A stretch of 64,000 bases of DNA. Source: Geodermatophilus sp. DSM 44513. Its GTDB lineage: Bacteria; Actinomycetota; Actinomycetes; Mycobacteriales; Geodermatophilaceae. This document shows, piece by piece, positions 1 through 64,000 of the stretch. How positions within the stretch are numbered: the stretch's first letter is position 1; the number at the start of each line of letters is the position of its first letter. The notes under the pieces are model-generated. The model was given only the letters and a program-made list of their open reading frames with translations, was not told where the DNA came from and searched no databases. The position numbers were made by a program, and so were the translations under genes. The stretch spans positions 3,224,001 through 3,288,000 of the forward strand of contig NZ_CP135963.1 of NCBI RefSeq assembly GCF_032460525.1, read 5' to 3'.

Positions 1-1153
1 TGAGCTGGCCGCGCCCGCGGGCGACCTCCTCGGGCGTCAGGCCGTCGGCCGCGACGCGGGCGAGCTCCTCGCGCACGATCCGCAGCACCTCGGGCACCCG
101 CTTGGGCGAGCAGCCGGCGTAGACGGAGAAGGAGCCGGTGCCCGCGTAGTGCGACAGCGCGGACCCCACGCTGTACACCAGCCCGCGCTTTTCCCGGATC
201 TCCTGGAACAGCCGCGAGCTCATGCCCCCGCCGACGGCGGTCTCCATGACCGCCGCCGCGTACCGCCGCGGGTCGAGCCGGCCCAGGCCCACCGAGCCGA
301 GCAGCAGGTGCGTCTGCTCGGTGCGCCGGCGGACCAGGCCGGTGGGTCGGGCCGGCGTGCTCGCCGCGCCCTCCTCGCCCTGTCGCAGCGGGGCCGGCCG
401 GGCCGGGCCCGACAGCCGGGACCCGAAGGCGGCGGTGACCAGGTCGAGCACCTGCCGGTGGTCCACCCGGCCGGCGGCGGCGACCACGACGGAGGGGACG
501 GTGTAGCGCCGGCGGTACCACCCGTCCACGTCGTCCCGGGTCAGGGCCTCGATGGACTCCACGGTGCCGAGCACCGAGCGGCCCAGTGCCGTCCCCCCGA
601 AGAGGGTCTCGGCGAACAGGTCGTGCACGAGGTCGGCGGGCTCGTCGTCGCGCATGGCGATCTCCTCGAGCACCACCGTCCGCTCGCTCTCCAGGTCCGC
701 GGCGGTGTTCAGCGCGTCGGTGACCAGGTCCCCGAGCAGGGTGACGGCCAGCGGCAGGTCGCTGGCGAGCACGTTGGCGTAGTAGCAGGTGTGCTCCTTG
801 GCGGTGAAGGCGTTCATCTCACCGCCGACGGCGTCCATGGCCGTCGCGATCTCCAGCGCGCCGCGGCTGCCCGTGCCCTTGAACAGCAGGTGCTCCAGGA
901 AGTGCGAGGAGCCGGCGACGGCGTCGGTCTCGTCGCGCGACCCGACGCCGACCCAGATCCCGACCGTCGCCGAGAGCACCCCGGGCATCGTCTCGGTGAG
1001 CACCCGCAGGCCCCCGGGCAGCTCGGTGCGCTCGACGGTGCCGCCGACCTCGTCGACGTCGAGGACCACGGTGTCCCCGACACCGGCCGGGGCCGGGACG
1101 GGTGCGGCACCCGTCCCGGCCCCGGTCAGGGTCGACCTCGCGGGCTCGGTCAT
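1..1153 (-). CDS. M16 family zinc metallopeptidase (processing-peptidase-like), partial
   Basis: The gene runs off the left edge of the window, so only about the first 384 codons are present. Near residues 84-88 it carries the inverted zinc motif HxxEH inside [10 protein letters not shown], which defines M16 (pitrilysin/insulinase) peptidases. The preceding segment has the usual start of this fold, with a strand reading [12 protein letters not shown]. The ATG start overlaps the pnp stop by 4 nt (ATGA), so the two are probably translationally coupled. In actinobacteria a PepR-type peptidase directly follows pnp, and the position fits that gene. It probably cleaves peptides in the cytoplasm; the physiological substrate is unknown. 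Confidence 0.9.
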
Positions 1154-3426
1154 GCCCCCGCAGGTGCCGGCTCGGCGTCACCGGCCGGGGCGGCGTCGGC
1201 GGCCGCGGCGTCGCCCTCGGCCACGACGGGCACCAGGCTGATCTTGCCGCGGGCGTCGATGTCGGTGATCTCGACCTGCAGCTTGTCGCCGACGTTGACG
1301 ACGTCCTCGACCTTGCCGATGCGCTTGCCGGCGCCGAGCTTGCTGATGTGCACCAGCCCGTCCTTGCCCGGCAGCAGGGAGACGAAGGCGCCGAACGGCG
1401 TGGTCTTGACGACCGTGCCGAGGAAGCGCTCGCCGACCTTGGGCATCTGCGGGTTGGCGATGGCGTTGATCCGGTCCACCGCGGCCTGGGCCGAGGGGCC
1501 GTCGGAGGCGCCGACGTAGATGGTGCCGTCGTCCTCGATGGTGATGTCCGCGCCGGTCTCGTCCTGGATCGAGTTGATCATCTGGCCCTTGGGGCCGATG
1601 ACCGCGCCGATCTTGTCGACCGGGATGCGCACCGTGGTGACCCGCGGCGCGTACGGGCTCATCTCGTCGGGGCCGTCGATGGCCTCGCCCATGACGTCCA
1701 GGATGTGCAGCCGGGCGGCGCGGGCCTGAGTCAGCGCCTGGGCGAGCACGTCGGAGGGGATGCCGTCGAGCTTGGTGTCCAGCTGCAGCGCGGTGACGAA
1801 CTCCCGGGTGCCGGCGACCTTGAAGTCCATGTCACCGAAGGCGTCCTCGGCACCGAGGATGTCGGTCAGCGCGACGTACTCGGTCTTCCCGTCCACCTCG
1901 TCGGAGACCAGGCCCATCGCGATGCCCGCGACCGGGGCGCGCAGCGGCACACCGGCGTTGAGCAGCGCGAGGGTGGAGGCGCAGACCGAGCCCATGGACG
2001 TCGAGCCGTTGGACCCCAGCGCCTCCGACACCTGCCGGATGGCGTAGGGGAACTCCTCGCGGTCGGGCAGCACCGGCAGCAGGGCGCGCTCGGCGAGCGC
2101 GCCGTGGCCGATCTCGCGGCGCTTGGGCGAGCCCACGCGGCCGGTCTCGCCCGTGGAGAACGGCGGGAAGTTGTAGTTGTGCATGTAGCGCTTGCGGTTG
2201 ACCGGGGACAGCGTGTCCAGCTGCTGCTCCATCCGGAGCATGTTCAGCGTCGTGACGCCCAGGATCTGGGTCTCGCCGCGCTCGAACAGCGCCGAGCCGT
2301 GCACCCGTGGGATGACCTCGACCTCGGCCGACAGCGGCCGGATGTCGGTCAGGCCGCGACCGTCGATGCGGACCTTGTCGCGCAGGATCCGCTGGCGGAC
2401 GACCTTCTTGGTCAGCGCGCGGAAGGCACCGGAGACCTCCTTGTCGCGACCCTCGAACTGCCCGGCCAGCGCCGCCTTGACGCGGTCCTTGAGCGCGTCG
2501 GTGGCCTCCTCGCGCTCGTGCTTGCCGGCGATCTGCTGGGCCTGCGCGAGCTCGTCGCCGACCTGGGCCTCGACGGCGGCGTAGACGTCGTCGGAGTAGT
2601 CCAGGAAGCGGGGGAAGTCCGCGACCGGCTTGGCGGCCTTCTCCGCCAGCGCGGACTGGGCGTCGCACAGCGCCTTGATGAAGGGCTTGGCGGCCTCCAG
2701 GCCCTGGGCCACGACCTCCTCGGTCGGCGCCGGGGCGCCACCGGCGACCAGCGCGATCGTCTTCTCGGTGGCCTCCGCCTCGACCATCATGATCGCGACG
2801 TCGCCGTCGGGGAGCACGCGGCCGGCCACGACCATGTCGAAGACGGCGTCCTCGAGCTCGGCGTGGGTCGGGAAGCCCACCCACTGGCCGTTGACGAGGG
2901 CCACGCGGGTGCCGCCGACCGGGCCGGAGAACGGCAGGCCGGACAGCTGGGTCGACGCCGACGCGCCGTTGATGGCCAGCACGTCGTAGAGGTGGTCGGG
3001 GTCCAGCGACAGGACGGTGATGACGACCTGGACCTCGTTGCGCAGGCCCTTGGCGAAGGTCGGGCGCAGCGGGCGGTCGATGAGCCGGCAGGTGAGGATC
3101 GCGTCCTCGCTGGGGCGGCCCTCGCGGCGGAAGAACGAGCCGGGGATGCGCCCGGCGGCGTACATGCGCTCCTCGACGTCCACCGTCAGCGGGAAGAAGT
3201 CGAAGTGCTCCTTGGGCTGGCGGCCGGCCGTGGTGGCCGACAGCAGCATGGTGTCGCCCATGGTGACGACGACGGAGCCGGCGGCCTGGCGGGCCAGCCG
3301 GCCGGTCTCGAAGGTGACGGTGCGGCTGCCGAAGCTGCCGTTGTCGATGACCGCGGTGGCGGTGGTGACCCCGTCCTCGGGGTCGAACTCCGCTGTGGTG
3401 CCGTTCAGGGTGGTGGGTGCGGACAC
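1150..3426 (-). CDS. pnp: Polyribonucleotide nucleotidyltransferase (PNPase / GpsI)
   Basis: This is a 758-residue phosphorolytic 3'-5' exoribonuclease that degrades RNA and adds tails, and actinobacterial members are also called guanosine pentaphosphate synthetase I. The order is RNase PH domain 1, an all-helical linker, RNase PH domain 2, then a KH domain near residues 600-660 ([20 protein letters not shown]) and an S1 domain ([18 protein letters not shown]) near residues 670-740. The length is normal for the family. The GTG start at 3426 has a purine-rich GAGGA upstream. The gene follows rpsO, as in most bacteria, with two strong hairpins between them. It probably forms the RNA-degrading core together with RNase E/J. 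Confidence 0.98.
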
Positions 3427-3631
3427 GGTGTCCTCTTCCTACGTCGCATGCGGCGACGTCGTCTGCGGCGCTGGGCGCCGGGTGTCCTCTTCGTGGCCTC
3501 GCGCCTGACTGCGCCGGGGTGACCGGTCTTCGATCGAAGCTCCCGGGTGCCGCTCCTGGGTGCGGAGCGTCCGCCCGGGGGCCACCACCGAGGACCGACC
3601 AGCGCCGGGGTCGGGGCGCAGGGCCCTGGTC

Positions 3632-3685
3632 CCGTGCGGCAGGCGCCGCACGGACGAGGGGACCGTCCCGGCCGGGACGGTCCCC
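3632..3685 (-). terminator. Tandem hairpins between rpsO and pnp
   Basis: Two perfect inverted repeats lie head to tail just after the rpsO stop. One is a 28-bp palindrome at 3658-3685 (14-bp arms). The other has 9-bp arms (CCGTGCGGC / GCCGCACGG) at 3632-3640 and 3645-3653 with a 4-nt loop. No T-run follows. They could end rpsO transcription. They could also form a structured pnp leader of the kind that controls pnp mRNA in other bacteria. The sequence alone does not choose between these. Confidence 0.6.
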
Positions 3686-3691
3686 TCTGGT

Positions 3692-3961
3692 TCACCGGCG
3701 CAGGCCGAGCCGCTCGATGAGCGACCGGTACCGGCTGATGTCGGTCTTGGCCAGGTAGTTGAGCAACCGGCGGCGCCGACCGACGAGCAGCAGCAGCCCC
3801 CGCCGGCTGTGGTGGTCGTGCTTGTGCATCTTGAGGTGCTCGGTGAGGTCGCTGATCCGGCGGGTCAGCATCGCGACCTGCACCTCGGGCGAGCCGGTGT
3901 CCTTCTCGACCGTCGCGTAGTCGGTCATGATCTGCTGCTTGGTCGCGCTGTCCAGCGCCAT
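3692..3961 (-). CDS. rpsO: 30S ribosomal protein S15
   Basis: An 89-residue protein of exactly the family length. The S15 signature is clear: [15 protein letters not shown], then [19 protein letters not shown] and a C-terminal [13 protein letters not shown]15 binds 16S rRNA at the central-domain junction and nucleates platform assembly of the small subunit. It is followed by hairpins and pnp and preceded by ribF across a gap of about 150 bp, the common bacterial order. Confidence 0.99.
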
Positions 3962-4113
3962 GGTCGCCCTCCTGGGCAGGTCGGGTGTGGCCCCCGGTCT
4001 GGGTCACGAGGGCAGGCTGCGCACACGTCGGGTCGCCCCGACACCGTGCGACGATACGCCGTCCCCGCGGGGGCCCGGCCGCCAGGTGGCCGACCGGCCC
4101 CGGCCGGCCGGGC

Positions 4114-5118
4114 TCAGCCCACGCCGGGCACGGCGTCCGGCCGGGGCGCCGTCCCGTACGCCGACGCGGTGACCTCCCGGGTGCGGCGGACGTCGTGGTC
4201 CATGGCGGCGACCAGCTCGTCCACGCCGGCGAAGGTGGTCATCGGGCGCAGCCGCTGCACGAACTCCACCCCGACGTGCTCGCCGTAGAGGTCGCCGTCG
4301 AAGTCCAGCAGGTACGCCTCGACCGTGCGCCGGCTGCCCTGGAAGGTCGGGTTGGTGCCGACCGAGACAGCCGCCGGGGAGGTGCGCACGCTGGCGCCCG
4401 TGCGCGGGTCGAGCAGCACGAGCCCGCCGGCGTACACGCCGTCGGCGGGGACCGCGGTGTACGGCGGGGACTGCACGTTGGCCGTCGGGTAACCCAGCTC
4501 GCGCCCCCGCCGCTCCCCGCGGACGACGACGCCCTCGATGCGGTGCGGCCGGCCCAGCGCGCGGGCGGCGGCCTCCATGTCCCCGGCGGCGACGCACGCG
4601 CGGACGTAGGTCGAGGAGATGGTGATCTCCCCGTCGGCGGAGCTGTCCCCGGCCAGGGACACCCCCTCCACGGTGAAGCCGAAGCGGCGGCCCTCCTGGG
4701 CCAGCGTGGTGACCGTGCCGGCCGCCCGGTGGCCGTAGGTGAAGTTCTCCCCCACCACGACCGAGGCGGCGTGCAGGTGCTCGACGAGCACGGTGTGGGT
4801 GAAGGTCTCCGGGGCCAGCCGCTGGAACTCCGGGGTGAAGGGCAGCACGCACATCGCGTCGACCCCGAGCGCGGCCACCAGCTCGGCCTTGCGGTCCAGC
4901 GAGGTGAGGATCGCGGGGTGCGACCCGGGCCGCACCACCTCCGAGGGGTGCGGGTCGAAGGTGAGCAGCAGGCAGGGGCGGCCCAGCGAGCGGGCCCGCC
5001 GCACCGCGGTGCCGATCAGCTCCTGGTGACCGCGGTGCACGCCGTCGTACATGCCCACGGTGACCACGGTGCGTCCCAGGTCGCCCGGGGTGGCCTCCAG
5101 CCCCCGCCAGCGCAGCAC
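4114..5118 (-). CDS. ribF: Bifunctional riboflavin kinase / FAD synthetase
   Basis: A 334-residue enzyme that phosphorylates riboflavin to FMN and adenylylates FMN to FAD. The N-terminal nucleotidyltransferase domain shows VVTVGMYDGVHRGHQ (the GxFDGxHxGH class motif) near residue 20 and TFDPHPSEV near 55. The conserved ISSTYVR closes that domain near 165. The C-terminal kinase domain shows GYPTANV near 212 and ends in LRPMTTF with an AMDHD tail. The GTG start at 5118 is 4 nt after the ilvE stop, so the two are probably cotranscribed. No FMN riboswitch is visible upstream. Confidence 0.97.
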   Translation of the reverse strand: MLRWRGLEATPGDLGRTVVTVGMYDGVHRGHQELIGTAVRRARSLGRPCLLLTFDPHPSEVVRPGSHPAILTSLDRKAELVAALGVDAMCVLPFTPEFQRLAPETFTHTVLVEHLHAASVVVGENFTYGHRAAGTVTTLAQEGRRFGFTVEGVSLAGDSSADGEITISSTYVRACVAAGDMEAAARALGRPHRIEGVVVRGERRGRELGYPTANVQSPPYTAVPADGVYAGGLVLLDPRTGASVRTSPAAVSVGTNPTFQGSRRTVEAYLLDFDGDLYGEHVGVEFVQRLRPMTTFAGVDELVAAMDHDVRRTREVTASAYGTAPRPDAVPGVG

Positions 5119-5122
5119 GGTG

Positions 5123-6262
5123 TCAGGCGACCCGGTGCAGCCAGCCGTGGGTGTCGGGCACCCGGCCGTGCTGGACGTCGAGCAGGTGCGCGCGCAGCTG
5201 CGTGGTCAGCGGCCCGGCCCCGCCGTCGCCGACGGTGAAGTCACCGGTGCGCGCCCGGACCTGGCCGATCGGCGTGATGACCGCCGCGGTGCCGCAGGCG
5301 AAGGTCTCGGTGACCGTGCCGTCGGCGACGCCGGAGCGCCACTCCTCCAGGCTCACCCTCCGCTCGGTGACCCGGTGGCCGTGCTCGCGGGCGACGGTGA
5401 CCAGCGAGTCGCGGGTGATGCCCGGCAGCAGCGTGCCGGACAGCTCGGGGGTGACCAGTTCGGCGTCGTCCCCGGACCCCAGGACGAAGAACAGGTTCAT
5501 CCCGCCCAGCTCCTCGATGTACCGCTTCTCCACCGCGTCGAGGTACACCACCTGGTCACAGCCCAGCGCGCTGGCCTGCTGCTGGGGCCGCAGGCTGGCG
5601 GCGTAGTTGCCGGCGCACTTGACGTCGCCGGTGCCGCCCGGCGCGGCCCGGACGTAGTCCTCGGAGACGTACACCGACACCGGGTGGACCCCCCGGGGGA
5701 AGTACGCGCCGGCCGGGCTGGCGATGACCAGGAACAGGTACTCGTGGGCCGGGCGGACGCCGAGGAAGGGCTCGGTCGCCAGCTGGTAGGGCCGCAGGTA
5801 GAGGGTCTGGTCGGGGCCGGTGGGGACCCAGGCCCGGTCGGTGTCGACCAGGGCGTCGACGGCGGTGAGGAAGGCCTCCTCCGGCACCGGCGGCATGGCC
5901 AGCCGCTCCGCGCTGCGGACGAACCGGGCGGCGTTGGCCTCCGGGCGGAAGGTGGCCACGCTGCCGTCGGGCTGGGCGTAGGCCTTGAGGCCCTCGAAGA
6001 TCGACTGCGCGTAGTGGAGGGCAGCGGTGGCCGGGTCCAGCTGCAGCGGCGCGTACTGCGTCAGCCGGGCGTCGTGCCAGCCCTCCCCCTCCCGGTAGCG
6101 GGCCACGAACATCGAGTCGGTGAAGTAGCGGCCGAACCCCGGGTCGGCCAGCAGCGCGTCGCGCTCGGCGGCCGGTCGGCGCGACACGTCCTCCACGACC
6201 ACCGGCACGCCCCCGGTGAACACCCGGGAGGGGGTACGGCTGGGGCTGAGCGTGTCGGTCAT
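5123..6262 (-). CDS. ilvE: Branched-chain amino acid aminotransferase
   Basis: About 379 residues, fold-type IV PLP transaminase. It carries out the last step of valine, leucine and isoleucine synthesis with glutamate as amino donor. The PLP lysine lies in GDVKCAGNYAASL, and the conserved EELGGMNLFFV follows. An ATG at 6262 is preferred over the in-frame GTG at 6271 because GGTGGGA lies at ribosome-binding distance before it. The gene ends 4 nt before ribF, an unusual pairing; the leucine-pathway partners are not in this window. Confidence 0.95.
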   Translation of the reverse strand: MTDTLSPSRTPSRVFTGGVPVVVEDVSRRPAAERDALLADPGFGRYFTDSMFVARYREGEGWHDARLTQYAPLQLDPATAALHYAQSIFEGLKAYAQPDGSVATFRPEANAARFVRSAERLAMPPVPEEAFLTAVDALVDTDRAWVPTGPDQTLYLRPYQLATEPFLGVRPAHEYLFLVIASPAGAYFPRGVHPVSVYVSEDYVRAAPGGTGDVKCAGNYAASLRPQQQASALGCDQVVYLDAVEKRYIEELGGMNLFFVLGSGDDAELVTPELSGTLLPGITRDSLVTVAREHGHRVTERRVSLEEWRSGVADGTVTETFACGTAAVITPIGQVRARTGDFTVGDGGAGPLTTQLRAHLLDVQHGRVPDTHGWLHRVA

Positions 6263-6372
6263 GGCTCCCACCTGCGGCGTGCGCGGTCCCGAGGGGCGGC
6301 CCGGCAGGCGCCGGACCGCCCGCCCACCCTAGCTCCGCCGCGGTCCGGTCCGGTGCACACCGGCACGGCCGG

Positions 6373-6696
6373 TCACGGCCGGTCGGGCGCGGAGCTCTCG
6401 ACCACCGCGTAGGACCACAGGTGGGAGGAGTCGCCGGCCGCCGGCGCCAGCTCGGACCCGCCGCCGGAGTGCGCGCGGGCGAAGTCCTGACCGGACTCCC
6501 AGGCCCGGTAGGCCTCCTCGCTCTCCCAGCGGGTGTAGACCAGGTACTGGTCGGTGCCCTCCAGGGGGCGCAGCAGCTCGAACCACTCGAACCCATCGGT
6601 GCTCTGCACCGCTCCGGCCCGTCCGCGGAACCGCTCCTCGAAGCGCTCCCTGGCGTGCTCGGGCACGCTGATCGCGTTGATCTTCACGACGCTCAT
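6373..6696 (-). CDS. MhuD/IsdG-like haem-degrading monooxygenase (ABM domain)
   Basis: A 107-residue antibiotic-biosynthesis-monooxygenase-fold protein. The N-terminus MSVVKINAISVPE and the block FELLRPLEGTDQYLVYTRWE follow the mycobacterial haem oxygenase MhuD as I recall its sequence. The three residues used by MhuD are present in register: Asn7, Trp66 and a His at about residue 76. The start is placed at ATG 6696, preceded by AAGGGGG; an upstream in-frame ATG would add an atypical N-terminus. The likely role is release of iron from haem without carbon monoxide, by analogy. It is divergent from the HAD gene with a gap of about 77 bp. Confidence 0.8.
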   Translation of the reverse strand: MSVVKINAISVPEHARERFEERFRGRAGAVQSTDGFEWFELLRPLEGTDQYLVYTRWESEEAYRAWESGQDFARAHSGGGSELAPAAGDSSHLWSYAVVESSAPDRP

Positions 6697-6773
6697 GGAC
6701 GCCCCCTTCCCGCCGGGGACACCGGTCAACCCACGGTCCTGCGGGCGGCCCCGGCCCGGGCGAGGATGGCCCG

Positions 6774-7454
6774 ATGACCGCCGCCCCCCGTCCCGGTGTG
6801 CTCTTCGACGTCGACGGCACCCTGCTGGACACCAACTACCTGCAGACGCTCGCCTGGTGGCGGGCCTTCCGCGACACCGGTCACCCCGAGGTGTCGATGG
6901 CCGCCTGCCACCGCGCGATCGGCATCGCCAGCGCCGGCCTGGTCGAGCACCTGCTGGGCGACGACGTCCCCGACGGGGAGGCGATCACCGGCGCCAAGGA
7001 CGAGCGGTACGAGCCGCTGCGCGAGCTCGTGGTCGCCTTCCCCGGTGTCGAGGACCTGCTGGCGGCCTGCCGGGAGCGCGACCTGGCGGTGGTGCTCGCC
7101 ACCAGCGGCGAGGAGTCCGACCTGGAGTGGATGGTGCCGGCCATCGGCGGCGAGGACGTCGTCGACGGCGCCACCACCTCCGGCGACGTGGCGACGGCCA
7201 AGCCCGCGCCGGACCTGCTGCAGACGGCCGCCGACAGCCACGGGCTGGACCGCGGTCGCACCGTCGCGGTCGGCGACACCGTGTGGGACGTCCGGGCCGC
7301 GCGGGACGCCGGGATGCCGTGCATCGCCCTCACCTGCGGCGGGATCTCGCGGGCGGAGCTGGAGGAGGCCGGCGCCGACGAGGTCTACGACGACCCGGCC
7401 GACCTGCTGGCCCACCTCGACGACTCCCTCATCGGCCGGGTCGCCCGCGGATGA
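6774..7454 (+). CDS. HAD-superfamily phosphatase
   Basis: A 226-residue haloacid-dehalogenase-like hydrolase. Motif I is FDVDGTLLD near residue 11. Motif II is the Thr/Ser in VLATSG near residue 110. Motif III is the Lys in AKPAPDLL, and motif IV is GDTVWDV near residue 163. A helical cap is inserted between motifs I and II, so it is a class I HAD of the phosphoglycolate phosphatase/beta-phosphoglucomutase group. The substrate cannot be told from sequence. It converges on truB, with a GC-rich repeat between them that probably ends both transcripts. Confidence 0.88.
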   Translation: MTAAPRPGVLFDVDGTLLDTNYLQTLAWWRAFRDTGHPEVSMAACHRAIGIASAGLVEHLLGDDVPDGEAITGAKDERYEPLRELVVAFPGVEDLLAACRERDLAVVLATSGEESDLEWMVPAIGGEDVVDGATTSGDVATAKPAPDLLQTAADSHGLDRGRTVAVGDTVWDVRAARDAGMPCIALTCGGISRAELEEAGADEVYDDPADLLAHLDDSLIGRVARG

Positions 7455-7520
7455 AGGACCCCTGCCCTCCGCCGCTCGCGAGCTCGCGTCGGGACCCGGC
7501 ACGGGGGCCGTTCCCGATCG
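7453..7520. repeat. Copy of a dispersed AAGGACC intergenic repeat
   Basis: The gap between two convergent genes holds GAAGGACCCCTGCCC, a CGCGAGCTCGCG palindrome and a GGGACCCGG arm. The same modules recur in several other gaps of this window (near 11950, 20470, 25630, 33370 and 60850). It probably acts as a bidirectional transcription terminator. Confidence 0.5.
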
Positions 7521-8435
7521 TCAGCCGGGCGGGAAGCCGACGGTGACGCGGGCGGTGGTGCCGGCGTCCTCGACCAGCGCCACCAGCCGGCCCCCGCCGT
7601 CGACGGCGGCGTGCGGGCCGGGGGCGCCGGTGGCCGGGATGCGCTGCCCGTACCCCAGGGCGCGGGCCTCCTCCGCGGTGAGCGTGCGGACGGGGAACAC
7701 GGCGCGGGCGGCGGCGGTCAGGCCGAGCACCCCCGCCGTCCCCCCCTCGGCCAGCGCCCGGCCCGCCTCCTCCACCGGCGCGGCGTCGGCCACCGCGAAG
7801 GGTCCCGACGCGGTGCGCCGCAGGGCGGTGAGGTGCCCACCGACGCCGAGCGCGGCTCCGGCGTCGCGGGCGATGGCGCGCACGTAGGTGCCGGCGCTGC
7901 AGGTGACGGTCACGTCGACGTCGACCAGGTCCGGGGTGGGGCGGGTGACGCGGTGGACGTCGAGTCGGTGCACGGTGACCGCCCGGGGTTCCAGCACGAC
8001 CTCCTCGCCGGCCCGCACCCGGTCGTAGGAGCGCCGGCCGGCGACCTTGACCGCGCTGACCGAGGAGGGCACCTGCCGCAGCGGGCCGGTCTGCGCGGCC
8101 AGCGCGGCGGTGACGGCGGCCTCGTCCAGGGCGGCGGCGGAGGTGGTGGCGAGGACCTCGCCCTCCCGGTCGTCGGTGACGGTGGCCTGCCCGAGCCGGA
8201 TGGTGGCCTCGTAGGTCTTGTCGTGCCCGCCGACGTACCCGAGCAGCCGGGTCGCGGCGCCCACGCCGAGGACCAGCAGGCCGGTGGCCATGGGGTCCAG
8301 CGTGCCGGCGTGGCCGACCCGGCGCACCGACAGCACCCGCCGGGCCTGGGCGACGACGTCGTGGGAGGTCATCCCGCCGGGCTTGTCGACCAGCAGGAGG
8401 CCCGGGGGGACGTCGGCGTCGGGACGGCGGCTCAC
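7521..8435 (-). CDS. truB: tRNA pseudouridine-55 synthase
   Basis: A 304-residue enzyme that converts U55 in the T-loop of tRNA to pseudouridine. The catalytic aspartate lies in RRVGHAGTLDPMATGLL near residue 46. Other family blocks are LLLVDKPGGMTSHDVV, KTYEATIRLG and CSAGTYVRAIARD. The GTG start overlaps the MATE gene stop by 4 nt (GTGA). It is the last gene of the rbfA - small acidic protein - nrnA - MATE - truB operon. Confidence 0.97.
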   Translation of the reverse strand: MSRRPDADVPPGLLLVDKPGGMTSHDVVAQARRVLSVRRVGHAGTLDPMATGLLVLGVGAATRLLGYVGGHDKTYEATIRLGQATVTDDREGEVLATTSAAALDEAAVTAALAAQTGPLRQVPSSVSAVKVAGRRSYDRVRAGEEVVLEPRAVTVHRLDVHRVTRPTPDLVDVDVTVTCSAGTYVRAIARDAGAALGVGGHLTALRRTASGPFAVADAAPVEEAGRALAEGGTAGVLGLTAAARAVFPVRTLTAEEARALGYGQRIPATGAPGPHAAVDGGGRLVALVEDAGTTARVTVGFPPG

Positions 8436-9814
8436 GCCGTCACGGTGTCAGGTGCGCTCAGCCACCGGTCCCCCGCCACCCGGAGGAGGACGGCGACCAG
8501 CCGCAGGGCGACGAAGAGGGTCAGGCCGGTCCACACCCCGGCCAGTCCCCACCCGAGCGGGACGGCGAGCAGGGACAGCGGCAGGAAGCCGACGAGGGCC
8601 GCGGCGACGGTCACCGTGCGCAGGTAGCCGACGTCGCCGGCACCCATCAGCACGCCGTCCAGGGCGAAGACCACGCCGGCCAGCGGCTGCAGCCCGGCCA
8701 GGAACCACCAGGCGACGGCGGCCTGCGCGAGCACGGCGGGGTCGTCGGTGAACAGCGGCAGGACCACGGGGCGCAGCGCCAGCAGCAGCACGGCCACGAG
8801 CGCGCCGGTGCCCAGCCCCCAGCGGGTGACCCGGCGGGCGGTGTCGCGGGCGGCGTCCGGCCGGCCGGCGCCGAGGGCCTGGCCGACGAGGGTCTGCGCG
8901 GCGATGGCGTAGGCGTCGAGCACCAGGGCGAGGAAGAAGAAGAACTGGACGGCGATCTGGTGGGCGCCGAGCTCGGCGGTGCCGGCACGGGCGACCACCC
9001 CGGTGGCGACGAGGAAGGACAGTTGCAGCACCGCGGCGCGCAGCAGCAGGTCGCGGCCGATGACCAGCTGGGCGCGCAGGGCGGCCGGCCGGGGCCGCCG
9101 GGGGACGCCCTCGCGCAGCAGCGCCCGGACGAACAACCCGGCGGTCAGCGCCTGACCGGCCACGTTGGCCACCGCCGACCCGACCAGGCCCAGGCCCGCC
9201 GGGTGCACCAGCAGCGGGCAGAGGACCAGGCTCGCCAGGCTGCCGGCCAGCACGTAGCGCACCGGGCGGCGCAGCTCCTGCACGCCGCGCAGCCACCCGT
9301 TGCCGGCCAGGGAGACCAGCAGCAGCGGCGCCCCGAGGGAGGCCACCCGCAGCCAGTCCTCCCCCGCGGCAGCGACCGGGCCCGCCCCGCCGGCCAGCAG
9401 CCGGGTGAGCGGGCCGGCCAGCAGCTGGAACAGCACCAGCACCGCCAGGCCGAGGGCCAGTGCCAGCCAGGTGGCCTGCACGCCCTCGGCGACGGCGCCG
9501 GCCCGGTCGCCGGCACCGGCGCGGCGGGCGGCGCGGGCCGTGGTGCCGTAGGCGAGGAAGTTCAGCAGCGCCGCCGCCCAGGCCAGCAGGCCGCCGCCGA
9601 CGGCGAGCCCGCCCAGGGCCACCGTGCCGAGGTTCCCGACGACGGCGGTGTCGACCAGCAGGTACAGCGGCTCGGCGGCCAGCACGACCAGCGCGGGGGC
9701 GGCCAGCGCGAGCACCGACGGCGTCCTCGGGGCGACATGGGCAGTCTCGTGCGCTCCCACCGTCGGATCCGTGCGAGATCGCCGATCTCGCCGGGAGCCG
9801 GAGGGGTGGGGCAT
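8432..9814 (-). CDS. MATE-family efflux transporter (DinF-like)
   Basis: About 460 residues with around twelve hydrophobic segments, typical of Na+ or H+ coupled multidrug/toxin extrusion carriers. The first helix carries the DinF-type signature ALAAPALVVLAAEPLYLLVDTAVVG, given here only as its two ends: ALAAPALVV and LVDTAVVG. The second half repeats the fold (ELGAHQIAVQ). The first 35 residues are hydrophilic and arginine-rich, and a start further inside is possible. The ATG shares one base with the nrnA stop (TGATG). The substrate is unknown; the operon position with nrnA and truB is common in actinobacteria. Confidence 0.92.
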   Translation of the reverse strand: MPHPSGSRRDRRSRTDPTVGAHETAHVAPRTPSVLALAAPALVVLAAEPLYLLVDTAVVGNLGTVALGGLAVGGGLLAWAAALLNFLAYGTTARAARRAGAGDRAGAVAEGVQATWLALALGLAVLVLFQLLAGPLTRLLAGGAGPVAAAGEDWLRVASLGAPLLLVSLAGNGWLRGVQELRRPVRYVLAGSLASLVLCPLLVHPAGLGLVGSAVANVAGQALTAGLFVRALLREGVPRRPRPAALRAQLVIGRDLLLRAAVLQLSFLVATGVVARAGTAELGAHQIAVQFFFFLALVLDAYAIAAQTLVGQALGAGRPDAARDTARRVTRWGLGTGALVAVLLLALRPVVLPLFTDDPAVLAQAAVAWWFLAGLQPLAGVVFALDGVLMGAGDVGYLRTVTVAAALVGFLPLSLLAVPLGWGLAGVWTGLTLFVALRLVAVLLRVAGDRWLSAPDTVTA

Positions 9815-10815
9815 CAGCCGGAGAGCTGGGCGCGGACGGTCTCGACGGTCTCGTGGAGGTCCAGGTGGGAGGTGAACCCGGCGGCCGCGCGGTGGCCCCC
9901 GCCGCCGAGCGCCGTCGCCACGCGGGCGACGTCGGTGGCACCGCGGGAGCGCAGCGACACCACCCAGCTGCCGTCGTCCTGCCCCTTGAGCACGCAGGCG
10001 ACGTCGGCCTCCCGGGTGGACCGGACGACGTCGACCAGTGCCTCCAGCTGCTCGCCGGGCAGGCCGTGCTCGGTGGCCTCGGCGGTGCTCGACCAGGTCC
10101 AGACCAGCCCGGCGCCGACGTCGGCCTCGAGCACGGCCCGACCGGCCGCGACCGACAGCAGCCCCAGCCAGCCGAACGGCGCGGTGTCGAACAACCGCTG
10201 GCCGATCGCGGCGTGGTCGATGCCGGTGGCCAGCAGCCGGGCGGCGAGCAGGTGGGTGTCGGGGCGGGTGCTGCCGAACCGGAAGGACCCGGTGTCGGCG
10301 GTCAACCCGGCGTACAGGCAGGTGGCCAGCCGCTGGTCGAGGGCGACCCCGAGGGCGTCCAGCAGGTCCGCGACCAGGACGGCCGTGGCCGGTGCGGTGG
10401 GGTCGACGACGCGGACGTCGCCGAAGCCGGGGTTGCTGGCGTGGTGGTCGACGACCACGGAGGTCCCCGCGCCGTCCAGCAGCGCGGCCAGCTCCCCCAG
10501 CCGGCCCGGTGAGGCGGCGTCCAGGCTCACGAACACCTCGGGCGCGGCCGGCACGGCCGCCGACGGGACCAGGTCCTCGGCCCCGGGCAGCCAGGCCAGC
10601 GACGCCGGCAGGGTGAACGGGTCCGGGATGGTGGCGAGCACCCGCGCACCGCGGCGGCGCAGGCCCTCGGCGAGGGCCAGCGTGCTGCCGAGCGCGTCGG
10701 CGTCGGGCTGCACGTGCCCGGAGAGGACGACGGTGGCCCCGGCCGTGGCGGCGGCGTCCAGCACGGCCGCGGCCCGGCCGCCCGGGAGGGTGCCGCCCGG
10801 GAGGGGGACCGTCAC
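9814..10815 (-). CDS. nrnA: Bifunctional oligoribonuclease / pAp phosphatase (DHH family)
   Basis: A 333-residue DHH/DHHA1 phosphoesterase. It degrades short RNA (nanoRNA) and dephosphorylates 3'-phosphoadenosine 5'-phosphate, and related enzymes also cleave cyclic-dinucleotide breakdown products. Motif I is SGHVQPDADALGS near residue 35, and the DHH motif is VVVDHHASNPGFG near residue 125. The DHHA1 substrate motif is GGGGHRAAAGF near the C-terminus. The GTG start overlaps the stop of the small acidic upstream gene by 4 nt. The position after rbfA is the usual one in actinobacteria. Confidence 0.95.
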   Translation of the reverse strand: MTVPLPGGTLPGGRAAAVLDAAATAGATVVLSGHVQPDADALGSTLALAEGLRRRGARVLATIPDPFTLPASLAWLPGAEDLVPSAAVPAAPEVFVSLDAASPGRLGELAALLDGAGTSVVVDHHASNPGFGDVRVVDPTAPATAVLVADLLDALGVALDQRLATCLYAGLTADTGSFRFGSTRPDTHLLAARLLATGIDHAAIGQRLFDTAPFGWLGLLSVAAGRAVLEADVGAGLVWTWSSTAEATEHGLPGEQLEALVDVVRSTREADVACVLKGQDDGSWVVSLRSRGATDVARVATALGGGGHRAAAGFTSHLDLHETVETVRAQLSG

Positions 10816-11054
10816 GCGTCCGGGCCGGGATCGGTGATCGGGGGGGCGTCCTCGTCCTCGGTCACCCGGCCGCCGCCGACCGCGTAGCCCTGCCCGTCGT
10901 CGGGCTCGTCGGCGGCGACGCTGGCGGTCTCGCCGATCTGGCCGCGCCGGCCGCCCCGGGTGGGGTCACCGGCGTCGGGTTCGGGCTGGCCCCCCAGCTC
11001 CGAGCGGCCGTGGCCCTCGTCGGACAGGTACGGGTCGGGGTCGTTCTCGCTCAT
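10812..11054 (-). CDS. Small acidic hypothetical protein
   Basis: An 80-residue, very acidic and Gly/Pro-rich protein (MSENDPDPYLSDEGHGR at the start, DEDAPPITDPGPDA at the end) with no cysteine and no hydrophobic segment. It is probably intrinsically disordered. I recognise no family. It overlaps rbfA upstream and nrnA downstream by 4 nt each (ATGA and GTGA), which argues that it is translated and not a chance frame. Confidence 0.65.
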   Translation of the reverse strand: MSENDPDPYLSDEGHGRSELGGQPEPDAGDPTRGGRRGQIGETASVAADEPDDGQGYAVGGGRVTEDEDAPPITDPGPDA

Positions 11055-11560
11055 CGCGCGCTCCTGCTGGCGGTGGGGGCGTCGGCGCCGTCGTCGGCGG
11101 GAGCGTGGTCCGCCGGGTCGTCGGCGTCCGCGTCGTCGTCCTCGGCCGGGCGGCGGTAGGGGTCGGCGTCGCCGGCGTACTCCGCGCCCGCCCGGATGCG
11201 GGCGAGCTCGGCGTCGGCGTGCCGGGCCCGCTCCAGGGCCTCGTCGAGCTCCCGGGCGGTGTCGGGCACGTGGTCGGCGACGAAGGTCAGCGTGGGCACG
11301 AACTTGATGCCGGTCTGCCGGCCCACCGTGGAGCGCAGCACCCCGGTGGCCGAGGTCAGCGCCTTGGCGGAGTCCTCGACCTGGGTGGCGTCGCCGTAGA
11401 CGGTGTAGAAGACCGTCGCCTCCCGCAGGTCACTGGTGACCCGGGTGTCGGTGACGGTCACCATGCCCAGCCGCGGGTCCTTGACCTGGGTCTCGATCGC
11501 GGCGGAGACGATCTGACGGATGCGCACCGCCAACTTGCGGGCACGAGCCGGGTCGGCCAT
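11051..11560 (-). CDS. rbfA: Ribosome-binding factor A
   Basis: About 169 residues. The N-terminal KH-like domain shows ARKLAVRIRQIVSAAIE, KDPRLGMVTVTDTRVT and LRSTVGRQTGIKFVPTLTF, all RbfA family blocks. RbfA binds the 30S particle and is needed for 16S 5'-end maturation and cold adaptation. The last 50 residues are Asp-rich, a tail common in actinobacterial homologues. The start is placed at ATG 11560 preceded by GGAGGGGG; a longer frame upstream lacks homology. It heads the short-spaced rbfA-truB operon. Confidence 0.95.
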   Translation of the reverse strand: MADPARARKLAVRIRQIVSAAIETQVKDPRLGMVTVTDTRVTSDLREATVFYTVYGDATQVEDSAKALTSATGVLRSTVGRQTGIKFVPTLTFVADHVPDTARELDEALERARHADAELARIRAGAEYAGDADPYRRPAEDDDADADDPADHAPADDGADAPTASRSAR

Positions 11561-11646
11561 CGGTGGACCCCCTCCTCCCCGCCCCTCGCACGTTCGGGGC
11601 GGGACCCGGGAGGGGGCCACCCCCGCACGGCTCGGGGAAGGGGTCG

Positions 11647-11943
11647 TCATCGGTCGGAATCAGAGAACAGCTGGCGGTGCGTCGAGAGCAGCGTCACCTC
11701 CGGCCGCTCGGCCAGCAACCGCTCGCAGGCGTCCAGGACGTCGGTCACCTGGGCGGCGTCCCCGGCCACCGTCGCCACCCCGACCTGCACGCGGCGGTGC
11801 AGGTCCTGGTCACCGACCTCGGCGGCGGCGACGGTGTAGCGGCGCCGCAGCTCGGCGACGATCGGCCGGACGACGGCGCGCTTGCCCTTGAGCGAGTGCA
11901 CGTCGCCCAGCAGCAGGTCAGCGGTCAGCGACCCGGTGAACAC
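11647..11943 (-). CDS. DUF503 (YlxP-like) protein
   Basis: A 98-residue protein. It starts MFTGSLTADLLLGDVHSLKGKR and follows with RRRYTVAAAEVGDQDLHRR, the standard DUF503 pattern. The family lies beside infB/rbfA in many Gram-positive bacteria and is thought to have a role in ribosome assembly or translation, but its function is not established. It is separated from infB by a strong hairpin and from rbfA by about 86 bp. Confidence 0.9.
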   Translation of the reverse strand: MFTGSLTADLLLGDVHSLKGKRAVVRPIVAELRRRYTVAAAEVGDQDLHRRVQVGVATVAGDAAQVTDVLDACERLLAERPEVTLLSTHRQLFSDSDR

Positions 11944-12042
11944 GGTAGAAGGACCCTCCTGCCCCCCAGCGCTCGCAGGCTCGCGCCGGGCCCCTGCAGG
12001 AGGGCCGGAGGCCCTCCTGCAGGGATCTGACGTCGCTCTGCG
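11943..12042 (-). terminator. Hairpin and dispersed repeat after infB
   Basis: A perfect 15-bp stem (CCCTGCAGGAGGGCC at 11992-12006, its complement at 12010-12024) with a 3-nt loop lies directly downstream of the infB stop. Next to it are the modules GAAGGACCCTCCTGCCCCCC and CTCGCAGGCTCGCG of the dispersed intergenic repeat family. It is very likely the terminator that separates infB from the DUF503-rbfA-truB unit. Confidence 0.75.
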
Positions 12043-15042
12043 CTACGCGCGCGGCTTCTCGCGCATCTCGAAGGTCTCGATGACGTCCTCGGTCTTGATG
12101 TCGTTGAACGACCCCAGGCCGATGCCGCACTCGTAGCCCTCGCGGACCTCGGTCACGTCGTCCTTGAAGCGGCGCAGCGACTCGACGGTGAGGTTGTCGG
12201 CGACGACCACCCCGTCGCGCACCAGCCGGGCCTTGGAGTTCCGGGTGATCGTCCCGCTGCGGACGATGGAGCCCGCGACGTTGCCGATGCGCGGCACGCG
12301 GAAGACCTCGCGGACCTCCGCCGAGCCGAGCGCGATCTCCTCGTACTCCGGCTTGAGCATGCCCTTGAGGGCCGCCTCGATCTCCTCGATCGCCTGGTAG
12401 ATGACCGAGTAGTACCGGACGTCGACGCCCTCGCGGTTGGCCAGCTCGGTGGCCTGGCCCTCGGCCCGGACGTTGAAGCCCAGGACGATGACGTCGTCGG
12501 CCAGCGCCAGGTCGATGTCGCTCTTGGTGATGCCGCCGACGCCGCGGTGGATGACCCGCAGCGAGATGTCGTCGCTCACCTCGATCTTCATCAGGGCCTC
12601 CTCGAGCGCCTCCACGGTGCCCGAGTTGTCGCCCTTGATGATCAGGTTGAGCTGGCGGTTCTCCTTGAGGGCGGCGTCGAGGTCCTCGAGGCTGATCCGC
12701 TTGCGCATGGAGGCGTTCTGCGCGTTGCGGATGCGGGCCTGGCGGCGGTCGGCGATCTGCCGGGCCACCCGGTCCTCCTCGACGACCAGGAAGGTGTCGC
12801 CGGCCCGGGGCACCGAGGTGAGACCCACGACCTGCACGGGGCGGGCCGGCAGGGCCTCCTTGAGCTTGTTGCCGTGCTCGTCGAGCAGTGAGCGGACGCG
12901 ACCGTAGGCGTCGCCGGCCACGATCGAGTCGCCCTGGCGCAGCGTGCCGCGCTGGACGAGCACCGTGGCGACCGGGCCGCGGCCCTTGTCCAGCTTGCCC
13001 TCGATGACCACGCCCTGCGGGTCCTGCTCGGTGTTGGCGCGCAGGTCCAGCGAGGCGTCCGCGGTCAGCAGGATCGCCGTCTCCAGCTCGTCGAGGCCCT
13101 GGCGGGCGGTCGCGGAGACGTCGACGAACATCGTGTCGCCGCCGTACTCCTCCGCCACCAGCCCGTACTCGGTGAGCTGCTGGCGGATCTTGGCGGGGTT
13201 GGCCCCCTCCTTGTCGATCTTGTTGACCGCGACCACGATCGGCACCTCGGCGGCCTGGGCGTGGTTGAGCGCCTCGACCGTCTGGGGCATGACGCCGTCG
13301 TCGGCCGCGACGACCAGCACGACGATGTCGGTGACCTTCGCGCCACGGGCACGCATCGCGGTGAACGACTCGTGACCCGGGGTGTCGATGAAGGTGATCG
13401 GACGATCGTCGTCCTCCAGCCGGGTGACGATCTGGTAGGCGCCGATGTGCTGGGTGATGCCGCCGGCCTCGCGCGCCACCACGTTGGTGTTGCGGAGGGC
13501 GTCCAGCAGCTTGGTCTTGCCGTGGTCGACGTGACCCATGACGGTCACCACCGGCGGGCGGGCCGCCCAGTCCTCCTCGTCGCCCTCGTCACCGAAGGTG
13601 AGGTCGAAGGTCTCCAGCAGCTCCCGGTCCTCGTCCTCGGGGCTGACCACCTGGATGTCCCAGTCGATCTCGGCGCCGAGCAGCTGCAGCGTCTCGTCGT
13701 TGACCGACTGCGTCGCGGTGACCATCTCGCCCAGGTGGAACAGGGCGGTGACCAGCGCGGCCGGCTGGGCGCCGATCTTCTCGGCGAGGTCGGTCAGCGA
13801 CGCACCGCGCGGCAGCCGGACGGTCTGCCCGTTGCCCCGCGGCAGGCTGACGCCGCCCATGCTGGGCGCCGCCATGGAGTCGAACTCCTGACGCCGCTGC
13901 TTCTTGCTCTTGCGACCGCGGACCGGACCGCGCCCGCCGGGACGGCCGAAGGCACCCGCGGTGCCCGCACCGGAGCCACCGCGACCCCGGCCGCGGCCAC
14001 CGCCGCCACCGCTGCGGAAGCCACCACCGGCCGGCGCGCCGGCACCGGCACCGCCACCGCCGCCACCGGGGCGGAAGCCACCGCCACCGCCGCCGGGGCC
14101 ACCGCCGGGGCGGCCGCGGCCTGCGCCGCCGGGTCCGCCACCGGGGCGGCCGGGACCGGCCGGGCGCGGCGGCATCATGCCGGGCGAGGGGCGCTGCGGC
14201 ATCATGCCCGGGTTCGGGCGCGGGCCGCCGGGACCGGCCGCCGGGCGGGGACCGCCGGCACCGGGACCCGGGCGCGGACCGCCGGGACCGGCCGCCGGGC
14301 GCGGGCCACCGGCACCGGCGCCCGGGCGCGGACCGCCAGGACCGGCCGGGCCCGGACGGGGACCGGCGGCCGGACCCGGCCGCGGGCCGGCCGGGCCGGG
14401 ACGCGCCACGCCGCCGGCCGGAGCCGGGCGGGGGGCGCTGCTGAAGGGGTTGTTCCCCGGGCGCGGTGCCGGGCGGGGACCCGGCCGCGGGCCGGCGCCG
14501 GGCGTGGCCGGGCGCGGACCCGGGGTGCCGGTGCCGCCGGCGCCGGGGCGGGGGGCACCGGTCGGGCGGGGTGCAGCGGGCGCCGCGGGCGGCTGCTGCG
14601 CCGGCGCAGCGGCCGCGGGCGCCTGGGGCGCCGGGGCGGTCGGCCGCGGTCCGGGGACCGCCGCACCGGGCCGGGGCGCACCCGGGCGCGGACCGGGCGT
14701 CACGCCACCCGGGCCGGCCGGCGACTGCGGCGCGGGGGCCGGCGTGGGGGCGACCGGAGCGGCCGGCGCGGCGGGGGCCGCGGCGGCCGGCGCCTGCGGG
14801 GTGGGTGCGCTCGGACGCGGGCCGGGCCGGGGTGCGGCCACCTGCCCGGCGCCGTTGCCACCGCTGCCGCCGTTGCCGGTGCTGCTGCCGAGGGCCTCCC
14901 GGAGCCGGCGGGCCACGGGGGCCTCGACGGTCGAGGAGGCGGACTTCACGAACTCACCCTGCTCCTTGAGCGTGGCGAGCACGGTCTTGCTGTCGACGCC
15001 GAACTCCTTGGCGAGTTCGTGGACGCGGGCTTTGCCTGGCAC
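12043..15042 (-). CDS. infB: Translation initiation factor IF-2
   Basis: A 999-residue GTPase that places initiator tRNA in the P site and joins the subunits. An N-terminal IF2_N helix-bundle module ([19 protein letters not shown]) is followed by a very long Pro/Gly/Ala/Arg-rich segment, about residues 60-380. The G domain follows, with G1 [14 protein letters not shown] near residue 500, G3 [15 protein letters not shown] and G4 NKID. The C-terminal beta-barrels and the initiator-tRNA-binding domain end the protein ([11 protein letters not shown]). The long disordered segment is typical of high-GC actinobacteria. The upstream genes are ylxR, nusA and rimP. Confidence 0.98.
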
Positions 15043-15148
15043 GGGTCTCCTCTTGTGAGGCCGGCGGCTTGCCCGCGCGACCTCGTCGTCAGTTCTGCAT
15101 GGTCTGGCGTGTCATCTGTTCGGTCCCAGCGGGGACTTCACGGCTGGC

Positions 15149-15544
15149 TCATCCGACGACGTCCTGCTCTCGACGTGCGGACCCACCCGGTGCGGGTCCG
15201 TCTGTGCTGGTGCGGTTGTCGTTCGTGTGCGGTCGCCCGCCCGGGTCTCCCCCCGCCGGCGCCGCGGACGGCGCGCGCAGGAGGTGGTCCCGGAGCGGAC
15301 CGGCCTCCACCGGCGCACCGCCGCCTCCGGGGAGGCGCAGTGCACGGGGGAAGGCCCGGCGTCGCTCCGCTGCGTGCAGGCACTCCGGGGTGGGGTGCAG
15401 CGAGGCCCCCCGACCGGGGAGCCTCCGTCGCGGGTCGGGGACCAGTGCCCCGTCCCGCGCGACCACGCGCAGCAGGTCGGTGACCGGAGCGCGTTCCCGA
15501 CAGCCCACACAGGTGCGCACCGGGATCGACGTTTCGGCCACCAT
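15149..15544 (-). CDS. YlxR-family (DUF448) RNA-binding protein
   Basis: About 131 residues starting at ATG 15544. The YlxR motif is clear: PVRTCVGCRERAPVTDLLRV and then RRLPGRGASLHPTPECL, with cysteines in the usual places. YlxR lies between nusA and infB in most Gram-positive bacteria. It binds RNA and has been linked to RNase P activity or transcription control in some species. The C-terminal 50 residues are low-complexity. The start is 5 nt from the nusA stop, so it is cotranscribed. Confidence 0.9.
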   Translation of the reverse strand: MVAETSIPVRTCVGCRERAPVTDLLRVVARDGALVPDPRRRLPGRGASLHPTPECLHAAERRRAFPRALRLPGGGGAPVEAGPLRDHLLRAPSAAPAGGDPGGRPHTNDNRTSTDGPAPGGSARREQDVVG

Positions 15545-15549
15545 GGACT

Positions 15550-16695
15550 CTAGCGCGCCGAGGGGCCCCGGTGTTCCGCGCTCCGGCTGCCGGCCACCCG
15601 GCCGGGGCGACCGCGCTCGCCCGGGGCCCCCGGACGCCCGCCGGGGCCGCCCCCGCGCGCGGCCGGCGCACCGGAGCGCAGCGGCGCGCGCCCCACCCCG
15701 GGCGAGGGGGTGGCGTCGTCGGGCTGGGCGTCGCTGCGGATGTCGATCCGGCAGCCGGTCAGCCGGGCGGCCAGGCGGGCGTTCTGGCCCTCCTTGCCGA
15801 TGGCCAGCGACAGCTGGAAGTCCGGGACGACGACCCGCACCGCCCGGGCCTGGGGGTCCACCACCCGCGCGCTGCTCACCCGCGCGGGGCTCAGCGCCGA
15901 GGCGACGAAGGTCGCCGGGTCCTCGGCCCAGTCGACGATGTCGATCTTCTCGCCGTGCAGCTCGCTCATGACGTTGCGCACCCGCTGCCCCATCGGGCCG
16001 ATGCACGCGCCCTTGGCGTTGAGCCCGGGCACCGCGGTGCGGACGGCGATCTTCGAGCGGTGCCCGGCCTCGCGGGCGACCGCGACGATCTCCACGCTGC
16101 CGTCGGCGATCTCGGGGACCTCGAGGGCGAACAGCTTGCGCACCAGGTTGGGGTGGGTGCGGGACACGGTGACCTGCGGGCCGCGCAGCGCCCGGGCGAC
16201 CGACACCACGTAGGCCTTGAGCCGGCTGCCGTGCGGGTAGCTCTCCCCGGGCACCTGCTCGACGGCGGGGAGCACCGCCTCCACCTTGCCGATGTCGACG
16301 AGCACCGTGCCGCTGGCGTTGCGCCGCTGGTCGGCCTGCACGATGCCGCTGACGATGTCGCCCTCCTTGCCCGCGTACTCACCGAAGGTCTGCTCGTGTT
16401 CGGCGTCGCGCAGCCGCTGGACGATGACCTGCTTGGCGGTGCTGGCCGCGATGCGGCCGAAGTCCGACGGGGTGTCGTCCCACTCCCGCAGCACCTCGCC
16501 GTCGGGCCCGAGCTCCTGGGCGAGCACGGCGACCTCGCCGGTCTTGCGGTCGACGTGCACCCGCACGTGCCGGCTGGCGCCGTCGGCGTGCCGGTAGGCG
16601 GTCACCAGCGCCGTCTCGAGGGCCTCGATGACCGTGTCGGCCGGGATGCCCTTCTCGCGCTCGACCGCCTTGAGGGCGGTCACGTCGATGTTCAC
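15550..16695 (-). CDS. nusA: Transcription termination/antitermination factor NusA
   Basis: About 381 residues. The N-terminal RNA-polymerase-binding domain starts [19 protein letters not shown]. An S1 domain ([15 protein letters not shown]) and two KH domains follow ([17 protein letters not shown] and [20 protein letters not shown]). The tail is short and Gly/Arg/Pro-rich and lacks the acidic repeats of E. coli NusA, as usual for actinobacteria. The GTG start at 16695 follows GGAGGAGG and overlaps the rimP stop by 4 nt. Confidence 0.98.
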
Positions 16696-17285
16696 TGTCC
16701 TCCTCCGTCGTCGTCCGCGGGGTCCGCGCCGGCCCCGTCGGGACTCCCGCCGGCGTCCCCGTCGGGGTCGTGCCGGCCGAACTCCACCTGCACGCGGCCG
16801 CTGCCCAGCTGCGGCCACGGCACCTGGCGCCGGGTGGGCGGCCGCCGGCGGGCCCCCGGCCTGCCCGGGGCCTCGACGGCGAGGGTGACCCCGTCGCCGT
16901 CCACCTCGAGGACCCGCCCGGTCACCTGCTCGGCGGAGCCGGCGGGGCCCACGGCGACGGCGACCAGGCGCCCGGTGTTGCGCCGCCAGTGCCGGGGTTC
17001 GGTGAGCGGGCGGTCCACCCCCGGGCTGGTGACCTCCAGGACGTAGGGGGCGCTGCCGAACTCGCCGTCGAGGTCGTCGAGGGCGGCGGACACCGCGCGG
17101 CTGACCTCGGCGACGTCGTCCAGGGTCACGCCGGTGTCGCGGTCGACCACGACGCGCACGATGCTGCGCCGGCCGGCCGGGGTGACGACCAGCTCCTCGA
17201 GGTCGTACCCGGCGGCCTCGACGAGCGGGGCGACCAGCCCGGCCATCCGGGTGGCGACGGGGTCGGTGCGGGGGGCGGCGGCCAC
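16692..17285 (-). CDS. rimP: Ribosome maturation factor RimP
   Basis: About 197 residues. Family blocks are [16 protein letters not shown], the strand [18 protein letters not shown] and [14 protein letters not shown]. RimP assists 30S assembly. The start is taken as GTG 17285, preceded by GAGGGAG; a longer frame would add about 30 unlikely residues. The tail after the second domain is Asp/Gly-rich. It leads the rimP-nusA-ylxR-infB operon and diverges from the lipoprotein gene. Confidence 0.94.
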
Positions 17286-17503
17286 GGCTCCCTCACTCTC
17301 CTGGCTCGGTGGGTGGCACGCACGCGGCACGGCGGTGCCCCGTGTCGGGCCGGCCACGCGGGCGGCGGACACGCCACCGGCCCGGGCCCGGGCAGAGGGT
17401 CAGGCTACCGCTCCCCGGCCCGGCCCGAGACCGGGCGGTTCGCCGGGACCCGCCCGCCGTGTGCTGCCGGCCCGCCGGCGGGGCGGCTGCGAGGATGGAC
17501 CCG

Positions 17504-18031
17504 ATGGCCCCCTCCCCCGCACCCGTCCCGGTGGGTGCCTCCCGGCGCGCGTTCCTCGCGGCCTCGGCCGGGGTGGCACTGCTGGCCGCCGGCTGCACCG
17601 CCGGTGGCCCGGCGGCTCCCGCGGTGGGCACGGAGGAGGCCGACCGGCTGGCCGACCAGGTGGCCGTGCAGGAGGCGGTGGTCGCCGCCTACGCCGCGGC
17701 GCGGACCGCCGACCCGGCGCTCGCGCTGAGCGACCTGGCCGCGCAGGCGGGCGAGCAGCTGGACCGGCTGCGCGCCGCCGCACCGCCCGCCCCGCCCTCA
17801 CCGGCCGGCCCGTCGTCGCCGGGGTCGCCCGCGGCCGGGTCCGCGGCCGGGTCCGCGGCCGCGCCACCGGCGGCACCGGCCGGGGGCGACGTGCGCGGCT
17901 GGCTGCGCGACCGGCTGGCCACGGCGGCCGCCTCGCACGCGCAGGCCTGCACCGGCCAGTCCGGCGCCCGGGCGGCGCTGCTCGGGTCGGTCGCCGCGGG
18001 GCTGCGCGGACACGAGGCGGCCCTGGCGTGA
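17504..18031 (+). CDS. Probable lipoprotein, Rv2843-like position
   Basis: About 175 residues. The N-terminus has a signal peptide with twin arginines (GASRRAFLAASAGVALLAAG) ending in a lipobox cysteine (LLAAGC), so it is probably exported by Sec or Tat and lipidated. The rest is Ala-rich and helical, with a Pro/Gly/Ser linker near residues 90-120. It sits divergently from rimP, where mycobacteria have the Ala-rich gene Rv2843, and is followed 15 bp later by a DUF4439 gene. The two may form an extracytoplasmic/cytoplasmic pair, but the function is unknown. Confidence 0.75.
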   Translation: MAPSPAPVPVGASRRAFLAASAGVALLAAGCTAGGPAAPAVGTEEADRLADQVAVQEAVVAAYAAARTADPALALSDLAAQAGEQLDRLRAAAPPAPPSPAGPSSPGSPAAGSAAGSAAAPPAAPAGGDVRGWLRDRLATAAASHAQACTGQSGARAALLGSVAAGLRGHEAALA

Positions 18032-18046
18032 GGGAGGAGCGGGCAC

Positions 18047-18508
18047 GTGGCTGACGACGGTCCCCCGGACGAGGCCACCGAGACCACGGCCCTGCGCGAG
18101 GTGCTGGCCGCCGAGCACGCCGCCGTGTGGGGCTACGGGACGGTGGGCGCCGCGCTGCCGGAGGACGGGCGGGGACCGGCCGTGGCCGCCGACACCGCCC
18201 ACCGGGACGTCCGCGACCGGGTCGTGGCCCTGCTGGCCGCCCGCGGCGCGGAGCCCGTGCCGCGGGCGGCGGGCTACGCCCTGCCCTTCCCGGTGCTGTC
18301 GGCCGTGGACGCCGCGACGCTGGCCGTCGTGCTCGAGGAGGGTGTGTCGGCCGCCTGGGTGCGGCTGCTCGACCGGTCCGTGCAGGCGACGGTGCGCGGG
18401 CTGGCCGTCGCGGAGCTGGGCGCCGCGGAGGCGCGCGCCGTCGGGTGGCGCGCCGCCGCCGGCCGGACGCCGCTCACCGACGCCCTGCCGGGCCTGCCGC
18501 CGGCCTGA
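18047..18508 (+). CDS. DUF4439 ferritin-like domain protein
   Basis: A 153-residue, almost entirely helical protein. The start LREVLAAEHAAVWGYGTVGA fits the DUF4439 (ferritin-like superfamily) pattern, where the E-H pair would be a metal-site candidate. The GTG start at 18047 follows GGAGG. It corresponds in position to Rv2844. Whether it binds metal is not known. It converges on the penicillin-binding-protein gene, with only 5 bp between stop codons. Confidence 0.8.
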   Translation: MADDGPPDEATETTALREVLAAEHAAVWGYGTVGAALPEDGRGPAVAADTAHRDVRDRVVALLAARGAEPVPRAAGYALPFPVLSAVDAATLAVVLEEGVSAAWVRLLDRSVQATVRGLAVAELGAAEARAVGWRAAAGRTPLTDALPGLPPA

Positions 18509-18513
18509 CCGGG

Positions 18514-20439
18514 CTACGCCTGCGGCAGCGCGCCGAGGAAGACGTCGGTCACGTCGACGGCCACGCTGCTGGACTGGCCGCTCTCGACCAGCACGGCGAA
18601 GGCCAGGTCGCCCTGCGGCCCGTCCAGCTGGTACCCGGTGAACCAGCCGTGGGCGTCCGGCGGGGTGTTGCTGCCGTACTCGGCGGTGCCGGTCTTGCCG
18701 TACACCTCGCCGCGGTCGGCCAGCGCGTCCGCCGTCCCGGACACCACGACCGCGCGCATCATCGGCCGCAGCGCCTCCAGGACGGCGGGGTCCGGCCCGG
18801 CCGGCGTCGGGCCCGCCGGCTCGGCGCCGAACACCTCCACCGGCACGGCGGGGGTGCCGCTGGCCACCCCGGCCGACACCAGGGCCAGCTGCACGGGGCT
18901 CATGAGCACCTCGCCCTGCCCGATCGCGTTCGCCGCCTTCGTCGTCCCGGTGCTGTCGGCCGGCACCTCGCCGCTGTACACGTCGACCGGCAGCTGCCAG
19001 TCGGTGCCCACGCCGTAGGACGCCGCGGCGGCGGCCAGCGCGTCGTCGGGCAGCGCCAGCCCCTGCTCCATGAAGGTCGTGTTGCACGACTGCGCGAAGG
19101 CCTCGGTGAACGGCACGGTGCCCAGGTCGAAGCGGTCGGCGTTCTGGAACTCACGGCCCTCGACGACGAAGGTGCCCGGGCAGGCCACCGGCGTCTGCGC
19201 GGTGAGCGTCCCGGTGCCCAGCAGGGCGGTGGCGCTGACCACCTTCATGGCCGAGCCGGGCGGGTACTGCCCGGTGAAGGCGTTGCCCGCGACGGCGGCC
19301 TCGTTGGAGGAGACCGCCACGATCTCCCCCGTGGCCGGCCGGACGACCACCAGGTGCGTGGGCAGCTGCTGGGTGGCGACCGCGGCGTCGGCGGCGGTCT
19401 GCACGGCGCGCACCAGCGGCGTCCGCACGGGCTGGCCGGGCACCGGCTCGACGGCGTCCACCTCCCGCCCGGCGTCCCCGATGGACTCGTCGGCGGCGAC
19501 CACGCGGACGGTGAAGCCGGGGGTGCCGGTCAGCTGCTCCTGCAGGGCGCGTTGCAGCCCGGACAGGCCGAGCTGGTCACCGGCGGCGTACCGCGGAGCA
19601 CCGTCCTCGGCGGACTCCTCGAGCACCTCCGCGGTCGCCGGGCCCACCCGCCCGAGCAGCGCGGAGGCGAAGCGGGCGCTGGGGGCCAGCAGCCGGGTGT
19701 CGGTGGGGAAGACGGCGCCGGGCAGGTCGAACACCTGGGCGCGGATCGCCTCGAAGTCCGGCCGGCGCAGCGTGATGACCGGGACGAACTGGCCGTCCGG
19801 GGCGGCCTCCACGTCGGCGACGACGTCCTCGGCGGCGACCCCGGTGGCCGCCGACAGCGCCCCGGCCAGCGCGGGCAGGTCGGTGACCTGGCCGGGGTCC
19901 ACGCCGACGGTGACGACCTCGGTGGGGGTGAACAGCGGCTCGCCGTCGGCGTCGGTGACCGGCGCGCGCTCGGGCAGGGACCGCTCGAGCTGGAGGCGCT
20001 GCCCGTCGGCCAGCTCGGGGTGCACCAGCGTGGGCTCGGCGACGACGTCCCAGCCGTCCTCGCCCTCCTGCAGCCGCAGGGTGGCCGGGTAGACCCAGTC
20101 GGGGGCGGCCGCGAGGTCCCAGGTGGCCGTCCAGCCGACGGTGGCGGCGCCGTCCTCGACGGCGACCTGGCCGACCTCGGCGGTGAGCGCGGCGTCGGGC
20201 AGGTCGGCCGCGGTCTGCTCGAGCAGCGCGGTCACCGCGCCCGGGTCGGTGGTGGCGCCGGCGGCGGCCGCGGTGTCCCCGGCCGACCAGTCGGCGAGGA
20301 AGGCGCGGGCCGCGGCGCGGACGTCGTCCTCCGCGTTGCCGGAGCAGGCGGCCAGCACCGGCACGGCCAGCAGTGTGAGCGTGGACCCCAGGACGGTCCC
20401 CCGACGTGTGCGCACGGATCGACAGCGTTCCAGACCCAC
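18514..20439 (-). CDS. Penicillin-binding lipoprotein (class B transpeptidase, Rv2864c-like)
   Basis: 641 residues. The N-terminal signal ends in a lipobox (AVPVLAAC), so it is probably a membrane-anchored lipoprotein. A MecA_N/NTF2-like domain (about residues 35-150) and a dimerisation domain come next. The transpeptidase domain carries all three motifs: SxxK in GSAMKVVS, SxN in QSCNTTF and KTG in YGKTGTAEY. It cross-links peptidoglycan outside the membrane. The family is close to the mycobacterial PBP-lipo. Other starts (for example about 20415) are possible because the N-terminus is Arg-rich. Confidence 0.94.
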   Translation of the reverse strand: MGLERCRSVRTRRGTVLGSTLTLLAVPVLAACSGNAEDDVRAAARAFLADWSAGDTAAAAGATTDPGAVTALLEQTAADLPDAALTAEVGQVAVEDGAATVGWTATWDLAAAPDWVYPATLRLQEGEDGWDVVAEPTLVHPELADGQRLQLERSLPERAPVTDADGEPLFTPTEVVTVGVDPGQVTDLPALAGALSAATGVAAEDVVADVEAAPDGQFVPVITLRRPDFEAIRAQVFDLPGAVFPTDTRLLAPSARFASALLGRVGPATAEVLEESAEDGAPRYAAGDQLGLSGLQRALQEQLTGTPGFTVRVVAADESIGDAGREVDAVEPVPGQPVRTPLVRAVQTAADAAVATQQLPTHLVVVRPATGEIVAVSSNEAAVAGNAFTGQYPPGSAMKVVSATALLGTGTLTAQTPVACPGTFVVEGREFQNADRFDLGTVPFTEAFAQSCNTTFMEQGLALPDDALAAAAASYGVGTDWQLPVDVYSGEVPADSTGTTKAANAIGQGEVLMSPVQLALVSAGVASGTPAVPVEVFGAEPAGPTPAGPDPAVLEALRPMMRAVVVSGTADALADRGEVYGKTGTAEYGSNTPPDAHGWFTGYQLDGPQGDLAFAVLVESGQSSSVAVDVTDVFLGALPQA

Positions 20440-20454
20440 GGCCCCGGTCGCAGG

Positions 20455-20587
20455 CGGCAGGCCCGGTGACGGGCTGGAACGGCCCTCCTGCAGAGACCCG
20501 GTCCGAGCTGGTGACGGGCTGGAACGGCCCTCCTGCAGGGACCCGGCCCGAGCGGAGCGAGGGTCGGGGGGCAGGAGGGTCCTTCGA
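20455..20587. repeat. Tandem copies of the dispersed intergenic repeat
   Basis: A 45-nt unit starting GGTGACGGGCTGGAACGG occurs at 20465 and again at 20510 with a few differences. It is followed by CGGGGGGCAGGAGGGTCCTT, the end module of the dispersed family. The repeat fills the space between the PBP start and the GNAT stop. It probably terminates or insulates transcription. Confidence 0.6.
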
Positions 20588-21439
20588 TCAGAACAGCACG
20601 CTGGAGAACACCCCGACCTCGCGGAAGCCCACCCGCGCGTAGGCGGCGCGGGCGGCGGCGTTGAAGTCGTTGACGTAGAGGCTCACGACCGGCGCGATCG
20701 CGCTGCGGGCGTACTCCACGACGGCGGCGGTGCCCGCGGTGCCGATGCCGCGGCCGCGGTGGGCGGGGGCGACCCACACGCCCTGCACCTGGCAGGCGCT
20801 GCGCGACACCGCGCCGATCTCGGCCTTGAACAGCACCTCGCCGCCCTCGATCCAGGCCAGCGACTGCCCGGCGCGCACCAGCTCGACCACCCGGGCGCGG
20901 TAGCCGGCGCCGCCGTCCACCCGCAGCGGGCTGACCCCGACCTCCTCGGTGAACATCGCCACCGCCGCCGGCAGCAGCACGTCGACCTCGGCCGGGCGGA
21001 CCGGGCGCACCCGCGGCTCGGGGGCCAGCGCCGGCGGACCGTCGATCGCCAGCAGCGGCTGCCGGGGCCGGTGGTCGCGGGCCGGGCCCCACGCCGGGCC
21101 GAGCAACTCCCACAGCGGCTCGACCGCGGCGGCCGGGCCGACGATGGTCGAGCAGCGCCGGCCGGCGCGCAGCGCGCGGTCGGCGAACGCGGCCGCCGCG
21201 GCGCGCTCGGCGCCGGGCAGGGCGAAGGGGATCAGGTTGGCCCCGGCCAGGCACACCGCGTCCAGCGAGCGCCCGCGGCCCAGCCCCCACAGCGGGGCGC
21301 CGAGGGCCGCCGGTGCGGTGCCGGCGGCCTCCACCCGCCCCGCGACGACGCAGGCGGCCACCGGGTCGGTGGCGAACAGGGCGCGGACGGCGGGCTCGTC
21401 GGTCTCGTCGAGGACCCGCGCTGACGGGGTGGTCAGCAC
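20588..21439 (-). CDS. GNAT-family N-acetyltransferase (DUF4081-GNAT, Rv2867c-like)
   Basis: About 283 residues. The first half matches the DUF4081-type N-terminal region found with these proteins. The second half is a GNAT domain with VQGVWVAPAHRGRGIGTAG (the acetyl-CoA motif A, Q/RxxGxG/A) and a final ARAAYARVGFREVG. It lies directly after ispG in the usual actinobacterial order. The start is uncertain: GTG 21439 is 8 nt after the ispG stop but lacks a clear ribosome-binding site, so reinitiation is likely. The substrate is unknown. Confidence 0.85.
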   Translation of the reverse strand: MLTTPSARVLDETDEPAVRALFATDPVAACVVAGRVEAAGTAPAALGAPLWGLGRGRSLDAVCLAGANLIPFALPGAERAAAAAFADRALRAGRRCSTIVGPAAAVEPLWELLGPAWGPARDHRPRQPLLAIDGPPALAPEPRVRPVRPAEVDVLLPAAVAMFTEEVGVSPLRVDGGAGYRARVVELVRAGQSLAWIEGGEVLFKAEIGAVSRSACQVQGVWVAPAHRGRGIGTAGTAAVVEYARSAIAPVVSLYVNDFNAAARAAYARVGFREVGVFSSVLF

Positions 21440-21447
21440 CGGGAGGG

Positions 21448-22623
21448 TCAGCCGACGCTGACGACGGGCGGGCCGGCCGGCGACCCGCCGTCGACCTGCT
21501 CGGCCGCGGGCATCTCGGCGGCCAGGCGCATGGCCTCCTCGATGAGCGTCTCGACGATCTTCGACTCGGGCACGGTCTTGATGACCTCGCCCTTGACGAA
21601 GATCTGGCCCTTGCCGTTCCCCGAGGCCACCCCCAGGTCGGCCTCCCGGGCCTCGCCCGGGCCGTTCACCACGCAGCCCATGACCGCGACGCGCAGCGGG
21701 ACCTCCATGCCCTGCAGGCCGGCGGTCACCTCGTCGGCCAGCGTGTAGACGTCGACCTGTGCCCGGCCGCAGGACGGGCAGCTGACGATCTCCAGGCCGC
21801 GCTGGCGCAGGTTCAGCGACTCCAAGATCTGGTTGCCGACCTTGACCTCCTCGGCCGGCGGGGCGGACAGCGAGACCCGGATCGTGTCGCCGATGCCCTG
21901 GCTCAGCAGCGCGCCGAAGGCGACGGCGGACTTGATGGTGCCCTGGAAGGCGGGGCCGGCCTCGGTGACGCCCAGGTGCAGCGGGTAGTCGCACTGCGCG
22001 GCCAGCAGCTCGTAGGCGCGCACCATGACCACCGGGTCGTTGTGCTTGACCGAGATCTTGATGTCGCGGAAGTCGTGCTCCTCGAACAGCGAGCACTCCC
22101 ACAGCGCGGACTCCACCAGCGCCTCCGGCGTCGCCTTGCCGTACTTGGCGAGCAGCCGCTTGTCCAGCGAGCCGGCGTTGACGCCGATCCGGATCGGGGT
22201 GCCGGCCGCCTTGGCGGCCCTGGCGATGTCGCCGACCTTGTCGTCGAACTTCTTGATGTTGCCGGGGTTGACGCGGACGGCGGCGCACCCGGCGTCGATC
22301 GCGGCGAAGACGTAGCGCGGCTGGAAGTGGATGTCGGCGATGACCGGGATCTGCGACTTCTTCGCGATGATCGGCAGCGCCTCGGCGTCGTCGGTGTCCG
22401 GGACGGCGACGCGCACGATCTGGCAGCCCGAGGCGGTGAGCTCGGCGATCTGCTGCAGCGTGGCGTTGATGTCGGCGGTCTTGGTCGTCGTCATCGACTG
22501 GACGCTGACCGGGTGGTCGCTGCCGACGCCGACGGTGCCGACCATGAGCTGGCGGGTCTTGCGCCGGGGCGCCAGCACGGGCGGGGGCAGCGCGGGCATG
22601 CCGAGACCGACGGAGGTCGTCAT
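21448..22623 (-). CDS. ispG: 4-hydroxy-3-methylbut-2-en-1-yl diphosphate synthase
   Basis: 391 residues. IspG (GcpE) is the [4Fe-4S] enzyme that makes HMBPP in the MEP isoprenoid pathway. The iron-sulphur cysteines appear in VSCPSCGR and in [11 protein letters not shown] with the following glutamate. The TIM-barrel blocks [13 protein letters not shown] and RVNPGN are present. It lies with the site-2 protease and dxr, so two MEP genes flank the protease, as in Mycobacterium. Confidence 0.98.
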
Positions 22624-22664
22624 GGTCCCGAGTATCCCCGCAGCGGCGCGACCGGTGCCGACGG

Positions 22665-24029
22665 CTACTGCAGTGTGATCGGGTTGACGATGTCGGCGAT
22701 GAGCAGCAGGCCGGAGAGCACCACGAACAGGCCGGCGACGACGTAGGCGACCGGCATCAGCCGGGCGATGTCGAACGGGCCGGGGTCGGGGCGGCCGCGC
22801 AGCCGGGCGACGACCGAGCGCGCCTTCTCGTACAGCGCCCCGGCGACGTGCCCGCCGTCCAGCGGGTAGATCGGCAGCAGGTTGAACAGGAACAGCACCA
22901 GGTTGATGCTGGCCAGCAGCTGCAGGAAGGTGCTGACCTTCTGCAGCGTGGTCAGCTCCGGGATGGAGAACACCTCACCGGAGATGCGGCCCACCCCCAC
23001 GACCCCGATCGGGCCGTTGGGGTCGCGCTCCTCGCCCAGGAAGGCCGCGCGGAACAGCTGCGGGATGCGCTCGGGGATCTCGACCAGGCGCTCGACGGCG
23101 CCGGTCACGACCATGGCGAAGTAGCCGGGGATGGCGGCGACGTCCTGCCGGGCCAGCTCCGGCACGGGGGAGACACCGAGGTAGCCGGCGGTCGTGGTGC
23201 CCTCGGTGGGGTCGGTCGGGTCGGCGTAGACGGTGTTGGGGATCGGCGTGACGGTCAGCTGCCGCCGCTCGCCGTCCCGCTCGACGGTGAGGTCCAGCGG
23301 CCGCCCGGGGCTGCTGCGGATCCCCTCCTGCACCGCCGTCCAGCTGTCGTAGGCGGTCGGCTCCAGCGGCTGCCCGGCGACCGCGACGATCGTGTCGCCG
23401 GGACGCAGCCCGGCAGCGGCGGCGGGGCTCTCCCGGGGCAGCGCGCAGCCCGGCGTCCCGGCCTGGCAGGTCTGGCCCTCCGGGGTGATCGGCACCGCGC
23501 AGGGGTCCTCGGCGACGGCGGTCACCGCACCGGCGGGCAGCACGCACGCGGGCACCTCGCGGACCTGGGTGGTGATGACGCCAGTGCCGACGACGGTCAG
23601 CAGCACCGTGAACAGCAGGGCCGCCAGCACCAGGTTGTGCAGGGGGCCGGCGGACATGACGACGACCCGCTGCCACCAGGGCTTGGCCCAGAACAGGCGG
23701 CCCTCGTCGCCGGGGCGGACGTCGTCCTGGGCCTGGCCGCGCACCTCGGCGATGAAGGAGCGCATGCGGGTGGCCCGCGCGCTCTCGTCCGCCTCGGCCG
23801 GCGGGATCATCCCGACGATCCGGATGTAGCCGCCGAGCGGGACGGCCTTGACGCCGTACTCGGTCTCGCCGCGGGTGCGGGAGAACACCGTCGGGCCGAA
23901 GCCGACCATGAACTGCGGCACCCGCATGCCGAACTTCCGGGCCCAGTAGAAGTGCCCGTACTCGTGGAAGGCGATGGACAGCAGCAGGCCGATCGCGAAG
24001 GCGACGATGCCGAGGACGGTCAGCAGCAA
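22665..24029 (-). CDS. Intramembrane site-2 zinc metalloprotease (RseP/Rip1 family)
   Basis: 454 residues. The zinc site HEYGHFYW lies in the first membrane helix near residue 21. The third zinc ligand lies in [11 protein letters not shown] near residue 395. One PDZ domain lies between ([14 protein letters not shown]). Mycobacterial Rip1 cuts anti-sigma factors inside the membrane. The segment between the active helices has two Cys pairs ([17 protein letters not shown]) in the extracellular loop, which could be a disulphide-bonded insert. The start is TTG 24029, 10 nt after the dxr stop. Confidence 0.94.
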
Positions 24030-24039
24030 CCCGCTCAGC

Positions 24040-25236
24040 TCAGCCTCCGTCGATCACCCTCCCGGCGTGCTGCCGGGCCCACCCCTCCGCCGCCAGGACG
24101 TCCTCGACGCAGGTGGGGACGCCGAGGTCCGGCGCGTCGTCGAGGGTACGCGCGACGGTGTCCACGATGCCCCGGAACGGCAGCCGACCCGCCACGAACG
24201 CCGCCACGGCCTCCTCGTTGGCCGCGTTGTAGACCGCCGGTGCCACCCCGGCGGCCTCGCCGGCGGAGCGGGCCAGCCGCACCGCGGGGAACGCCTCGTC
24301 GTCCAGCGGGGCGAACTCCCAGGTGCTCGCCGCCGACCAGTCCAGGGCCGGCTGCACCTGCGGCAGCCGGTCGGGCCAGGCCAGCGCCAGCGCGATGGGC
24401 AGCCGCATGTCCGGCGGGCTGGCCTGGGCGAGGGTGGCGCCGTCGGCGAAGGTGACCATCGAGTGCACGATCGACTGCGGGTGCACCACGACGTCGATGT
24501 CGGCGAGCGGGACGGCGAACAGCAGGTGCGCCTCGATGAGCTCCAGGCCCTTGTTGACCAGGGTGGCGGAGTTGATGGTCACGACCGGCCCCATGGCCCA
24601 GGTCGGGTGGGCCAGGGCCTGCTCGACGGTGACGCCGTCCAGCTCGGCGGCGCCGCGGCCGCGGAACGGCCCGCCGCTGGCGGTGAGCACCAGCCGGGCG
24701 ACCTCGCCGCGGTGCCCGCCGCGCAGGCACTGCGCCAGCGCCGAGTGCTCGGAGTCGACCGGCACCAGTTGCCCGGGCGCCGCGGCCGCGGTGACCAGCG
24801 CCCCGCCGGCCACCAGCGACTCCTTGTTCGCCAGCGCGACGGTGCGCCCGGCCTGCAGCGCGGCCAGCGTGGGGCGCAGCCCGATCGACCCGGTGATGCC
24901 GTTGAGGACGACGTCGGCCGGGCGGGCGGCGAGCTCCTCGGCCGCCCGCGGGCCGGCCAGGATCTCCGGGAGGGCGTACTCCCCTCGCGACCAGCCCCGC
25001 TTGGACGCCGCCGCGTAGAAGGCCAGCTGCAGGTCCTGGGCCGCGGTCGCCCGGGCGACGGCCACGGTGCGGACGCCCAGGGACAGCGCCTGGTCGGCGA
25101 GCAGGCCGACGTCCCCGCCGCCGGCGGCCAGGGCGGTGACCCGCAGCCGGTCGGGGAACTGCTGGGCCACCGCGATCGCCTGGCGGCCGATCGACCCGGT
25201 GGAGCCCAGCACCGTCACCTCGCGCACGCCGTCCAC
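24040..25236 (-). CDS. dxr: 1-deoxy-D-xylulose 5-phosphate reductoisomerase
   Basis: About 398 residues. The enzyme makes 2-C-methyl-D-erythritol 4-phosphate with NADPH, the first committed MEP step and the fosmidomycin target. The Rossmann motif is [13 protein letters not shown]. Metal and substrate motifs include [20 protein letters not shown] and [12 protein letters not shown] 25236 is preferred as start because GGAGG lies 9 nt upstream; the ATG at 25245 would place that site flush with the start codon. Confidence 0.97.
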
Positions 25237-25307
25237 GGGCCGCATCCTCCCCGACGCGTCCCCTCCCTCGGCGGGTGCCGCCGGTCGGCGGCTGGCAGGA
25301 TGGGGAC

Positions 25308-25628
25308 GTGAGCGAGCAGACCCACCGCGCGAGCCTCCACGACCCCGCGTCCGCGCGGGTCAACCAGCCCGGCCGCGAGGAGGGCATCGTCCGGGCCGAC
25401 GCGCACCCGGTCGAGCACGAGCGCCCGGAGGACTGGGGCTGGCACGGCGAGACCGGCCGGTGGGGCCGCGTCGGGGCGGTCGTGGCGACGCTGTTCATGC
25501 TCGCCTACCTCGTCGGCAACCACGAGGGTCGCATCGAGGACCTCTGGGTGCTCGGCATCGCCGCCGGCATGGTCCTCATCCTGGTCATGGACTGGCGGCG
25601 GCGGCGCAACGCCTGGCGCGCCAAGTGA
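25308..25628 (+). CDS. DUF2631 membrane protein
   Basis: 106 residues with two hydrophobic segments ([16 protein letters not shown] and [18 protein letters not shown]), preceded by a His/Glu-rich region [13 protein letters not shown]. This is the DUF2631 pattern of actinobacteria. The function is unknown. It diverges from dxr and starts at GTG 25308. Its stop codon directly precedes a strong hairpin. Confidence 0.85.
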
Positions 25629-25671
25629 AGGACCCCCTGCAGGGCCCGTCGGAGTCCTGACGGGGGTCCTT
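25628..25671. terminator. Terminator hairpin between convergent genes
   Basis: A 10-bp stem AAGGACCCCC (25628-25637) and GGGGGTCCTT (25662-25671) begins at the DUF2631 stop. The arms are the same AAGGACC module seen in the dispersed repeats. Reading either way it ends in TCCTT, so it probably works on both strands. Confidence 0.75.
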
Positions 25672-25673
25672 GC

Positions 25674-25745
25674 TCAGGTGACGGTGACGCCGATGGCCGG
25701 CCCGACGGCGTAGGTGGCCCCGGCCGCCACGGCGCCGGAGCTCAC
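25674..25745 (-). CDS. Possible 23-residue leaderless-coupled peptide after rlmN
   Basis: A frame of 23 codons starts at GTG 25745, which overlaps the rlmN stop by 4 nt (GTGA), and stops at 25674. The product is small and hydrophobic/Ala-Gly-Val-rich ([19 protein letters not shown]...). The overlap pattern is the same one used by real coupled genes nearby. I recognise no family. It may instead be the eroded start of a lost gene. Confidence 0.3.
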
Positions 25746-26917
25746 TGGTCGGCCTCGGCGCCCATCTCCACCGGCGGCTCCAGGGACGGCTGCGGCAGCG
25801 CCACCGCCGGCACACCCTCCACGCGGTCGGCCGCGGCCAGCTGCCCGCAGGCGCCGTCGATGTCCTGCCCGCGGGTGTCGCGGACCGTCGTCGGGACGCC
25901 GTGCGCGCGCAGCCGGGCGACGAACTCCCGCTGCGCGGGCAGCGGGCTGGCGTCCCACCGGCTGCCCGGCGTGGGGTTGAGCGGGATGAGGTTCACGTGC
26001 GCCCGCCGCCGGGCCAGCAAGCGGCCCAGGGCGTCGGCGCGGTGCGGCTGGTCGTTGACGTCGCGGATGAGCGCGTACTCCACGGAGTAGCGGCGGCCGG
26101 TGCGCTCGGCGTAGGCGTCCGCGGCGGCGACCACCTCGGCCACCTTCCAGCGGGTGTTGACCGGCACGAGGGTGTCCCGCAGCTCGTCGTCCGGCGCGTG
26201 CAGGCTGACCGCCAGGGTGACCGCGAGGCCCTCGTCGGTGAGCCGCCGGATGGCCGGCACCACACCGACGGTCGAGACGGTCACCGAGCGCTGGGACAGG
26301 CCCAGCCCGTGCGGGGCGGCGGTCACCAGCGCGTCGAGGGTCCGGCGGACCCGCGCGTAGTTGGCCAGCGGCTCGCCCATGCCCATGAACACCACGTTGG
26401 ACAGCCGGCCCGGCCCGCCGGCGACCTCCCCGCTCGCCATCGCCGCCGCGGCGGCGACCGCCTGCGCGGTGATCTCGGCGGCCGACAGGTTGCGGGTCAG
26501 CCCGTTCTGGCCGGTGGCGCAGAAGGGGCAGGCCATGCCGCAGCCGGCCTGGCTGGAGATGCAGACGGTCGCCCGGTCGGGGTAGCGCATGAGCACGCTC
26601 TCCACCAGGGCGCCGTCGTGCAGCCGCCACAGCGTCTTGCGGGTGCGGCCGCCGTCGGCGGCGAGGGTGCGCACCGGGGTCAGCAGCCCGGGCAGCAGCG
26701 CGGCGGCCAGCTCCTCGCGCACGGTGGCCGGCAGGTCGGTCATGAGCGCGGTGTCGGTGACGCCCCGGTAGAAGTGCCGGGCCAGCTGGTCGGCCCGGAA
26801 CGCCGGCTGGCCGAGCTCGGCGACCGCGGCGCGGGCCTCCGCGCGGGTGAGGTCGGCCAGGTGGCGCGGCGGCCGGCCCCGGCGGGGGGCGTCGAAGACC
26901 AGGGGGAGGGCAGTCAT
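25742..26917 (-). CDS. rlmN: Dual-specificity 23S rRNA/tRNA adenine-C2 methyltransferase
   Basis: About 391 residues. The radical-SAM cluster motif CxxxCxxC appears as [12 protein letters not shown], and GMGEPLANY and [12 protein letters not shown] are standard RlmN blocks. It methylates A2503 of 23S rRNA and A37 of some tRNAs. The ATG at 26917 follows GGAGGG and is preferred over two upstream starts. The C-terminus carries the second catalytic cysteine in [10 protein letters not shown]. Confidence 0.96.
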
Positions 26918-26987
26918 GGCGCCCTCCATGGTCCCACCCCGCACCGGCCCGTGGGCCCGTCCGCGGGTGAGGTCGCTCGCTCGCGCC

Positions 26988-28034
26988 CTACCCCGCGGGG
27001 GCCGAGGGGGTCACCGTGGCCGTCGGACCCGCGGTGGTGGTCGGACCCGCGGTGGTCGTCGGGGTCGGCGCGGTGGTGGGCGCCGACGTCGGGGTGCCGG
27101 TGGGCAGCGGGGTCCCGGTGGGCGGTGCGCTGGGCCCCGTGGTGGGTGTCGGCGTGCCGGTCGGGACGGCGGTGGGCGCCGCAGTCGTGGTCGGCGCCGC
27201 GGTCGTGGTCGGCTCCGCGGTCGTGGTCGGCGTCGTCGTCGGCTCCGCGGTCGCGGTCGGTTCCGCAGTCGCGGTGGGCGTGGGCGCCGCGGTCGCGGTG
27301 GGCGCCGCGATCGGGGTGGGTGCCGGGTCGACGGCGACGTCCTCGACCGGCGGAACGGGGCGCGCCGGCGAGGAGGTGGCGGCCCGGTCCGGGACGGAGC
27401 GGGCCGCCCGGCCGGCCGGCCGCACCGGGGCCGGCCCCGTCGCCGCGGAGCGCGCCGGGCCGACGGCGGAGCGGACCGTCACCCGGGCCGGGTCGGACGG
27501 GATCCCCGGAGCCACGGGCGGGGGCAGCGGGTCGGCCGACGTCGGTGCGGCCGGGACGGCGGCGGTGGTGGGAGGTGCGGCCGGCGCGGTCGTCGGCACG
27601 GTGCAGGTGGGCGCGGCGGCGGCACCCGGTGACGACCGCACGTCCGCGGCCGGGACCGATCCGGTGGGTGAGCCGGCCAGCAACACCGCGCCGGAGATGC
27701 CGCCCGCCGTGAGCAGGGCCACCGACACCGCGGTCGCCCGTCGTCGGGGCCGCACCCGGGGGCCGACGACGACGCGGGGCGGCGCGACCCCGGCCGGGAC
27801 GGCACCCGGCGTCCGGCCGTGGTCCGGCTCCGGGACGGTGGCGGCCGCTCCCCCGCCCTCGGCCGCGGCGCTCGCCTCCTCGGCGTCCGCTCCAGGGGCG
27901 CCCACCCACCCCGGCAGCCAGTCCTGCTCCCACTCCAGCGGGGGGCGCGCGGGCGACCGGGGTGAGCCGGCCGCCGCCGGGGTGCTGCCCGTGTCCGGGG
28001 TGGGCGGCACCCCGTCGTCCTCCGGTGGCGTCAT
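26988..28034 (-). CDS. Single-pass membrane protein with long Pro/Thr/Ala-rich exterior
   Basis: 348 residues starting at ATG 28034 with GGGGAGG upstream. The first 105 residues are acidic and Pro-rich and end in an Arg patch (RPRRRATA). One membrane helix follows ([19 protein letters not shown]). Outside is a low-complexity segment of about 220 residues built from PT/TA repeats with no folded domain. It could be a wall-spanning stalk or a target for mannosylation; this is inference. It has no recognised family. Confidence 0.65.
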
Positions 28035-28169
28035 CGCACCTCCCCACACGCACAGTCGTTCCGCGCTCACGCAGCGCAGTCCGACCATGGTGCCGGACGG
28101 GTCCGCCCGGGTCCCGGAGGCGCGGCCGCCCGCGCGGGGACCGGCCGGGGTCCGGCTAGCGTCGGGCAG

Positions 28170-28799
28170 GTGACCGGCACCGGGGAGGACGACACCGCGG
28201 CCGGGACCGTCGGCGTCGGCCCGTGGGAGGGACCGTGGCCCGAGGACCCCCGCTACGACCGCGAGCTGCTCGCCGCCGGTGACCGGCGCAACGTCGTCGA
28301 CCGGTACCGCTACTGGACCGTCGAGGCGATCGTCGCCGACCTGGACACCCGCCGGCACCCCTTCCACGTCGCCATCGAGAACTGGCGGCACGACCTGAAC
28401 ATCGGCACGGTCGTGCGGACCGCGAACGCCTTCCTGGCCGCCGAGGTGCACATCGTCGGACGGCGCCGCTGGAACCGCCGCGGCGCGATGGTGACCGACC
28501 GCTACCAGCACGTGCGCCACCACGCCGACGTCGCGGCCCTGGTGGGCTGGGTGCGCGCCGCGGGGCTGCCGCTGCTCGCCGTCGACAACCTGCCCGGCGC
28601 CCGGCCGCTGGAGACCGAGCCGCTGCCCCGCGACTGCGTGCTGCTGTTCGGCCAGGAGGGCAGCGGGCTGTCCGACGAGGCGCGGGAGGCCGCGGACGGC
28701 GTGCTGTCGATCGCCCAGTTCGGCTCCACCCGCTCGATCAACGCCGGGGTCGCCGCGGGGGTCGCCATGCACGCCTGGGTCCGCCAGCACGCACGTTGA
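28170..28799 (+). CDS. SpoU/TrmH-family RNA 2'-O-methyltransferase
   Basis: 209 residues with the three SPOUT motifs: motif 1 HDLNIGTVVRTANAF, motif 2 LLFGQEGSGLSDE and motif 3 IAQFGSTRSINAGVAAGVA. The trefoil-knot fold binds SAM. The target (tRNA or rRNA) cannot be set from sequence. The N-terminal 45 residues are an extension without a known RNA-binding fold. The start is GTG 28170. It is divergent from the Pro/Thr-rich gene and upstream of ppk2. Confidence 0.9.
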   Translation: MTGTGEDDTAAGTVGVGPWEGPWPEDPRYDRELLAAGDRRNVVDRYRYWTVEAIVADLDTRRHPFHVAIENWRHDLNIGTVVRTANAFLAAEVHIVGRRRWNRRGAMVTDRYQHVRHHADVAALVGWVRAAGLPLLAVDNLPGARPLETEPLPRDCVLLFGQEGSGLSDEAREAADGVLSIAQFGSTRSINAGVAAGVAMHAWVRQHAR

Positions 28800-28918
28800 C
28801 ACCGCCGTGATCATCGGCAGGTGGCTGCGTGACACGCCGAACCGGCCGACCACCCGCCGGTGATGACGGCGGGCTGGCTCGGGGTGACACCGGCGGGGAG
28901 ACCCGCCAGGCTCCGAGC

Positions 28919-29689
28919 ATGAGCCGTCTCGCCGACGTCGACCTGTCCGTGCGGCTGAAGAAGAAGGAGGCCGCCGAGCAGCTCGCCGACGCCCAGCAGC
29001 GGCTGGTGCACCTGCGGTTGCTGCTCGGCGGGCAGATCGGCTCCGGGGAGCTCGGGCCGCCGCTGTGCGTGCTCTTCGAGGGCTGGGACGCCTCGGGCAA
29101 GGGCGGGGCGATCAAGCGGCTGGTCGAGCAGCTGGACCCGCGGCACGTCCGGGTCGCCCAGTTCGCCGCCCCGACCCACGACGAGAAGCGGCACCACTTC
29201 CTCTGGCGCTTCTGGCCGGTGCTGCCCGGCTGGGGCGGGATGGCCGTGCTCGACCGCACCTGGTACGGCCGGGTGCTCGTCGAGCGCGTGGAGGGCTTCG
29301 CCACCGCGGAGCAGTGGCAGCGCGCCTACGGCGAGATCGTCGACCTGGAGACCACGCTGGCCGCCGAGGGCACCGTGCTGGTCAAGTTCTGGATGCACGT
29401 CTCCCCCGAGGAGCAGCTGCACCGCTTCGAGTCCCGCCGCGAGGACCCCTACCGGGCGTGGAAGCTCACCGACGAGGACTGGCGCAACCGGGAGCAGCGC
29501 GGGGCCTACGAGGCCGCCGTCGAGGAGATGCTCGAGCGCACCGACACCGACGCCGGCCGCTGGCACGTCGTGGCCGCCGACGACAAGCGGTGGGCGCGGG
29601 TGGAGGTGGTCCGCACGGTGTGCACGGCGGTCGAGGCTGCGCTGCGGACCCACGGCGTCGATCCCGACGCGCCGCTGCCCGGCGCCTGA
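28919..29689 (+). CDS. ppk2: Polyphosphate kinase 2 family protein
   Basis: 256 residues from ATG 28919. PPK2 uses polyphosphate to phosphorylate nucleoside mono- or diphosphates. The Walker A region FEGWDASGKGGAIKRL lies near residue 55, and the Walker B block FLWRFWPVLPGWGGMAVLDR with TWYGRVLVERVEGF follows. The lid module is EDPYRAWKLTDEDWRNRE. The enzyme looks complete and is a class I-type single-domain length. The ribosome-binding site is weak, and the frame is open upstream. Confidence 0.93.
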   Translation: MSRLADVDLSVRLKKKEAAEQLADAQQRLVHLRLLLGGQIGSGELGPPLCVLFEGWDASGKGGAIKRLVEQLDPRHVRVAQFAAPTHDEKRHHFLWRFWPVLPGWGGMAVLDRTWYGRVLVERVEGFATAEQWQRAYGEIVDLETTLAAEGTVLVKFWMHVSPEEQLHRFESRREDPYRAWKLTDEDWRNREQRGAYEAAVEEMLERTDTDAGRWHVVAADDKRWARVEVVRTVCTAVEAALRTHGVDPDAPLPGA

Positions 29690-29691
29690 GC

Positions 29692-30813
29692 GTGCTGGTC
29701 CACCTGGTCGAGCCGGGGGCGTGGCGGGCGGCGCTGGACTCCGGGTGGCTGCGCCCGCGCTCCCTGGCCGACGAGGGCTTCGTGCACCTGTCCACCCCGG
29801 AGCAGGTGCACCTCCCGGCCGCCCGGCTGTTCCCCGGACGGCGGGACCTGGTGCTGCTCGTCGTCGACCCCGACCGGCTGGCCGCCCCGGTCCGGTGGGA
29901 GCCCGGCGTGCCGGGTGACCCGGCGTCGGTGCGCTTCCCGCACTGCCACGGCCCGCTGCCGACCTCCGCCGTCGTGGCCGTGGTGCCGTACCGGCCTCCG
30001 GTGCCCGACGTGCTCCCGGCGCCGGGCGACGCGCTGGGCCGCGCCCTGGCGCTGGCGTTGTCGCTGCGCACCCGGCGGGCGGCCGAGGTGCGCGACGTCT
30101 CCGGCGGCGTCGCCGTCCTGGACCCGGCGTTCCCGCACTCCCGCGACGACAACCGGCTGCTCCTCCCCCGGCCGGTGGACGCCGACACCGTGGAGGCCAC
30201 GGCCACCGGGGTCGCCGCCGACGCGGGCTGGCCGCACCTCGCGGCGACCCTGGCCGGGCCGGGTGCCGCCGGTGTGGCCGCGGAGCTGGCCGGCCGCGGG
30301 TGGCAGGTCGACGAGCTGCTGGTGATGGCCCGCCCGGCGACTCCCCCGCCGGCCGGACGCCGCGCGGAGGTGGTCGACCAGCGGGAGGTGCACGACCTGT
30401 GGGAACGCTCCTGGCGGCGGAGCCTCCCGGCGTCCGAGCCGGACCGGGACGAGGTGGTCGCCCAGCTGGTGGGCCGCGAGCACCGCACCGACCGGGTGGT
30501 CGCGGTGACCGACCTCGCCGTCCGCGAGGAGGGCCGGGTCGTGTCGGCCGGTCAGCTGCGGGTGGACGGCGCGACAGCCGCCTTCGAGTCGATGAACACC
30601 GACCCCGGCGCGCGGGGACGCGGGCACGGTGACGCGGTGCTGGCCGCGGCACTGGACCGGGCCGCGGACGCCGGCTGCGACCTCGTGGTGCTGGAGGCCC
30701 ACGCCGCCGACTGGCCGCGGCACTGGTACACCCGGCGGGGGTTCGTCCCGGTGGGGTCGGTACGGGAGTGCTCCGCTCAGGCGGGCGGGACGAGCACCGA
30801 CAGCAGCAGGTAG
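29692..30813 (+). CDS. DUF952 domain fused to GNAT acetyltransferase
   Basis: 373 residues. The first 110 residues are a DUF952 domain (HLVEPGAWRAALDSGWLRP with DEGFVHLSTPEQV). The last 140 residues form a GNAT domain whose acetyl-CoA loop reads NTDPGARGRGHGDAVL and which ends HWYTRRGFVPVG. The middle links the two. The start codon at 29692 is 3 nt after the ppk2 stop, so they are cotranscribed. Its 3' end overlaps the convergent cdsA gene by 37 nt. The domain pairing suggests transfer of an acyl group to a small molecule handled by the first domain, but the substrate is unknown. Confidence 0.8.
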   Translation: MLVHLVEPGAWRAALDSGWLRPRSLADEGFVHLSTPEQVHLPAARLFPGRRDLVLLVVDPDRLAAPVRWEPGVPGDPASVRFPHCHGPLPTSAVVAVVPYRPPVPDVLPAPGDALGRALALALSLRTRRAAEVRDVSGGVAVLDPAFPHSRDDNRLLLPRPVDADTVEATATGVAADAGWPHLAATLAGPGAAGVAAELAGRGWQVDELLVMARPATPPPAGRRAEVVDQREVHDLWERSWRRSLPASEPDRDEVVAQLVGREHRTDRVVAVTDLAVREEGRVVSAGQLRVDGATAAFESMNTDPGARGRGHGDAVLAAALDRAADAGCDLVVLEAHAADWPRHWYTRRGFVPVGSVRECSAQAGGTSTDSSR

Positions 30814-31838
30814 GCGACGGCGGCCGAGGGCAGCAGCGAGTCCAGCCGGTCCATGATCCCGCCGTGGCCGGGCAGCAGCTGTCCCATGTCCTTGATGCCG
30901 AGGTCGCGCTTGATCAGCGACTCGCCGAGGTCGCCGGCGGTCGCGCTGACCGCCAGGGCCACGCCGACCAGCACCCCGGCCCACCACTGCCCACCCAGGC
31001 CGAGGGTCACGATGGGCGTGGCGACCAGCACGCAGCCGAGCACCGAGCCGGCCATCCCCTCCCACGACTTCTTCGGGCTGACCGAGGGCGCCATCGGGTG
31101 CCGGCCGAGCAGCACGCCCGCGGCGAAGCCGCCGACGTCGTTGCCGACGACCGTCGCGATGAACAGCAGGACCCGCAGGGCGCCGTCCTCGGCACCGAGC
31201 AGCAGGACGGCGAACCCGGCGAGCAGCGGCACGTAGAGGGCGACCAGGACGCCGGCCGAGGCGTCCCGCAGGTAGCCGTCGGGGCCGTCGCCCAGCCGCC
31301 ACAGCAGCACGGCCAGGACGGTGAACAGGAACGCGACGACCAGGCCGGAGGCGCCGCGGGTCCACGCCAGCCCGAGCATCGCGACGGTGCCGACGAGCAC
31401 GGGCACCAGGGGCGCGCGCACGCCCCCGGCCTCCAGGGCGCGGGTGAGCTCGACGACCCCGACCAGGATGGCGACCAGCAGCACCGCCAGGAACGCCGGC
31501 GGGTAGAGCAGCAGCGAGACCAGGACGGACCCGCCGAGGGCCAGGCCCACCCCGATCGCGGCGACCATGTCGCGACCGGCCCTGCCGGGCTTGCGCGCGG
31601 CCCCCTCGACGAGGACCGGTCCGACGGACTCCGTCGTCGAGACGGGTACCCCGGCATCCGCCGTCCGGGGCGCCCCGTCGAGCGGCTCGGGAGCCGGGGG
31701 CCGGACCACCGGCACGGGCGCGGTGTGCAGCTCGCTGACCCGCCGCGGTGGCCGCGGCGGTGGGGGGGCCGACCGCCGGCTCCCGGCGGGAGGCACGCCG
31801 CCGGCCGGGAGCGGCCCGGTGTCGGGGTCGGTGGTCAT
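30777..31838 (-). CDS. cdsA: Phosphatidate cytidylyltransferase
   Basis: 353 residues with about eight membrane helices. The CDP-diglyceride synthase signature is present near the C-terminus (GDLGESLIKRDLGIKDMG with the acidic/His cluster PGHGGIMDRLDSLL). The enzyme makes CDP-diacylglycerol for phospholipid synthesis. The N-terminal 85 residues are a Pro/Arg-rich cytoplasmic extension. It follows frr by 16 nt, the usual order. Confidence 0.97.
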   Translation of the reverse strand: MTTDPDTGPLPAGGVPPAGSRRSAPPPPRPPRRVSELHTAPVPVVRPPAPEPLDGAPRTADAGVPVSTTESVGPVLVEGAARKPGRAGRDMVAAIGVGLALGGSVLVSLLLYPPAFLAVLLVAILVGVVELTRALEAGGVRAPLVPVLVGTVAMLGLAWTRGASGLVVAFLFTVLAVLLWRLGDGPDGYLRDASAGVLVALYVPLLAGFAVLLLGAEDGALRVLLFIATVVGNDVGGFAAGVLLGRHPMAPSVSPKKSWEGMAGSVLGCVLVATPIVTLGLGGQWWAGVLVGVALAVSATAGDLGESLIKRDLGIKDMGQLLPGHGGIMDRLDSLLPSAAVAYLLLSVLVPPA

Positions 31839-31854
31839 GGCACGCTCCGAGCGC

Positions 31855-32412
31855 TCAGACCTCGAGCAGCTCGGTCTCCTTGTTCTTGACCGCCTCGTCG
31901 ATGCCGTGCGTGTGCTTGGCGGTGAGGTCGTCGAGCTCCTTCTCCGCGCGCCGCACGTCGTCCTCGCCGGCCTCGCCGTCCTTGGCGATGCGGTCGAGCT
32001 CCTCCTTGGAGCGGCGCCGGATGTTGCGGATCGCGACCTTGGCGTCCTCGCCCTTGGCGCGGGCCTGCTTGACCAGGTCGCGGCGGCGCTCCTCGGTCAG
32101 CTGCGGGAAGACCACCCGGATGATCTGGCCGTCGTTGGTCGGGTTGACGCCGAGGTCGCTGTCGCGGATCGCCTTCTCGATGGCCTGCAACTGGCCGGTG
32201 TCGTAGGGCTTGATGACCGCCATGCGCGCCTCGGGCACGGTGATCGACGACATCTGCGGCACCGGCGTCGGAGCGCCGTAGTAGTCGACCAGCACTTTGT
32301 TGAACATCGACGGGGCGGCGCGGCCGGTGCGCACCGACCCGAGGTCCTCCCGCGCGACCGAGAGGGCCTTGTCCATCCGCTCCTCGGCGTCGAGCAGGGT
32401 GTCGTCGATCAC
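31855..32412 (-). CDS. frr: Ribosome recycling factor
   Basis: 185 residues, the exact family length. The three-helix-bundle domain and the inserted beta domain are clear: [25 protein letters not shown] at the start (first part), [18 protein letters not shown] in the middle and [20 protein letters not shown] later. It splits post-termination ribosomes together with EF-G. The GTG start at 32412 follows GGAGGAGAG. It follows pyrH by 68 bp. Confidence 0.98.
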
Positions 32413-32480
32413 GGGTCTCTCCTCCAGGTGCGGCGGGCTGGGCCGCCGCGGGTGCGGGTGTGCGGGCCGGGCGACGGCGC

Positions 32481-33266
32481 TCAGGCCGGGTCGCTGATCA
32501 GCGTCCCGATCCTCTCACCCGCCACGGCACGGGCGATGTTGCCGTCGCGCAGCAGGTTGAACACCACGATCGGCATGCTGTTGTCCATGCACAGGCTGAT
32601 GGCCGTCGCGTCGGCCACCTTCAGCTGCTTGGCCAGCACGGTGGCGTAGTCCAGGTCGTCGTACAGCACGGCGTCGGGGTTGGTGCGGGGGTCGTCGTCG
32701 TAGACGCCGTCCACCCCGTTCTTGGCCATGAGCAGCACCTGACAGCCGATCTCCAGCGCACGCTGGGCGGCCACCGTGTCGGTGGAGAAGTAGGGCATGC
32801 CGGCGCCCGCGCCGAAGATGACCAGCCGGCCCTTCTCCAGGTGCCGCACCGCCTTGCGCGGGATGTAGGGCTCGGCGACCTGGCCCATCTCGATCGCCGT
32901 CTGCACGCGCGTCTCCAGGCCGACCTGCTCGCAGAACGCCTGCAGGGCCAGGCAGTTCATGACCGTGCCGAGCATGCCCATGTAGTCGGCGTGCCGGCGG
33001 TCCATGCCCGCCTGGGACAGCTCGGCGCCGCGGAAGAAGTTGCCGCCGCCGACCACCACGGCGACCTGGGTGCCCCCGTGGACGACGTCGGCCAGCTGCC
33101 GGGCGATGCTGCGCACGATGTCGGAGTCGACGCCGACCTTCCCGCCGCCGAAGGCCTCCCCCGACAGCTTGAGCAGGACCCGCGTGTAACCGGCACCGTC
33201 GGCGGGCTGGAACGCGGTGGGTGCGGACGCGGGCACGGTGGCCTCCGGCGCGGCGGTGTCGGTCAA
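32481..33266 (-). CDS. pyrH: UMP kinase
   Basis: 261 residues, amino-acid-kinase family hexameric UMP kinase. Motifs are [27 protein letters not shown] and [17 protein letters not shown]. The first 20 residues are an extra Ala/Pro-rich N-terminus. The start is a rare TTG at 33266, chosen because AGGGAT lies 8 nt upstream and no other start gives a better site; a GTG further inside is possible. It forms the tsf-pyrH-frr-cdsA cluster with a repeat hairpin between it and tsf. Confidence 0.96.
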
Positions 33267-33296
33267 CGGCTCATCCCTCGCTCGGCGTCGTTCCCT

Positions 33297-33450
33297 TGAT
33301 CCTGCCCCACGGGGGCCGGGCCAGCTCGCGGGCAGGGGCCCCGCCAGGGACCCCGGAGACCGGAAGGACCCCGCGGCCCCCCACGCCTCGCGAGCTCAGG
33401 CGCGGGCCCCTGCAGCGGGGCCGATCGGGGGTCGCGGGGTCCTCCTCCGC
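33297..33450 (-). terminator. Terminator-like repeat between tsf and pyrH
   Basis: Inverted arms GGACCCCGCG (33366-33375) and CGCGGGGTCC (33433-33442) enclose CCCCCCACGCCTCGCGAGCTC, modules shared with the dispersed repeat family. It follows the tsf stop closely on the transcribed strand. It probably reduces read-through from rpsB-tsf into pyrH. Confidence 0.6.
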
Positions 33451-33455
33451 TGCTG

Positions 33456-34271
33456 TTACGCCTGGCCGACCTCGAAGCGGGCGAACCGCTGCACGGTGAG
33501 GCCGGCGTCGTCGACGATCTGCTTGACGGTGCGCTTGGGCTCGGTGATCGACGGCTGCTCGAGCAGGACGAAGTCCTTGTAGTAGGCGTTGACCCGGCCC
33601 TCGACGATCCGGCTGATCGCCTGCTCGGGCTTGCCCTCCTCCTTGGCGGTCTGCTCGGCGACCCGCCGCTCGGTCTCCACCGCCTCGGCGGGGACCTCCT
33701 CGCGGGTGAGGTAGCGCGGGCGGGCCGCGGCGATGTGCATCGCCAGGCTGCGCGCGGCCTCCTCGCTGCCGCCGGTGTACTGCACGGCGACACCGATCGC
33801 CGGGGGCAGGTCGGTGGCCCGCTTGTGCAGGTAGGTCGCGGTCGGGCCGTCGAAGACGGCGAACCGGCTGAGCACCAGCTTCTCGCCGATGCGCGCGGAC
33901 TCGGACTCGACCAGCGCGGCGACGGTCTGCCCGTCCACGTCGGTGGCCAGCAGCGCGTCGACGTCGGCCGGCCGCTGGGCCAGGACGACGTCCAGCAGCC
34001 GCTCGGCCAGCTTCACGAAGTCGGCGTTCTTGGCGACGAAGTCGGTCTCGCAGTCGAGCTCGAGCAGCGCGCCGTCCCTGCTGACGACGACGCCGTTGGT
34101 CGTCGAGCGCTCCAGGCGCTTGCCGACGTCCTTGGCGCCCTTGACGCGGAGGAACTCGACGGCCTTGTCGTAGTCGCCGTCGGCCTCGGTGAGTGCCTTC
34201 TTGCAGTCCATCATGCCGGCGCCGGTGGCGTCGCGGAGACGCTTGACGTCGGCCGCGGTGAAGTCAGCCAT
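33456..34271 (-). CDS. tsf: Translation elongation factor Ts
   Basis: 271 residues. EF-Ts is the nucleotide exchange factor of EF-Tu. The UBA-like N-terminus [21 protein letters not shown] and the exchange motif [18 protein letters not shown] are present. It follows rpsB by 71 bp, the standard order. Confidence 0.98.
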
Positions 34272-34342
34272 GCCTCTTCCTCGAAGGTCTCGGTGGGATG
34301 GGGAGCGGTGCGGCCCCGCCCCCGGGGGGACGGGGCTGCCGC

Positions 34343-35287
34343 TCAGCCGTTCTGGGCGCCCTGGGTGCCGGTGGTCGTGTCGCCGGTGGCCGGGACACCC
34401 TCGACGGGGGCGATGTCGCCGGCGCTGACGGCGGGCGGCTCGGGGGCGGTCTCCGGCAGCGGCGCGGCGTCGGCGGACGCCTCGGCCGGGGCGTCGCCCT
34501 GCTGGCCGGTGAGCAGCTCGCGCTCCCAGTCCGCCAGCGGCTCGTCGCCACCGATGGCCGGCGCGGCGCCGTCCTCGCGGCCGGCGTTGGCCTGCTGCGC
34601 CGAACGCGCCATCAGGCCCTCGGCCACGGCGTCGGCGATCACGCGGGTCAGCAGCGCGGCGCTGCGGATGGCGTCGTCGTTGCCCGGGATCTTGTAGTCG
34701 ACCTCGTCGGGGTCGCAGTTGGTGTCGAGGATCGCGACGACCGGGATGTTCAGCTTGCGGGCCTCGCCGACGGCGATGTGCTCCTTCTTGGTGTCCACGA
34801 TCCAGACGGCGCTGGGCACCTTCTGCATGTCGCGGATACCACCGAGGCTGCGCTCCAGCTTGGCCTTCTCACGGGTCAGGCCCAGCTGCTCCTTCTTGGA
34901 CAGGCTGACCAGCACGCCGGTCTGCTCCATGTCCTCGAGCTCCTTGAGCCGCTGCAGGCGCTTGTGCACCGTGGAGAAGTTGGTGAGCATGCCGCCCAGC
35001 CACCGCTGGTTGACGTAGGGCATGCCGACGCGCTGCGCCTGCTCGGCGACGACCTCCTGCGCCTGGCGCTTGGTGCCGACGAACAGGATCGTCCCGCCGT
35101 GCGCGACCGTCTGCTTGACGAACTCGTAGGCGTTGTCGATGTACCCGAGCGTCTGCTGCAGGTCGATGATGTAGATGCCGTTGCGCTCGGTGAAGATGAA
35201 GCGCTTCATCTTCGGGTTCCAGCGACGGGTCTGGTGCCCGAAGTGGACGCCGCTGTCGAGCAGCTGCTTCATGCTGACGACTGCCAT
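34343..35287 (-). CDS. rpsB: 30S ribosomal protein S2
   Basis: 314 residues from ATG 35287, preceded by AGAGAGG. S2 blocks include [32 protein letters not shown] and [15 protein letters not shown]. The last 75 residues are an acidic, Pro/Ala-rich tail typical of actinobacterial S2. It leads rpsB-tsf and diverges from the M23 peptidase. Confidence 0.98.
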
Positions 35288-35588
35288 GGCCGCAGCCTCT
35301 CTGTCCTCTGCGCGCGGCCACGCCGGACCGCGCTGCTCGGTTGTCGCGGGCACCGGGTGGCGCTCCGCCCTGGCGTCCCGAGCCGCCACGACCCCGCGGG
35401 CGGGGACCGGGGTGGCGGCCGTCCCGCTGCTGGCAGCGGGGTGGGGGACGCGCGAAGTCGACCCGTCGGGGACGGGCCGCAGCGGTGAGCATACGCCCCA
35501 CCGGCGGCGGCCCTCCCCCGTGGCCGGGGCCGTCCACAGACCGCCGTCCGGCGCCCCGCGCCGTGCCGACGGGCAGCAGCCTGGCCGG
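35288..35588. other. Divergent intergenic region rpsB / M23 peptidase
   Basis: About 300 bp with no credible gene. It must hold the rpsB promoter and leader and the promoter of the peptidase. CCGCTGCTGGCAGCGG near 35424-35440 is a small hairpin that could belong to an S2 leader. I see no clear -10/-35 pair. Confidence 0.4.
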
Positions 35589-36113
35589 GTGCGCCTCCGG
35601 GTCCTCGCTCCCCTGCTGCTGCTCGTCGTCCTGCTGTCGTCGGCCGGCGCAGCGGCGGTCGCCGCGCCCGCCGCCGTGCCCGACGTGCCCGCCGGTCTGT
35701 GGTCGCGGCCGGTGGACGGCGAGGTGACCCGCGCCTTCGACCCGCCGCCGGACCGCTACGGCCCCGGGCACCGCGGCGTGGACCTCGCCGGCTCCCCGGG
35801 GTCACCGGTGCGGGCCGCCGGGGACGGCGTCGTCGTCTTCGCCGGGATGGTGGCCGGGCGGCCGGTCGTCAGCGTCGAGCACGCCGCCGGCCTGCGGACG
35901 ACGTACGAGCCGGTCGACCCGGTGGTGGGCGCCGGTCAGCCGGTCGGTCGGGGCACCGTGCTCGGGACGCTGGCCGCCGGCCACGTGGGGTGCCCGGTCG
36001 CGGCCTGCCTGCACTGGGGTCTGCGCCGCGGGGAGGACTACCTCGACCCGCTGTCCCTCCTCGAGCCGCCCGAGGTCCGGCTGCTGCCGATGGGGGCACC
36101 CCTCACCCGGTGA
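35589..36113 (+). CDS. M23 (LytM-like) peptidoglycan peptidase, Rv2891-like
   Basis: 174 residues. A signal peptide ([20 protein letters not shown]) precedes an M23 domain with [15 protein letters not shown], which gives the first zinc ligands HxxxD. The usual HxH is here C-L-H in [14 protein letters not shown], so one histidine is replaced by cysteine. Together with GCP this may form a disulphide. It may be a zinc-binding variant or an inactive regulator. It diverges from rpsB, as Rv2891 does in Mycobacterium. The start is GTG 35589. Confidence 0.85.
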
Positions 36114-36141
36114 CCCACGCGGGCGGGACGGGCGGAGACGC

Positions 36142-36184
36142 CGAGGGCCGGCACCGCCCCGGGTGGGAGCGGTGCCGGCCCTCG
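36142..36184. terminator. Bidirectional terminator hairpin
   Basis: A perfect 16-bp stem CGAGGGCCGGCACCGC (36142-36157) with its complement at 36169-36184 and an 11-nt loop lies between the stops of two convergent genes. Confidence 0.8.
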
Positions 36185-36226
36185 ACGTCGGGTCCGGGCC
36201 AGGTGCCCGGACGCGGTGTCCCGCGG

Positions 36227-36736
36227 TCAGCGCCCGGCGTGGGCCGTCTGACCGTGGTCGAGGCTGCGGTGGTCGTCCCCCTCGATCTCCTTGGCGAACA
36301 GGCCGGCGCCGACCGACCAGACGATGCCGCCGACGAGGCCGATCCACGCACCGACCTCGGTCTCCAGGTCCGACCCGCGCTCGAAGGCGCCCGGCGCGTC
36401 GAGCAGGTAGGACAGGGACAGCAGGACGGCGGCGATGCCGACGGCCATGGTGGTGAGGGTCAGGCCGCGGTGCTGGTTGCGGCGGGCACGCTGCAGTGCG
36501 TACCCGAGGGCGACGGCCAGGCCGACGCCGAGGAACGCGGTGAACGCGATGACCGTGTCGGTCTCGTAGCCGCTCGCCGAGGTCGCGTCCTCGCCGCTGG
36601 TGGACACCCAGTCGAGGAGCACCGCGACCAGGAAGACCACGATGCCTGCGATGGCGACGTAGGCGCCGGTCGGCTGCGCGCGGTCGTCGTGGTGCGGCGC
36701 GTCAGCGCCGGAGTGGGGTCGTGCGTTGGCTGCCAT
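36227..36736 (-). CDS. Hypothetical membrane protein, four helices
   Basis: 169 residues with four predicted membrane segments (VAIAGIVVFLVAVLLDWV, AFTAFLGVGLAVALGYAL, TTMAVGIAAVLLSLSYLL and GLVGGIVWSVGAGLF) and His-rich ends. I recognise no family. The start is ATG 36736. In the ancestor without the transposon it would have been the gene downstream of the whiG-type sigma gene, about 170 bp away. Confidence 0.7.
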   Translation of the reverse strand: MAANARPHSGADAPHHDDRAQPTGAYVAIAGIVVFLVAVLLDWVSTSGEDATSASGYETDTVIAFTAFLGVGLAVALGYALQRARRNQHRGLTLTTMAVGIAAVLLSLSYLLDAPGAFERGSDLETEVGAWIGLVGGIVWSVGAGLFAKEIEGDDHRSLDHGQTAHAGR

Positions 36737-36904
36737 GGTGCTGCGGTGCCCTCACCGGACCCGGGCAACCCGACATGTGACAAGGGCGACGCGCATTTCC
36801 CGGCACTCCGACGGCAGATCTGCACGAAGACGCACGTCGTTGCGGGGTGGGAGCGCCGGCGACGGACCGCGGCGACCGGCCTGTCGCGGTGCCGCCGTCG
36901 CCGT

Positions 36905-36909
36905 CGTCA
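36905..36909. repeat. Left target-site duplication CGTCA
   Basis: The five bases CGTCA abut the transposon terminus here and recur exactly at 54416-54420. A 5-bp duplication is the hallmark of Tn7-like insertion. Confidence 0.9.
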
Positions 36910-37059
36910 TGTGACTGGACTCCTTAGTGGAGCAGCGCAAGCCTCGCTGACCTGCGGTTTGGACAACGTCGTGCTCACCCTACGGACACCACAGTTGAGC
37001 AGGACCCGGGTCCCTGGACACCACAGTTGAGCAGGGCGCCTGGACACCACAGTTGAGCA
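36910..37059 (+). repeat. Transposon left end: TIR and TnsB-site array
   Basis: The terminal repeat covers 36910-36934. Further 19-bp sites lie at 36960-36977 (degenerate), 36983-37001, 37015-37033 and 37041-37059; the last two are exact TGGACACCACAGTTGAGCA. These are presumed TnsB-binding sites. Spacing is irregular. The unequal number of sites at the two ends is a Tn7 trait. Confidence 0.9.
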
Positions 37060-37132
37060 CCGATCACCCCCACCGACGCGGCTCCTCTCTTTGGTTGGAG
37101 CCCACGCGTCGATTGCGTCGAGGCACTGCGGC

Positions 37133-37615
37133 TTAGAGGCCGTCAATCGCCATGGTGACGCAGACGCCCTCACCCTCGGTGATCACCCAGGGGAAGATCG
37201 TTGGCTCCGGCGCAACAGGGATGACGATGAGTGCGAGGAAGGCCCTGAAGGTGAGGGCAGGATCGCGCAGCAGTGAAAGGTAGGTCGCAAGGTCGATTGG
37301 ACTGGGATGAACCGGACCACGTGGATGGGTGTGCCATTCCCCCAACCACACGCTGCGATCGTTGGACCAGGCAGCGTCGGCAAGTGCCTGCGCATGGGAA
37401 GGGTCTCGCCGGAACGAGTCGCGGGTGCGGACGGCGGCGGGTCCGGGGTCGCCCGCGATGGTCACGGTCAATCGTCCGTCGGCGTACTGGTGCCCGAGGA
37501 TGATTCCGCCCGTTTCTCGATCGTCCTGGGCGGCCTGGCTGGTTTCCCGGATTGTCTGGAGGGCGTGGCGGCTCAGGGAGACGGTGGATGGCGTCGGCGC
37601 TATGGAGTGCTGCAC
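37133..37615 (-). CDS. cap3: CBASS JAB/MPN isopeptidase (Cap3-like)
   Basis: About 160 residues from GTG 37615, whose start overlaps the E1 gene. The JAMM zinc motif is complete: EWHTHPRGPVHPSPID fits HxHx7Sx2D (His95, His97, Ser105, Asp108), with the catalytic Glu34 in ETGGIILG. In type II CBASS this desumoylase-like enzyme removes the CD-NTase from its conjugate and so tunes the system. It is the last gene of the operon and lies 75 bp from the transposon-end repeats. A longer frame up to 37654 exists. Confidence 0.9.
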   Translation of the reverse strand: MQHSIAPTPSTVSLSRHALQTIRETSQAAQDDRETGGIILGHQYADGRLTVTIAGDPGPAAVRTRDSFRRDPSHAQALADAAWSNDRSVWLGEWHTHPRGPVHPSPIDLATYLSLLRDPALTFRAFLALIVIPVAPEPTIFPWVITEGEGVCVTMAIDGL

Positions 37616-38895
37616 GTGATGCAGTCCGGTCGGGGCGGTGTGGCGGGGTGCCACTGCACCTGACCCGCTCGGCCGAGATCGAAAGGTGCTTCGAAGCCCG
37701 GTTGTGGCCGGAGCGCGACGATGGCCTGTTCACCGGGAAGCCGCTGCTCGTTGTGCCCTTGGCGTTGGAGGAGGCTGGCGACCGTGACCTTCGCGGCGAG
37801 GTCTCCCATGAGGTGGAGGTCGGGGCCTACGGCCGTCATTGGCCTGTGCGGGTCGCCGTCGCCGTATCCACGTTCCAGGGCGCGTTCGGGGTCCATTCGG
37901 CCTGTTCCGTAGAGATCCGCCCTGCGACAGAGGAGACAACCTTCGTCGGGTGCTCGACGAAGGCGTAGCACCTCCCCGAAGGCGCCGTCTTCGAGCACGC
38001 TGGTGAGGATGGCGTCTCGGCCTGCTCGGCGTGCGAGGTGGCTGACCACCCGACGAGGAGCGATGCCGTCGGCCGCGCACACGACGGCATCGACCTCTTG
38101 AAGCAACAGTCGCACGTGGTCCGCATCGCGTACCACGTCCTTGACGTGCGAGCGTGCGTCCAGACTGGGCCAGCGGGTGGTAAGCATGTCGCGAAGCGCA
38201 TCGGTCTTGAAGCGGCCAATGTCTCCCTCCCCCAGGACGTGGCGAACGGTGTTGTGCCAGAGCAGCCGGTCGGGATCGAGCAGGTCGAGCTGTCCGACTC
38301 CGTAACCAGCCAGGCTGCTCGCTACCTCGCCGCCGATGCTGCCGACCCCGACCACGAGTACGGCCCTGGCGCTCAGTGCCTCGACCGGCCAGTGCCCGAC
38401 GAGTTGGCCCAATCCGTACGCGCGGGGCTCGACAGCCAGATCGAATGGCTCGGCTCCCTCTCGGGTTACGCGCCAGGCGGCGAACTCGGGCAAGCGGTCC
38501 AAGTCCGGGTTGTCTGTGACACCCGGCGCGTGGGTGAGGACCAGAACGGCGTCATTGTGGGGGTGTGGCGCCGTGGGGATGAGGCGCCGGAACTGCTCCA
38601 GCGGCATGCAGTGGTCCGGCCGTGCCGACAGGCTGTAGTGCGCCCAGTGAGTTACGGCGTCCGCTCGATGCCAGGACGCTTCGTAGGCGCCCTCCTCAAC
38701 GCGCCTATGCCGTTCCTGACCAGACGCGGTGCGGACCGGGAGCACGGCGCCGGACTTTCCTGCTTGGTACGCAGTGATGACAAAGAGGTCGTCGGAGGGT
38801 GCCCGGACCATGCCGAGGGTTCCCCAGGCTCCGGCGCTGGCGCGGATCTTGTCGGCCGCCTCGGCGGGCACGATGACGAGCGACCGTCTCGTCAT
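37600..38895 (-). CDS. CBASS E1-like (ThiF-family) activating enzyme
   Basis: 431 residues. The C-terminal two thirds are a ThiF/E1 adenylation domain: the nucleotide loop VLVVGVGSIGGEVA (Gly183-Gly188), then DLLDPDRLLWHNTVRH, the D..N..R set that holds ATP. Two CxxC pairs (Cys320/Cys323, Cys425/Cys428) look like a structural zinc site. The first 165 residues are an unassigned N-terminal domain. It probably activates the C-terminal glycine of the CD-NTase. In most type II systems E1 and E2 are one protein (Cap2); here they are separate. The ATG overlaps the E2 stop by 4 nt. Confidence 0.88.
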   Translation of the reverse strand: MTRRSLVIVPAEAADKIRASAGAWGTLGMVRAPSDDLFVITAYQAGKSGAVLPVRTASGQERHRRVEEGAYEASWHRADAVTHWAHYSLSARPDHCMPLEQFRRLIPTAPHPHNDAVLVLTHAPGVTDNPDLDRLPEFAAWRVTREGAEPFDLAVEPRAYGLGQLVGHWPVEALSARAVLVVGVGSIGGEVASSLAGYGVGQLDLLDPDRLLWHNTVRHVLGEGDIGRFKTDALRDMLTTRWPSLDARSHVKDVVRDADHVRLLLQEVDAVVCAADGIAPRRVVSHLARRAGRDAILTSVLEDGAFGEVLRLRRAPDEGCLLCRRADLYGTGRMDPERALERGYGDGDPHRPMTAVGPDLHLMGDLAAKVTVASLLQRQGHNEQRLPGEQAIVALRPQPGFEAPFDLGRAGQVQWHPATPPRPDCITCSTP

Positions 38896-39476
38896 CGGCC
38901 ACCTCCCTCGTCGTCCTCCGGCTCGTCGTCGGTGGACGCCTCTGCCGGTTGCGCCTGAGCCAACGCCTCGGCTGCCTCCGCGATGAGATCGTCCAGGCTG
39001 TCGTCATAGACGATTCCGGCCATGGTCATGTCGGTGCGGACGCCGGACTTGAGCAGCGCGTACTCGATCCGCCATCCGGCGGCCTTGAGCAGTAGATCGA
39101 TCACGCTGCTGTTCGGATCCCAGTCGGCCTGCGTCTGGAACAGGCACAGCGCCCGATTGCCGAGGACGTGCCAGCGGGTCTGAGTCAACTCCTCGAACAG
39201 CGGTTCCGGGTCGAGCGGCAGGACGTACGGACTGACCATCGGATAGGCCGCCGAGTAGGACAGTTGGATCTTCAGGCCCGTCCCATGGAGGAGGTCTGAA
39301 AGGTCAGGGGGTTCTGGTCGGTTGAACGGCCACATGGGGAGGACACCGAGCCAGTGGCCTTGCCCTTCGAGGGTCAGCGTGAGATTAGGGAATCGTGCCT
39401 CGATCTCTCGCTGATCTCTTGCCAGGCGGGTGGGTTCGACTTGCCACCAGGCGATGGCTTGGGTCAGGTCGGTCAT
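38892..39476 (-). CDS. CBASS E2-like conjugating enzyme
   Basis: 194 residues. The pattern AYPMVSPYVLPLDP followed by HVLGNRALCLF and DWDPNSSVIDLLLKAAGW matches bacterial E2-fold proteins. Cys111 in ALCLF is the likely thioester cysteine. The tail after residue 165 is acidic and ends in EDDEGGGR. It should accept the CD-NTase from the E1 and pass it to a target. It overlaps the CD-NTase stop by 4 nt (ATGA) upstream and the E1 start downstream. Confidence 0.88.
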   Translation of the reverse strand: MTDLTQAIAWWQVEPTRLARDQREIEARFPNLTLTLEGQGHWLGVLPMWPFNRPEPPDLSDLLHGTGLKIQLSYSAAYPMVSPYVLPLDPEPLFEELTQTRWHVLGNRALCLFQTQADWDPNSSVIDLLLKAAGWRIEYALLKSGVRTDMTMAGIVYDDSLDDLIAEAAEALAQAQPAEASTDDEPEDDEGGGR

Positions 39477-40456
39477 CCCTGGTTGATGTCACGAACGGGC
39501 CGCTTGGGGATGTCGATCGGCACCCCACCTGGACCGCCCTCCGGCCCGCCGCCGCTACCGCCGCCGTTGGGTGGCTTGGGGAAGTCGGGGCCGAAGATGT
39601 CTCCCCAGAGCCGTACCGCGACATCGTGCTGATCCCAGCGCTCATGCTGGCGGGCGTTGGCTGCGATGTCCGCGGCTTCCTCTAGTGCGGTGCGCAGTGC
39701 GACCACGTCGAGGTCGGGCTGGATGGGCCCGCAAAGCCCCGCGGGGTCGCAGATGGGGTCATTGACGCGGACCGCGGCGGCGGCGAAGAACGCTGCGAGT
39801 GCGGCTGAACGCTCGCCGGTCTTGGGCAGGCACTCCAGGGCCAGGACCTCGATCAGCAGCGACTTGACGTGGGTGCCGGTGCGCCTGCGCCACCGCTTCA
39901 GCACGCGAACAAGCGGGGCGTAGATCCTGCCTTGGGCGTGGGCGTCGAGCGCCAGGTCGATGAGGTACCCGGGGTTCGTCCGGATCCAGCCATGGCTGTG
40001 GATCTCGGGAACGAGAAGGCTTCCATCGGGCTGACGGAGGGCGGGCATGGCATCGACCGTGAACGGGCTCTCCGCGTCAGGGTCGTCCAGGAAGCATTTG
40101 ACGGCGTGGTCGCCGGGGCGAGCCAGTCGGACCTGGTTCGGCTTGTAGGAGCCGTATGTGCCGAGCAGGCCCCTCACACGGTCGCGGACGTAGTCGAGCG
40201 CGTCCTCCGCGGAGTCGCCGGGCTGGCCCCACTCAGGCTTCGTCTCCGGCTTGTAGATCAGGATGGTGTCGACATCCTTGATCGGATCGTGCTGGGTGCC
40301 TCGGGCCAACGACCCTGAGGCCCGGACCAACTTGATGTCGCCCTCGGTGCCGAACGCGTCCTTGAACAGATCGCGCCGAGCCTTGGCTTCGGCAACCTGA
40401 GCGGGGGGCGCGTTGACCGTGGTCTGGTAGATGTCGAACGCGGTGTTGACCTTCAC
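39473..40456 (-). CDS. cdnA: CBASS cyclic-oligonucleotide synthase (CD-NTase)
   Basis: 327 residues from GTG 40456. The polymerase-beta-like site is intact: GS in RASGSLARGT (Gly48, Ser49), DVD in KDVDTILIY (Asp61, Asp63) and a third acid in FTVDAMPA (Asp135). The protein makes a cyclic di- or tri-nucleotide when a phage is sensed. The last 30 residues are a Gly/Pro-rich tail ending in VRDINQG, so the terminal residue is glycine, as needed for E1/E2 conjugation. GTG overlaps the stop of the TIR-SAVED gene (GTGA). The nucleotide product is unknown. Confidence 0.92.
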   Translation of the reverse strand: MKVNTAFDIYQTTVNAPPAQVAEAKARRDLFKDAFGTEGDIKLVRASGSLARGTQHDPIKDVDTILIYKPETKPEWGQPGDSAEDALDYVRDRVRGLLGTYGSYKPNQVRLARPGDHAVKCFLDDPDAESPFTVDAMPALRQPDGSLLVPEIHSHGWIRTNPGYLIDLALDAHAQGRIYAPLVRVLKRWRRRTGTHVKSLLIEVLALECLPKTGERSAALAAFFAAAAVRVNDPICDPAGLCGPIQPDLDVVALRTALEEAADIAANARQHERWDQHDVAVRLWGDIFGPDFPKPPNGGGSGGGPEGGPGGVPIDIPKRPVRDINQG

Positions 40457-41799
40457 GAGCCAGCCTTCATGTCGTCGTGGGCGAGCAGAACCTGCGTGAT
40501 CGGCCCGTCGGCGTTGGTGGGGTTGACGACCAGGCTGGGCACATACCGGGGGCGAGCGTCGGGATCGTTGGCGCGCTGCTCGCTGTCCCATTCGTAGACC
40601 GTGACGTTCAACGTGTTGCACAACCGCCCGAGTAGAACGGCGATCGGGAAGGGGCAGTGCAGCAGCAGGTGAAGGTCCGCGTGGTCGTTCTCCGCGACAA
40701 GGGCTCGGAGGCGGCCAGCCACCTCCTCGATGAGCCGAGCCGAGGATGCCGGGTCGAGGGTGCCTTCGATGGCTGGAGTGATCGTTTCCCATGCGTCGAA
40801 CTCGGCATGCCGTTCGTCGAGGAGACGGGCGTATGCGGCGTCCCCCGGGACGGGGACCAACCGGACATAGGCCAGGACGCGGCGCGCCTCACCCGTTGGC
40901 TTGATCGGGGATCGACCACGCTGAAGGATCTTGATGCTGGATGGAACTTCGACGGGTCGGCTGACGGTGCCGCAGGACCACAGGTCTCCGGCGGTTCCTT
41001 CGACGGTCACGGCGCCGACGAGAGTTGAGGGGAAGGCGCTCCCGAGCGCGAAGGCGACGCTGAGGTGCGCGCCGCCGGTGATCCGCAGACTGCGAGCACC
41101 TGTGCGTGCCAGCGCTTGTGGGAGCAGTGGCAGGGTCAAGTGGAGATCGCTGAGCCCGCCGGGGTCGGGAAGTCGACCGGCCTTGGGAGGTCGGATCCGG
41201 AGGCTGAGATCGGCCGCGTCTGGGCCGAAGGCATGGGGCACGGCACGTGTCTGAACGCTGAGGTGCAGCGAGCGCTCCGCCTCGCCGTTCCAACTCATGG
41301 CCAGACGCCCGGCGCGGAAGGTCAGCATCTCCCGGACGAGCCGAAGGAGTCCGGCGGGTTCATCGACGGGGTACTGCTTGATGCCGGAGAGCGTTCCCCG
41401 TGGCTTGCCAAGCAGTCGGTCCGGGGCGTTGTAGTCGGTGCGGCCGTCACCGTCGCGGACCAGGTTGGCGATGCCGAAGGCGAAATCAGCGTCGAAGTTG
41501 AGGTCCAGAAGTGCCGGGGCTTCGACGTTGCGGACGATGGGACTTGCGCCGATCTCGGGCGTCACGACGAGAACGCCCCCGGAGAGACCCGCTTCCAGGG
41601 CTTCTTCAAGTCGGTGCTCGGTGGTTCCTGGGGAGAGGTCGCTGTCGTCCTGCCAGACGGGGATACCGGCCGCGCGGAGCAGCCACGCTGTCCGCGTCGC
41701 CGCCTCCGCACCGTCGCTTTGCCGGTAGGAGACGAACACGGGACCGCCCCGTCGAACCTTCTGCTGCTGCGCTGTCACTCTGCGTCCCCCGTGGCTCAC
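40453..41799 (-). CDS. CBASS effector: TIR-SAVED fusion
   Basis: About 448 residues. The N-terminal 150 residues are a TIR domain (PVFVSYRQSDGAEAATRTAW, GIPVWQDDSDLSPG, VLVVTPE); Glu93 in NVEAPALL is the candidate NADase glutamate. The C-terminal half is a SAVED domain, with HLLLHCPFPIAVLLGRL and TVYEWDSE near the end. In known TIR-SAVED proteins cyclic trinucleotide binding to SAVED drives filament formation and NAD+ depletion, which kills the infected cell. It is first in the operon. GTG 41799 is preferred because GGTGGAG precedes it; ATG 41814 is an alternative. Confidence 0.9.
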   Translation of the reverse strand: MSHGGRRVTAQQQKVRRGGPVFVSYRQSDGAEAATRTAWLLRAAGIPVWQDDSDLSPGTTEHRLEEALEAGLSGGVLVVTPEIGASPIVRNVEAPALLDLNFDADFAFGIANLVRDGDGRTDYNAPDRLLGKPRGTLSGIKQYPVDEPAGLLRLVREMLTFRAGRLAMSWNGEAERSLHLSVQTRAVPHAFGPDAADLSLRIRPPKAGRLPDPGGLSDLHLTLPLLPQALARTGARSLRITGGAHLSVAFALGSAFPSTLVGAVTVEGTAGDLWSCGTVSRPVEVPSSIKILQRGRSPIKPTGEARRVLAYVRLVPVPGDAAYARLLDERHAEFDAWETITPAIEGTLDPASSARLIEEVAGRLRALVAENDHADLHLLLHCPFPIAVLLGRLCNTLNVTVYEWDSEQRANDPDARPRYVPSLVVNPTNADGPITQVLLAHDDMKAGS

Positions 41800-41916
41800 C
41801 GTTACTCCACCCATACGGTATGCGGCCCTACCGACAGAACCGGGAGCGTGGAGCGATCAGTCGACGGGTGACGGCTGCGCCTCCGGTTCTGCCGTCGTTT
41901 CGTTGGGGAGCGCTCG

Positions 41917-42249
41917 TCACCAGCCGAGCGGGTCGGGGCCGGTCCCGGGCGGGAGGGCGGCTCCACGAGCGACCGTCAGGGCGCGGAGCACGGTTGCGAG
42001 CCACTCGTTGCCCAAGCGTTCCGCGACGACGCCCAGGAGCGTGGGGTGCTCGTGGCTGGACCAGAGGCTGGCCGTGATCTCCAGCAGGAGGTGCTCTTTG
42101 GCCGAGAACGTCTTATCCGCCAGCAGTCCGGCGAAGTTCGCCCTCTGCTGGCTTTCATCGAGGTGCTTCCACACCCGACGGTCCAGCGGGAAGACTTCCT
42201 GGGCGACGAGCAGGACAGCAGCGAACCTCGGGTCGCGCCTCGAACCCAT
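41917..42249 (-). CDS. Hypothetical 110-residue cargo protein upstream of CBASS
   Basis: A mostly helical protein (FAAVLLVAQEVFPLDRRVWKH, then LLLEITASLWSSHEHPTLLG and NEWLATVLRALTVA). It has no signal peptide, no cysteine and no motif I recognise. The ATG at 42249 has GAGGGTGG before it. It lies about 118 nt upstream of the TIR-SAVED start on the same strand, with a SOS-type box 153 nt before its own start. It could be a CBASS accessory or a separate cargo gene. Confidence 0.6.
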   Translation of the reverse strand: MGSRRDPRFAAVLLVAQEVFPLDRRVWKHLDESQQRANFAGLLADKTFSAKEHLLLEITASLWSSHEHPTLLGVVAERLGNEWLATVLRALTVARGAALPPGTGPDPLGW

Positions 42250-42401
42250 GCCACCCTCTTTCGCCGGTGCTGGACGGTTGGCGAGTCATGGAGCGAACCG
42301 AGGCCGGATTGTCTGGAGCGGAGCCCCCGAGTCTCTAGCCCCGGACAGCGCAGATGCGACCAGTCGTCCCTTCGACCGCGGGCTGGTTGAGTCGCAGTCT
42401 A

Positions 42402-42417
42402 TTGAACACATGTTCGA
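42402..42417. promoter_or_regulatory. LexA (SOS) box upstream of 110-aa gene and CBASS
   Basis: TTGAACACATGTTCGA differs from the actinobacterial SOS consensus TCGAAC-N4-GTTCGA at one position. It lies between the stop of the NYN gene and the start of the 110-aa gene, so it is in a promoter region for leftward transcription. Confidence 0.7.
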
Positions 42418-42434
42418 ACACGGCGCCGACCGGG

Positions 42435-43022
42435 TCAACCCGCGAGGTGCTCATACATTCCGTCCGGTCGACTTGGGTCGTCCTCGCTCAGCGGCTCTCC
42501 GTCGGCACGCCAGTCCTCGCCAACGTGCGTGAGCACGGTGACGGATGCGGCGGCGGTGCGGAGCCTGCTGCTGACGTAGTTGCTGGTGAGCGTGGCCACA
42601 TGCACCTCGGCGAAGTTGGCGATGCGCGCGAAGGCGTGGTCGTTGGTGGCCACGATGAACCGTTCGACCCCGCGCCTTTTCAGCCGTCGAGCCCGCTTGA
42701 GGAGAACGCCGTCGGCGCCGTTGGGGTCCCGGGATCCGCAGAGCACTCCGTCGGCGCCGTTGGGGTCCCGGGATCCGCAGAGCACTCGGATGCCGTGCGC
42801 CCGCAGGATGTCTCCGGCCAGCCGGAACGCTCGCCAGTTCGCGGACGCGAGCATCGGCGCTCCGTCCGGAACGAGGCCGCAGAGCGCTTGAGCCAGGGCG
42901 TCCAGATCAGCCAGCGGCACGGAGACGTTGTCCAGGTCCCAAAGCAGTGCAGCCGACGCGGTGGGCGGCTGCGGCTTCGCGACCGCGGCTGCGGCGGCTG
43001 TGGACATGTACGGACGATGCAC
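42435..43022 (-). CDS. NYN/PIN-like nuclease-fold protein with internal duplication
   Basis: 195 residues. The NYN pattern is visible: LLWDLDNVSVP (Asp29, Asp31, Asn32), an ADG motif and FIVATNDHAFA (Asn127, Asp128). NYN proteins are metal-dependent RNases. The segment VLCGSRDPNGADG occurs twice in a row, from an exact 39-bp DNA duplication, so the ADG motif is doubled (Asp91 and Asp104). The insertion would extend a loop or disrupt the active site. The start is uncertain (GTG 43022 or ATG 43007). Confidence 0.75.
   Translation of the reverse strand: MHRPYMSTAAAAAVAKPQPPTASAALLWDLDNVSVPLADLDALAQALCGLVPDGAPMLASANWRAFRLAGDILRAHGIRVLCGSRDPNGADGVLCGSRDPNGADGVLLKRARRLKRRGVERFIVATNDHAFARIANFAEVHVATLTSNYVSSRLRTAAASVTVLTHVGEDWRADGEPLSEDDPSRPDGMYEHLAG
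42709..42786. repeat. Exact 39-bp tandem duplication inside the NYN gene
   Basis: Positions 42709-42747 and 42748-42786 are identical. The unit is 13 codons, so the frame is kept. Each copy contains CCCGGGATCC. The lack of any difference suggests a recent slippage or recombination event, or an assembly duplication. Confidence 0.9.
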
Positions 43023-43282
43023 CCGGCTGCCGACAGTTCTGGCTGGTCAGCCGCGCCTCGGCATGGGTGGTCGACGGCCAGCATTGAAACGTCGAGACCG
43101 CGCGGGTTCACGGTGGAGACGAGTCAGGCCGCTGTCGGAATGCCCAGGTCGACGAGGCTCCCGACGACGGAGGAGCGCGAGTTGCCAGTCGGGTGCATGG
43201 CCAGCGCGGCGACGGCGCAGCCGCGCCGGTTGTTCGATGTTGGACGAGCGCTACTCCCCACGCCTGGCCGTCCGGCGCGCGA
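43023..43282. other. Gap between NYN gene and nuclease gene
   Basis: About 260 bp without a convincing complete gene. On the minus strand a short stretch reads MHPTGNSRSSVVGSLVDLG before a stop at about 43130, with good codon use, which could be the end of a lost cargo gene. Confidence 0.35.
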
Positions 43283-44281
43283 CTATCCCGCTCGCCGGGG
43301 GCGCAGGGCTCGATCAGCCCACAACTCGACCTCGCGGAGCGCGTTGTACTCGGCGAGCACCTTTCCCACCTCGTGGGCGCCACCGCCAGGCGGCCCCGCC
43401 TCCAGCCAGCCTCCACCGGCGAGGAACTCCTCGACTCGGCTTCCTGTGGGCTCTGGTCTGTTCGAGATGGGATAGGCGATGCGGGACTCCCAGACCCCAG
43501 TGCCCCGGAACACCGTCTCTGGCTCCTTGCGCGTGTCGCACAGGGTGCCGTCGAAGCGGTCGACCCGGACGGGGCAGATCCAGCGGCTATGGAAGCCCTG
43601 GACCTTGTAGTCCTGAATGGCGCCCATCCAGTCGAATCGAATGAGATACTCGACGCCTGCCATCGGCTCGCCCTGCTGGAGGTGGGTCACATACATGCCG
43701 AATCGGCGACGGAGCCTCTCGGCTCGCTGCCGGGTCGGCTCGTAGGGGTTCTCCAGTTCGAAGACCAGTTCCACGTCGAGGTCGGGGCGTTCGCCGAAGA
43801 GGAACATGCCAGCCTGACGGATCTCGTCGTCGGACATGGCGGCGATCTCGCGGTCCCGCTCGGCAAGGAGCCCCGGCATGGTCTTCTCGTAGGCCAGCCA
43901 GCGCTGGACGTGCCAATCGAGGATGGCCTGCTTCTCGTTGGCGTTCAGGTGGGTGTCGTCGATACGCAGAAGCGGAAGCCCTGCGGACAGGCAGATCCTG
44001 TTCTTCCGGATGTCCCGGCGACGCTGCTGAGCCGTCTGGTGGGTCGGGCCGTCGAACTCGAAGGCCCAAAGCGCCTTGCGGTGGCTCTCCTTATGGATGG
44101 TCAGATCGAAGTGGGCGTCGCGCAGAAACCGGATGTCTTCGCGATCGTCGTCCTCATCCGGCGAAATCACGTCCTCCAGACGCGTATGGGCGTTCACCCA
44201 GTACGGGGTCCCTTCCAGAGCCCGACCCAGGATTCTTCGCGCCCGCGCTTCGGAGGAGTTCTCGAAGTCCTTCAGTTGCAC
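43283..44281 (-). CDS. DUF2726-like PD-(D/E)XK nuclease
   Basis: About 332 residues from GTG 44281, which follows AAGGGA at 8 nt. The nuclease-like core lies in residues 1-130: Glu11, HFDL (Asp59), then WAFEFDGPTH (Glu75, Asp77, His81), Lys93 in IRKNRICL and GLPLLRIDD. This matches the DUF2726/Vsr-like arrangement of a type II restriction fold. The remaining 200 residues have no family I recognise but include RWICPVRVDRFDGTLCD. It is a plausible defence or DNA-repair cargo gene. The frame is open further upstream to 44353. Confidence 0.72.
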   Translation of the reverse strand: MQLKDFENSSEARARRILGRALEGTPYWVNAHTRLEDVISPDEDDDREDIRFLRDAHFDLTIHKESHRKALWAFEFDGPTHQTAQQRRRDIRKNRICLSAGLPLLRIDDTHLNANEKQAILDWHVQRWLAYEKTMPGLLAERDREIAAMSDDEIRQAGMFLFGERPDLDVELVFELENPYEPTRQRAERLRRRFGMYVTHLQQGEPMAGVEYLIRFDWMGAIQDYKVQGFHSRWICPVRVDRFDGTLCDTRKEPETVFRGTGVWESRIAYPISNRPEPTGSRVEEFLAGGGWLEAGPPGGGAHEVGKVLAEYNALREVELWADRALRPRRAG

Positions 44282-44479
44282 GGCGCCGATCCCTTCAGTC
44301 CCCGCCCCGGGCGATCCCGGCCTGCCACGGATGCTGCCAGTCGCGGCCGACAAACCCGGACCGAATCAGCACCCACGCGCCATGGCCCGTCGTCTGCATC
44401 CGCCGACGCTCCGCGGGGTAATCAGTTACTCGGACGGCCGCCTCGCCGGACGGCGAGGCGGCCATCCCAAGTCGAGCAG

Positions 44480-44830
44480 TCAGGCGGTTGCGGGCTCCAG
44501 TTCGGCGAGGAGGACCTGGACGCGGCGGTCGATCTCGTCGCGGATCGGGCGGACCTCTTCGACGGGCTTGCCCGCGGGGCCGTCCAACTGCCAGTCCAGG
44601 TATCGCTTGCCGGGGAAGATCGGGCAGGCGTCGCCGCAGCCCATGGTGATGACCACGTCGGAGGACTCGATAGCCTCGGTGGTCAGCGGCTTGGGGTACT
44701 CCCGGGATAGGTCCAGGACGAGTTCGTCCATGACCTGCACGACCGCCGGGTTGATCGAGTCGGCGGGCGCGGATCCTGCGGAGAGGACCTGCACCCGCCC
44801 TTGATCCCCGCCGATGTCGCCGCCGAGGGT
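44480..44830 (-). pseudogene. arsC: arsC remnant, 5' end missing
   Basis: The last 105 residues of an arsenate reductase of the low-molecular-weight phosphatase fold are present: VLSAGSAPADSINP, then VITMGCGDACPIFPGKRYLDW and VRPIRDEIDRRVQVLLAEL. The matching frame continues upstream to 44830, where TGA stops it. The first about 30 codons, with the CX5R phosphate loop and its catalytic cysteine, are absent. It cannot be active. It points to an earlier arsenic-resistance cargo. Confidence 0.85.
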
Positions 44831-44881
44831 TCAGGCCGGGCCAAGGCATCCGCCTGCTGCTGAAGGCAGCAGTGCCGCAAA

Positions 44882-44912
44882 GGGTCCGGCTCAGGTTCAC
44901 TGAGCCGGACCC
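44882..44912 (-). terminator. Terminator hairpin
   Basis: A perfect 13-bp stem GGGTCCGGCTCAG / CTGAGCCGGACCC with a 5-nt loop lies 65 nt after the stop of the 177-aa gene. On the minus strand it is followed by TTTGC. It probably ends that gene. Confidence 0.75.
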
Positions 44913-44976
44913 TCGCCACGGGTCGGACGACCGCCAGCCGCGACGCTTCGACCGAGGGTGAGACGTGCGGCGGCGC

Positions 44977-45510
44977 CTATTCCTGAGGCGCGGTAGACCG
45001 CGGTTGGCGATCCCGCTCGGGCATCCGCTGGTGGCTGGAGACGGGTCGTAGCCCGTAGTCGACGGCGAGGCTGAGGTCCTTGGCGACCAGCATGAGGTCG
45101 TCGATCCAACTGCCGACCGGCGGGTTGGGCATCCGATTGAACTCAGCGGTCGCACGTCCGAGCGCGGCCAGGAGCCGGTCGGTCTTGCCCACGATGGTGT
45201 CCACGACCTCGGCCCGGACCCCCACGACCGGCGGCCGGTCCTGGCCACGGCGGGACTGCTGAATCTGGGTGTTGCGCTCGGTGCGGTGCTGGAGACAGAA
45301 CGCGGCGCGGGCGTGGGTGGAGATCGTGGTGTCGCAGCACCGGCACCAGTTCGTGCCATCAGACGCACGGCGCCCGCGCACGTCACCGTCGGGGAAGAGG
45401 ACGGGCACGTCCTCCATCGCACAGGCGGGCTCTTCCGGCCGTGAGGCGGCGGAGGTGACCCGATCGAGGGGAACACCCTCCGGCAGCGGCACGAGCGGCC
45501 TCCCTGTCAT
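44977..45510 (-). CDS. Hypothetical 177-residue protein with Cys/His cluster
   Basis: I recognise no family. Residues 55-75 carry WCRCCDTTISTHARAAFCLQ followed by H, a C-x-C-C...C-x2-H cluster that may bind zinc. The C-terminal half is helical and the tail charged. The ATG at 45510 has no ribosome-binding site, and an inverted-repeat operator begins one base before it, so the message may be leaderless. It is divergent from tnsA and could be a regulator for the transposition operon; this is inference from position. Confidence 0.6.
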   Translation of the reverse strand: MTGRPLVPLPEGVPLDRVTSAASRPEEPACAMEDVPVLFPDGDVRGRRASDGTNWCRCCDTTISTHARAAFCLQHRTERNTQIQQSRRGQDRPPVVGVRAEVVDTIVGKTDRLLAALGRATAEFNRMPNPPVGSWIDDLMLVAKDLSLAVDYGLRPVSSHQRMPERDRQPRSTAPQE

Positions 45511-45511
45511 T

Positions 45512-45548
45512 CGTGACGGTCACGAGAGCATCCGTGACCGTCACGGAT
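45512..45548. promoter_or_regulatory. Paired palindromic operators
   Basis: CGTGACGGTCACG (45512-45524) and ATCCGTGACCGTCACGGAT (45530-45548) are perfect dyads around a central base. Their centres are 21 bp apart, two turns of the helix. They would let two dimers bind the same face over the start of the 177-aa gene. Confidence 0.7.
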
Positions 45549-45824
45549 GCGGCGGCGTATCCCGCCGGACGGACCGTCAATGCAGCCCTGACCTGCGGCG
45601 ATGCACTCCGGAGCCGAACCGTCCTTGACGCAGGGTATGCGCGGTCCTCGTCATTCGTGACGAGCCCACGCCGCGAGCCGTCCGGCTTCGGTGATCGTGG
45701 AAGCGTCGGCCGACCCCCGGCTCGGGTGCCGCGAAGGCTCAACCCGACGGCCTATCCCGCCGTTGACCTGCTGGTTCCCGGTCGACGTTGTGTCGGTGGC
45801 CCGTTCTAGCGTCTAGCGAGTTGA

Positions 45825-45840
45825 TCGAACACACGTTCGA
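45825..45840. promoter_or_regulatory. LexA (SOS) box at tnsA
   Basis: TCGAACACACGTTCGA matches the actinobacterial LexA consensus TCGAAC-N4-GTTCGA exactly. It is followed at once by AAGGAG (45841-45846), the tnsA ribosome-binding site. Bound LexA would block the tnsABC operon. Confidence 0.85.
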
Positions 45841-45853
45841 AAGGAGAGACCAC

Positions 45854-46810
45854 GTGACTTCGGCGCCCCTTGTCGACGCCCTTCCGTTCAGGACCGGGCT
45901 GTCGCTACGCGATCTTCAGCGCACACCGGTCGACGACCTGGAAACCCTGCTCGGTGTCCGGTTGCTGCCGCCGGTGCTCCGCTACGACCCTGACCGGGAC
46001 CGGCCGTCCCTGTCCTCTCACGACGCGGCCTGGCTGGACCTCTGCGAGACGACTACGGCTCACCATCCGCACGCCCCAGCGCTGGCGACCGGCTGGCCGG
46101 ACCGCTGGTCGGTCACCTACCGCAACGACGAAGGCGAGCACGCCGAGAGCGTTCGCGAGGTCGACCCGGTCGACCTCATCGACGCCGACCCGATGCGCAA
46201 CTCCACCTGGCACGCCCACAGCCGCGCCCGCGCCGGGCTGCACCACATGTCCTCCACCGACCGGCTGCATTGGCACGAGTCGCTGTTCGAGCGGGAACTG
46301 CTGGTCGCTCTCGACTTCGACAAGGGCCTCGATGACGTGACCAGCCAGCCGTTCACCCTGACCTGGCACGACGGCACCGCATGGAAGAAGCACACGCCGG
46401 ACTTCGCGGCGGTCATCCACGGCGAGATGTGGATCATCAACGTCCGGCCCGCCCCACTCGTCAAGCCCCAACTGCTCGCCAACGCCGCAGCCACCCGCGC
46501 CGTCTGCGCGCTGCGGGGCTGGCAGGAAGCCCTCGTCGTCGGCTACGCCCAGCCCGCGCTCACCGTGCTCAAGACCATCGGCGCCGCACGCCGGACAGCC
46601 GACCCGTACACGCTCGGCGACCAGATGCTCGACCTGCTCGACCAGCAGGGACCGACCCGGTTCGGTGACCTCGTCGCCGCCACCGAGGCGCCCTTGCTGG
46701 CCCGGGCAGTGCTTCAGCGGCTGATCTGGGACCGCGAGGCCACCGTCGACCTCAATCGCCTGCTCACCGACGAGACCACGGTCTCCCTGACGCCAGAGGT
46801 GGACGCGTGA
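45854..46810 (+). CDS. tnsA: TnsA-like heteromeric transposase endonuclease subunit
   Basis: 318 residues. TnsA cuts the 5' ends of the element and, with TnsB, makes transposition cut-and-paste. The start is GTG 45854 because AAGGAG lies 8 nt upstream; the frame is open further up but without homology. The PD-(D/E)XK core is near residues 140-200: FERELLVALDF (acidic residues), HTPDFAAV (Asp183) and WIINVRPAP. In E. coli TnsA the last motif is QxK; here it is N-x-R (Arg198). It is translationally coupled to tnsB by a GTGA overlap. Confidence 0.88.
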   Translation: MTSAPLVDALPFRTGLSLRDLQRTPVDDLETLLGVRLLPPVLRYDPDRDRPSLSSHDAAWLDLCETTTAHHPHAPALATGWPDRWSVTYRNDEGEHAESVREVDPVDLIDADPMRNSTWHAHSRARAGLHHMSSTDRLHWHESLFERELLVALDFDKGLDDVTSQPFTLTWHDGTAWKKHTPDFAAVIHGEMWIINVRPAPLVKPQLLANAAATRAVCALRGWQEALVVGYAQPALTVLKTIGAARRTADPYTLGDQMLDLLDQQGPTRFGDLVAATEAPLLARAVLQRLIWDREATVDLNRLLTDETTVSLTPEVDA

Positions 46811-49134
46811 GCGTCCGGCTGGCCCGCGGCATCCGGGTAAGCGTCGATGCCCGCGAGTGGCTGATCACCCAGGTGAACCACGAGAAGGGCTTCCTGCGTC
46901 TCGCCGACGACCAAGGGGAGCAGACCACCATGGGCCTCGACGAGTTCGTCAGTCACCCACACGTCGAGGAGGTCACCACCAAAACCGCCGCGACGGTCAT
47001 GGACGCGGCGGTGGCGCGGCTGGACGCCCGAGCGAAGGAGGTCCTCGCCAAGCGGATCGCCCACGTCTACGAGGCCGAGACCGGCTACCGCTCCGGCACG
47101 CCGGACGTGGCACTGCCGCACGAACCGCGCCCGGAGTACGACCCGGCCACGACCACGCTCATGCAGCGCCGGGAGGCCAAGGCCCGCGAGTTGGACAACG
47201 AGCACGCCGCCGACGCCGGAACCAAGATGTCGGTCGCGACGATCCGCCGGATCTCCAAGTCGCTGAACTCCGGCTGCGCGCTCGACGGCGCGGTTGACCG
47301 GCGGCACGTGCGCCGCTCACCCGGCCGCATCTCCATCAACGAGCAGGTCGCCGCCGCGTGCGAAGAGGTGTTCGAGAAGACCCGCGAGGAATCCAACCGC
47401 ACCCACGCCGCCCGCTACCTGCTGGTCCAGCAGTACCTGCGGGAGGTGTTCGACTACAGCAAGGACGACGAGCGGATCCCGTGCGAGAAGACGATCCGTC
47501 GCTGGTTCCAGGATCGCTTCATCCCGAGCGAGTTGAACGGCAAGGCTCGCACCCGCCGCAGCGCCACCTCAGCACCGTCTGGCGGCTTCTCCCGCGCCAA
47601 CCCCACCCGGCCCGGCGAACTGGTCTGCATCGACACGTGCAGCCTCGACGTGCTGCTGGAAGGCACCGCGTACGCGGGCGCAATCCGCGGCGTCATGGTC
47701 ATGGCCATCGACTGGTACTCCCGCTCGATCGTCGCCATCCGCGTACTGGAGGGCTCCGAGCAGGCCATCGACGTGACCTTCGTCCTGCGCGAGATCGGTC
47801 GGCCCAAGCCAATGCGGCCCGGCTGGGGCGATGAGAACCGCTGGCCGTTCGTCGGCCTGCCCGAGCAGATCCTCACCGACACCTTCGGCGGCACGGCGTA
47901 CTCCGGGATGCCGTTCGTCAACGCCGAGGCCGTGGTCACCGACCACGGCAACACCTACAAGGCGCACATCAACGTGGCCGCCGCGACCCAGCAGGGCATC
48001 GACATCCTGCCCGCCCGGGTCCGCACTGGCTCGGACAAGCAGGTCGTCGAGCGCGCGTTCGGCTCGTTCCGGACGATGCTGCTCCAGTACCTGTCCGGCT
48101 ACCGCGGCACCGACGCCTCCGAGCGCGGCTCCAACGTGGACGCTCAGGTCAAGTACGACGCCCAGGACATCGAGGACCTTGCGTCCTGGTGGGCGGTGCG
48201 CATCTGGCAGAACCACGAGTTGTCCGATGCCCGGCCCGACTGGTGCCCCGAGGGCACGTTCAGCCCGAACACCCTCTACGAGTACGGGCTCGCCCAGACC
48301 GGCGTGGCGCTGCGGGCGATGAGCAGCAACGACTACTACGCGCTGCTGCCCACGGTGCACGTCCGGGTCCGCAGCCGCGGCGTGAAGGTCCGCGGCCTGT
48401 ACTACGACGGTGAAGCCCTCAACGACCCCACCGTGCGCAACGAGCCATCCCCGTACGGCGGTCGCCACAAGAACTTGTGGACCGTCCGGTATGACCAGCG
48501 GGATCTGCGGCGGGTGTTCTTCCTTGACCGGAACGGCGTCTACCAGCCGCTGACCTGGGTGGGCGCGAGTCGGCACACCCCGTGCTTCAACGACCGGCAC
48601 GCCGCCGCCCTCACCTCACTGCGGACCAAGCGCGGCATCAGCGTGCTGGACCAGGAGGCTCTGGCCGAGATCCTGCTCACCGAGATCCTCGCGGTGCACG
48701 AGCCGGTCGCTGACTGGCCGACCCTGTCCGGCACGGCTCGCAAGGCGATCCGGGACCGCAGCCGCCTTCAGCGGCAGGAGCAGATGGTCGAGCGGGACCA
48801 GGCCGCCTCCGGGGTGGTCCGGTTCGCCGACTCCTTCGACGACTCCGACGAACCGGAAGAGTCGCTGAAGCCGACGCGGCAGCCAGCACGGCCGGTCTCG
48901 CCGGTCACCGCGCTGGACACCGCCCGCGCCCGCAAGAACGCCACCCAGGTCCCGCCGGAAGAGCAGGACGGCGTGCAGGCCGCACCTCGCCTCGGCAGCG
49001 GCATGAAGGCGATGTTCGGGTTCGACGCCGCCGCCCTTCAGGCCGCCCGCGATGCCGCCCAGAACGCGGCCGAGACCGGCAGCGACCCCAATGACGATCC
49101 GAGGGTGACCGACGAAGGAGACGAGGAAGCGTGA
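46807..49134 (+). CDS. tnsB: TnsB-like DDE transposase
   Basis: 775 residues, rve/Mu-type transposase that recognises the 19-bp end repeats and joins 3' ends to the target. The catalytic triad is Asp276 (ELVCIDTCSLD), Asp379 (AVVTDHGNTYKAH) and Glu415 (KQVVERAFGSF). The last two are 35 residues apart, a DD(35)E spacing. The first 240 residues contain the helix-turn-helix end-binding domains. The last 130 residues are acidic and charged and probably contact TnsC. GTG start and 4-nt overlaps on both sides. Confidence 0.93.
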   Translation: MSVRLARGIRVSVDAREWLITQVNHEKGFLRLADDQGEQTTMGLDEFVSHPHVEEVTTKTAATVMDAAVARLDARAKEVLAKRIAHVYEAETGYRSGTPDVALPHEPRPEYDPATTTLMQRREAKARELDNEHAADAGTKMSVATIRRISKSLNSGCALDGAVDRRHVRRSPGRISINEQVAAACEEVFEKTREESNRTHAARYLLVQQYLREVFDYSKDDERIPCEKTIRRWFQDRFIPSELNGKARTRRSATSAPSGGFSRANPTRPGELVCIDTCSLDVLLEGTAYAGAIRGVMVMAIDWYSRSIVAIRVLEGSEQAIDVTFVLREIGRPKPMRPGWGDENRWPFVGLPEQILTDTFGGTAYSGMPFVNAEAVVTDHGNTYKAHINVAAATQQGIDILPARVRTGSDKQVVERAFGSFRTMLLQYLSGYRGTDASERGSNVDAQVKYDAQDIEDLASWWAVRIWQNHELSDARPDWCPEGTFSPNTLYEYGLAQTGVALRAMSSNDYYALLPTVHVRVRSRGVKVRGLYYDGEALNDPTVRNEPSPYGGRHKNLWTVRYDQRDLRRVFFLDRNGVYQPLTWVGASRHTPCFNDRHAAALTSLRTKRGISVLDQEALAEILLTEILAVHEPVADWPTLSGTARKAIRDRSRLQRQEQMVERDQAASGVVRFADSFDDSDEPEESLKPTRQPARPVSPVTALDTARARKNATQVPPEEQDGVQAAPRLGSGMKAMFGFDAAALQAARDAAQNAAETGSDPNDDPRVTDEGDEEA

Positions 49135-50339
49135 CCAGGACCGTGCCCGCACCGCCCGACGAGTGGTCCGCCGACCCGCCGCCCCGCCAGGAGATCACGA
49201 CCCTGGACGGCTGGCAGCACTACGTCGAGCACCGCGAGGACTATCGGGCGCCCGCGCTGTTGACTCGGGCCGACTACGACCGGCTGCCCGAGGGGCACCG
49301 GGGCCTGTACGACATGGCCCGCGAGACGGCGATCGGGAACCTGCCCCGCCACGAGACCCCGATGGGCCAGGCTCTGATGAACAAGATCGCGCTCACCCTG
49401 CGGGCGAACACCGTCAACACCGCGCCAGGCGTGCGCCCAGGCATGTTCGTATCCGCGGACGCCGGACTTGGGAAGAGCACGCTCGTCTGCGAGATCGCCG
49501 CCAGGTTCGACGAGGCCCAGCGCCAGCGGGCGCAGTTCTTTCCCAGCATCGCCGGAAACCGCGACCGCTGGGTTCCGGTCGCGTGGCTGAGCATCGGTTC
49601 GGAGGTGACGATCAACGGCTTGTGCCGCGACCTTCTCGGCTTCTACGGCGAGGTCCCGCCCAAGCGCGCCTACGGGCCGGAACTCACCGCCCGCGTCCGG
49701 AAGGTCATGGTCGACTGCGGAACGCTCCTGCTGGTCCTCGACGACATCACCCGGCTAAAGATGCATCGGGAGGCCGACCAGAACGCCGCCGACTTCATTC
49801 GCTCGTTGATGGAGACCGGTGCCACCATCCTCGGGATCGGCGTCGACATCCCAGGCTCCGGCCTGCTCAACGAGGGTCAGGCGAGCACGCGGCGCCGCCG
49901 TCTCCTCACGCAGACCCGTGCGCGGTTCACCGTCCACAGCCTGGGCTCCTTCACCGACGAGACCGGCGACGCCTACACCCGGTGGCTTTCCCACCTGAAG
50001 GCCGTCGAGGAAGACCTGCCGCTGCTGGACAAGGCCCCCGGCATGCTCACCGACGGCGACACCCCGGCCTACCTGCTGCGTCGCACCCGCGGCGTCGTCG
50101 GAACCCTGACTCGCCTAATGACCGAGGCATCCCTCGCGGTCCTCGGTCAGCGCCCCACCGGGCCTGGCACCGGCGAGTACCTCACCCGCGAGATCCTCGA
50201 CTACATCACTCTCGATGACGCAGCCGAGAATCAGGGCCTGGCCGAACCGACCGAACTGAGCCCGCGGGCGAGCGCCCGCCGGACTCGCCCCCGTAACGGC
50301 GCCTTCAACGGGAGGCGCGCCCGCGACGGTGCCGCTTGA
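49131..50339 (+). CDS. tnsC: TnsC-like AAA+ ATPase
   Basis: 402 residues. TnsC forms an ATP-dependent filament on DNA and links the target selector to the transposase. Walker A is SADAGLGKSTLV (residues 108-119), and Walker B is LLLVLDDITRL (Asp204, Asp205). A sensor-like ILGIGVDIPGSG follows. The C-terminal 40 residues are Arg-rich. It overlaps tnsB by GTGA and tniQ by TTGA. Confidence 0.92.
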   Translation: MTRTVPAPPDEWSADPPPRQEITTLDGWQHYVEHREDYRAPALLTRADYDRLPEGHRGLYDMARETAIGNLPRHETPMGQALMNKIALTLRANTVNTAPGVRPGMFVSADAGLGKSTLVCEIAARFDEAQRQRAQFFPSIAGNRDRWVPVAWLSIGSEVTINGLCRDLLGFYGEVPPKRAYGPELTARVRKVMVDCGTLLLVLDDITRLKMHREADQNAADFIRSLMETGATILGIGVDIPGSGLLNEGQASTRRRRLLTQTRARFTVHSLGSFTDETGDAYTRWLSHLKAVEEDLPLLDKAPGMLTDGDTPAYLLRRTRGVVGTLTRLMTEASLAVLGQRPTGPGTGEYLTREILDYITLDDAAENQGLAEPTELSPRASARRTRPRNGAFNGRRARDGAA

Positions 50340-50466
50340 CGGCCGTTGTGACGGACGCGGCGCCGCGTCCGCTGCCGCGCAGCCTCGCCCCGCACCCAAG
50401 CGAGACCCTCAGCGGTTATCTGCTCAACCTCGCGCACCGCCTCGGCTATCGGCCCATCGACCTAGC
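50336..50466 (+). pseudogene. tniQ: tniQ/tnsD 5' fragment, interrupted
   Basis: The gene starts at TTG 50336, whose TTGA overlaps the tnsC stop. The typical TniQ start is present: RSLAPHPSETLSGYLLNLAH. After codon 43 (ending PIDLA) an IS481-family element is inserted. The frame then reads into the IS and stops at 50518. Confidence 0.85.
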
Positions 50467-51585
50467 TGTACTGACCAGAGACGTTGGTCGAGGGCATGTG
50501 ATCACGGGATCTGACTGACTGATCTTGTGGAGGGAGGACCTCCGGACGTGGAGTGGAGCTGCTGAAGGCACCCACCCACACAAACCCGGAGGTCCTCGTG
50601 GCCCACGCTAATGCCGCTCTGACTCCACGCCAGCGTCTGCGCCTGGCCCGCGCGGTGGTGGAGGACGACTGGACGGTCTCCTACGCCGCCGCGGTGTTCC
50701 AGGTCGCCTATCCGACGGCGAAGCGCTGGGTGGAGCGCTACCGCCAGGCCGGGCCGGCCGGCATGGCCGACCGCAGCTCCCGCCCGCACCGCAGCCCCCG
50801 GCGCACGCCGCGACCGCTGGTCCGGCGGATCGTGCACCTGCGCTGGCGGCACCGGCTCGGGCCGGTGGAGATCGGCGCCCGGCTGCGGGTACCGGCCTCC
50901 ACGGTCTACGCGGTGTTGCGCCGCTGCCGGCTCAACCGCCTGTCCCACATCGACCGGCGCACCGGCGAGCGCGTCCGCCGCTACGAGCACGAGCGGCCCG
51001 GCTCGCTACTGCACGTCGACGTCAAGAAGCTGGGCAACATCCCCGACGGCGGCGGCTGGCGCTACGTCGGCCGCGCCCAGGGCGGCAAGAACCGGGCAGC
51101 AACCCCGGGCAAGCCCCGCAGCAAGCGCCGCGAACCGCTGCTGGGCACCGCGTTCGTGCACACCGTGCTCGACGACCACAGCCGGGTCGCCTACGCCGAG
51201 ATCCACGACGACGAGACCGCCGCCACCGCCATCGGCGTGCTGCGCCGCGCGGTGGCCTGGTTCGCCGCCCGCGCCGTCACCGCCGAGCGGGTGCTGAGCG
51301 ACAACGGCTCGGCCTACCGCTCCCACGCCTGGCGCGACGCCTGCCTCGAGCTCGGCATCACGCCCAAGCGGACCCGGCCCTACCGGCCACAGACCAACGG
51401 CAAGATCGAACGCTTCCACCGCACCATGGCCGACGGCTGGGCCTTCCGCCGGATGTTCCTCAGCGAACTCGCCCGCCGCCAGGCCCTGCCCGGCTGGCTG
51501 CACGAGTACAACCATCACCGGCCCCACACCGCGATCGGACGCCGCCCACCGATCACGCGACTGACCAACCTGTCTGGGCAGTACA
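50467..51585 (+). mobile_element. IS481-family insertion sequence in tniQ
   Basis: The 1,119-bp element has terminal inverted repeats TGTACTGACCAGAGACGTTG (left) and TGTACTGCCCAGACAGGTTG (right, complement), matching at 20 of 23 positions counted. It is flanked by CCTAGC at 50461-50466 and 51586-51591, a 6-bp target duplication. IS plus one duplication copy is 1,125 bp, a multiple of three. It carries one transposase gene. Confidence 0.93.
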
Positions 51586-51590
51586 CCTAG
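50598..51590 (+). CDS. IS481-family transposase
   Basis: About 330 residues from GTG 50598 (GGAGG at 6 nt); an earlier GTG at 50553 is possible. An N-terminal helix-turn-helix (SYAAAVFQVAYPTAKRWVER) precedes an rve core with HVDVKKLG, VLSDNGSAYRSH and GKIERFHRTM as the DDE residues. The frame leaves the right terminal repeat, and its TAG stop (51588-51590) is supplied by the target duplication. It looks intact. Confidence 0.93.
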   Translation: MAHANAALTPRQRLRLARAVVEDDWTVSYAAAVFQVAYPTAKRWVERYRQAGPAGMADRSSRPHRSPRRTPRPLVRRIVHLRWRHRLGPVEIGARLRVPASTVYAVLRRCRLNRLSHIDRRTGERVRRYEHERPGSLLHVDVKKLGNIPDGGGWRYVGRAQGGKNRAATPGKPRSKRREPLLGTAFVHTVLDDHSRVAYAEIHDDETAATAIGVLRRAVAWFAARAVTAERVLSDNGSAYRSHAWRDACLELGITPKRTRPYRPQTNGKIERFHRTMADGWAFRRMFLSELARRQALPGWLHEYNHHRPHTAIGRRPPITRLTNLSGQYT

Positions 51591-51591
51591 C

Positions 51592-53335
51592 GCACCGCAT
51601 CGGCCTGGAGCACACCGCCACCGCCGGAAGCATCGACACCACCTTCGGCGTCGCCCTCCCTACCGACATCGCCGGTCGGTTCGCGCACGCCTGCAACCTG
51701 ACCGCCACCGAGGCAGTCGGGCTGACGCTGGCCCGGTGGGACGGGCTGCTGTTCGACATGACCACACCGGGAAAGGCAGCCCGCACGGCGCAGGGCAACG
51801 GCTGGTTCGTCCCCACCCTCACTCGCGCCTGCCCGCAATGCCTCGCCGACGTGGATCCACAGGCCCCGGACCGCGTTACCTGGCAGGCCGCCTGGAAGAC
51901 GCCGTGGGCGGTGGCCTGCACCCGCCACGGCATCCTGCTGGAGGACACCTGCACCGGCTGCGGTCAACCGTTCGGCGCTACTGGCACCCGGATCCCCAGC
52001 CTGATACCGAACGCGGCGTTCGAACCGCTGCACCCCGCCGCCTGCCGCGCCCGCCCGACCGGCTCAGGGACCCTCTGCGGACATCGGATCGATCACCTGG
52101 ACGCGCGTACCGCCCCGCACCTGGTTGTGGCGCTCCAGGAGCGTCTGGACGGGCTCCTCGACGGCAGCCGCACCCAGGCATGCAGCCTCGGTGTCCCGGT
52201 CAGCGCCGCTCAGTACCTCCGCGACCTCCGCGCGATCGCCGTCCTCCTTCAACTCGCCGACCACCGCCGACCACTGGCGCCCCTGCCGAGTGAGTTCACC
52301 GAGGCGCTCGCCGCCCACCTGGACGCCCGCAACGAGCGCCGTGCCACCCGCCGCGAGAACGACCGCACCGACCGGACCTGGACCGAACCGCCCACCAGCA
52401 CCCACGTGCTTGCATCGCTGCTGCACCAGGCCGCGGCCGTCCTGGACCTGCCAGCACCCGAAGACGCCCGCGGGCTGCTGCCACCACTGGTCGAGGCCGC
52501 CAACGAGCGAGAGCGTCTCGCCTGGGGCCGCATCCGCTCCGCCGCCCAACCCTCCGACGGACTCTTCCGCTACTTCGCGCCCAACCGGTCGGGCACCTTC
52601 AGCGTGCACATGCTGCGCGCGGCCTGCACCGCCACGCTGACGATCACCAGCGACCAGGCCCCGGCCTACCTGGAGCCCGAGCGCTACGAGCGGTGGTTCG
52701 CCACCTTCGACCCCTCCGAGCAACGCAACATCCGCCGGGCCGTCCCGATCGCCATCACCCAACTCGTCGAAGACTGCGACCTCGACACCGCCGCCGACCG
52801 GCTCGGCACCCCACGGGTCAGTGCCCAAGCCGCCCTCATCCGCGCCGGACGGGCCTGCAAGCGCACCGACCGGGACGACGAGTTCCGCAGGCTGATCGGC
52901 CTGGCCGCCGAAGACCTTCAGGCCCACCCAATCGACTACGGCCACCGCCGCCGCCACCTCAACGCCGCCTGGAACATCCCCGAGCCCGACTGGCAGCACC
53001 TGCGCGAGGCCATGCTTGCCGCCCGCGTCGCCCGCAAGGACACTCCCTGGGAACAGCGCCGCACCGATCTGCGCATCTGGCTGTGGAGCGAGATCACCAG
53101 CGGCGACCCCGCCCTCGCGCCCATGATCCAAACCGAGTCGGCAGCCCGCCGCTCGACCGACCTCGCCATCTCCTCCTACAGCACCCTGCGCCGTCGGGCG
53201 GTCCCCGCCCTGGAACAGATCGTGACCAAGTACGCCGAAGGACTCGCCGCGAGCATCGACGCCCACCGTCCTGATCGGGACAGGGCGGCGACCGACCTCC
53301 CGTTCAAGCGCAGCCTGGACAGCCCAGCAGCCTGA
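51592..53335 (+). pseudogene. tniQ: tniQ/tnsD 3' part, separated from its start
   Basis: The reading frame that follows the IS joins the 5' fragment exactly (DLA to HRIGLEHTATAG). It contains the TniQ zinc-finger layout: CPQCLADVD, then AVACTRHGILLEDTC and CTGCGQPF. A long C-terminal region follows, about 450 residues with helical repeats and a possible helix-turn-helix (LVEDCDLDTAADRLGTPRVS). Rejoined, the protein has about 624 residues, in the TnsD rather than the short TniQ range. It is probably a target-site selector. An internal ATG at 51758 could still give a truncated product. Confidence 0.85.
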
Positions 53336-53361
53336 CTCGGATTAGCGGCGCCGGGCGGCGG

Positions 53362-54144
53362 TCATGGGCAGACGCTCCGCGCGTCCAGCAGGTTGAACCC
53401 GTTCGCCAGGAGACCGTGGGCGCATAGGTAGGGGTTGGCCAACGCCTCGATGCTGCCGCCCGCCTCGAACGGCGCCACTCCGTCGCTGTCCGGGCCACCG
53501 GCCTGCCGAGTCCCAGGCTGACCGAAGACAGACCACGCAAGTCCATGCGCAGCCGCCGACCCGCGACGCCACTCAACCTTGGCGGCCAACGCCATCTCTG
53601 GCCGTCCCCACGTTGCATCGGCCGCCAGTCCAATGGTTCTGGTGGCCTCGAACGCCGACTTCTGTTCGTCCGCCGCCCGCTTCTGAGCGAGTTCGGCGAG
53701 ACGCTGCTCAACGAGCCTCTTCACGCCTTCGGTGTCAGCGTCCGGACCTGGAGGCAGGTCCTGTAGATCCCGGAGAAACTTCCGGAACTCGTCGTACACG
53801 TGCCGCGTCAGCGTCCGAGCGTTGCTTATCCGGTCTTCACGCTCGTCCGGTGCCAGTATCCAGACCACCTGGGCCGCTGCGAGCGTTGCGGTTCGGATCA
53901 GCGACGCCTGCGCGAACGGAAACAACTGCCGAGCGTCGATGTGAACCCGGACCGCCTGGAGGTGGTCTCGCGCAGCAGCCAGCCCTGACACCGCGACCTG
54001 ACTCATCGGGAAGACCGGCCAATCCCGGTCATCCTCGGCGAGGTCGCTCCCCGGCTCCGGGAGATGCACGTCGGCAAGGCGCTGTCCCCACAGGTCCAGA
54101 TCCCCGAAAGTCTCACGAACCTGGTCTAGGGGACTACCGCTCAC
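53362..54144 (-). CDS. Hypothetical 260-residue cargo protein
   Basis: Starts at GTG 54144 and converges on tniQ. The protein is mostly helical (LIRTATLAAAQVVWILAPDERED and a charged middle with KRLVEQRLAELAQKR). Near residue 195 it has the segment EWRRGSAAAHGLAWSVFG, which is seen in uncharacterised actinobacterial proteins. I do not recognise a named family. It is the gene nearest the right transposon end. Confidence 0.6.
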   Translation of the reverse strand: MSGSPLDQVRETFGDLDLWGQRLADVHLPEPGSDLAEDDRDWPVFPMSQVAVSGLAAARDHLQAVRVHIDARQLFPFAQASLIRTATLAAAQVVWILAPDEREDRISNARTLTRHVYDEFRKFLRDLQDLPPGPDADTEGVKRLVEQRLAELAQKRAADEQKSAFEATRTIGLAADATWGRPEMALAAKVEWRRGSAAAHGLAWSVFGQPGTRQAGGPDSDGVAPFEAGGSIEALANPYLCAHGLLANGFNLLDARSVCP

Positions 54145-54185
54145 TGCTCAAGCCTCCTGGCTCCAGCGGTGGGGCGCGCCGGTCC

Positions 54186-54415
54186 TGTTCAACTGTGGTG
54201 TCCAAGAAGTGCGGTCCTGCTCAACTGTGATGTCCAATGCGCGTCCTGCTCAACTGTGATGTCCACCGCGGGTCCTGCTCATCTGTGGTGTCCAAAGCGA
54301 CGCCAAGAGGGGCTGACCGAGGCTAGAACCGCAGGACGCGCTGCTCAACTGTACTGTCCACCGACGCTTCTGCTCACCTTCGGTGTCCATTGCTCAACTA
54401 TCGAGTCCAGTCACA
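54186..54415 (-). repeat. Transposon right end: TnsB-site array and TIR
   Basis: Seven 19-bp sites in the orientation TGCTCAACTGTGGTGTCCA lie at 54186, 54218, 54247, 54276, 54342, 54371 and 54391. The last ends in GTCACA at 54415, the terminus. Most copies differ at one to five positions, the outer ones most. The 47-bp gap after the fourth site holds no copy. Confidence 0.92.
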
Positions 54416-54420
54416 CGTCA
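54416..54420. repeat. Right target-site duplication CGTCA
   Basis: An exact copy of 36905-36909. Its last three bases are the complement of the TGA stop of the sigma-factor gene. Confidence 0.9.
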
Positions 54421-55218
54421 GGCGATGTCGGCGAGCTTGGTGCGCAGGTGCAGCACCGCCTTGGTGTGCAGCTGGCAGATCCGGCTCTCGGTGACGCCGA
54501 GGACGCGGCCGATGTCGGCCAGGGTCAGCCCCTCGAAGTAGTACAGGCTGACCACGACCTTCTCCCGCTCGGGCAGCTGCTCGACCGCGCGGGCCAGCAT
54601 CTGGCGGGCCTCGCCGTGCTCGGCCATGGCCTGCGGGTCCAGCGCGCTGGTGTCCTGCAGCGTGTCGACCAGGCGCGGGGCCCCGCCCTCGTCGTCCGAC
54701 AGCAGCTCGTCGAGGGCGACGACGTTGACCAGAGAGAGCTGGCCGAGGAACTTCCGGACGTCCTCGACGTCCATCTCCATCTCCGCGGCCACCTCCTCCT
54801 CGGTGGGGCTGCGCTGCAGCCGGCTCTCCAGGGCCGCGACCGTGCGCTCGAACTGCCGGGCCCTCATCCGCACCGACCGCGGGATCCAGTCGGTGCTGCG
54901 GAGCTCGTCGATGATCGCGCCGCGGATGCGCGCCATCGCGTAGCTCTCGAACTTGACCTCGCGGGAGGGCTGGTACCGGGTGATCGCGTCGATCAGGCCG
55001 AAGGTGCCGTAGGAGACCAGGTCGGCCTGCTCCACGTGCGCGGGCAGGCCGCTGCCGACGCGGCCGGCGACGAACTTCACCAGCGGCGCGTAGTGCAGGA
55101 TCAGCCGGTCGCGCAGCTCGGGCGCACGGTCGGCGACGTAGCCGGACCACAGGTCGGCGAGGACGGCGTCGGCGTCGTCCGGGGTGTCGTGCAGCCGGTG
55201 GATGGCGGCCTCGGTCAC
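54418..55218 (-). CDS. whiG: FliA/WhiG-family RNA polymerase sigma factor
   Basis: About 266 residues from GTG 55218 (GGGAG 8 nt upstream). Region 2 shows [20 protein letters not shown] and [18 protein letters not shown]; region 3 shows [20 protein letters not shown]. Region 4 shows [20 protein letters not shown] and a helix-turn-helix [20 protein letters not shown]. WhiG controls sporulation in Streptomyces, and FliA controls flagella; in motile actinobacteria this family serves motility. Its stop codon lies within the transposon target duplication and the protein is intact. Confidence 0.93.
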
Positions 55219-55333
55219 GGTCTGCGCTCCCGACGGTCGGAGGCACCGGTCAGGTGTCCTCGGGATGGGCACGGGGTGGTGCGCGATCGGGTGGCGCGCA
55301 CGCCAACTGTGTCAGACACGCGGAGCACTCCGG

Positions 55334-56275
55334 TCAGGCGCGCGGGTGTGCACGGGCGTGCACGGCCCGGAGCCGGTCGACGGTCACGTGCGTGTAGAGC
55401 TGGGTGGTGGCCAGGCTGGCGTGGCCGAGCAGCTCCTGGACCAGCCGCAGGTCCGCGCCGCCCTCGAGCACGTGGGTGGCCACCGAGTGCCGCAGCCCGT
55501 GCGGGCCGATGTCGGGGGCGCCCGGCGCGGCGGCCACCGCGGTGTGCACCGTGCGGCGCGCCTCGCGCGGGTCCAGCCGCCCGCCGCGCACGCCCAGCAG
55601 CAGCGCCGGCCCGCAGCGCTCGGTGGCCAGGGCCGGCCGGCCCCGGGTGAGCCAGGCGTCCAGCGCCCGCTCGGCCGGGGCGCCGTAGGGGACGGTGCGC
55701 TCCTTGCGGCCCTTGCCGAGGACCCGCAGCAGCCGCCGGGCGCGGTCGACGTCGTCGACGTCCAGGCCGACCAGCTCGCTGACCCGGATGCCGCTGGCGT
55801 AGAGCAGTTCGAGGACGACGGCGTCGCGCAGGCCGACCGGGTCCTGCGCGCCGGCGGCGGAGTCGACCACGGCCCGGGCCTGGTCTGGGGCGAGCACCTC
55901 GGGCAGCGTGCGGTGGGCCTTGGGGCTGACCAGGCGCAGGCCGACGTCCTCCGGCGTCCGACCGGTGCGCCGCAGCCAGCGGGTCAGCGACCGGGCGGCC
56001 GCGGCGCGTCGGGCGATGGTGGCCCGGCCGGCGCCGCGGGTGCGGTTGTGCGCCAGCCAGCTGCGCAGCGCGGCCAGGTCCAGGTCCTCGATCCGCGTGC
56101 CGCCGCGCCGCACGAGGTGTTCCAGCAGCCAGGTCGCGTCACCCACGTAGGCGCGCACGGTGTGCGCGGAGAGGTCGCGCTGCCAGCGCAGGTGCTCCTC
56201 GTAGGCCGCCAGCACCTCCGCCAGCGCCGGCGGCAGCGCGGCCCGCACGTCGGCGGTGCGAGCGGTCACCTGCAC
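55334..56275 (-). CDS. xerC: Tyrosine recombinase XerC
   Basis: About 313 residues. XerC resolves chromosome dimers at dif. The catalytic set is present: Arg in [11 protein letters not shown], Lys in [15 protein letters not shown] (His, Arg) in [12 protein letters not shown], His in [10 protein letters not shown] and Tyr in QLYTHV. The N-terminal SAM-like core-binding domain begins [19 protein letters not shown]. The start is GTG 56275 or 56269; neither has a strong ribosome-binding site. The neighbours dprA and comM are the usual ones. Confidence 0.95.
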
Positions 56276-56330
56276 ACGGTCGGACGCGGTCCACCGCGGG
56301 TCAAGCCGAAGCGCCGACCCGGCCGTCCGC

Positions 56331-57587
56331 TCACGCCCTCCCCGGGGTCCGCGTGCGGGCCAGCCGCCACCCGGCGTCGGTGCACTCGACCAGGTCGGCG
56401 AGCTCGAGCACGGGCAGCACGCGGAGCACCTCGAGGACGTCGCAACCGGCCACCCTCGCCAGTCGCTCGGGGCCGACGGCGTTGCGGACGGGGCAGGCGT
56501 CGAGCACCCGGACGGCGAGGTCGGACAGCCCGTCGCGCGTGCCGGTGGGGCGCTCCGGCGGGTCGGCGAGGTCCTCCCCCAGCCGGCCGACCGTCTCCAC
56601 CACGTGCGCGGCGCCACTGACCAGGACGGCACCCAGCTCGGTGTCGCGCAGCAGCTCGTGGCAGCCCACCGACATCGCCGAGGTGACCGGCCCGGGCACG
56701 ACCATGAGCTGCCGCCCCAGCCGCTGCGCCCGCCGGGCGGTGGCCTGCGCGCCGGACCGGGCCGCAGCCTCGACCACCACCGTGCCGCGGGTGAGCCCGG
56801 CGATGAGCCGGTTGCGCACCAGGAAGCGGTGCCGGTGCGGAGCGGCGCCGGGCGGCCACTCGCTGACCAGCAGGCCGGACTCGGCGATGCGGTGGAACAG
56901 CGCCCCGTGCGCGGCCGGGTAGGCCCGGTCCACGCCGCAGGCCAGCACCGCCACGGTCGGGCCGTCAGCGGCGAGCGCACCCCGGTGTGCGGCCGCGTCG
57001 ATGCCGAACGCCCCGCCGGAGACCACCGTCCAGCCGCGCTCCCCCAGCTGGTGGCCGAGCTCGGCGGCGACGTGCTCGCCGTAGGCGGTCGAGGCACGGG
57101 CGCCGACGACCGCCACCGACCGCTCGGCCAGCTCGTCGAGCCGGGCGGGACCACGCACCCACAGGGCCACCGGCGGCACGAGGGAGACCGTGCGCGCCGG
57201 GTGGTGCTGCGGCTCCTCGGGTTCCCCGGCGGTGGCCAGCGCCAGGCCGTGCAGCGGGCCGCCCGGCCACTCGTCGTCCTCGGGGACCACCAGCCGCGCA
57301 CCGCACCGCTGCGCCCGCAGCAGATCGGTCAGCGAGGCGTCCTGCCCGGCCCGGGCGCCCACCAGCGCCTGTACGGCGTCCGGCGCCCGGCCGGCCCGCA
57401 GCCGGCGCACCGCCTCCACCGGACCGGCGTCCTCGACGAATCGCCAGAAGACGACGCTGCCGGGCTCGGCCGCCCGGCTCAGCCACGCGCGGGCGCGGCG
57501 CACCGCGGGGCCGGCGGTGCCGTCGACGCCTCCCGGCTCCACCAGGCCCTGCTCCATGTCCTCGTCGAGGCCCGGGACGGCGGTCAT
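56331..57587 (-). CDS. dprA: DNA-processing protein DprA
   Basis: 418 residues. DprA binds incoming single-stranded DNA and loads RecA during transformation. The Rossmann-type core shows [34 protein letters not shown] and [21 protein letters not shown] winged-helix-like C-terminal domain follows. The ATG start overlaps the comM stop by 4 nt. The N-terminal 60 residues are more variable. Confidence 0.95.
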
Positions 57588-59104
57588 GCGGCGGTCCGCT
57601 GCAGGCGCAGGCCGAGGGCCTCGGCGACGTCGTCCGCCGCCGGGACCGTCCGGCCGGCCAGGTCGGCGAGCGTCCAGGCCACCCGGAGCACGCGGTCGTG
57701 GCCGCGGACCGACAGCGCCCCGCGCTCCAGGGCACGCTCGACCAGCCGCAGCGCCGGGCGCGGTGGTGACCACCGCTCCCGCAGCAACCGGCCGGGGACC
57801 TGGCTGTTCACCGCCAGGCCGGTGCCGTGCAGTCGGGCCGCCGCGGCCTCCCGGGCGCGGGCGACCCGGCCGGCGACGACGGAGGTCGGCTCGGGGGCCG
57901 CGCCCACCTCCAGCCAGGCGGCCCGGGTGACCGCAGGGAGGTCGACGCGCAGGTCGATGCGGTCCAGCAGCGGGCCGGACAGCCGGGTCTGGTACCGCCG
58001 GCGCTCCAGCGGGCTGCAGGTGCAGGCGGTGTCCCCGGCGGCGCTGGCGCACGGGCAGGGGTTGGCCGCCAGCACCAGCTGGGCGCGGCACGGGAAGGTG
58101 GCCGCACCGCTGGCCCGCGAGATGGTCACCGACCCGCGCTCCAGCGGCTGGCGCAGTGTGTCGAGCACCGCCCGCGGGAACTCCGGCGCCTCGTCCAGGA
58201 ACAGCACCCCGCGGTGGGCCCGGCACAGCGCGCCGGGGCGGATCAGCCCCGACCCGCCACCGACGAGTGCGGCCATCGTCGCCGAGTGGTGCGGGGCCTC
58301 GAAGGTCGGGCGGGTCACCAGTGGGGAGTCCGGCGGCAGCGTCCCGGCGACGGAGTGGATGGCGGTGACCTCCAGGGCCGCTTGCTCGTCCAGCGGCGGC
58401 AGCAGCCCGGGCAACCGCTCGGCGAGCATCGTCTTGCCGGCTCCGGGGGGCCCGCTGAGGAACAGGTGGTGCCCGCCGGCGGCCGCGACCTCGACCGCGC
58501 GGCGGCCGACCGGCTGGCCGACGACGTCGCCCAGGTCCGGGCCCGGGGGCGCCGGGGGCAGCGGGCCGCGGGTGTGCCGGGGCAGCGGCGCCCGCCCGGT
58601 CAGGTGGGCGACGACCTCGGTGAGCGTGCCGGCGGCCAGCACCTCGACGCCCTCGACCAGCGCGGCCTCCCCGGCGTTGCCCGTGGGCACGACCACCGTG
58701 GGGTGCCCGGCGCGGGCGGCGGCGAGGACGGCGGGCAGCACACCGCGGACGGCGCGCACCGAACCGTCGAGCCCGAGCTCCCCGACCAGCACCAGCCGGT
58801 CCACCGACGCCGCCGGCACCGCGCCGTCGGCCGCGAGGACGGCGGCGGCCAGTGCCAGGTCGAAGCCGCTGCCCTGCTTGGGCATCGAGGCCGGGGACAG
58901 CCCGATGGTGATCCGGCGCATCGGCCACCTCCCGCCGGCGTTGACCACCGCCGCCCGCACCCGGTCCACCGACTGGCGCACGACGGCGTCGGGGAGCCCG
59001 ACGAGCACCACGCCGGGCACGCCGGAGGACAGGTCCACCTCGACGTCGACCATCGCGCCGTGCACGCCGGCCAGGCCGACCGACCAGGTCCGCGCCAGCG
59101 TCAC
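57584..59104 (-). CDS. comM: Mg-chelatase-like ATPase ComM (YifB family)
   Basis: About 506 residues from GTG 59104. The N-terminal Lon-like fold with GLPDAVVRQSVDRVRAAV precedes an AAA+ domain: Walker A LSGPPGAGKTMLAERLPGLL, Walker B GVLFLDEAPEFP. A zinc-finger-like insert (CPCASAAGDTACTC) lies at the usual place. ComM is a helicase that aids branch migration in natural transformation. It overlaps yraN (GTGA) and dprA (ATGA). Confidence 0.95.
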   Translation of the reverse strand: MTLARTWSVGLAGVHGAMVDVEVDLSSGVPGVVLVGLPDAVVRQSVDRVRAAVVNAGGRWPMRRITIGLSPASMPKQGSGFDLALAAAVLAADGAVPAASVDRLVLVGELGLDGSVRAVRGVLPAVLAAARAGHPTVVVPTGNAGEAALVEGVEVLAAGTLTEVVAHLTGRAPLPRHTRGPLPPAPPGPDLGDVVGQPVGRRAVEVAAAGGHHLFLSGPPGAGKTMLAERLPGLLPPLDEQAALEVTAIHSVAGTLPPDSPLVTRPTFEAPHHSATMAALVGGGSGLIRPGALCRAHRGVLFLDEAPEFPRAVLDTLRQPLERGSVTISRASGAATFPCRAQLVLAANPCPCASAAGDTACTCSPLERRRYQTRLSGPLLDRIDLRVDLPAVTRAAWLEVGAAPEPTSVVAGRVARAREAAAARLHGTGLAVNSQVPGRLLRERWSPPRPALRLVERALERGALSVRGHDRVLRVAWTLADLAGRTVPAADDVAEALGLRLQRTAA

Positions 59105-59460
59105 GAGAACGCCGCCCGCAGGTGGGTGACCAGGGCCGGTCGGCCGGCGCGCACCAGCACGGCGACGACGTCGAAGCGGAGGTCCGGCGCGTGCTCGTCG
59201 TGCGCGGCCAGCCACCGCTGGGCCAGCGTGCGCAGCCGGCGCTGCTTGGCGTGCCCGACGGCCTCCGCGGGGTGCCCGAAGCCGACCGCGCGGCGCGTCT
59301 TGACCTCGCAGAAGACCAGCGCGTCGCCCTCGCGGGCGACGATGTCGAGCTCGCCCTCGCGGCACCGCCAGTTGCGGTCGAGGACCCGCAGGCCGCGGTC
59401 GGTCAGGTAGGCGGCGGCGATGCGCTCACCGTGGGTGCCGAGGTCGGATGTGGTGGACAC
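59101..59460 (-). CDS. yraN: YraN-family (UPF0102) nuclease-fold protein
   Basis: About 119 residues if GTG 59460 is used, 129 from GTG 59490; neither start has a clear ribosome-binding site. The PD-(D/E)XK-like pattern is GELDIVAREGDALVFCEVKTRR (Asp, Glu, Lys), within the family block that starts GTHGERIAAAYL. The function is not settled. It is normally found between rnhB and comM, as here. Confidence 0.92.
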   Translation of the reverse strand: MSTTSDLGTHGERIAAAYLTDRGLRVLDRNWRCREGELDIVAREGDALVFCEVKTRRAVGFGHPAEAVGHAKQRRLRTLAQRWLAAHDEHAPDLRFDVVAVLVRAGRPALVTHLRAAFS

Positions 59461-59592
59461 ACCGCGACCGTCGTCCCACGTGAGGGGCACCCGCCAGGCC
59501 CCGCGGCGGTCTGTGGACGGGCGGGGTGCCTGTGGACCGTCCGCAGCCGGGCGTCGCCGCCGGAGGGCAGGGTGCCTGGGGTGACGCGCAGG

Positions 59593-59913
59593 TCAGGTCA
59601 GCCGGGGGCCCTCGGGCAGCTCGAGGTCGGGCTTGTCCAGCTCCTCGACGTTGACGTCCTTGAACGTCAGCACCCGGACGTTGCGCACGAAGCGGGCCGG
59701 CCGGTACATGTCCCAGACCCAGGCGTCGGAGAGCTTGAGCTCGAAGTAGACCTCGCCGGCGGCCTCGCGCACCTGCAGGTCCACGGAGTTGGCCAGGTAG
59801 AACCGGCGCTCGGTCTCCACCACGTAGGTGAACTGCCGGACGATGTCCCGGTACTCGCGATAGAGCTGCAGCTCCATCTCGGTCTCGTACTTCTCCAGGT
59901 CCTCGGTGCTCAT
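59593..59913 (-). CDS. DUF2469 protein (Rv2901c-like)
   Basis: 106 residues, highly conserved in actinobacteria. It starts MSTEDLEKYETEMELQLYRE and contains FTYVVETERRFYLAN and AWVWDMYRPARF. The function is unknown. Its ATG overlaps the rnhB stop by 4 nt. Confidence 0.93.
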   Translation of the reverse strand: MSTEDLEKYETEMELQLYREYRDIVRQFTYVVETERRFYLANSVDLQVREAAGEVYFELKLSDAWVWDMYRPARFVRNVRVLTFKDVNVEELDKPDLELPEGPRLT

Positions 59914-60686
59914 CGCGGCTCTCCGGAGACAGGGGGCATGGCCCCATCATCGACCATCGCCGCGGAGCCGGTCAGCTGGAGTCCCCGACCGGCGTGTGCC
60001 GCACGGGCCCGCGCCACGTTGACGAACCGCGCGCGGTGCGCCGGGCAGGGCCCGTGACGCCGGAGGGCGGCGTCGTGTGCCGCGGTGCTGTAGCCCTTGT
60101 GGACGGCGAAGTCGTACTGCGGCCAGCGCTCGTGCAGGTCCAGCATGATGCGGTCCCGGGTGACCTTGGCCAGCACCGACGCCGCCGCCACGCACGCCGC
60201 CACCCGGTCGCCCTTCCACACCGCCAGCGCCGGACGGGCCAACCCCGGGACCGGGAAGCCGTCGGTGAGCACGTAGTCCGCGCCGGGGTCCAGGCCCCAC
60301 ACCGCGCGGCGCAGGGCCTCGATGTTGGTCACGTGCATGCCGCGCGCGTCGAGGTCGGCGACCGGCAGGACGACCACCGACCACGCCTGCGCCCGCTGCA
60401 CGACCTCCTCGTAGACCCGCTCCCGTGCCGCGGCCGTGAGCAGCTTGGAGTCGGCCAGGCCGGGCACCCGGCCGCGGCGGCCGGCCGGCAGGACGCAGGC
60501 GGCGGCGACCAGCGGGCCGGCGCAGGCCCCGCGGCCGGCCTCGTCGGCACCGGCGACCGCGGCGAACCCACGGCGGCGCAGCGCGCGTTCCATGTCCCAG
60601 AGCGCGTCGGGCCGGTCCCCGGAGGCGGTCGCGCCGGGGGCGCGCAGCGCCGTCCCGGGAGGTGCTGGGGTGGTGCGGAGGGCCAT
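59910..60686 (-). CDS. rnhB: Ribonuclease HII
   Basis: About 258 residues from ATG 60686. The enzyme removes RNA from RNA-DNA hybrids, including single embedded ribonucleotides. Catalytic residues lie in VAGADEAGRGACAGPLVAA (Asp, Glu), YVLTDGFPVPGL (Asp) and ASVLAKVTRDRIM (the final Asp). The first 35 residues are an unusual Ala/Pro-rich extension, and a shorter start is possible. Confidence 0.95.
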   Translation of the reverse strand: MALRTTPAPPGTALRAPGATASGDRPDALWDMERALRRRGFAAVAGADEAGRGACAGPLVAAACVLPAGRRGRVPGLADSKLLTAAARERVYEEVVQRAQAWSVVVLPVADLDARGMHVTNIEALRRAVWGLDPGADYVLTDGFPVPGLARPALAVWKGDRVAACVAAASVLAKVTRDRIMLDLHERWPQYDFAVHKGYSTAAHDAALRRHGPCPAHRARFVNVARARAAHAGRGLQLTGSAAMVDDGAMPPVSGEPR

Positions 60687-60942
60687 CGCGGACCGACAGT
60701 ACGACCCCCGCCACCGGGCGCGGGCGGGGCCCGGGAGGCGACGACGCCACGGGCCGGCCCCTGGGGTCAGAGGGGGGCCGGCCCGTGGACGGTGGGGCGC
60801 CGGTCGAGCCGGCGAGCCGGGGGGCAGGGGCGGCCCCGTCCCGAGGCTCGCCGTGAGCCTGCGAACGGTGAGGAGGACGGGCGGCCACCCTGCAGGGTCC
60901 CGCGGCGAGCCTGCGAGCCGTGGGGGGCAGGGTGGTCCTTCC
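60687..60942. repeat. Repeat-rich gap upstream of the response regulator 3' end
   Basis: About 256 bp with no gene. It contains GAGCCTGCGAGC twice, GTGGGGGGCAGGGTGGTCCTT and CACCCTGCAGGGT, all modules of the dispersed intergenic repeat family. It is the largest copy cluster in the window and lies after the response regulator stop. Confidence 0.6.
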
Positions 60943-61671
60943 TCAGGCCTCGGCGGGGGCCAGGGCGAGGGTGCTGCAGGTGCACGCCGCGGGGGTGCGC
61001 GAGGACAGCACCAGGGAGACCGCGTGGGCCCGGTCGCGGGCACCGAGCTTGCGCAGGATCGCCTTGACGTGGGACTTGACGGTGTCCTCGCTGATGAACA
61101 GGTTGCGGCCGATCTGGCGGTTGGACTGGCCCTGCAGCAGCTCGTCGAGGACGTCGGACTCGCGGCGGGTCAGCGGCACCTCGGGGGTGAACGGCTTGGC
61201 GACCGGAGCGCCCGACGGCTCGACCCGGCGGATCTGCGGGTCCACGACGGTGCGGCCGGCGCGGGCGGCCAGGATGGCCCAGCCCAGCAGGGTCGGCGAG
61301 GTGTTGATCATGAGGTAGCCGCGGACGCCGGCGGCCAGCGCCTCGTTCACCACGGCCGGGTCCTCGGAGGTGCCCAGGGCCACGATCGTCACCCGCGGGT
61401 ACCGGCGGCGCAGGTCGCGGCAGGCGTTGAGGGTGGCGGCGCGGCCGGGACCCAGCTCCACGACCACCGCGTCGGGGCGGGCGGTCTCCACCAGCGTGAG
61501 GGCGCGGCGCAGCTCGCCCGGGGTGCCGACCGACTGCATGCCGGCGGTCTCGTTGACCATGCTGACCAGCCCACGGCGCAGGACCGGCGCATCGGCGAGG
61601 ATGAGCACGCGGGTGACGCCACGGGCGGCGTTCGCCATGGGTGCGGACACGATGGGCTCCATTTCACACAT
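60943..61671 (-). CDS. LuxR/NarL-type regulator with degenerate receiver domain
   Basis: About 242 residues. The N-terminal 125 residues have the receiver fold (RVLILADAPVLRRGLVSMV, RPDAVVVELGPG, GVRGYLMINTSP), but the key residues are altered. The phosphorylated Asp position reads Glu, the conserved Lys after YL reads Ile, and one of the two N-terminal acids is Ala. The C-terminal helix-turn-helix is normal (LTRRESDVLDELLQGQSNRQ then SEDTVKSHVKAIL). It probably binds DNA without phosphorylation. The start could also be ATG 61662 or 61638. Confidence 0.9.
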   Translation of the reverse strand: MCEMEPIVSAPMANAARGVTRVLILADAPVLRRGLVSMVNETAGMQSVGTPGELRRALTLVETARPDAVVVELGPGRAATLNACRDLRRRYPRVTIVALGTSEDPAVVNEALAAGVRGYLMINTSPTLLGWAILAARAGRTVVDPQIRRVEPSGAPVAKPFTPEVPLTRRESDVLDELLQGQSNRQIGRNLFISEDTVKSHVKAILRKLGARDRAHAVSLVLSSRTPAACTCSTLALAPAEA

Positions 61672-61763
61672 CCGGTGGATCTCTCACGAACTCCATCGGA
61701 CGGGTGAGATGGGTGCTTGAACGCTTTTCCAACCTTTTCCGGTCTTTTCTCGCGGAACCGATC

Positions 61764-61839
61764 GGAATGGCGTCGGGTCACATCAGCCCCATCGAATGGT
61801 CGTGTCACCCATTCGTGTCGACATGGTGACGCCATTTCC
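61764..61839. promoter_or_regulatory. Dyad cluster upstream of the response-regulator gene
   Basis: In a 240-bp gap of clearly lower GC, GGAATGGCGTC (61764-61774) and GACGCCATTTCC (61828-61839) form an outer inverted repeat. CGAATGG (61793) and CCATTCG (61809) form an inner one. T-rich CTTTTCC repeats lie between it and the gene. This looks like an operator region for the regulator, perhaps autoregulatory. Confidence 0.5.
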
Positions 61840-61912
61840 GGCACCACCCGGGGACGACGCGACCCGCACGCCCCGGGGTCGGGGGTGCGGGTCGTCGCAG
61901 CGGCAGGGTCGG

Positions 61913-62839
61913 TCAGTGGGGACGCGAGCGGCGCCGTCGTCGCCAGGCGGTGAGCGGCACGGCCCCCACCAGGCCCAGCGCGTACGGCGCCGCGGCCGCG
62001 GCCGGGCCGGAGACCGGCATCGGCCGGGCGGCGGCCTCGGTGCCCTGGATGTCCGGTGCGGCCAGGGTGCCGATCCGGTCCAGCGGCCAGACGATCAGCG
62101 CGGCCCTGCCCACGACGTCGTCCACCGCGACCGTCCCGGACCACTGGTCGCCGATGTGGTGCGTGGAATCCGCGGAGGCCGAGCGGTGGTCACCCATGAC
62201 CCACAGCCGGCCCTCGGGGACGGTGACCGGCCCGAACGCGCGGCTCTCCAGCGGGGTGTTCTCGAAGATGTAGGGCTCCTCGAGCGGCTCGCCGTCCACC
62301 GTGACCCGGCCCTCGGCGTCGCAGCACTGCACCGTCTGCCCACCGGTGGCGATGACCCGCTTGACGAAGTCGTCCTCGCTGGGGGGGGCCACCCCGATGG
62401 CGCGGCCCAGCCACAGCAGGCTGCTGGCGGCCCAGTTCTCGGGCTCGGCCACCTGCACCTCCGGCGTCCAGCTCTCCGGCCCCTCGAACACGACGATGTC
62501 GCCGGGCTCGGGCTCGCCGAACCAGTAGGGCACCTTGTTGACCAGCACGCGATCGCCGGTGCAGCCGGGGCAGCCGCGCAGCGTCTGCTCCATGGAGCCC
62601 GACGGGATGAAGAACGCCTGGACGAGGAAGGTCTTCACCAGCAGCGCCAGCACGAAGGCGGTCAGCAGGAGCACCGGCAGCTCACGCAGCAGCGAGCCCT
62701 TCTCCTCCTTGCCACCCCGGCGTCCGTGGCGCCCGGAGGTCCCGCTGAGGGGGCCGGTGTCGGCGGTGGACCCGGTCGCCCGGGGGTCCTCCCCCTCCGG
62801 GACGACGTCGGCGGGCCCTCCGGGCCGGTTGCTGCTCAT
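61913..62839 (-). CDS. lepB: Signal peptidase I
   Basis: 308 residues. A cytoplasmic Gly/Arg-rich N-terminus is followed by one membrane helix (PVLLLTAFVLALLVKTFLV) and the catalytic Ser in FIPSGSMEQTL. The Lys lies in FVKRVIATGG and the box E-like region in VMGDHRSASADS. A second hydrophobic stretch near the C-terminus ends in an Arg cluster. It cuts Sec and Tat signal peptides outside the membrane. It lies between rplS and the regulator. Confidence 0.96.
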   Translation of the reverse strand: MSSNRPGGPADVVPEGEDPRATGSTADTGPLSGTSGRHGRRGGKEEKGSLLRELPVLLLTAFVLALLVKTFLVQAFFIPSGSMEQTLRGCPGCTGDRVLVNKVPYWFGEPEPGDIVVFEGPESWTPEVQVAEPENWAASSLLWLGRAIGVAPPSEDDFVKRVIATGGQTVQCCDAEGRVTVDGEPLEEPYIFENTPLESRAFGPVTVPEGRLWVMGDHRSASADSTHHIGDQWSGTVAVDDVVGRAALIVWPLDRIGTLAAPDIQGTEAAARPMPVSGPAAAAAPYALGLVGAVPLTAWRRRRRSRPH

Positions 62840-62902
62840 CGGAGCCAGCCTACGGCCGCGGGGGACCCGCCGTGGTCGAGCGGGCGCCGGGCCCGCGTCG
62901 TG

Positions 62903-63259
62903 TCAGCGCGCGACGGTCTCGCGCTTCTCCTTGATCTTGGCGGCCTTGCCGCGCAGCTCGCGCAGGTAGTACAGCTTGGCCCGGCGCACGTCACCGCGGG
63001 TCAGGACCTCGATCTTCTCCACGACCGGGGTGTGCACCGGGAAGGTGCGCTCCACGCCGACGCCGAAGCTGACCTTGCGGACGGTGAAGGTCTCGCGGAT
63101 GCCGCCGTTCTGGCGGCGGATGACCACGCCCTGGAAGACCTGGATGCGCGAGCGGTTGCCCTCGATGACGCGCACGTGCACCTTCACCGTGTCGCCCGGG
63201 CGGAACTGGGGGATGTCGTCGCGCAGGGAGTCGGCGTCGAGTACGTCCAGGGTGTTCAT
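62903..63259 (-). CDS. rplS: 50S ribosomal protein L19
   Basis: 118 residues from ATG 63259. L19 blocks include [25 protein letters not shown]-type [19 protein letters not shown] and [21 protein letters not shown]19 sits at the 30S-50S interface. It is separated from the NUDIX gene by a leader with a strong hairpin. Confidence 0.98.
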
Positions 63260-63333
63260 CGCGGCAGTCCTGTCCTCACGGTCATGTCGGTGCAGTGCGG
63301 ACGGCAGCCGGCTCCGGCTGTCCGATCCGGGGA

Positions 63334-63358
63334 GCCGCACTCCGGCGGGGAGTGCGGC
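63334..63358 (-). terminator. Hairpin in the rplS leader
   Basis: A perfect 10-bp stem GCCGCACTCC / GGAGTGCGGC with a 5-nt loop lies between the NUDIX stop (63406) and the rplS start. It may terminate the trmD-NUDIX transcript or be a regulatory leader structure of rplS. Confidence 0.55.
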
Positions 63359-63405
63359 GTCGACGCAGCGGTGCGTCCGCAGCAGCTCTCTACTGTGCCA
63401 CAGCC

Positions 63406-63906
63406 TCAGCCGGCGAAACGCGGCGGCCCCGTCCACGGTCCGGCGGCCAGCTCCGGCAGCGACGCGGCGAGACCGGCGGGCACGAACACCTCGGTGCTCG
63501 CGGCGATCTCCTCGGCGCTCCACCACCGGTGCGGCTGGTCCTCGTGGGCCTCCAGCTCGGTCTGGCCGCGCACGTCCACCCGGTGCACCACGTCGCGGAG
63601 CAGGAAGTAGGTCTCCCGCGCGTCCACCGGCTCGCCGAGCAGGGGCGCGACCGCGCGCCGCAGCCAGACCGGGCCCTCCAGCTGCGCCGGCTGCACCACC
63701 AGGCCGATCTCCTCGGCCAGCTCGCGCACGGCCGCCGCACGCACCGTCTCGCCGGTCTCGACCCTGCCGCCGGGGGTGTACCAGTACAGGACGGGGCCGG
63801 GCGGTGTGGCCAGGTCGCGGAGCCGGGCGCCGAAGAGCAGCACCCGCCCCGCGGGGTCGAGCACGAGCACCCGGGCGGCGGCCCGCACCCGCGGGCGGTC
63901 ACCCAC
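63406..63906 (-). CDS. NUDIX hydrolase
   Basis: 166 residues. The Nudix box is complete: [20 protein letters not shown] followed by EIGL, which fits Gx5Ex7REUxEExGU. The fold starts [18 protein letters not shown]. It hydrolyses a nucleoside diphosphate linked to another group; the substrate is unknown. The GTG start overlaps the trmD stop by 8 nt. In Mycobacterium a lipoprotein gene takes this place. Confidence 0.9.
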
Positions 63907-64000
63907 CCGCGTCGAGGACGGCGCGGTCGGCCTCGCCCAGCGCCCCGTCGGGCAGCGCGGCCAGCAGGTCCGGCCGGCGGGCCGCCGTCCGCCGCAGCGA
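63899..64000 (-). CDS. trmD: tRNA (guanine-N1-)-methyltransferase, C-terminal end only
   Basis: The last 33 codons are inside the window, reading SLRRTAARRPDLLAALPDG and ending RAVLDAGG. This matches the helical C-terminus of TrmD, and the position upstream of rplS is the conserved one. The catalytic knot lies outside the window. Confidence 0.7.
   Translation of the reverse strand, partial: SLRRTAARRPDLLAALPDGALGEADRAVLDAGG

Follow-up and report, generated by a model that had tools for sequence, protein, structure and literature searches.

A host-type LexA box conserved ahead of tnsA in a clade of Tn7-like elements

Tn7 serves as the model of target-selected transposition under tight control. 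A precedent for host LexA control of a transposase gene is Tn5, an unrelated cut-and-paste transposon without a target selector, whose transposase gene was reportedly found by Kuan and Tessman in 1991 to be repressed by LexA. The SOS-controlled integrons and ICEs named in the accessible part of PMC12452197 show the same tie of mobility to the host SOS response, but they use other recombination or conjugation systems and not TnsABC. According to the same part of that study, expression of tnsB and cas8 in the I-F3 CAST of Shewanella ANA-3 did not change significantly after mitomycin C treatment; this is said to match the behaviour of Tn7, for which Shi et al. 2008 is cited, and both Tn7 and the I-F3 CAST are described there as not SOS-regulated. 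I-F3 CASTs, which share the Tn7-like core and the carriage of cargo with the element reported here, differ from it in being regulated by Xre-family proteins (PMC11406308, available portion). In the available portion of PMC8649781, CBASS is given among the cargo of Tn7-like elements, Actinobacteria included, and the transposons of an actinobacteria-dominated Tn7-like clade are described as experimentally uncharacterized. In a word search of PMC8649781 and PMC10293859, neither SOS nor LexA came up in the accessible text, and that of PMC5101192 holds nothing on Tn7. No report of LexA control of a Tn7-like element was found in the titles and abstract starts of the open-access literature, which agrees with the initial annotation of the locus, where such control was thought undescribed. 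Since Tn7 and the I-F3 CAST are stated not to be SOS-regulated (PMC12452197), a LexA-controlled tnsABC would be a new regulatory variant.

The window, a 64,000-nt stretch of the genome of Geodermatophilus sp. DSM 44513, contains an element with the same components as Tn7 and other Tn7-like elements: a TnsA-like endonuclease, a TnsB transposase, an AAA+ TnsC and TniQ, together with repeat arrays at the ends, a 5-bp duplication and insertion just past a conserved gene. Its termini, TGTGACTGGACTC on the left and GAGTCCAGTCACA on the right, are flanked on both sides by CGTCA on the plus strand (36905-36909 and 54416-54420), which delimits an element of 17.5 kb at 36910-54415. The left end (36910-37059) carries three TnsB-type repeats TGCTCAACTGTGGTGTCC[AG] on the minus strand (36983-37001, 37015-37033 and 37041-37059), and the right end (54186-54415) carries TnsB-type repeats on the plus strand (54186-54360) in the same layout as in two related loci, L023 of Blastococcus CCUG 61487 and L024 of Blastococcus TF02-8. 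End repeats like TGCTCAACTGTGRTGTCCA gave eight matches and none in 100 shuffles, and these inverted arrays are putative TnsB sites. Different from Tn7, the site is whiG and not glmS, tnsA lies in the middle of the element, the operon points to the target-gene end and a LexA box stands at its head.

The right copy of the duplication includes the stop codon of the whiG sigma factor gene (54418-55272, minus strand; NF004935 WhiG, 390.4 bits against an equivalog cut-off of 343). All four Geodermatophilaceae members of the clade described below are inserted at whiG, the right ends of L023, L024 and L025 (B. saxobsidens 67B17) being at the same place. No whiG match was found near the element in the Nocardioidaceae genome G843 (L163), so the whiG site is not common to the whole clade. 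Within the genus, the whiG stretch was matched in 26 of 26 genomes and tnsB only in that of DSM 44513 (G000). When the joined flanks were compared with the genus genomes, the match left of the junction reached 44 bases in G013 (L125) and 41 bases in G024 (L146), and at most 24 bases in the remaining ones, whose left sides have diverged too far for a judgement. With left-side matches this short, an empty whiG site in the genus is only weakly shown.

The genes tnsA, tnsB and tnsC form one operon on the plus strand. tnsA (45854-46810) has a GTG start and an intact frame, and matches NF033179 (TnsA_like_Actin) with 103.4 bits, just under the cut-off of 110. It is followed by an intact tnsB (46807-49134), in which D276, D379 and E415, likely the DDE triad, are invariant in 30 aligned relatives, and by an intact tnsC (49131-50339) encoding a TniB-like AAA+ ATPase (PF05621, 24.4 bits, cut-off 22.4). 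A target selector of the TniQ/TnsD type is also present, interrupted in the window by an IS481-family insertion (50466-51586, plus strand) between two CTAG copies (50462-50465 and 51587-51590). The transposase frame of this insertion (50553-51590) scores 331.7 bits with NF033577 (cut-off 224). The insertion cuts off an N-terminal piece of tniQ (50336-50518, plus strand) from a C-terminal piece (51591-53335, with the frame listed from 51758, plus strand; PF06527, 31.7 bits, cut-off 27), the latter being 74-77% identical to tniQ of L024 and L023. Both of these loci are continuous at the IS481 site, and L023, L024 and L025 have both tniQ parts within a single open frame. Four overlapping tns genes had been described initially, and the 4-nt overlaps are indeed present, as GTGA between tnsA and tnsB (46807-46810) and between tnsB and tnsC (49131-49134), and as TTGA between tnsC and tniQ (ATGA in L023, L024 and L025); tniQ itself is not intact. 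The operon behind the box thus consists of intact tnsA, tnsB and tnsC and a disrupted tniQ, and the window copy may be unable to choose its usual target.

As first annotated, the LexA (SOS) box TCGAACACACGTTCGA at 45825-45840 has no mismatch to TCGAAC-N4-GTTCGA and abuts the ribosome-binding site AAGGAG, which begins at 45841 (45841-45846, plus strand). The GTG of tnsA at 45854 starts 13 nt past the end of the box. The corresponding spacing is 15, 8 and 17 nt in L023, L024 and L025, respectively, the tnsA start of L025 (GTG at 7138) being our own reading. The box therefore falls in three different frames relative to tnsA among these four loci, where protein coding does not explain it, and coding conservation was rejected as its cause for the window, L023, L024 and L025. 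This rejection does not extend to L102 and L104, two further members of the clade: an open frame upstream of tnsA, with a similar reading in both, runs through the box, so that the tnsA start, and hence the promoter position of the box, is uncertain in both. A -10-like hexamer, TAGCGT (45807-45812, plus strand), ends 12 nt upstream of the box in the window. A strict promoter scanner found no sigma-70 promoter in 45480-45900. By a loose script, TANNNT hexamers end 8-12 nt upstream of the box in six of the seven clade loci, and no -10-like hexamer of this form precedes the box in the seventh, L026; TTGACA in L104 and TTGACG in L102 were found upstream of their hexamers. All these -10-like hexamers are weak. 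A LexA dimer seated on the box would be expected to cover the transcription start.

A total of six perfect TCGAAC-N4-GTTCGA sites, the box at tnsA included, occur in the 4,628,844-bp genome, against about 0.06 expected from the mononucleotide composition of the window; the reversed pattern, used as a control, has no perfect site in the whole genome. With at most one mismatch the counts are 30 for the motif and 5 for the control, 24 of the 30 having exactly one mismatch. The box is far beyond chance. One perfect site lies about 400 nt upstream of the stretch of lexA matched by LexA_DNA_bind and is followed by two weaker boxes with one and two mismatches. Another has a DinB-family (IMS) gene on one side and a DUF222/HNH gene on the other, and yet another (L001) is about 0.9 kb ahead of a PHP-domain stretch. 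The remaining two perfect sites are L002 and L003. Pfam searches with 10 ORFs near the host boxes left six without a match, some of them perhaps taken in the wrong frame. A box with one mismatch precedes recA in all seven hosts of the clade, 156-193 nt upstream of the matched RecA domain. The best box of the lexA promoter has no mismatch in G000 and G035 and one in G038, these being the three of the seven hosts that were scored (G041, G712, G843 and G845 were left out). The 16-bp palindrome near the tnsA start also fits the ChIP-seq motif of Streptomyces venezuelae LexA, tCGAAC-N4-GNNCGa, whose tabulated sites lie mostly at -14 to -199 from start codons, with one at +91 (PMC9380542, accessible portion). 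Judged by sequence, the box at tnsA is the host's own SOS motif.

A palindrome of this kind might also be bound by a repressor encoded on the element, or by TnsB in an autoregulatory circuit, and merely resemble a LexA box. Self-regulating Tn7-like elements exist, such as the I-F3 CASTs with their Xre-family regulators (PMC11406308, available portion), and a divergent ORF and other conserved palindromes are found just upstream of the operon. Those palindromes, however, are unrelated to the box, and the only LexA_DNA_bind match of the genome is outside the element. The box agrees fully with the host sites at lexA and at the DinB/HNH locus and almost fully with those at recA, whereas the end repeats, TGCTCAACTGTGRTGTCCA, have a different sequence, on which ground the box was rejected as a TnsB site. 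We consider recognition by an element protein improbable, and retain host LexA as the predicted ligand of the box.

Relatives of TnsB were collected by a protein search, which returned TnsB proteins of metagenomic origin at 77-85% identity, by a scan of genome contigs (four loci) and by genome searches by taxon. Genomes with a TnsB match numbered 1 of 26 in the genus, 5 of 112 in the family, 30 of 298 in the order and 55 of 394 in the class, and 14 of 341 in the family of the Nocardioides host. A perfect box is present in all seven distinct loci of the TnsB clade, 890-1060 nt upstream of the projected start of tnsB and hence near that of tnsA. These loci are the window, L023, L024, L025, L026 from a Nocardioides MAG, L102 in G843, and L104 in G845, where tnsB is cut by the contig end. 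Loss of the box across related elements was looked for, and the initial proposal was not refuted by this check, as the operator is kept in the orthologous promoters of 7/7 clade loci, with the tnsA start uncertain in two. The box thus characterizes every sampled member of the clade. Some clade copies, or their assemblies, look damaged: in L026 both tnsA and tnsB are broken into two frames, and one in-frame TGA interrupts tnsB of G843.

Outside the clade, a perfect box was found in none of 51 distinct upstream regions of TnsB-matching loci; the best box has one mismatch in one region, two in another and three to five in the other 49. Forty-three of these regions belong to TnsB matches of at least 100 bits, and the other eight to weaker matches, in which the projected tnsB start is doubtful. 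The comparison omitted 19 of the 83 loci with a TnsB row, those with fewer than 200 bases upstream, and identical regions were counted once. The one-mismatch box, that of L105, was rejected as an operator, since it is located within an open frame some 400 nt ahead of that of tnsA. One scan of viral contigs yielded no further clade members. Among phages, three records have a TnsB match at 29-30% identity, and 190 plasmid records have TnsB matches, all below 60% identity; in four of the latter (L159-L162) the best box match within -300 to +60 of tnsA has three to five mismatches.

In a TnsB tree of 30 rows the seven box-bearing loci form one group with a support of 100/100 and long branches inside, adjoined under midpoint rooting by the box-less L028 and L029. 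The single box-bearing group and the retention of the box in it suggest that the operator probably arose a single time and has since been maintained by selection. Because the clade goes back to one common ancestor, the seven loci do not count as seven independent events, and a functionless chance palindrome could have been passed on by descent alone. Besides the grouping of all seven carriers, such an origin would fit the other conserved blocks that the four Geodermatophilaceae loci share 150-330 bp upstream, which mean that the box is not the sole stretch kept there. It does not fit the ungapped alignment on the box, in which the 12 fixed bases are identical in 7/7 loci although TnsB identity within the clade is as low as 43%, and in which no column is common to all seven loci in the 60 bases before or the 40 bases after the box. 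Nor was a perfect copy of any of 179 permuted palindromes, with the composition of the half-site kept, found in any of the seven clade regions. Inheritance of a meaningless palindrome is thus very unlikely, and we favor a LexA operator maintained for its function.

An exact host LexA site before the transposition genes, found also in all close relatives examined, argues that the element probably wakes on host DNA damage. We assign a probability of about 0.87 to the reading that host LexA represses tnsABC through the box and that DNA damage derepresses it. The sequence shows the box and its agreement with the SOS boxes of the host, the retention of the box throughout the clade, the overlapping genes and the ends of the element; from these we infer a promoter position for the box and a course leading from LexA binding and repression through damage induction to transposition. 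In the undamaged cell, a LexA dimer would occupy the short stretch between the -10 region and the tnsA ribosome-binding site, abutting the latter, and would block transcription of the overlapping tnsA-tnsB-tnsC(-tniQ) genes. Upon DNA damage, RecA filaments would trigger the self-cleavage of LexA and the operon would be derepressed. Excision by TnsA and TnsB at the ends with the repeats would follow, and TnsC together with TniQ would guide the element into its target, which is whiG here. The original proposal of host LexA control over the whole transposition machinery is strongly supported by comparison as far as LexA is concerned and falls short at tniQ, which is split by IS481. Since TniQ is broken in the window copy, damage may induce TnsABC in DSM 44513 without productive targeting.

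LexA might also bind the box with SOS barely affecting mobility, if TniQ or TnsC were limiting, and the window copy might simply be stranded by IS481. This would be compatible with LexA repression of tnsABC and is in line with the interrupted tniQ of the window and with the lack of a TnsB match in all 25 other genomes of the genus searched. Against it, L023, L024 and L025 combine a perfect box with an uninterrupted tniQ frame, and we regard so weak an effect of SOS as rather unlikely. If LexA does control tnsABC, mitomycin C is predicted to turn on these genes in the Blastococcus strains, and a clade that strictly retains a LexA operator would represent a second regulatory solution beside that of Tn7.

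The cargo of the element includes a CBASS system on the minus strand (37600-41814), identified by PADLOC, Pfam and NCBIfam. It comprises an E1-type gene (37600-38895), an E2 gene (38892-39476), the cyclase (39473-40792) and a TIR-SAVED gene (40453-41814), i.e., a CD-NTase and a SAVED effector with E1/E2 ancillary genes. A second LexA-like box, TTGAACACATGTTCGA (42402-42417), with one mismatch, lies about 150 nt upstream of a minus-strand ORF of 110 aa (41917-42249) that precedes the CBASS genes and ends about 100 nt before the TIR-SAVED start. From the 24 one-mismatch sites of the genome, about 0.09 would be expected per 17.5 kb. As a LexA operator of the CBASS-side genes this second box is suggestive. 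A promoter search at the box found none, the 110-aa ORF has no plasmid relative, and one (L158) of the two plasmid records with CBASS relatives lacks a box at zero or one mismatch. The initial annotation had linked LexA control directly to mobility under DNA damage or phage attack, a link that is not supported as written. A wider proposal, which we put forward tentatively and with the odds somewhat against it, is that this Tn7-like lineage has entered the host SOS regulon twice, through LexA operators on tnsABC(-tniQ) and, at least here, on the CBASS-carrying unit. Damage, including that caused by phage or incoming DNA, might then switch on escape and defence together, and DNA damage would be tied to the spread of defence cargo.

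A search of 36000-55500 against Rfam gave nothing at gathering score. Conserved palindromic repeats of the type CATTCGTGACNGTCACGAATG (45508-45549) are located upstream of the divergent ORF (44977-45510, minus strand), and a further copy of their half-site is found near 45651. These palindromes, of the form CATTCGTGAC-N-GTCACGAATG, are conserved in the window and in L023, L024 and L025, and are perhaps the operator of another regulator. On the cargo side, an ORF with a weak NYN match contains a tandem 39-nt duplication (42702-42779), the two copies of which are 95% identical.
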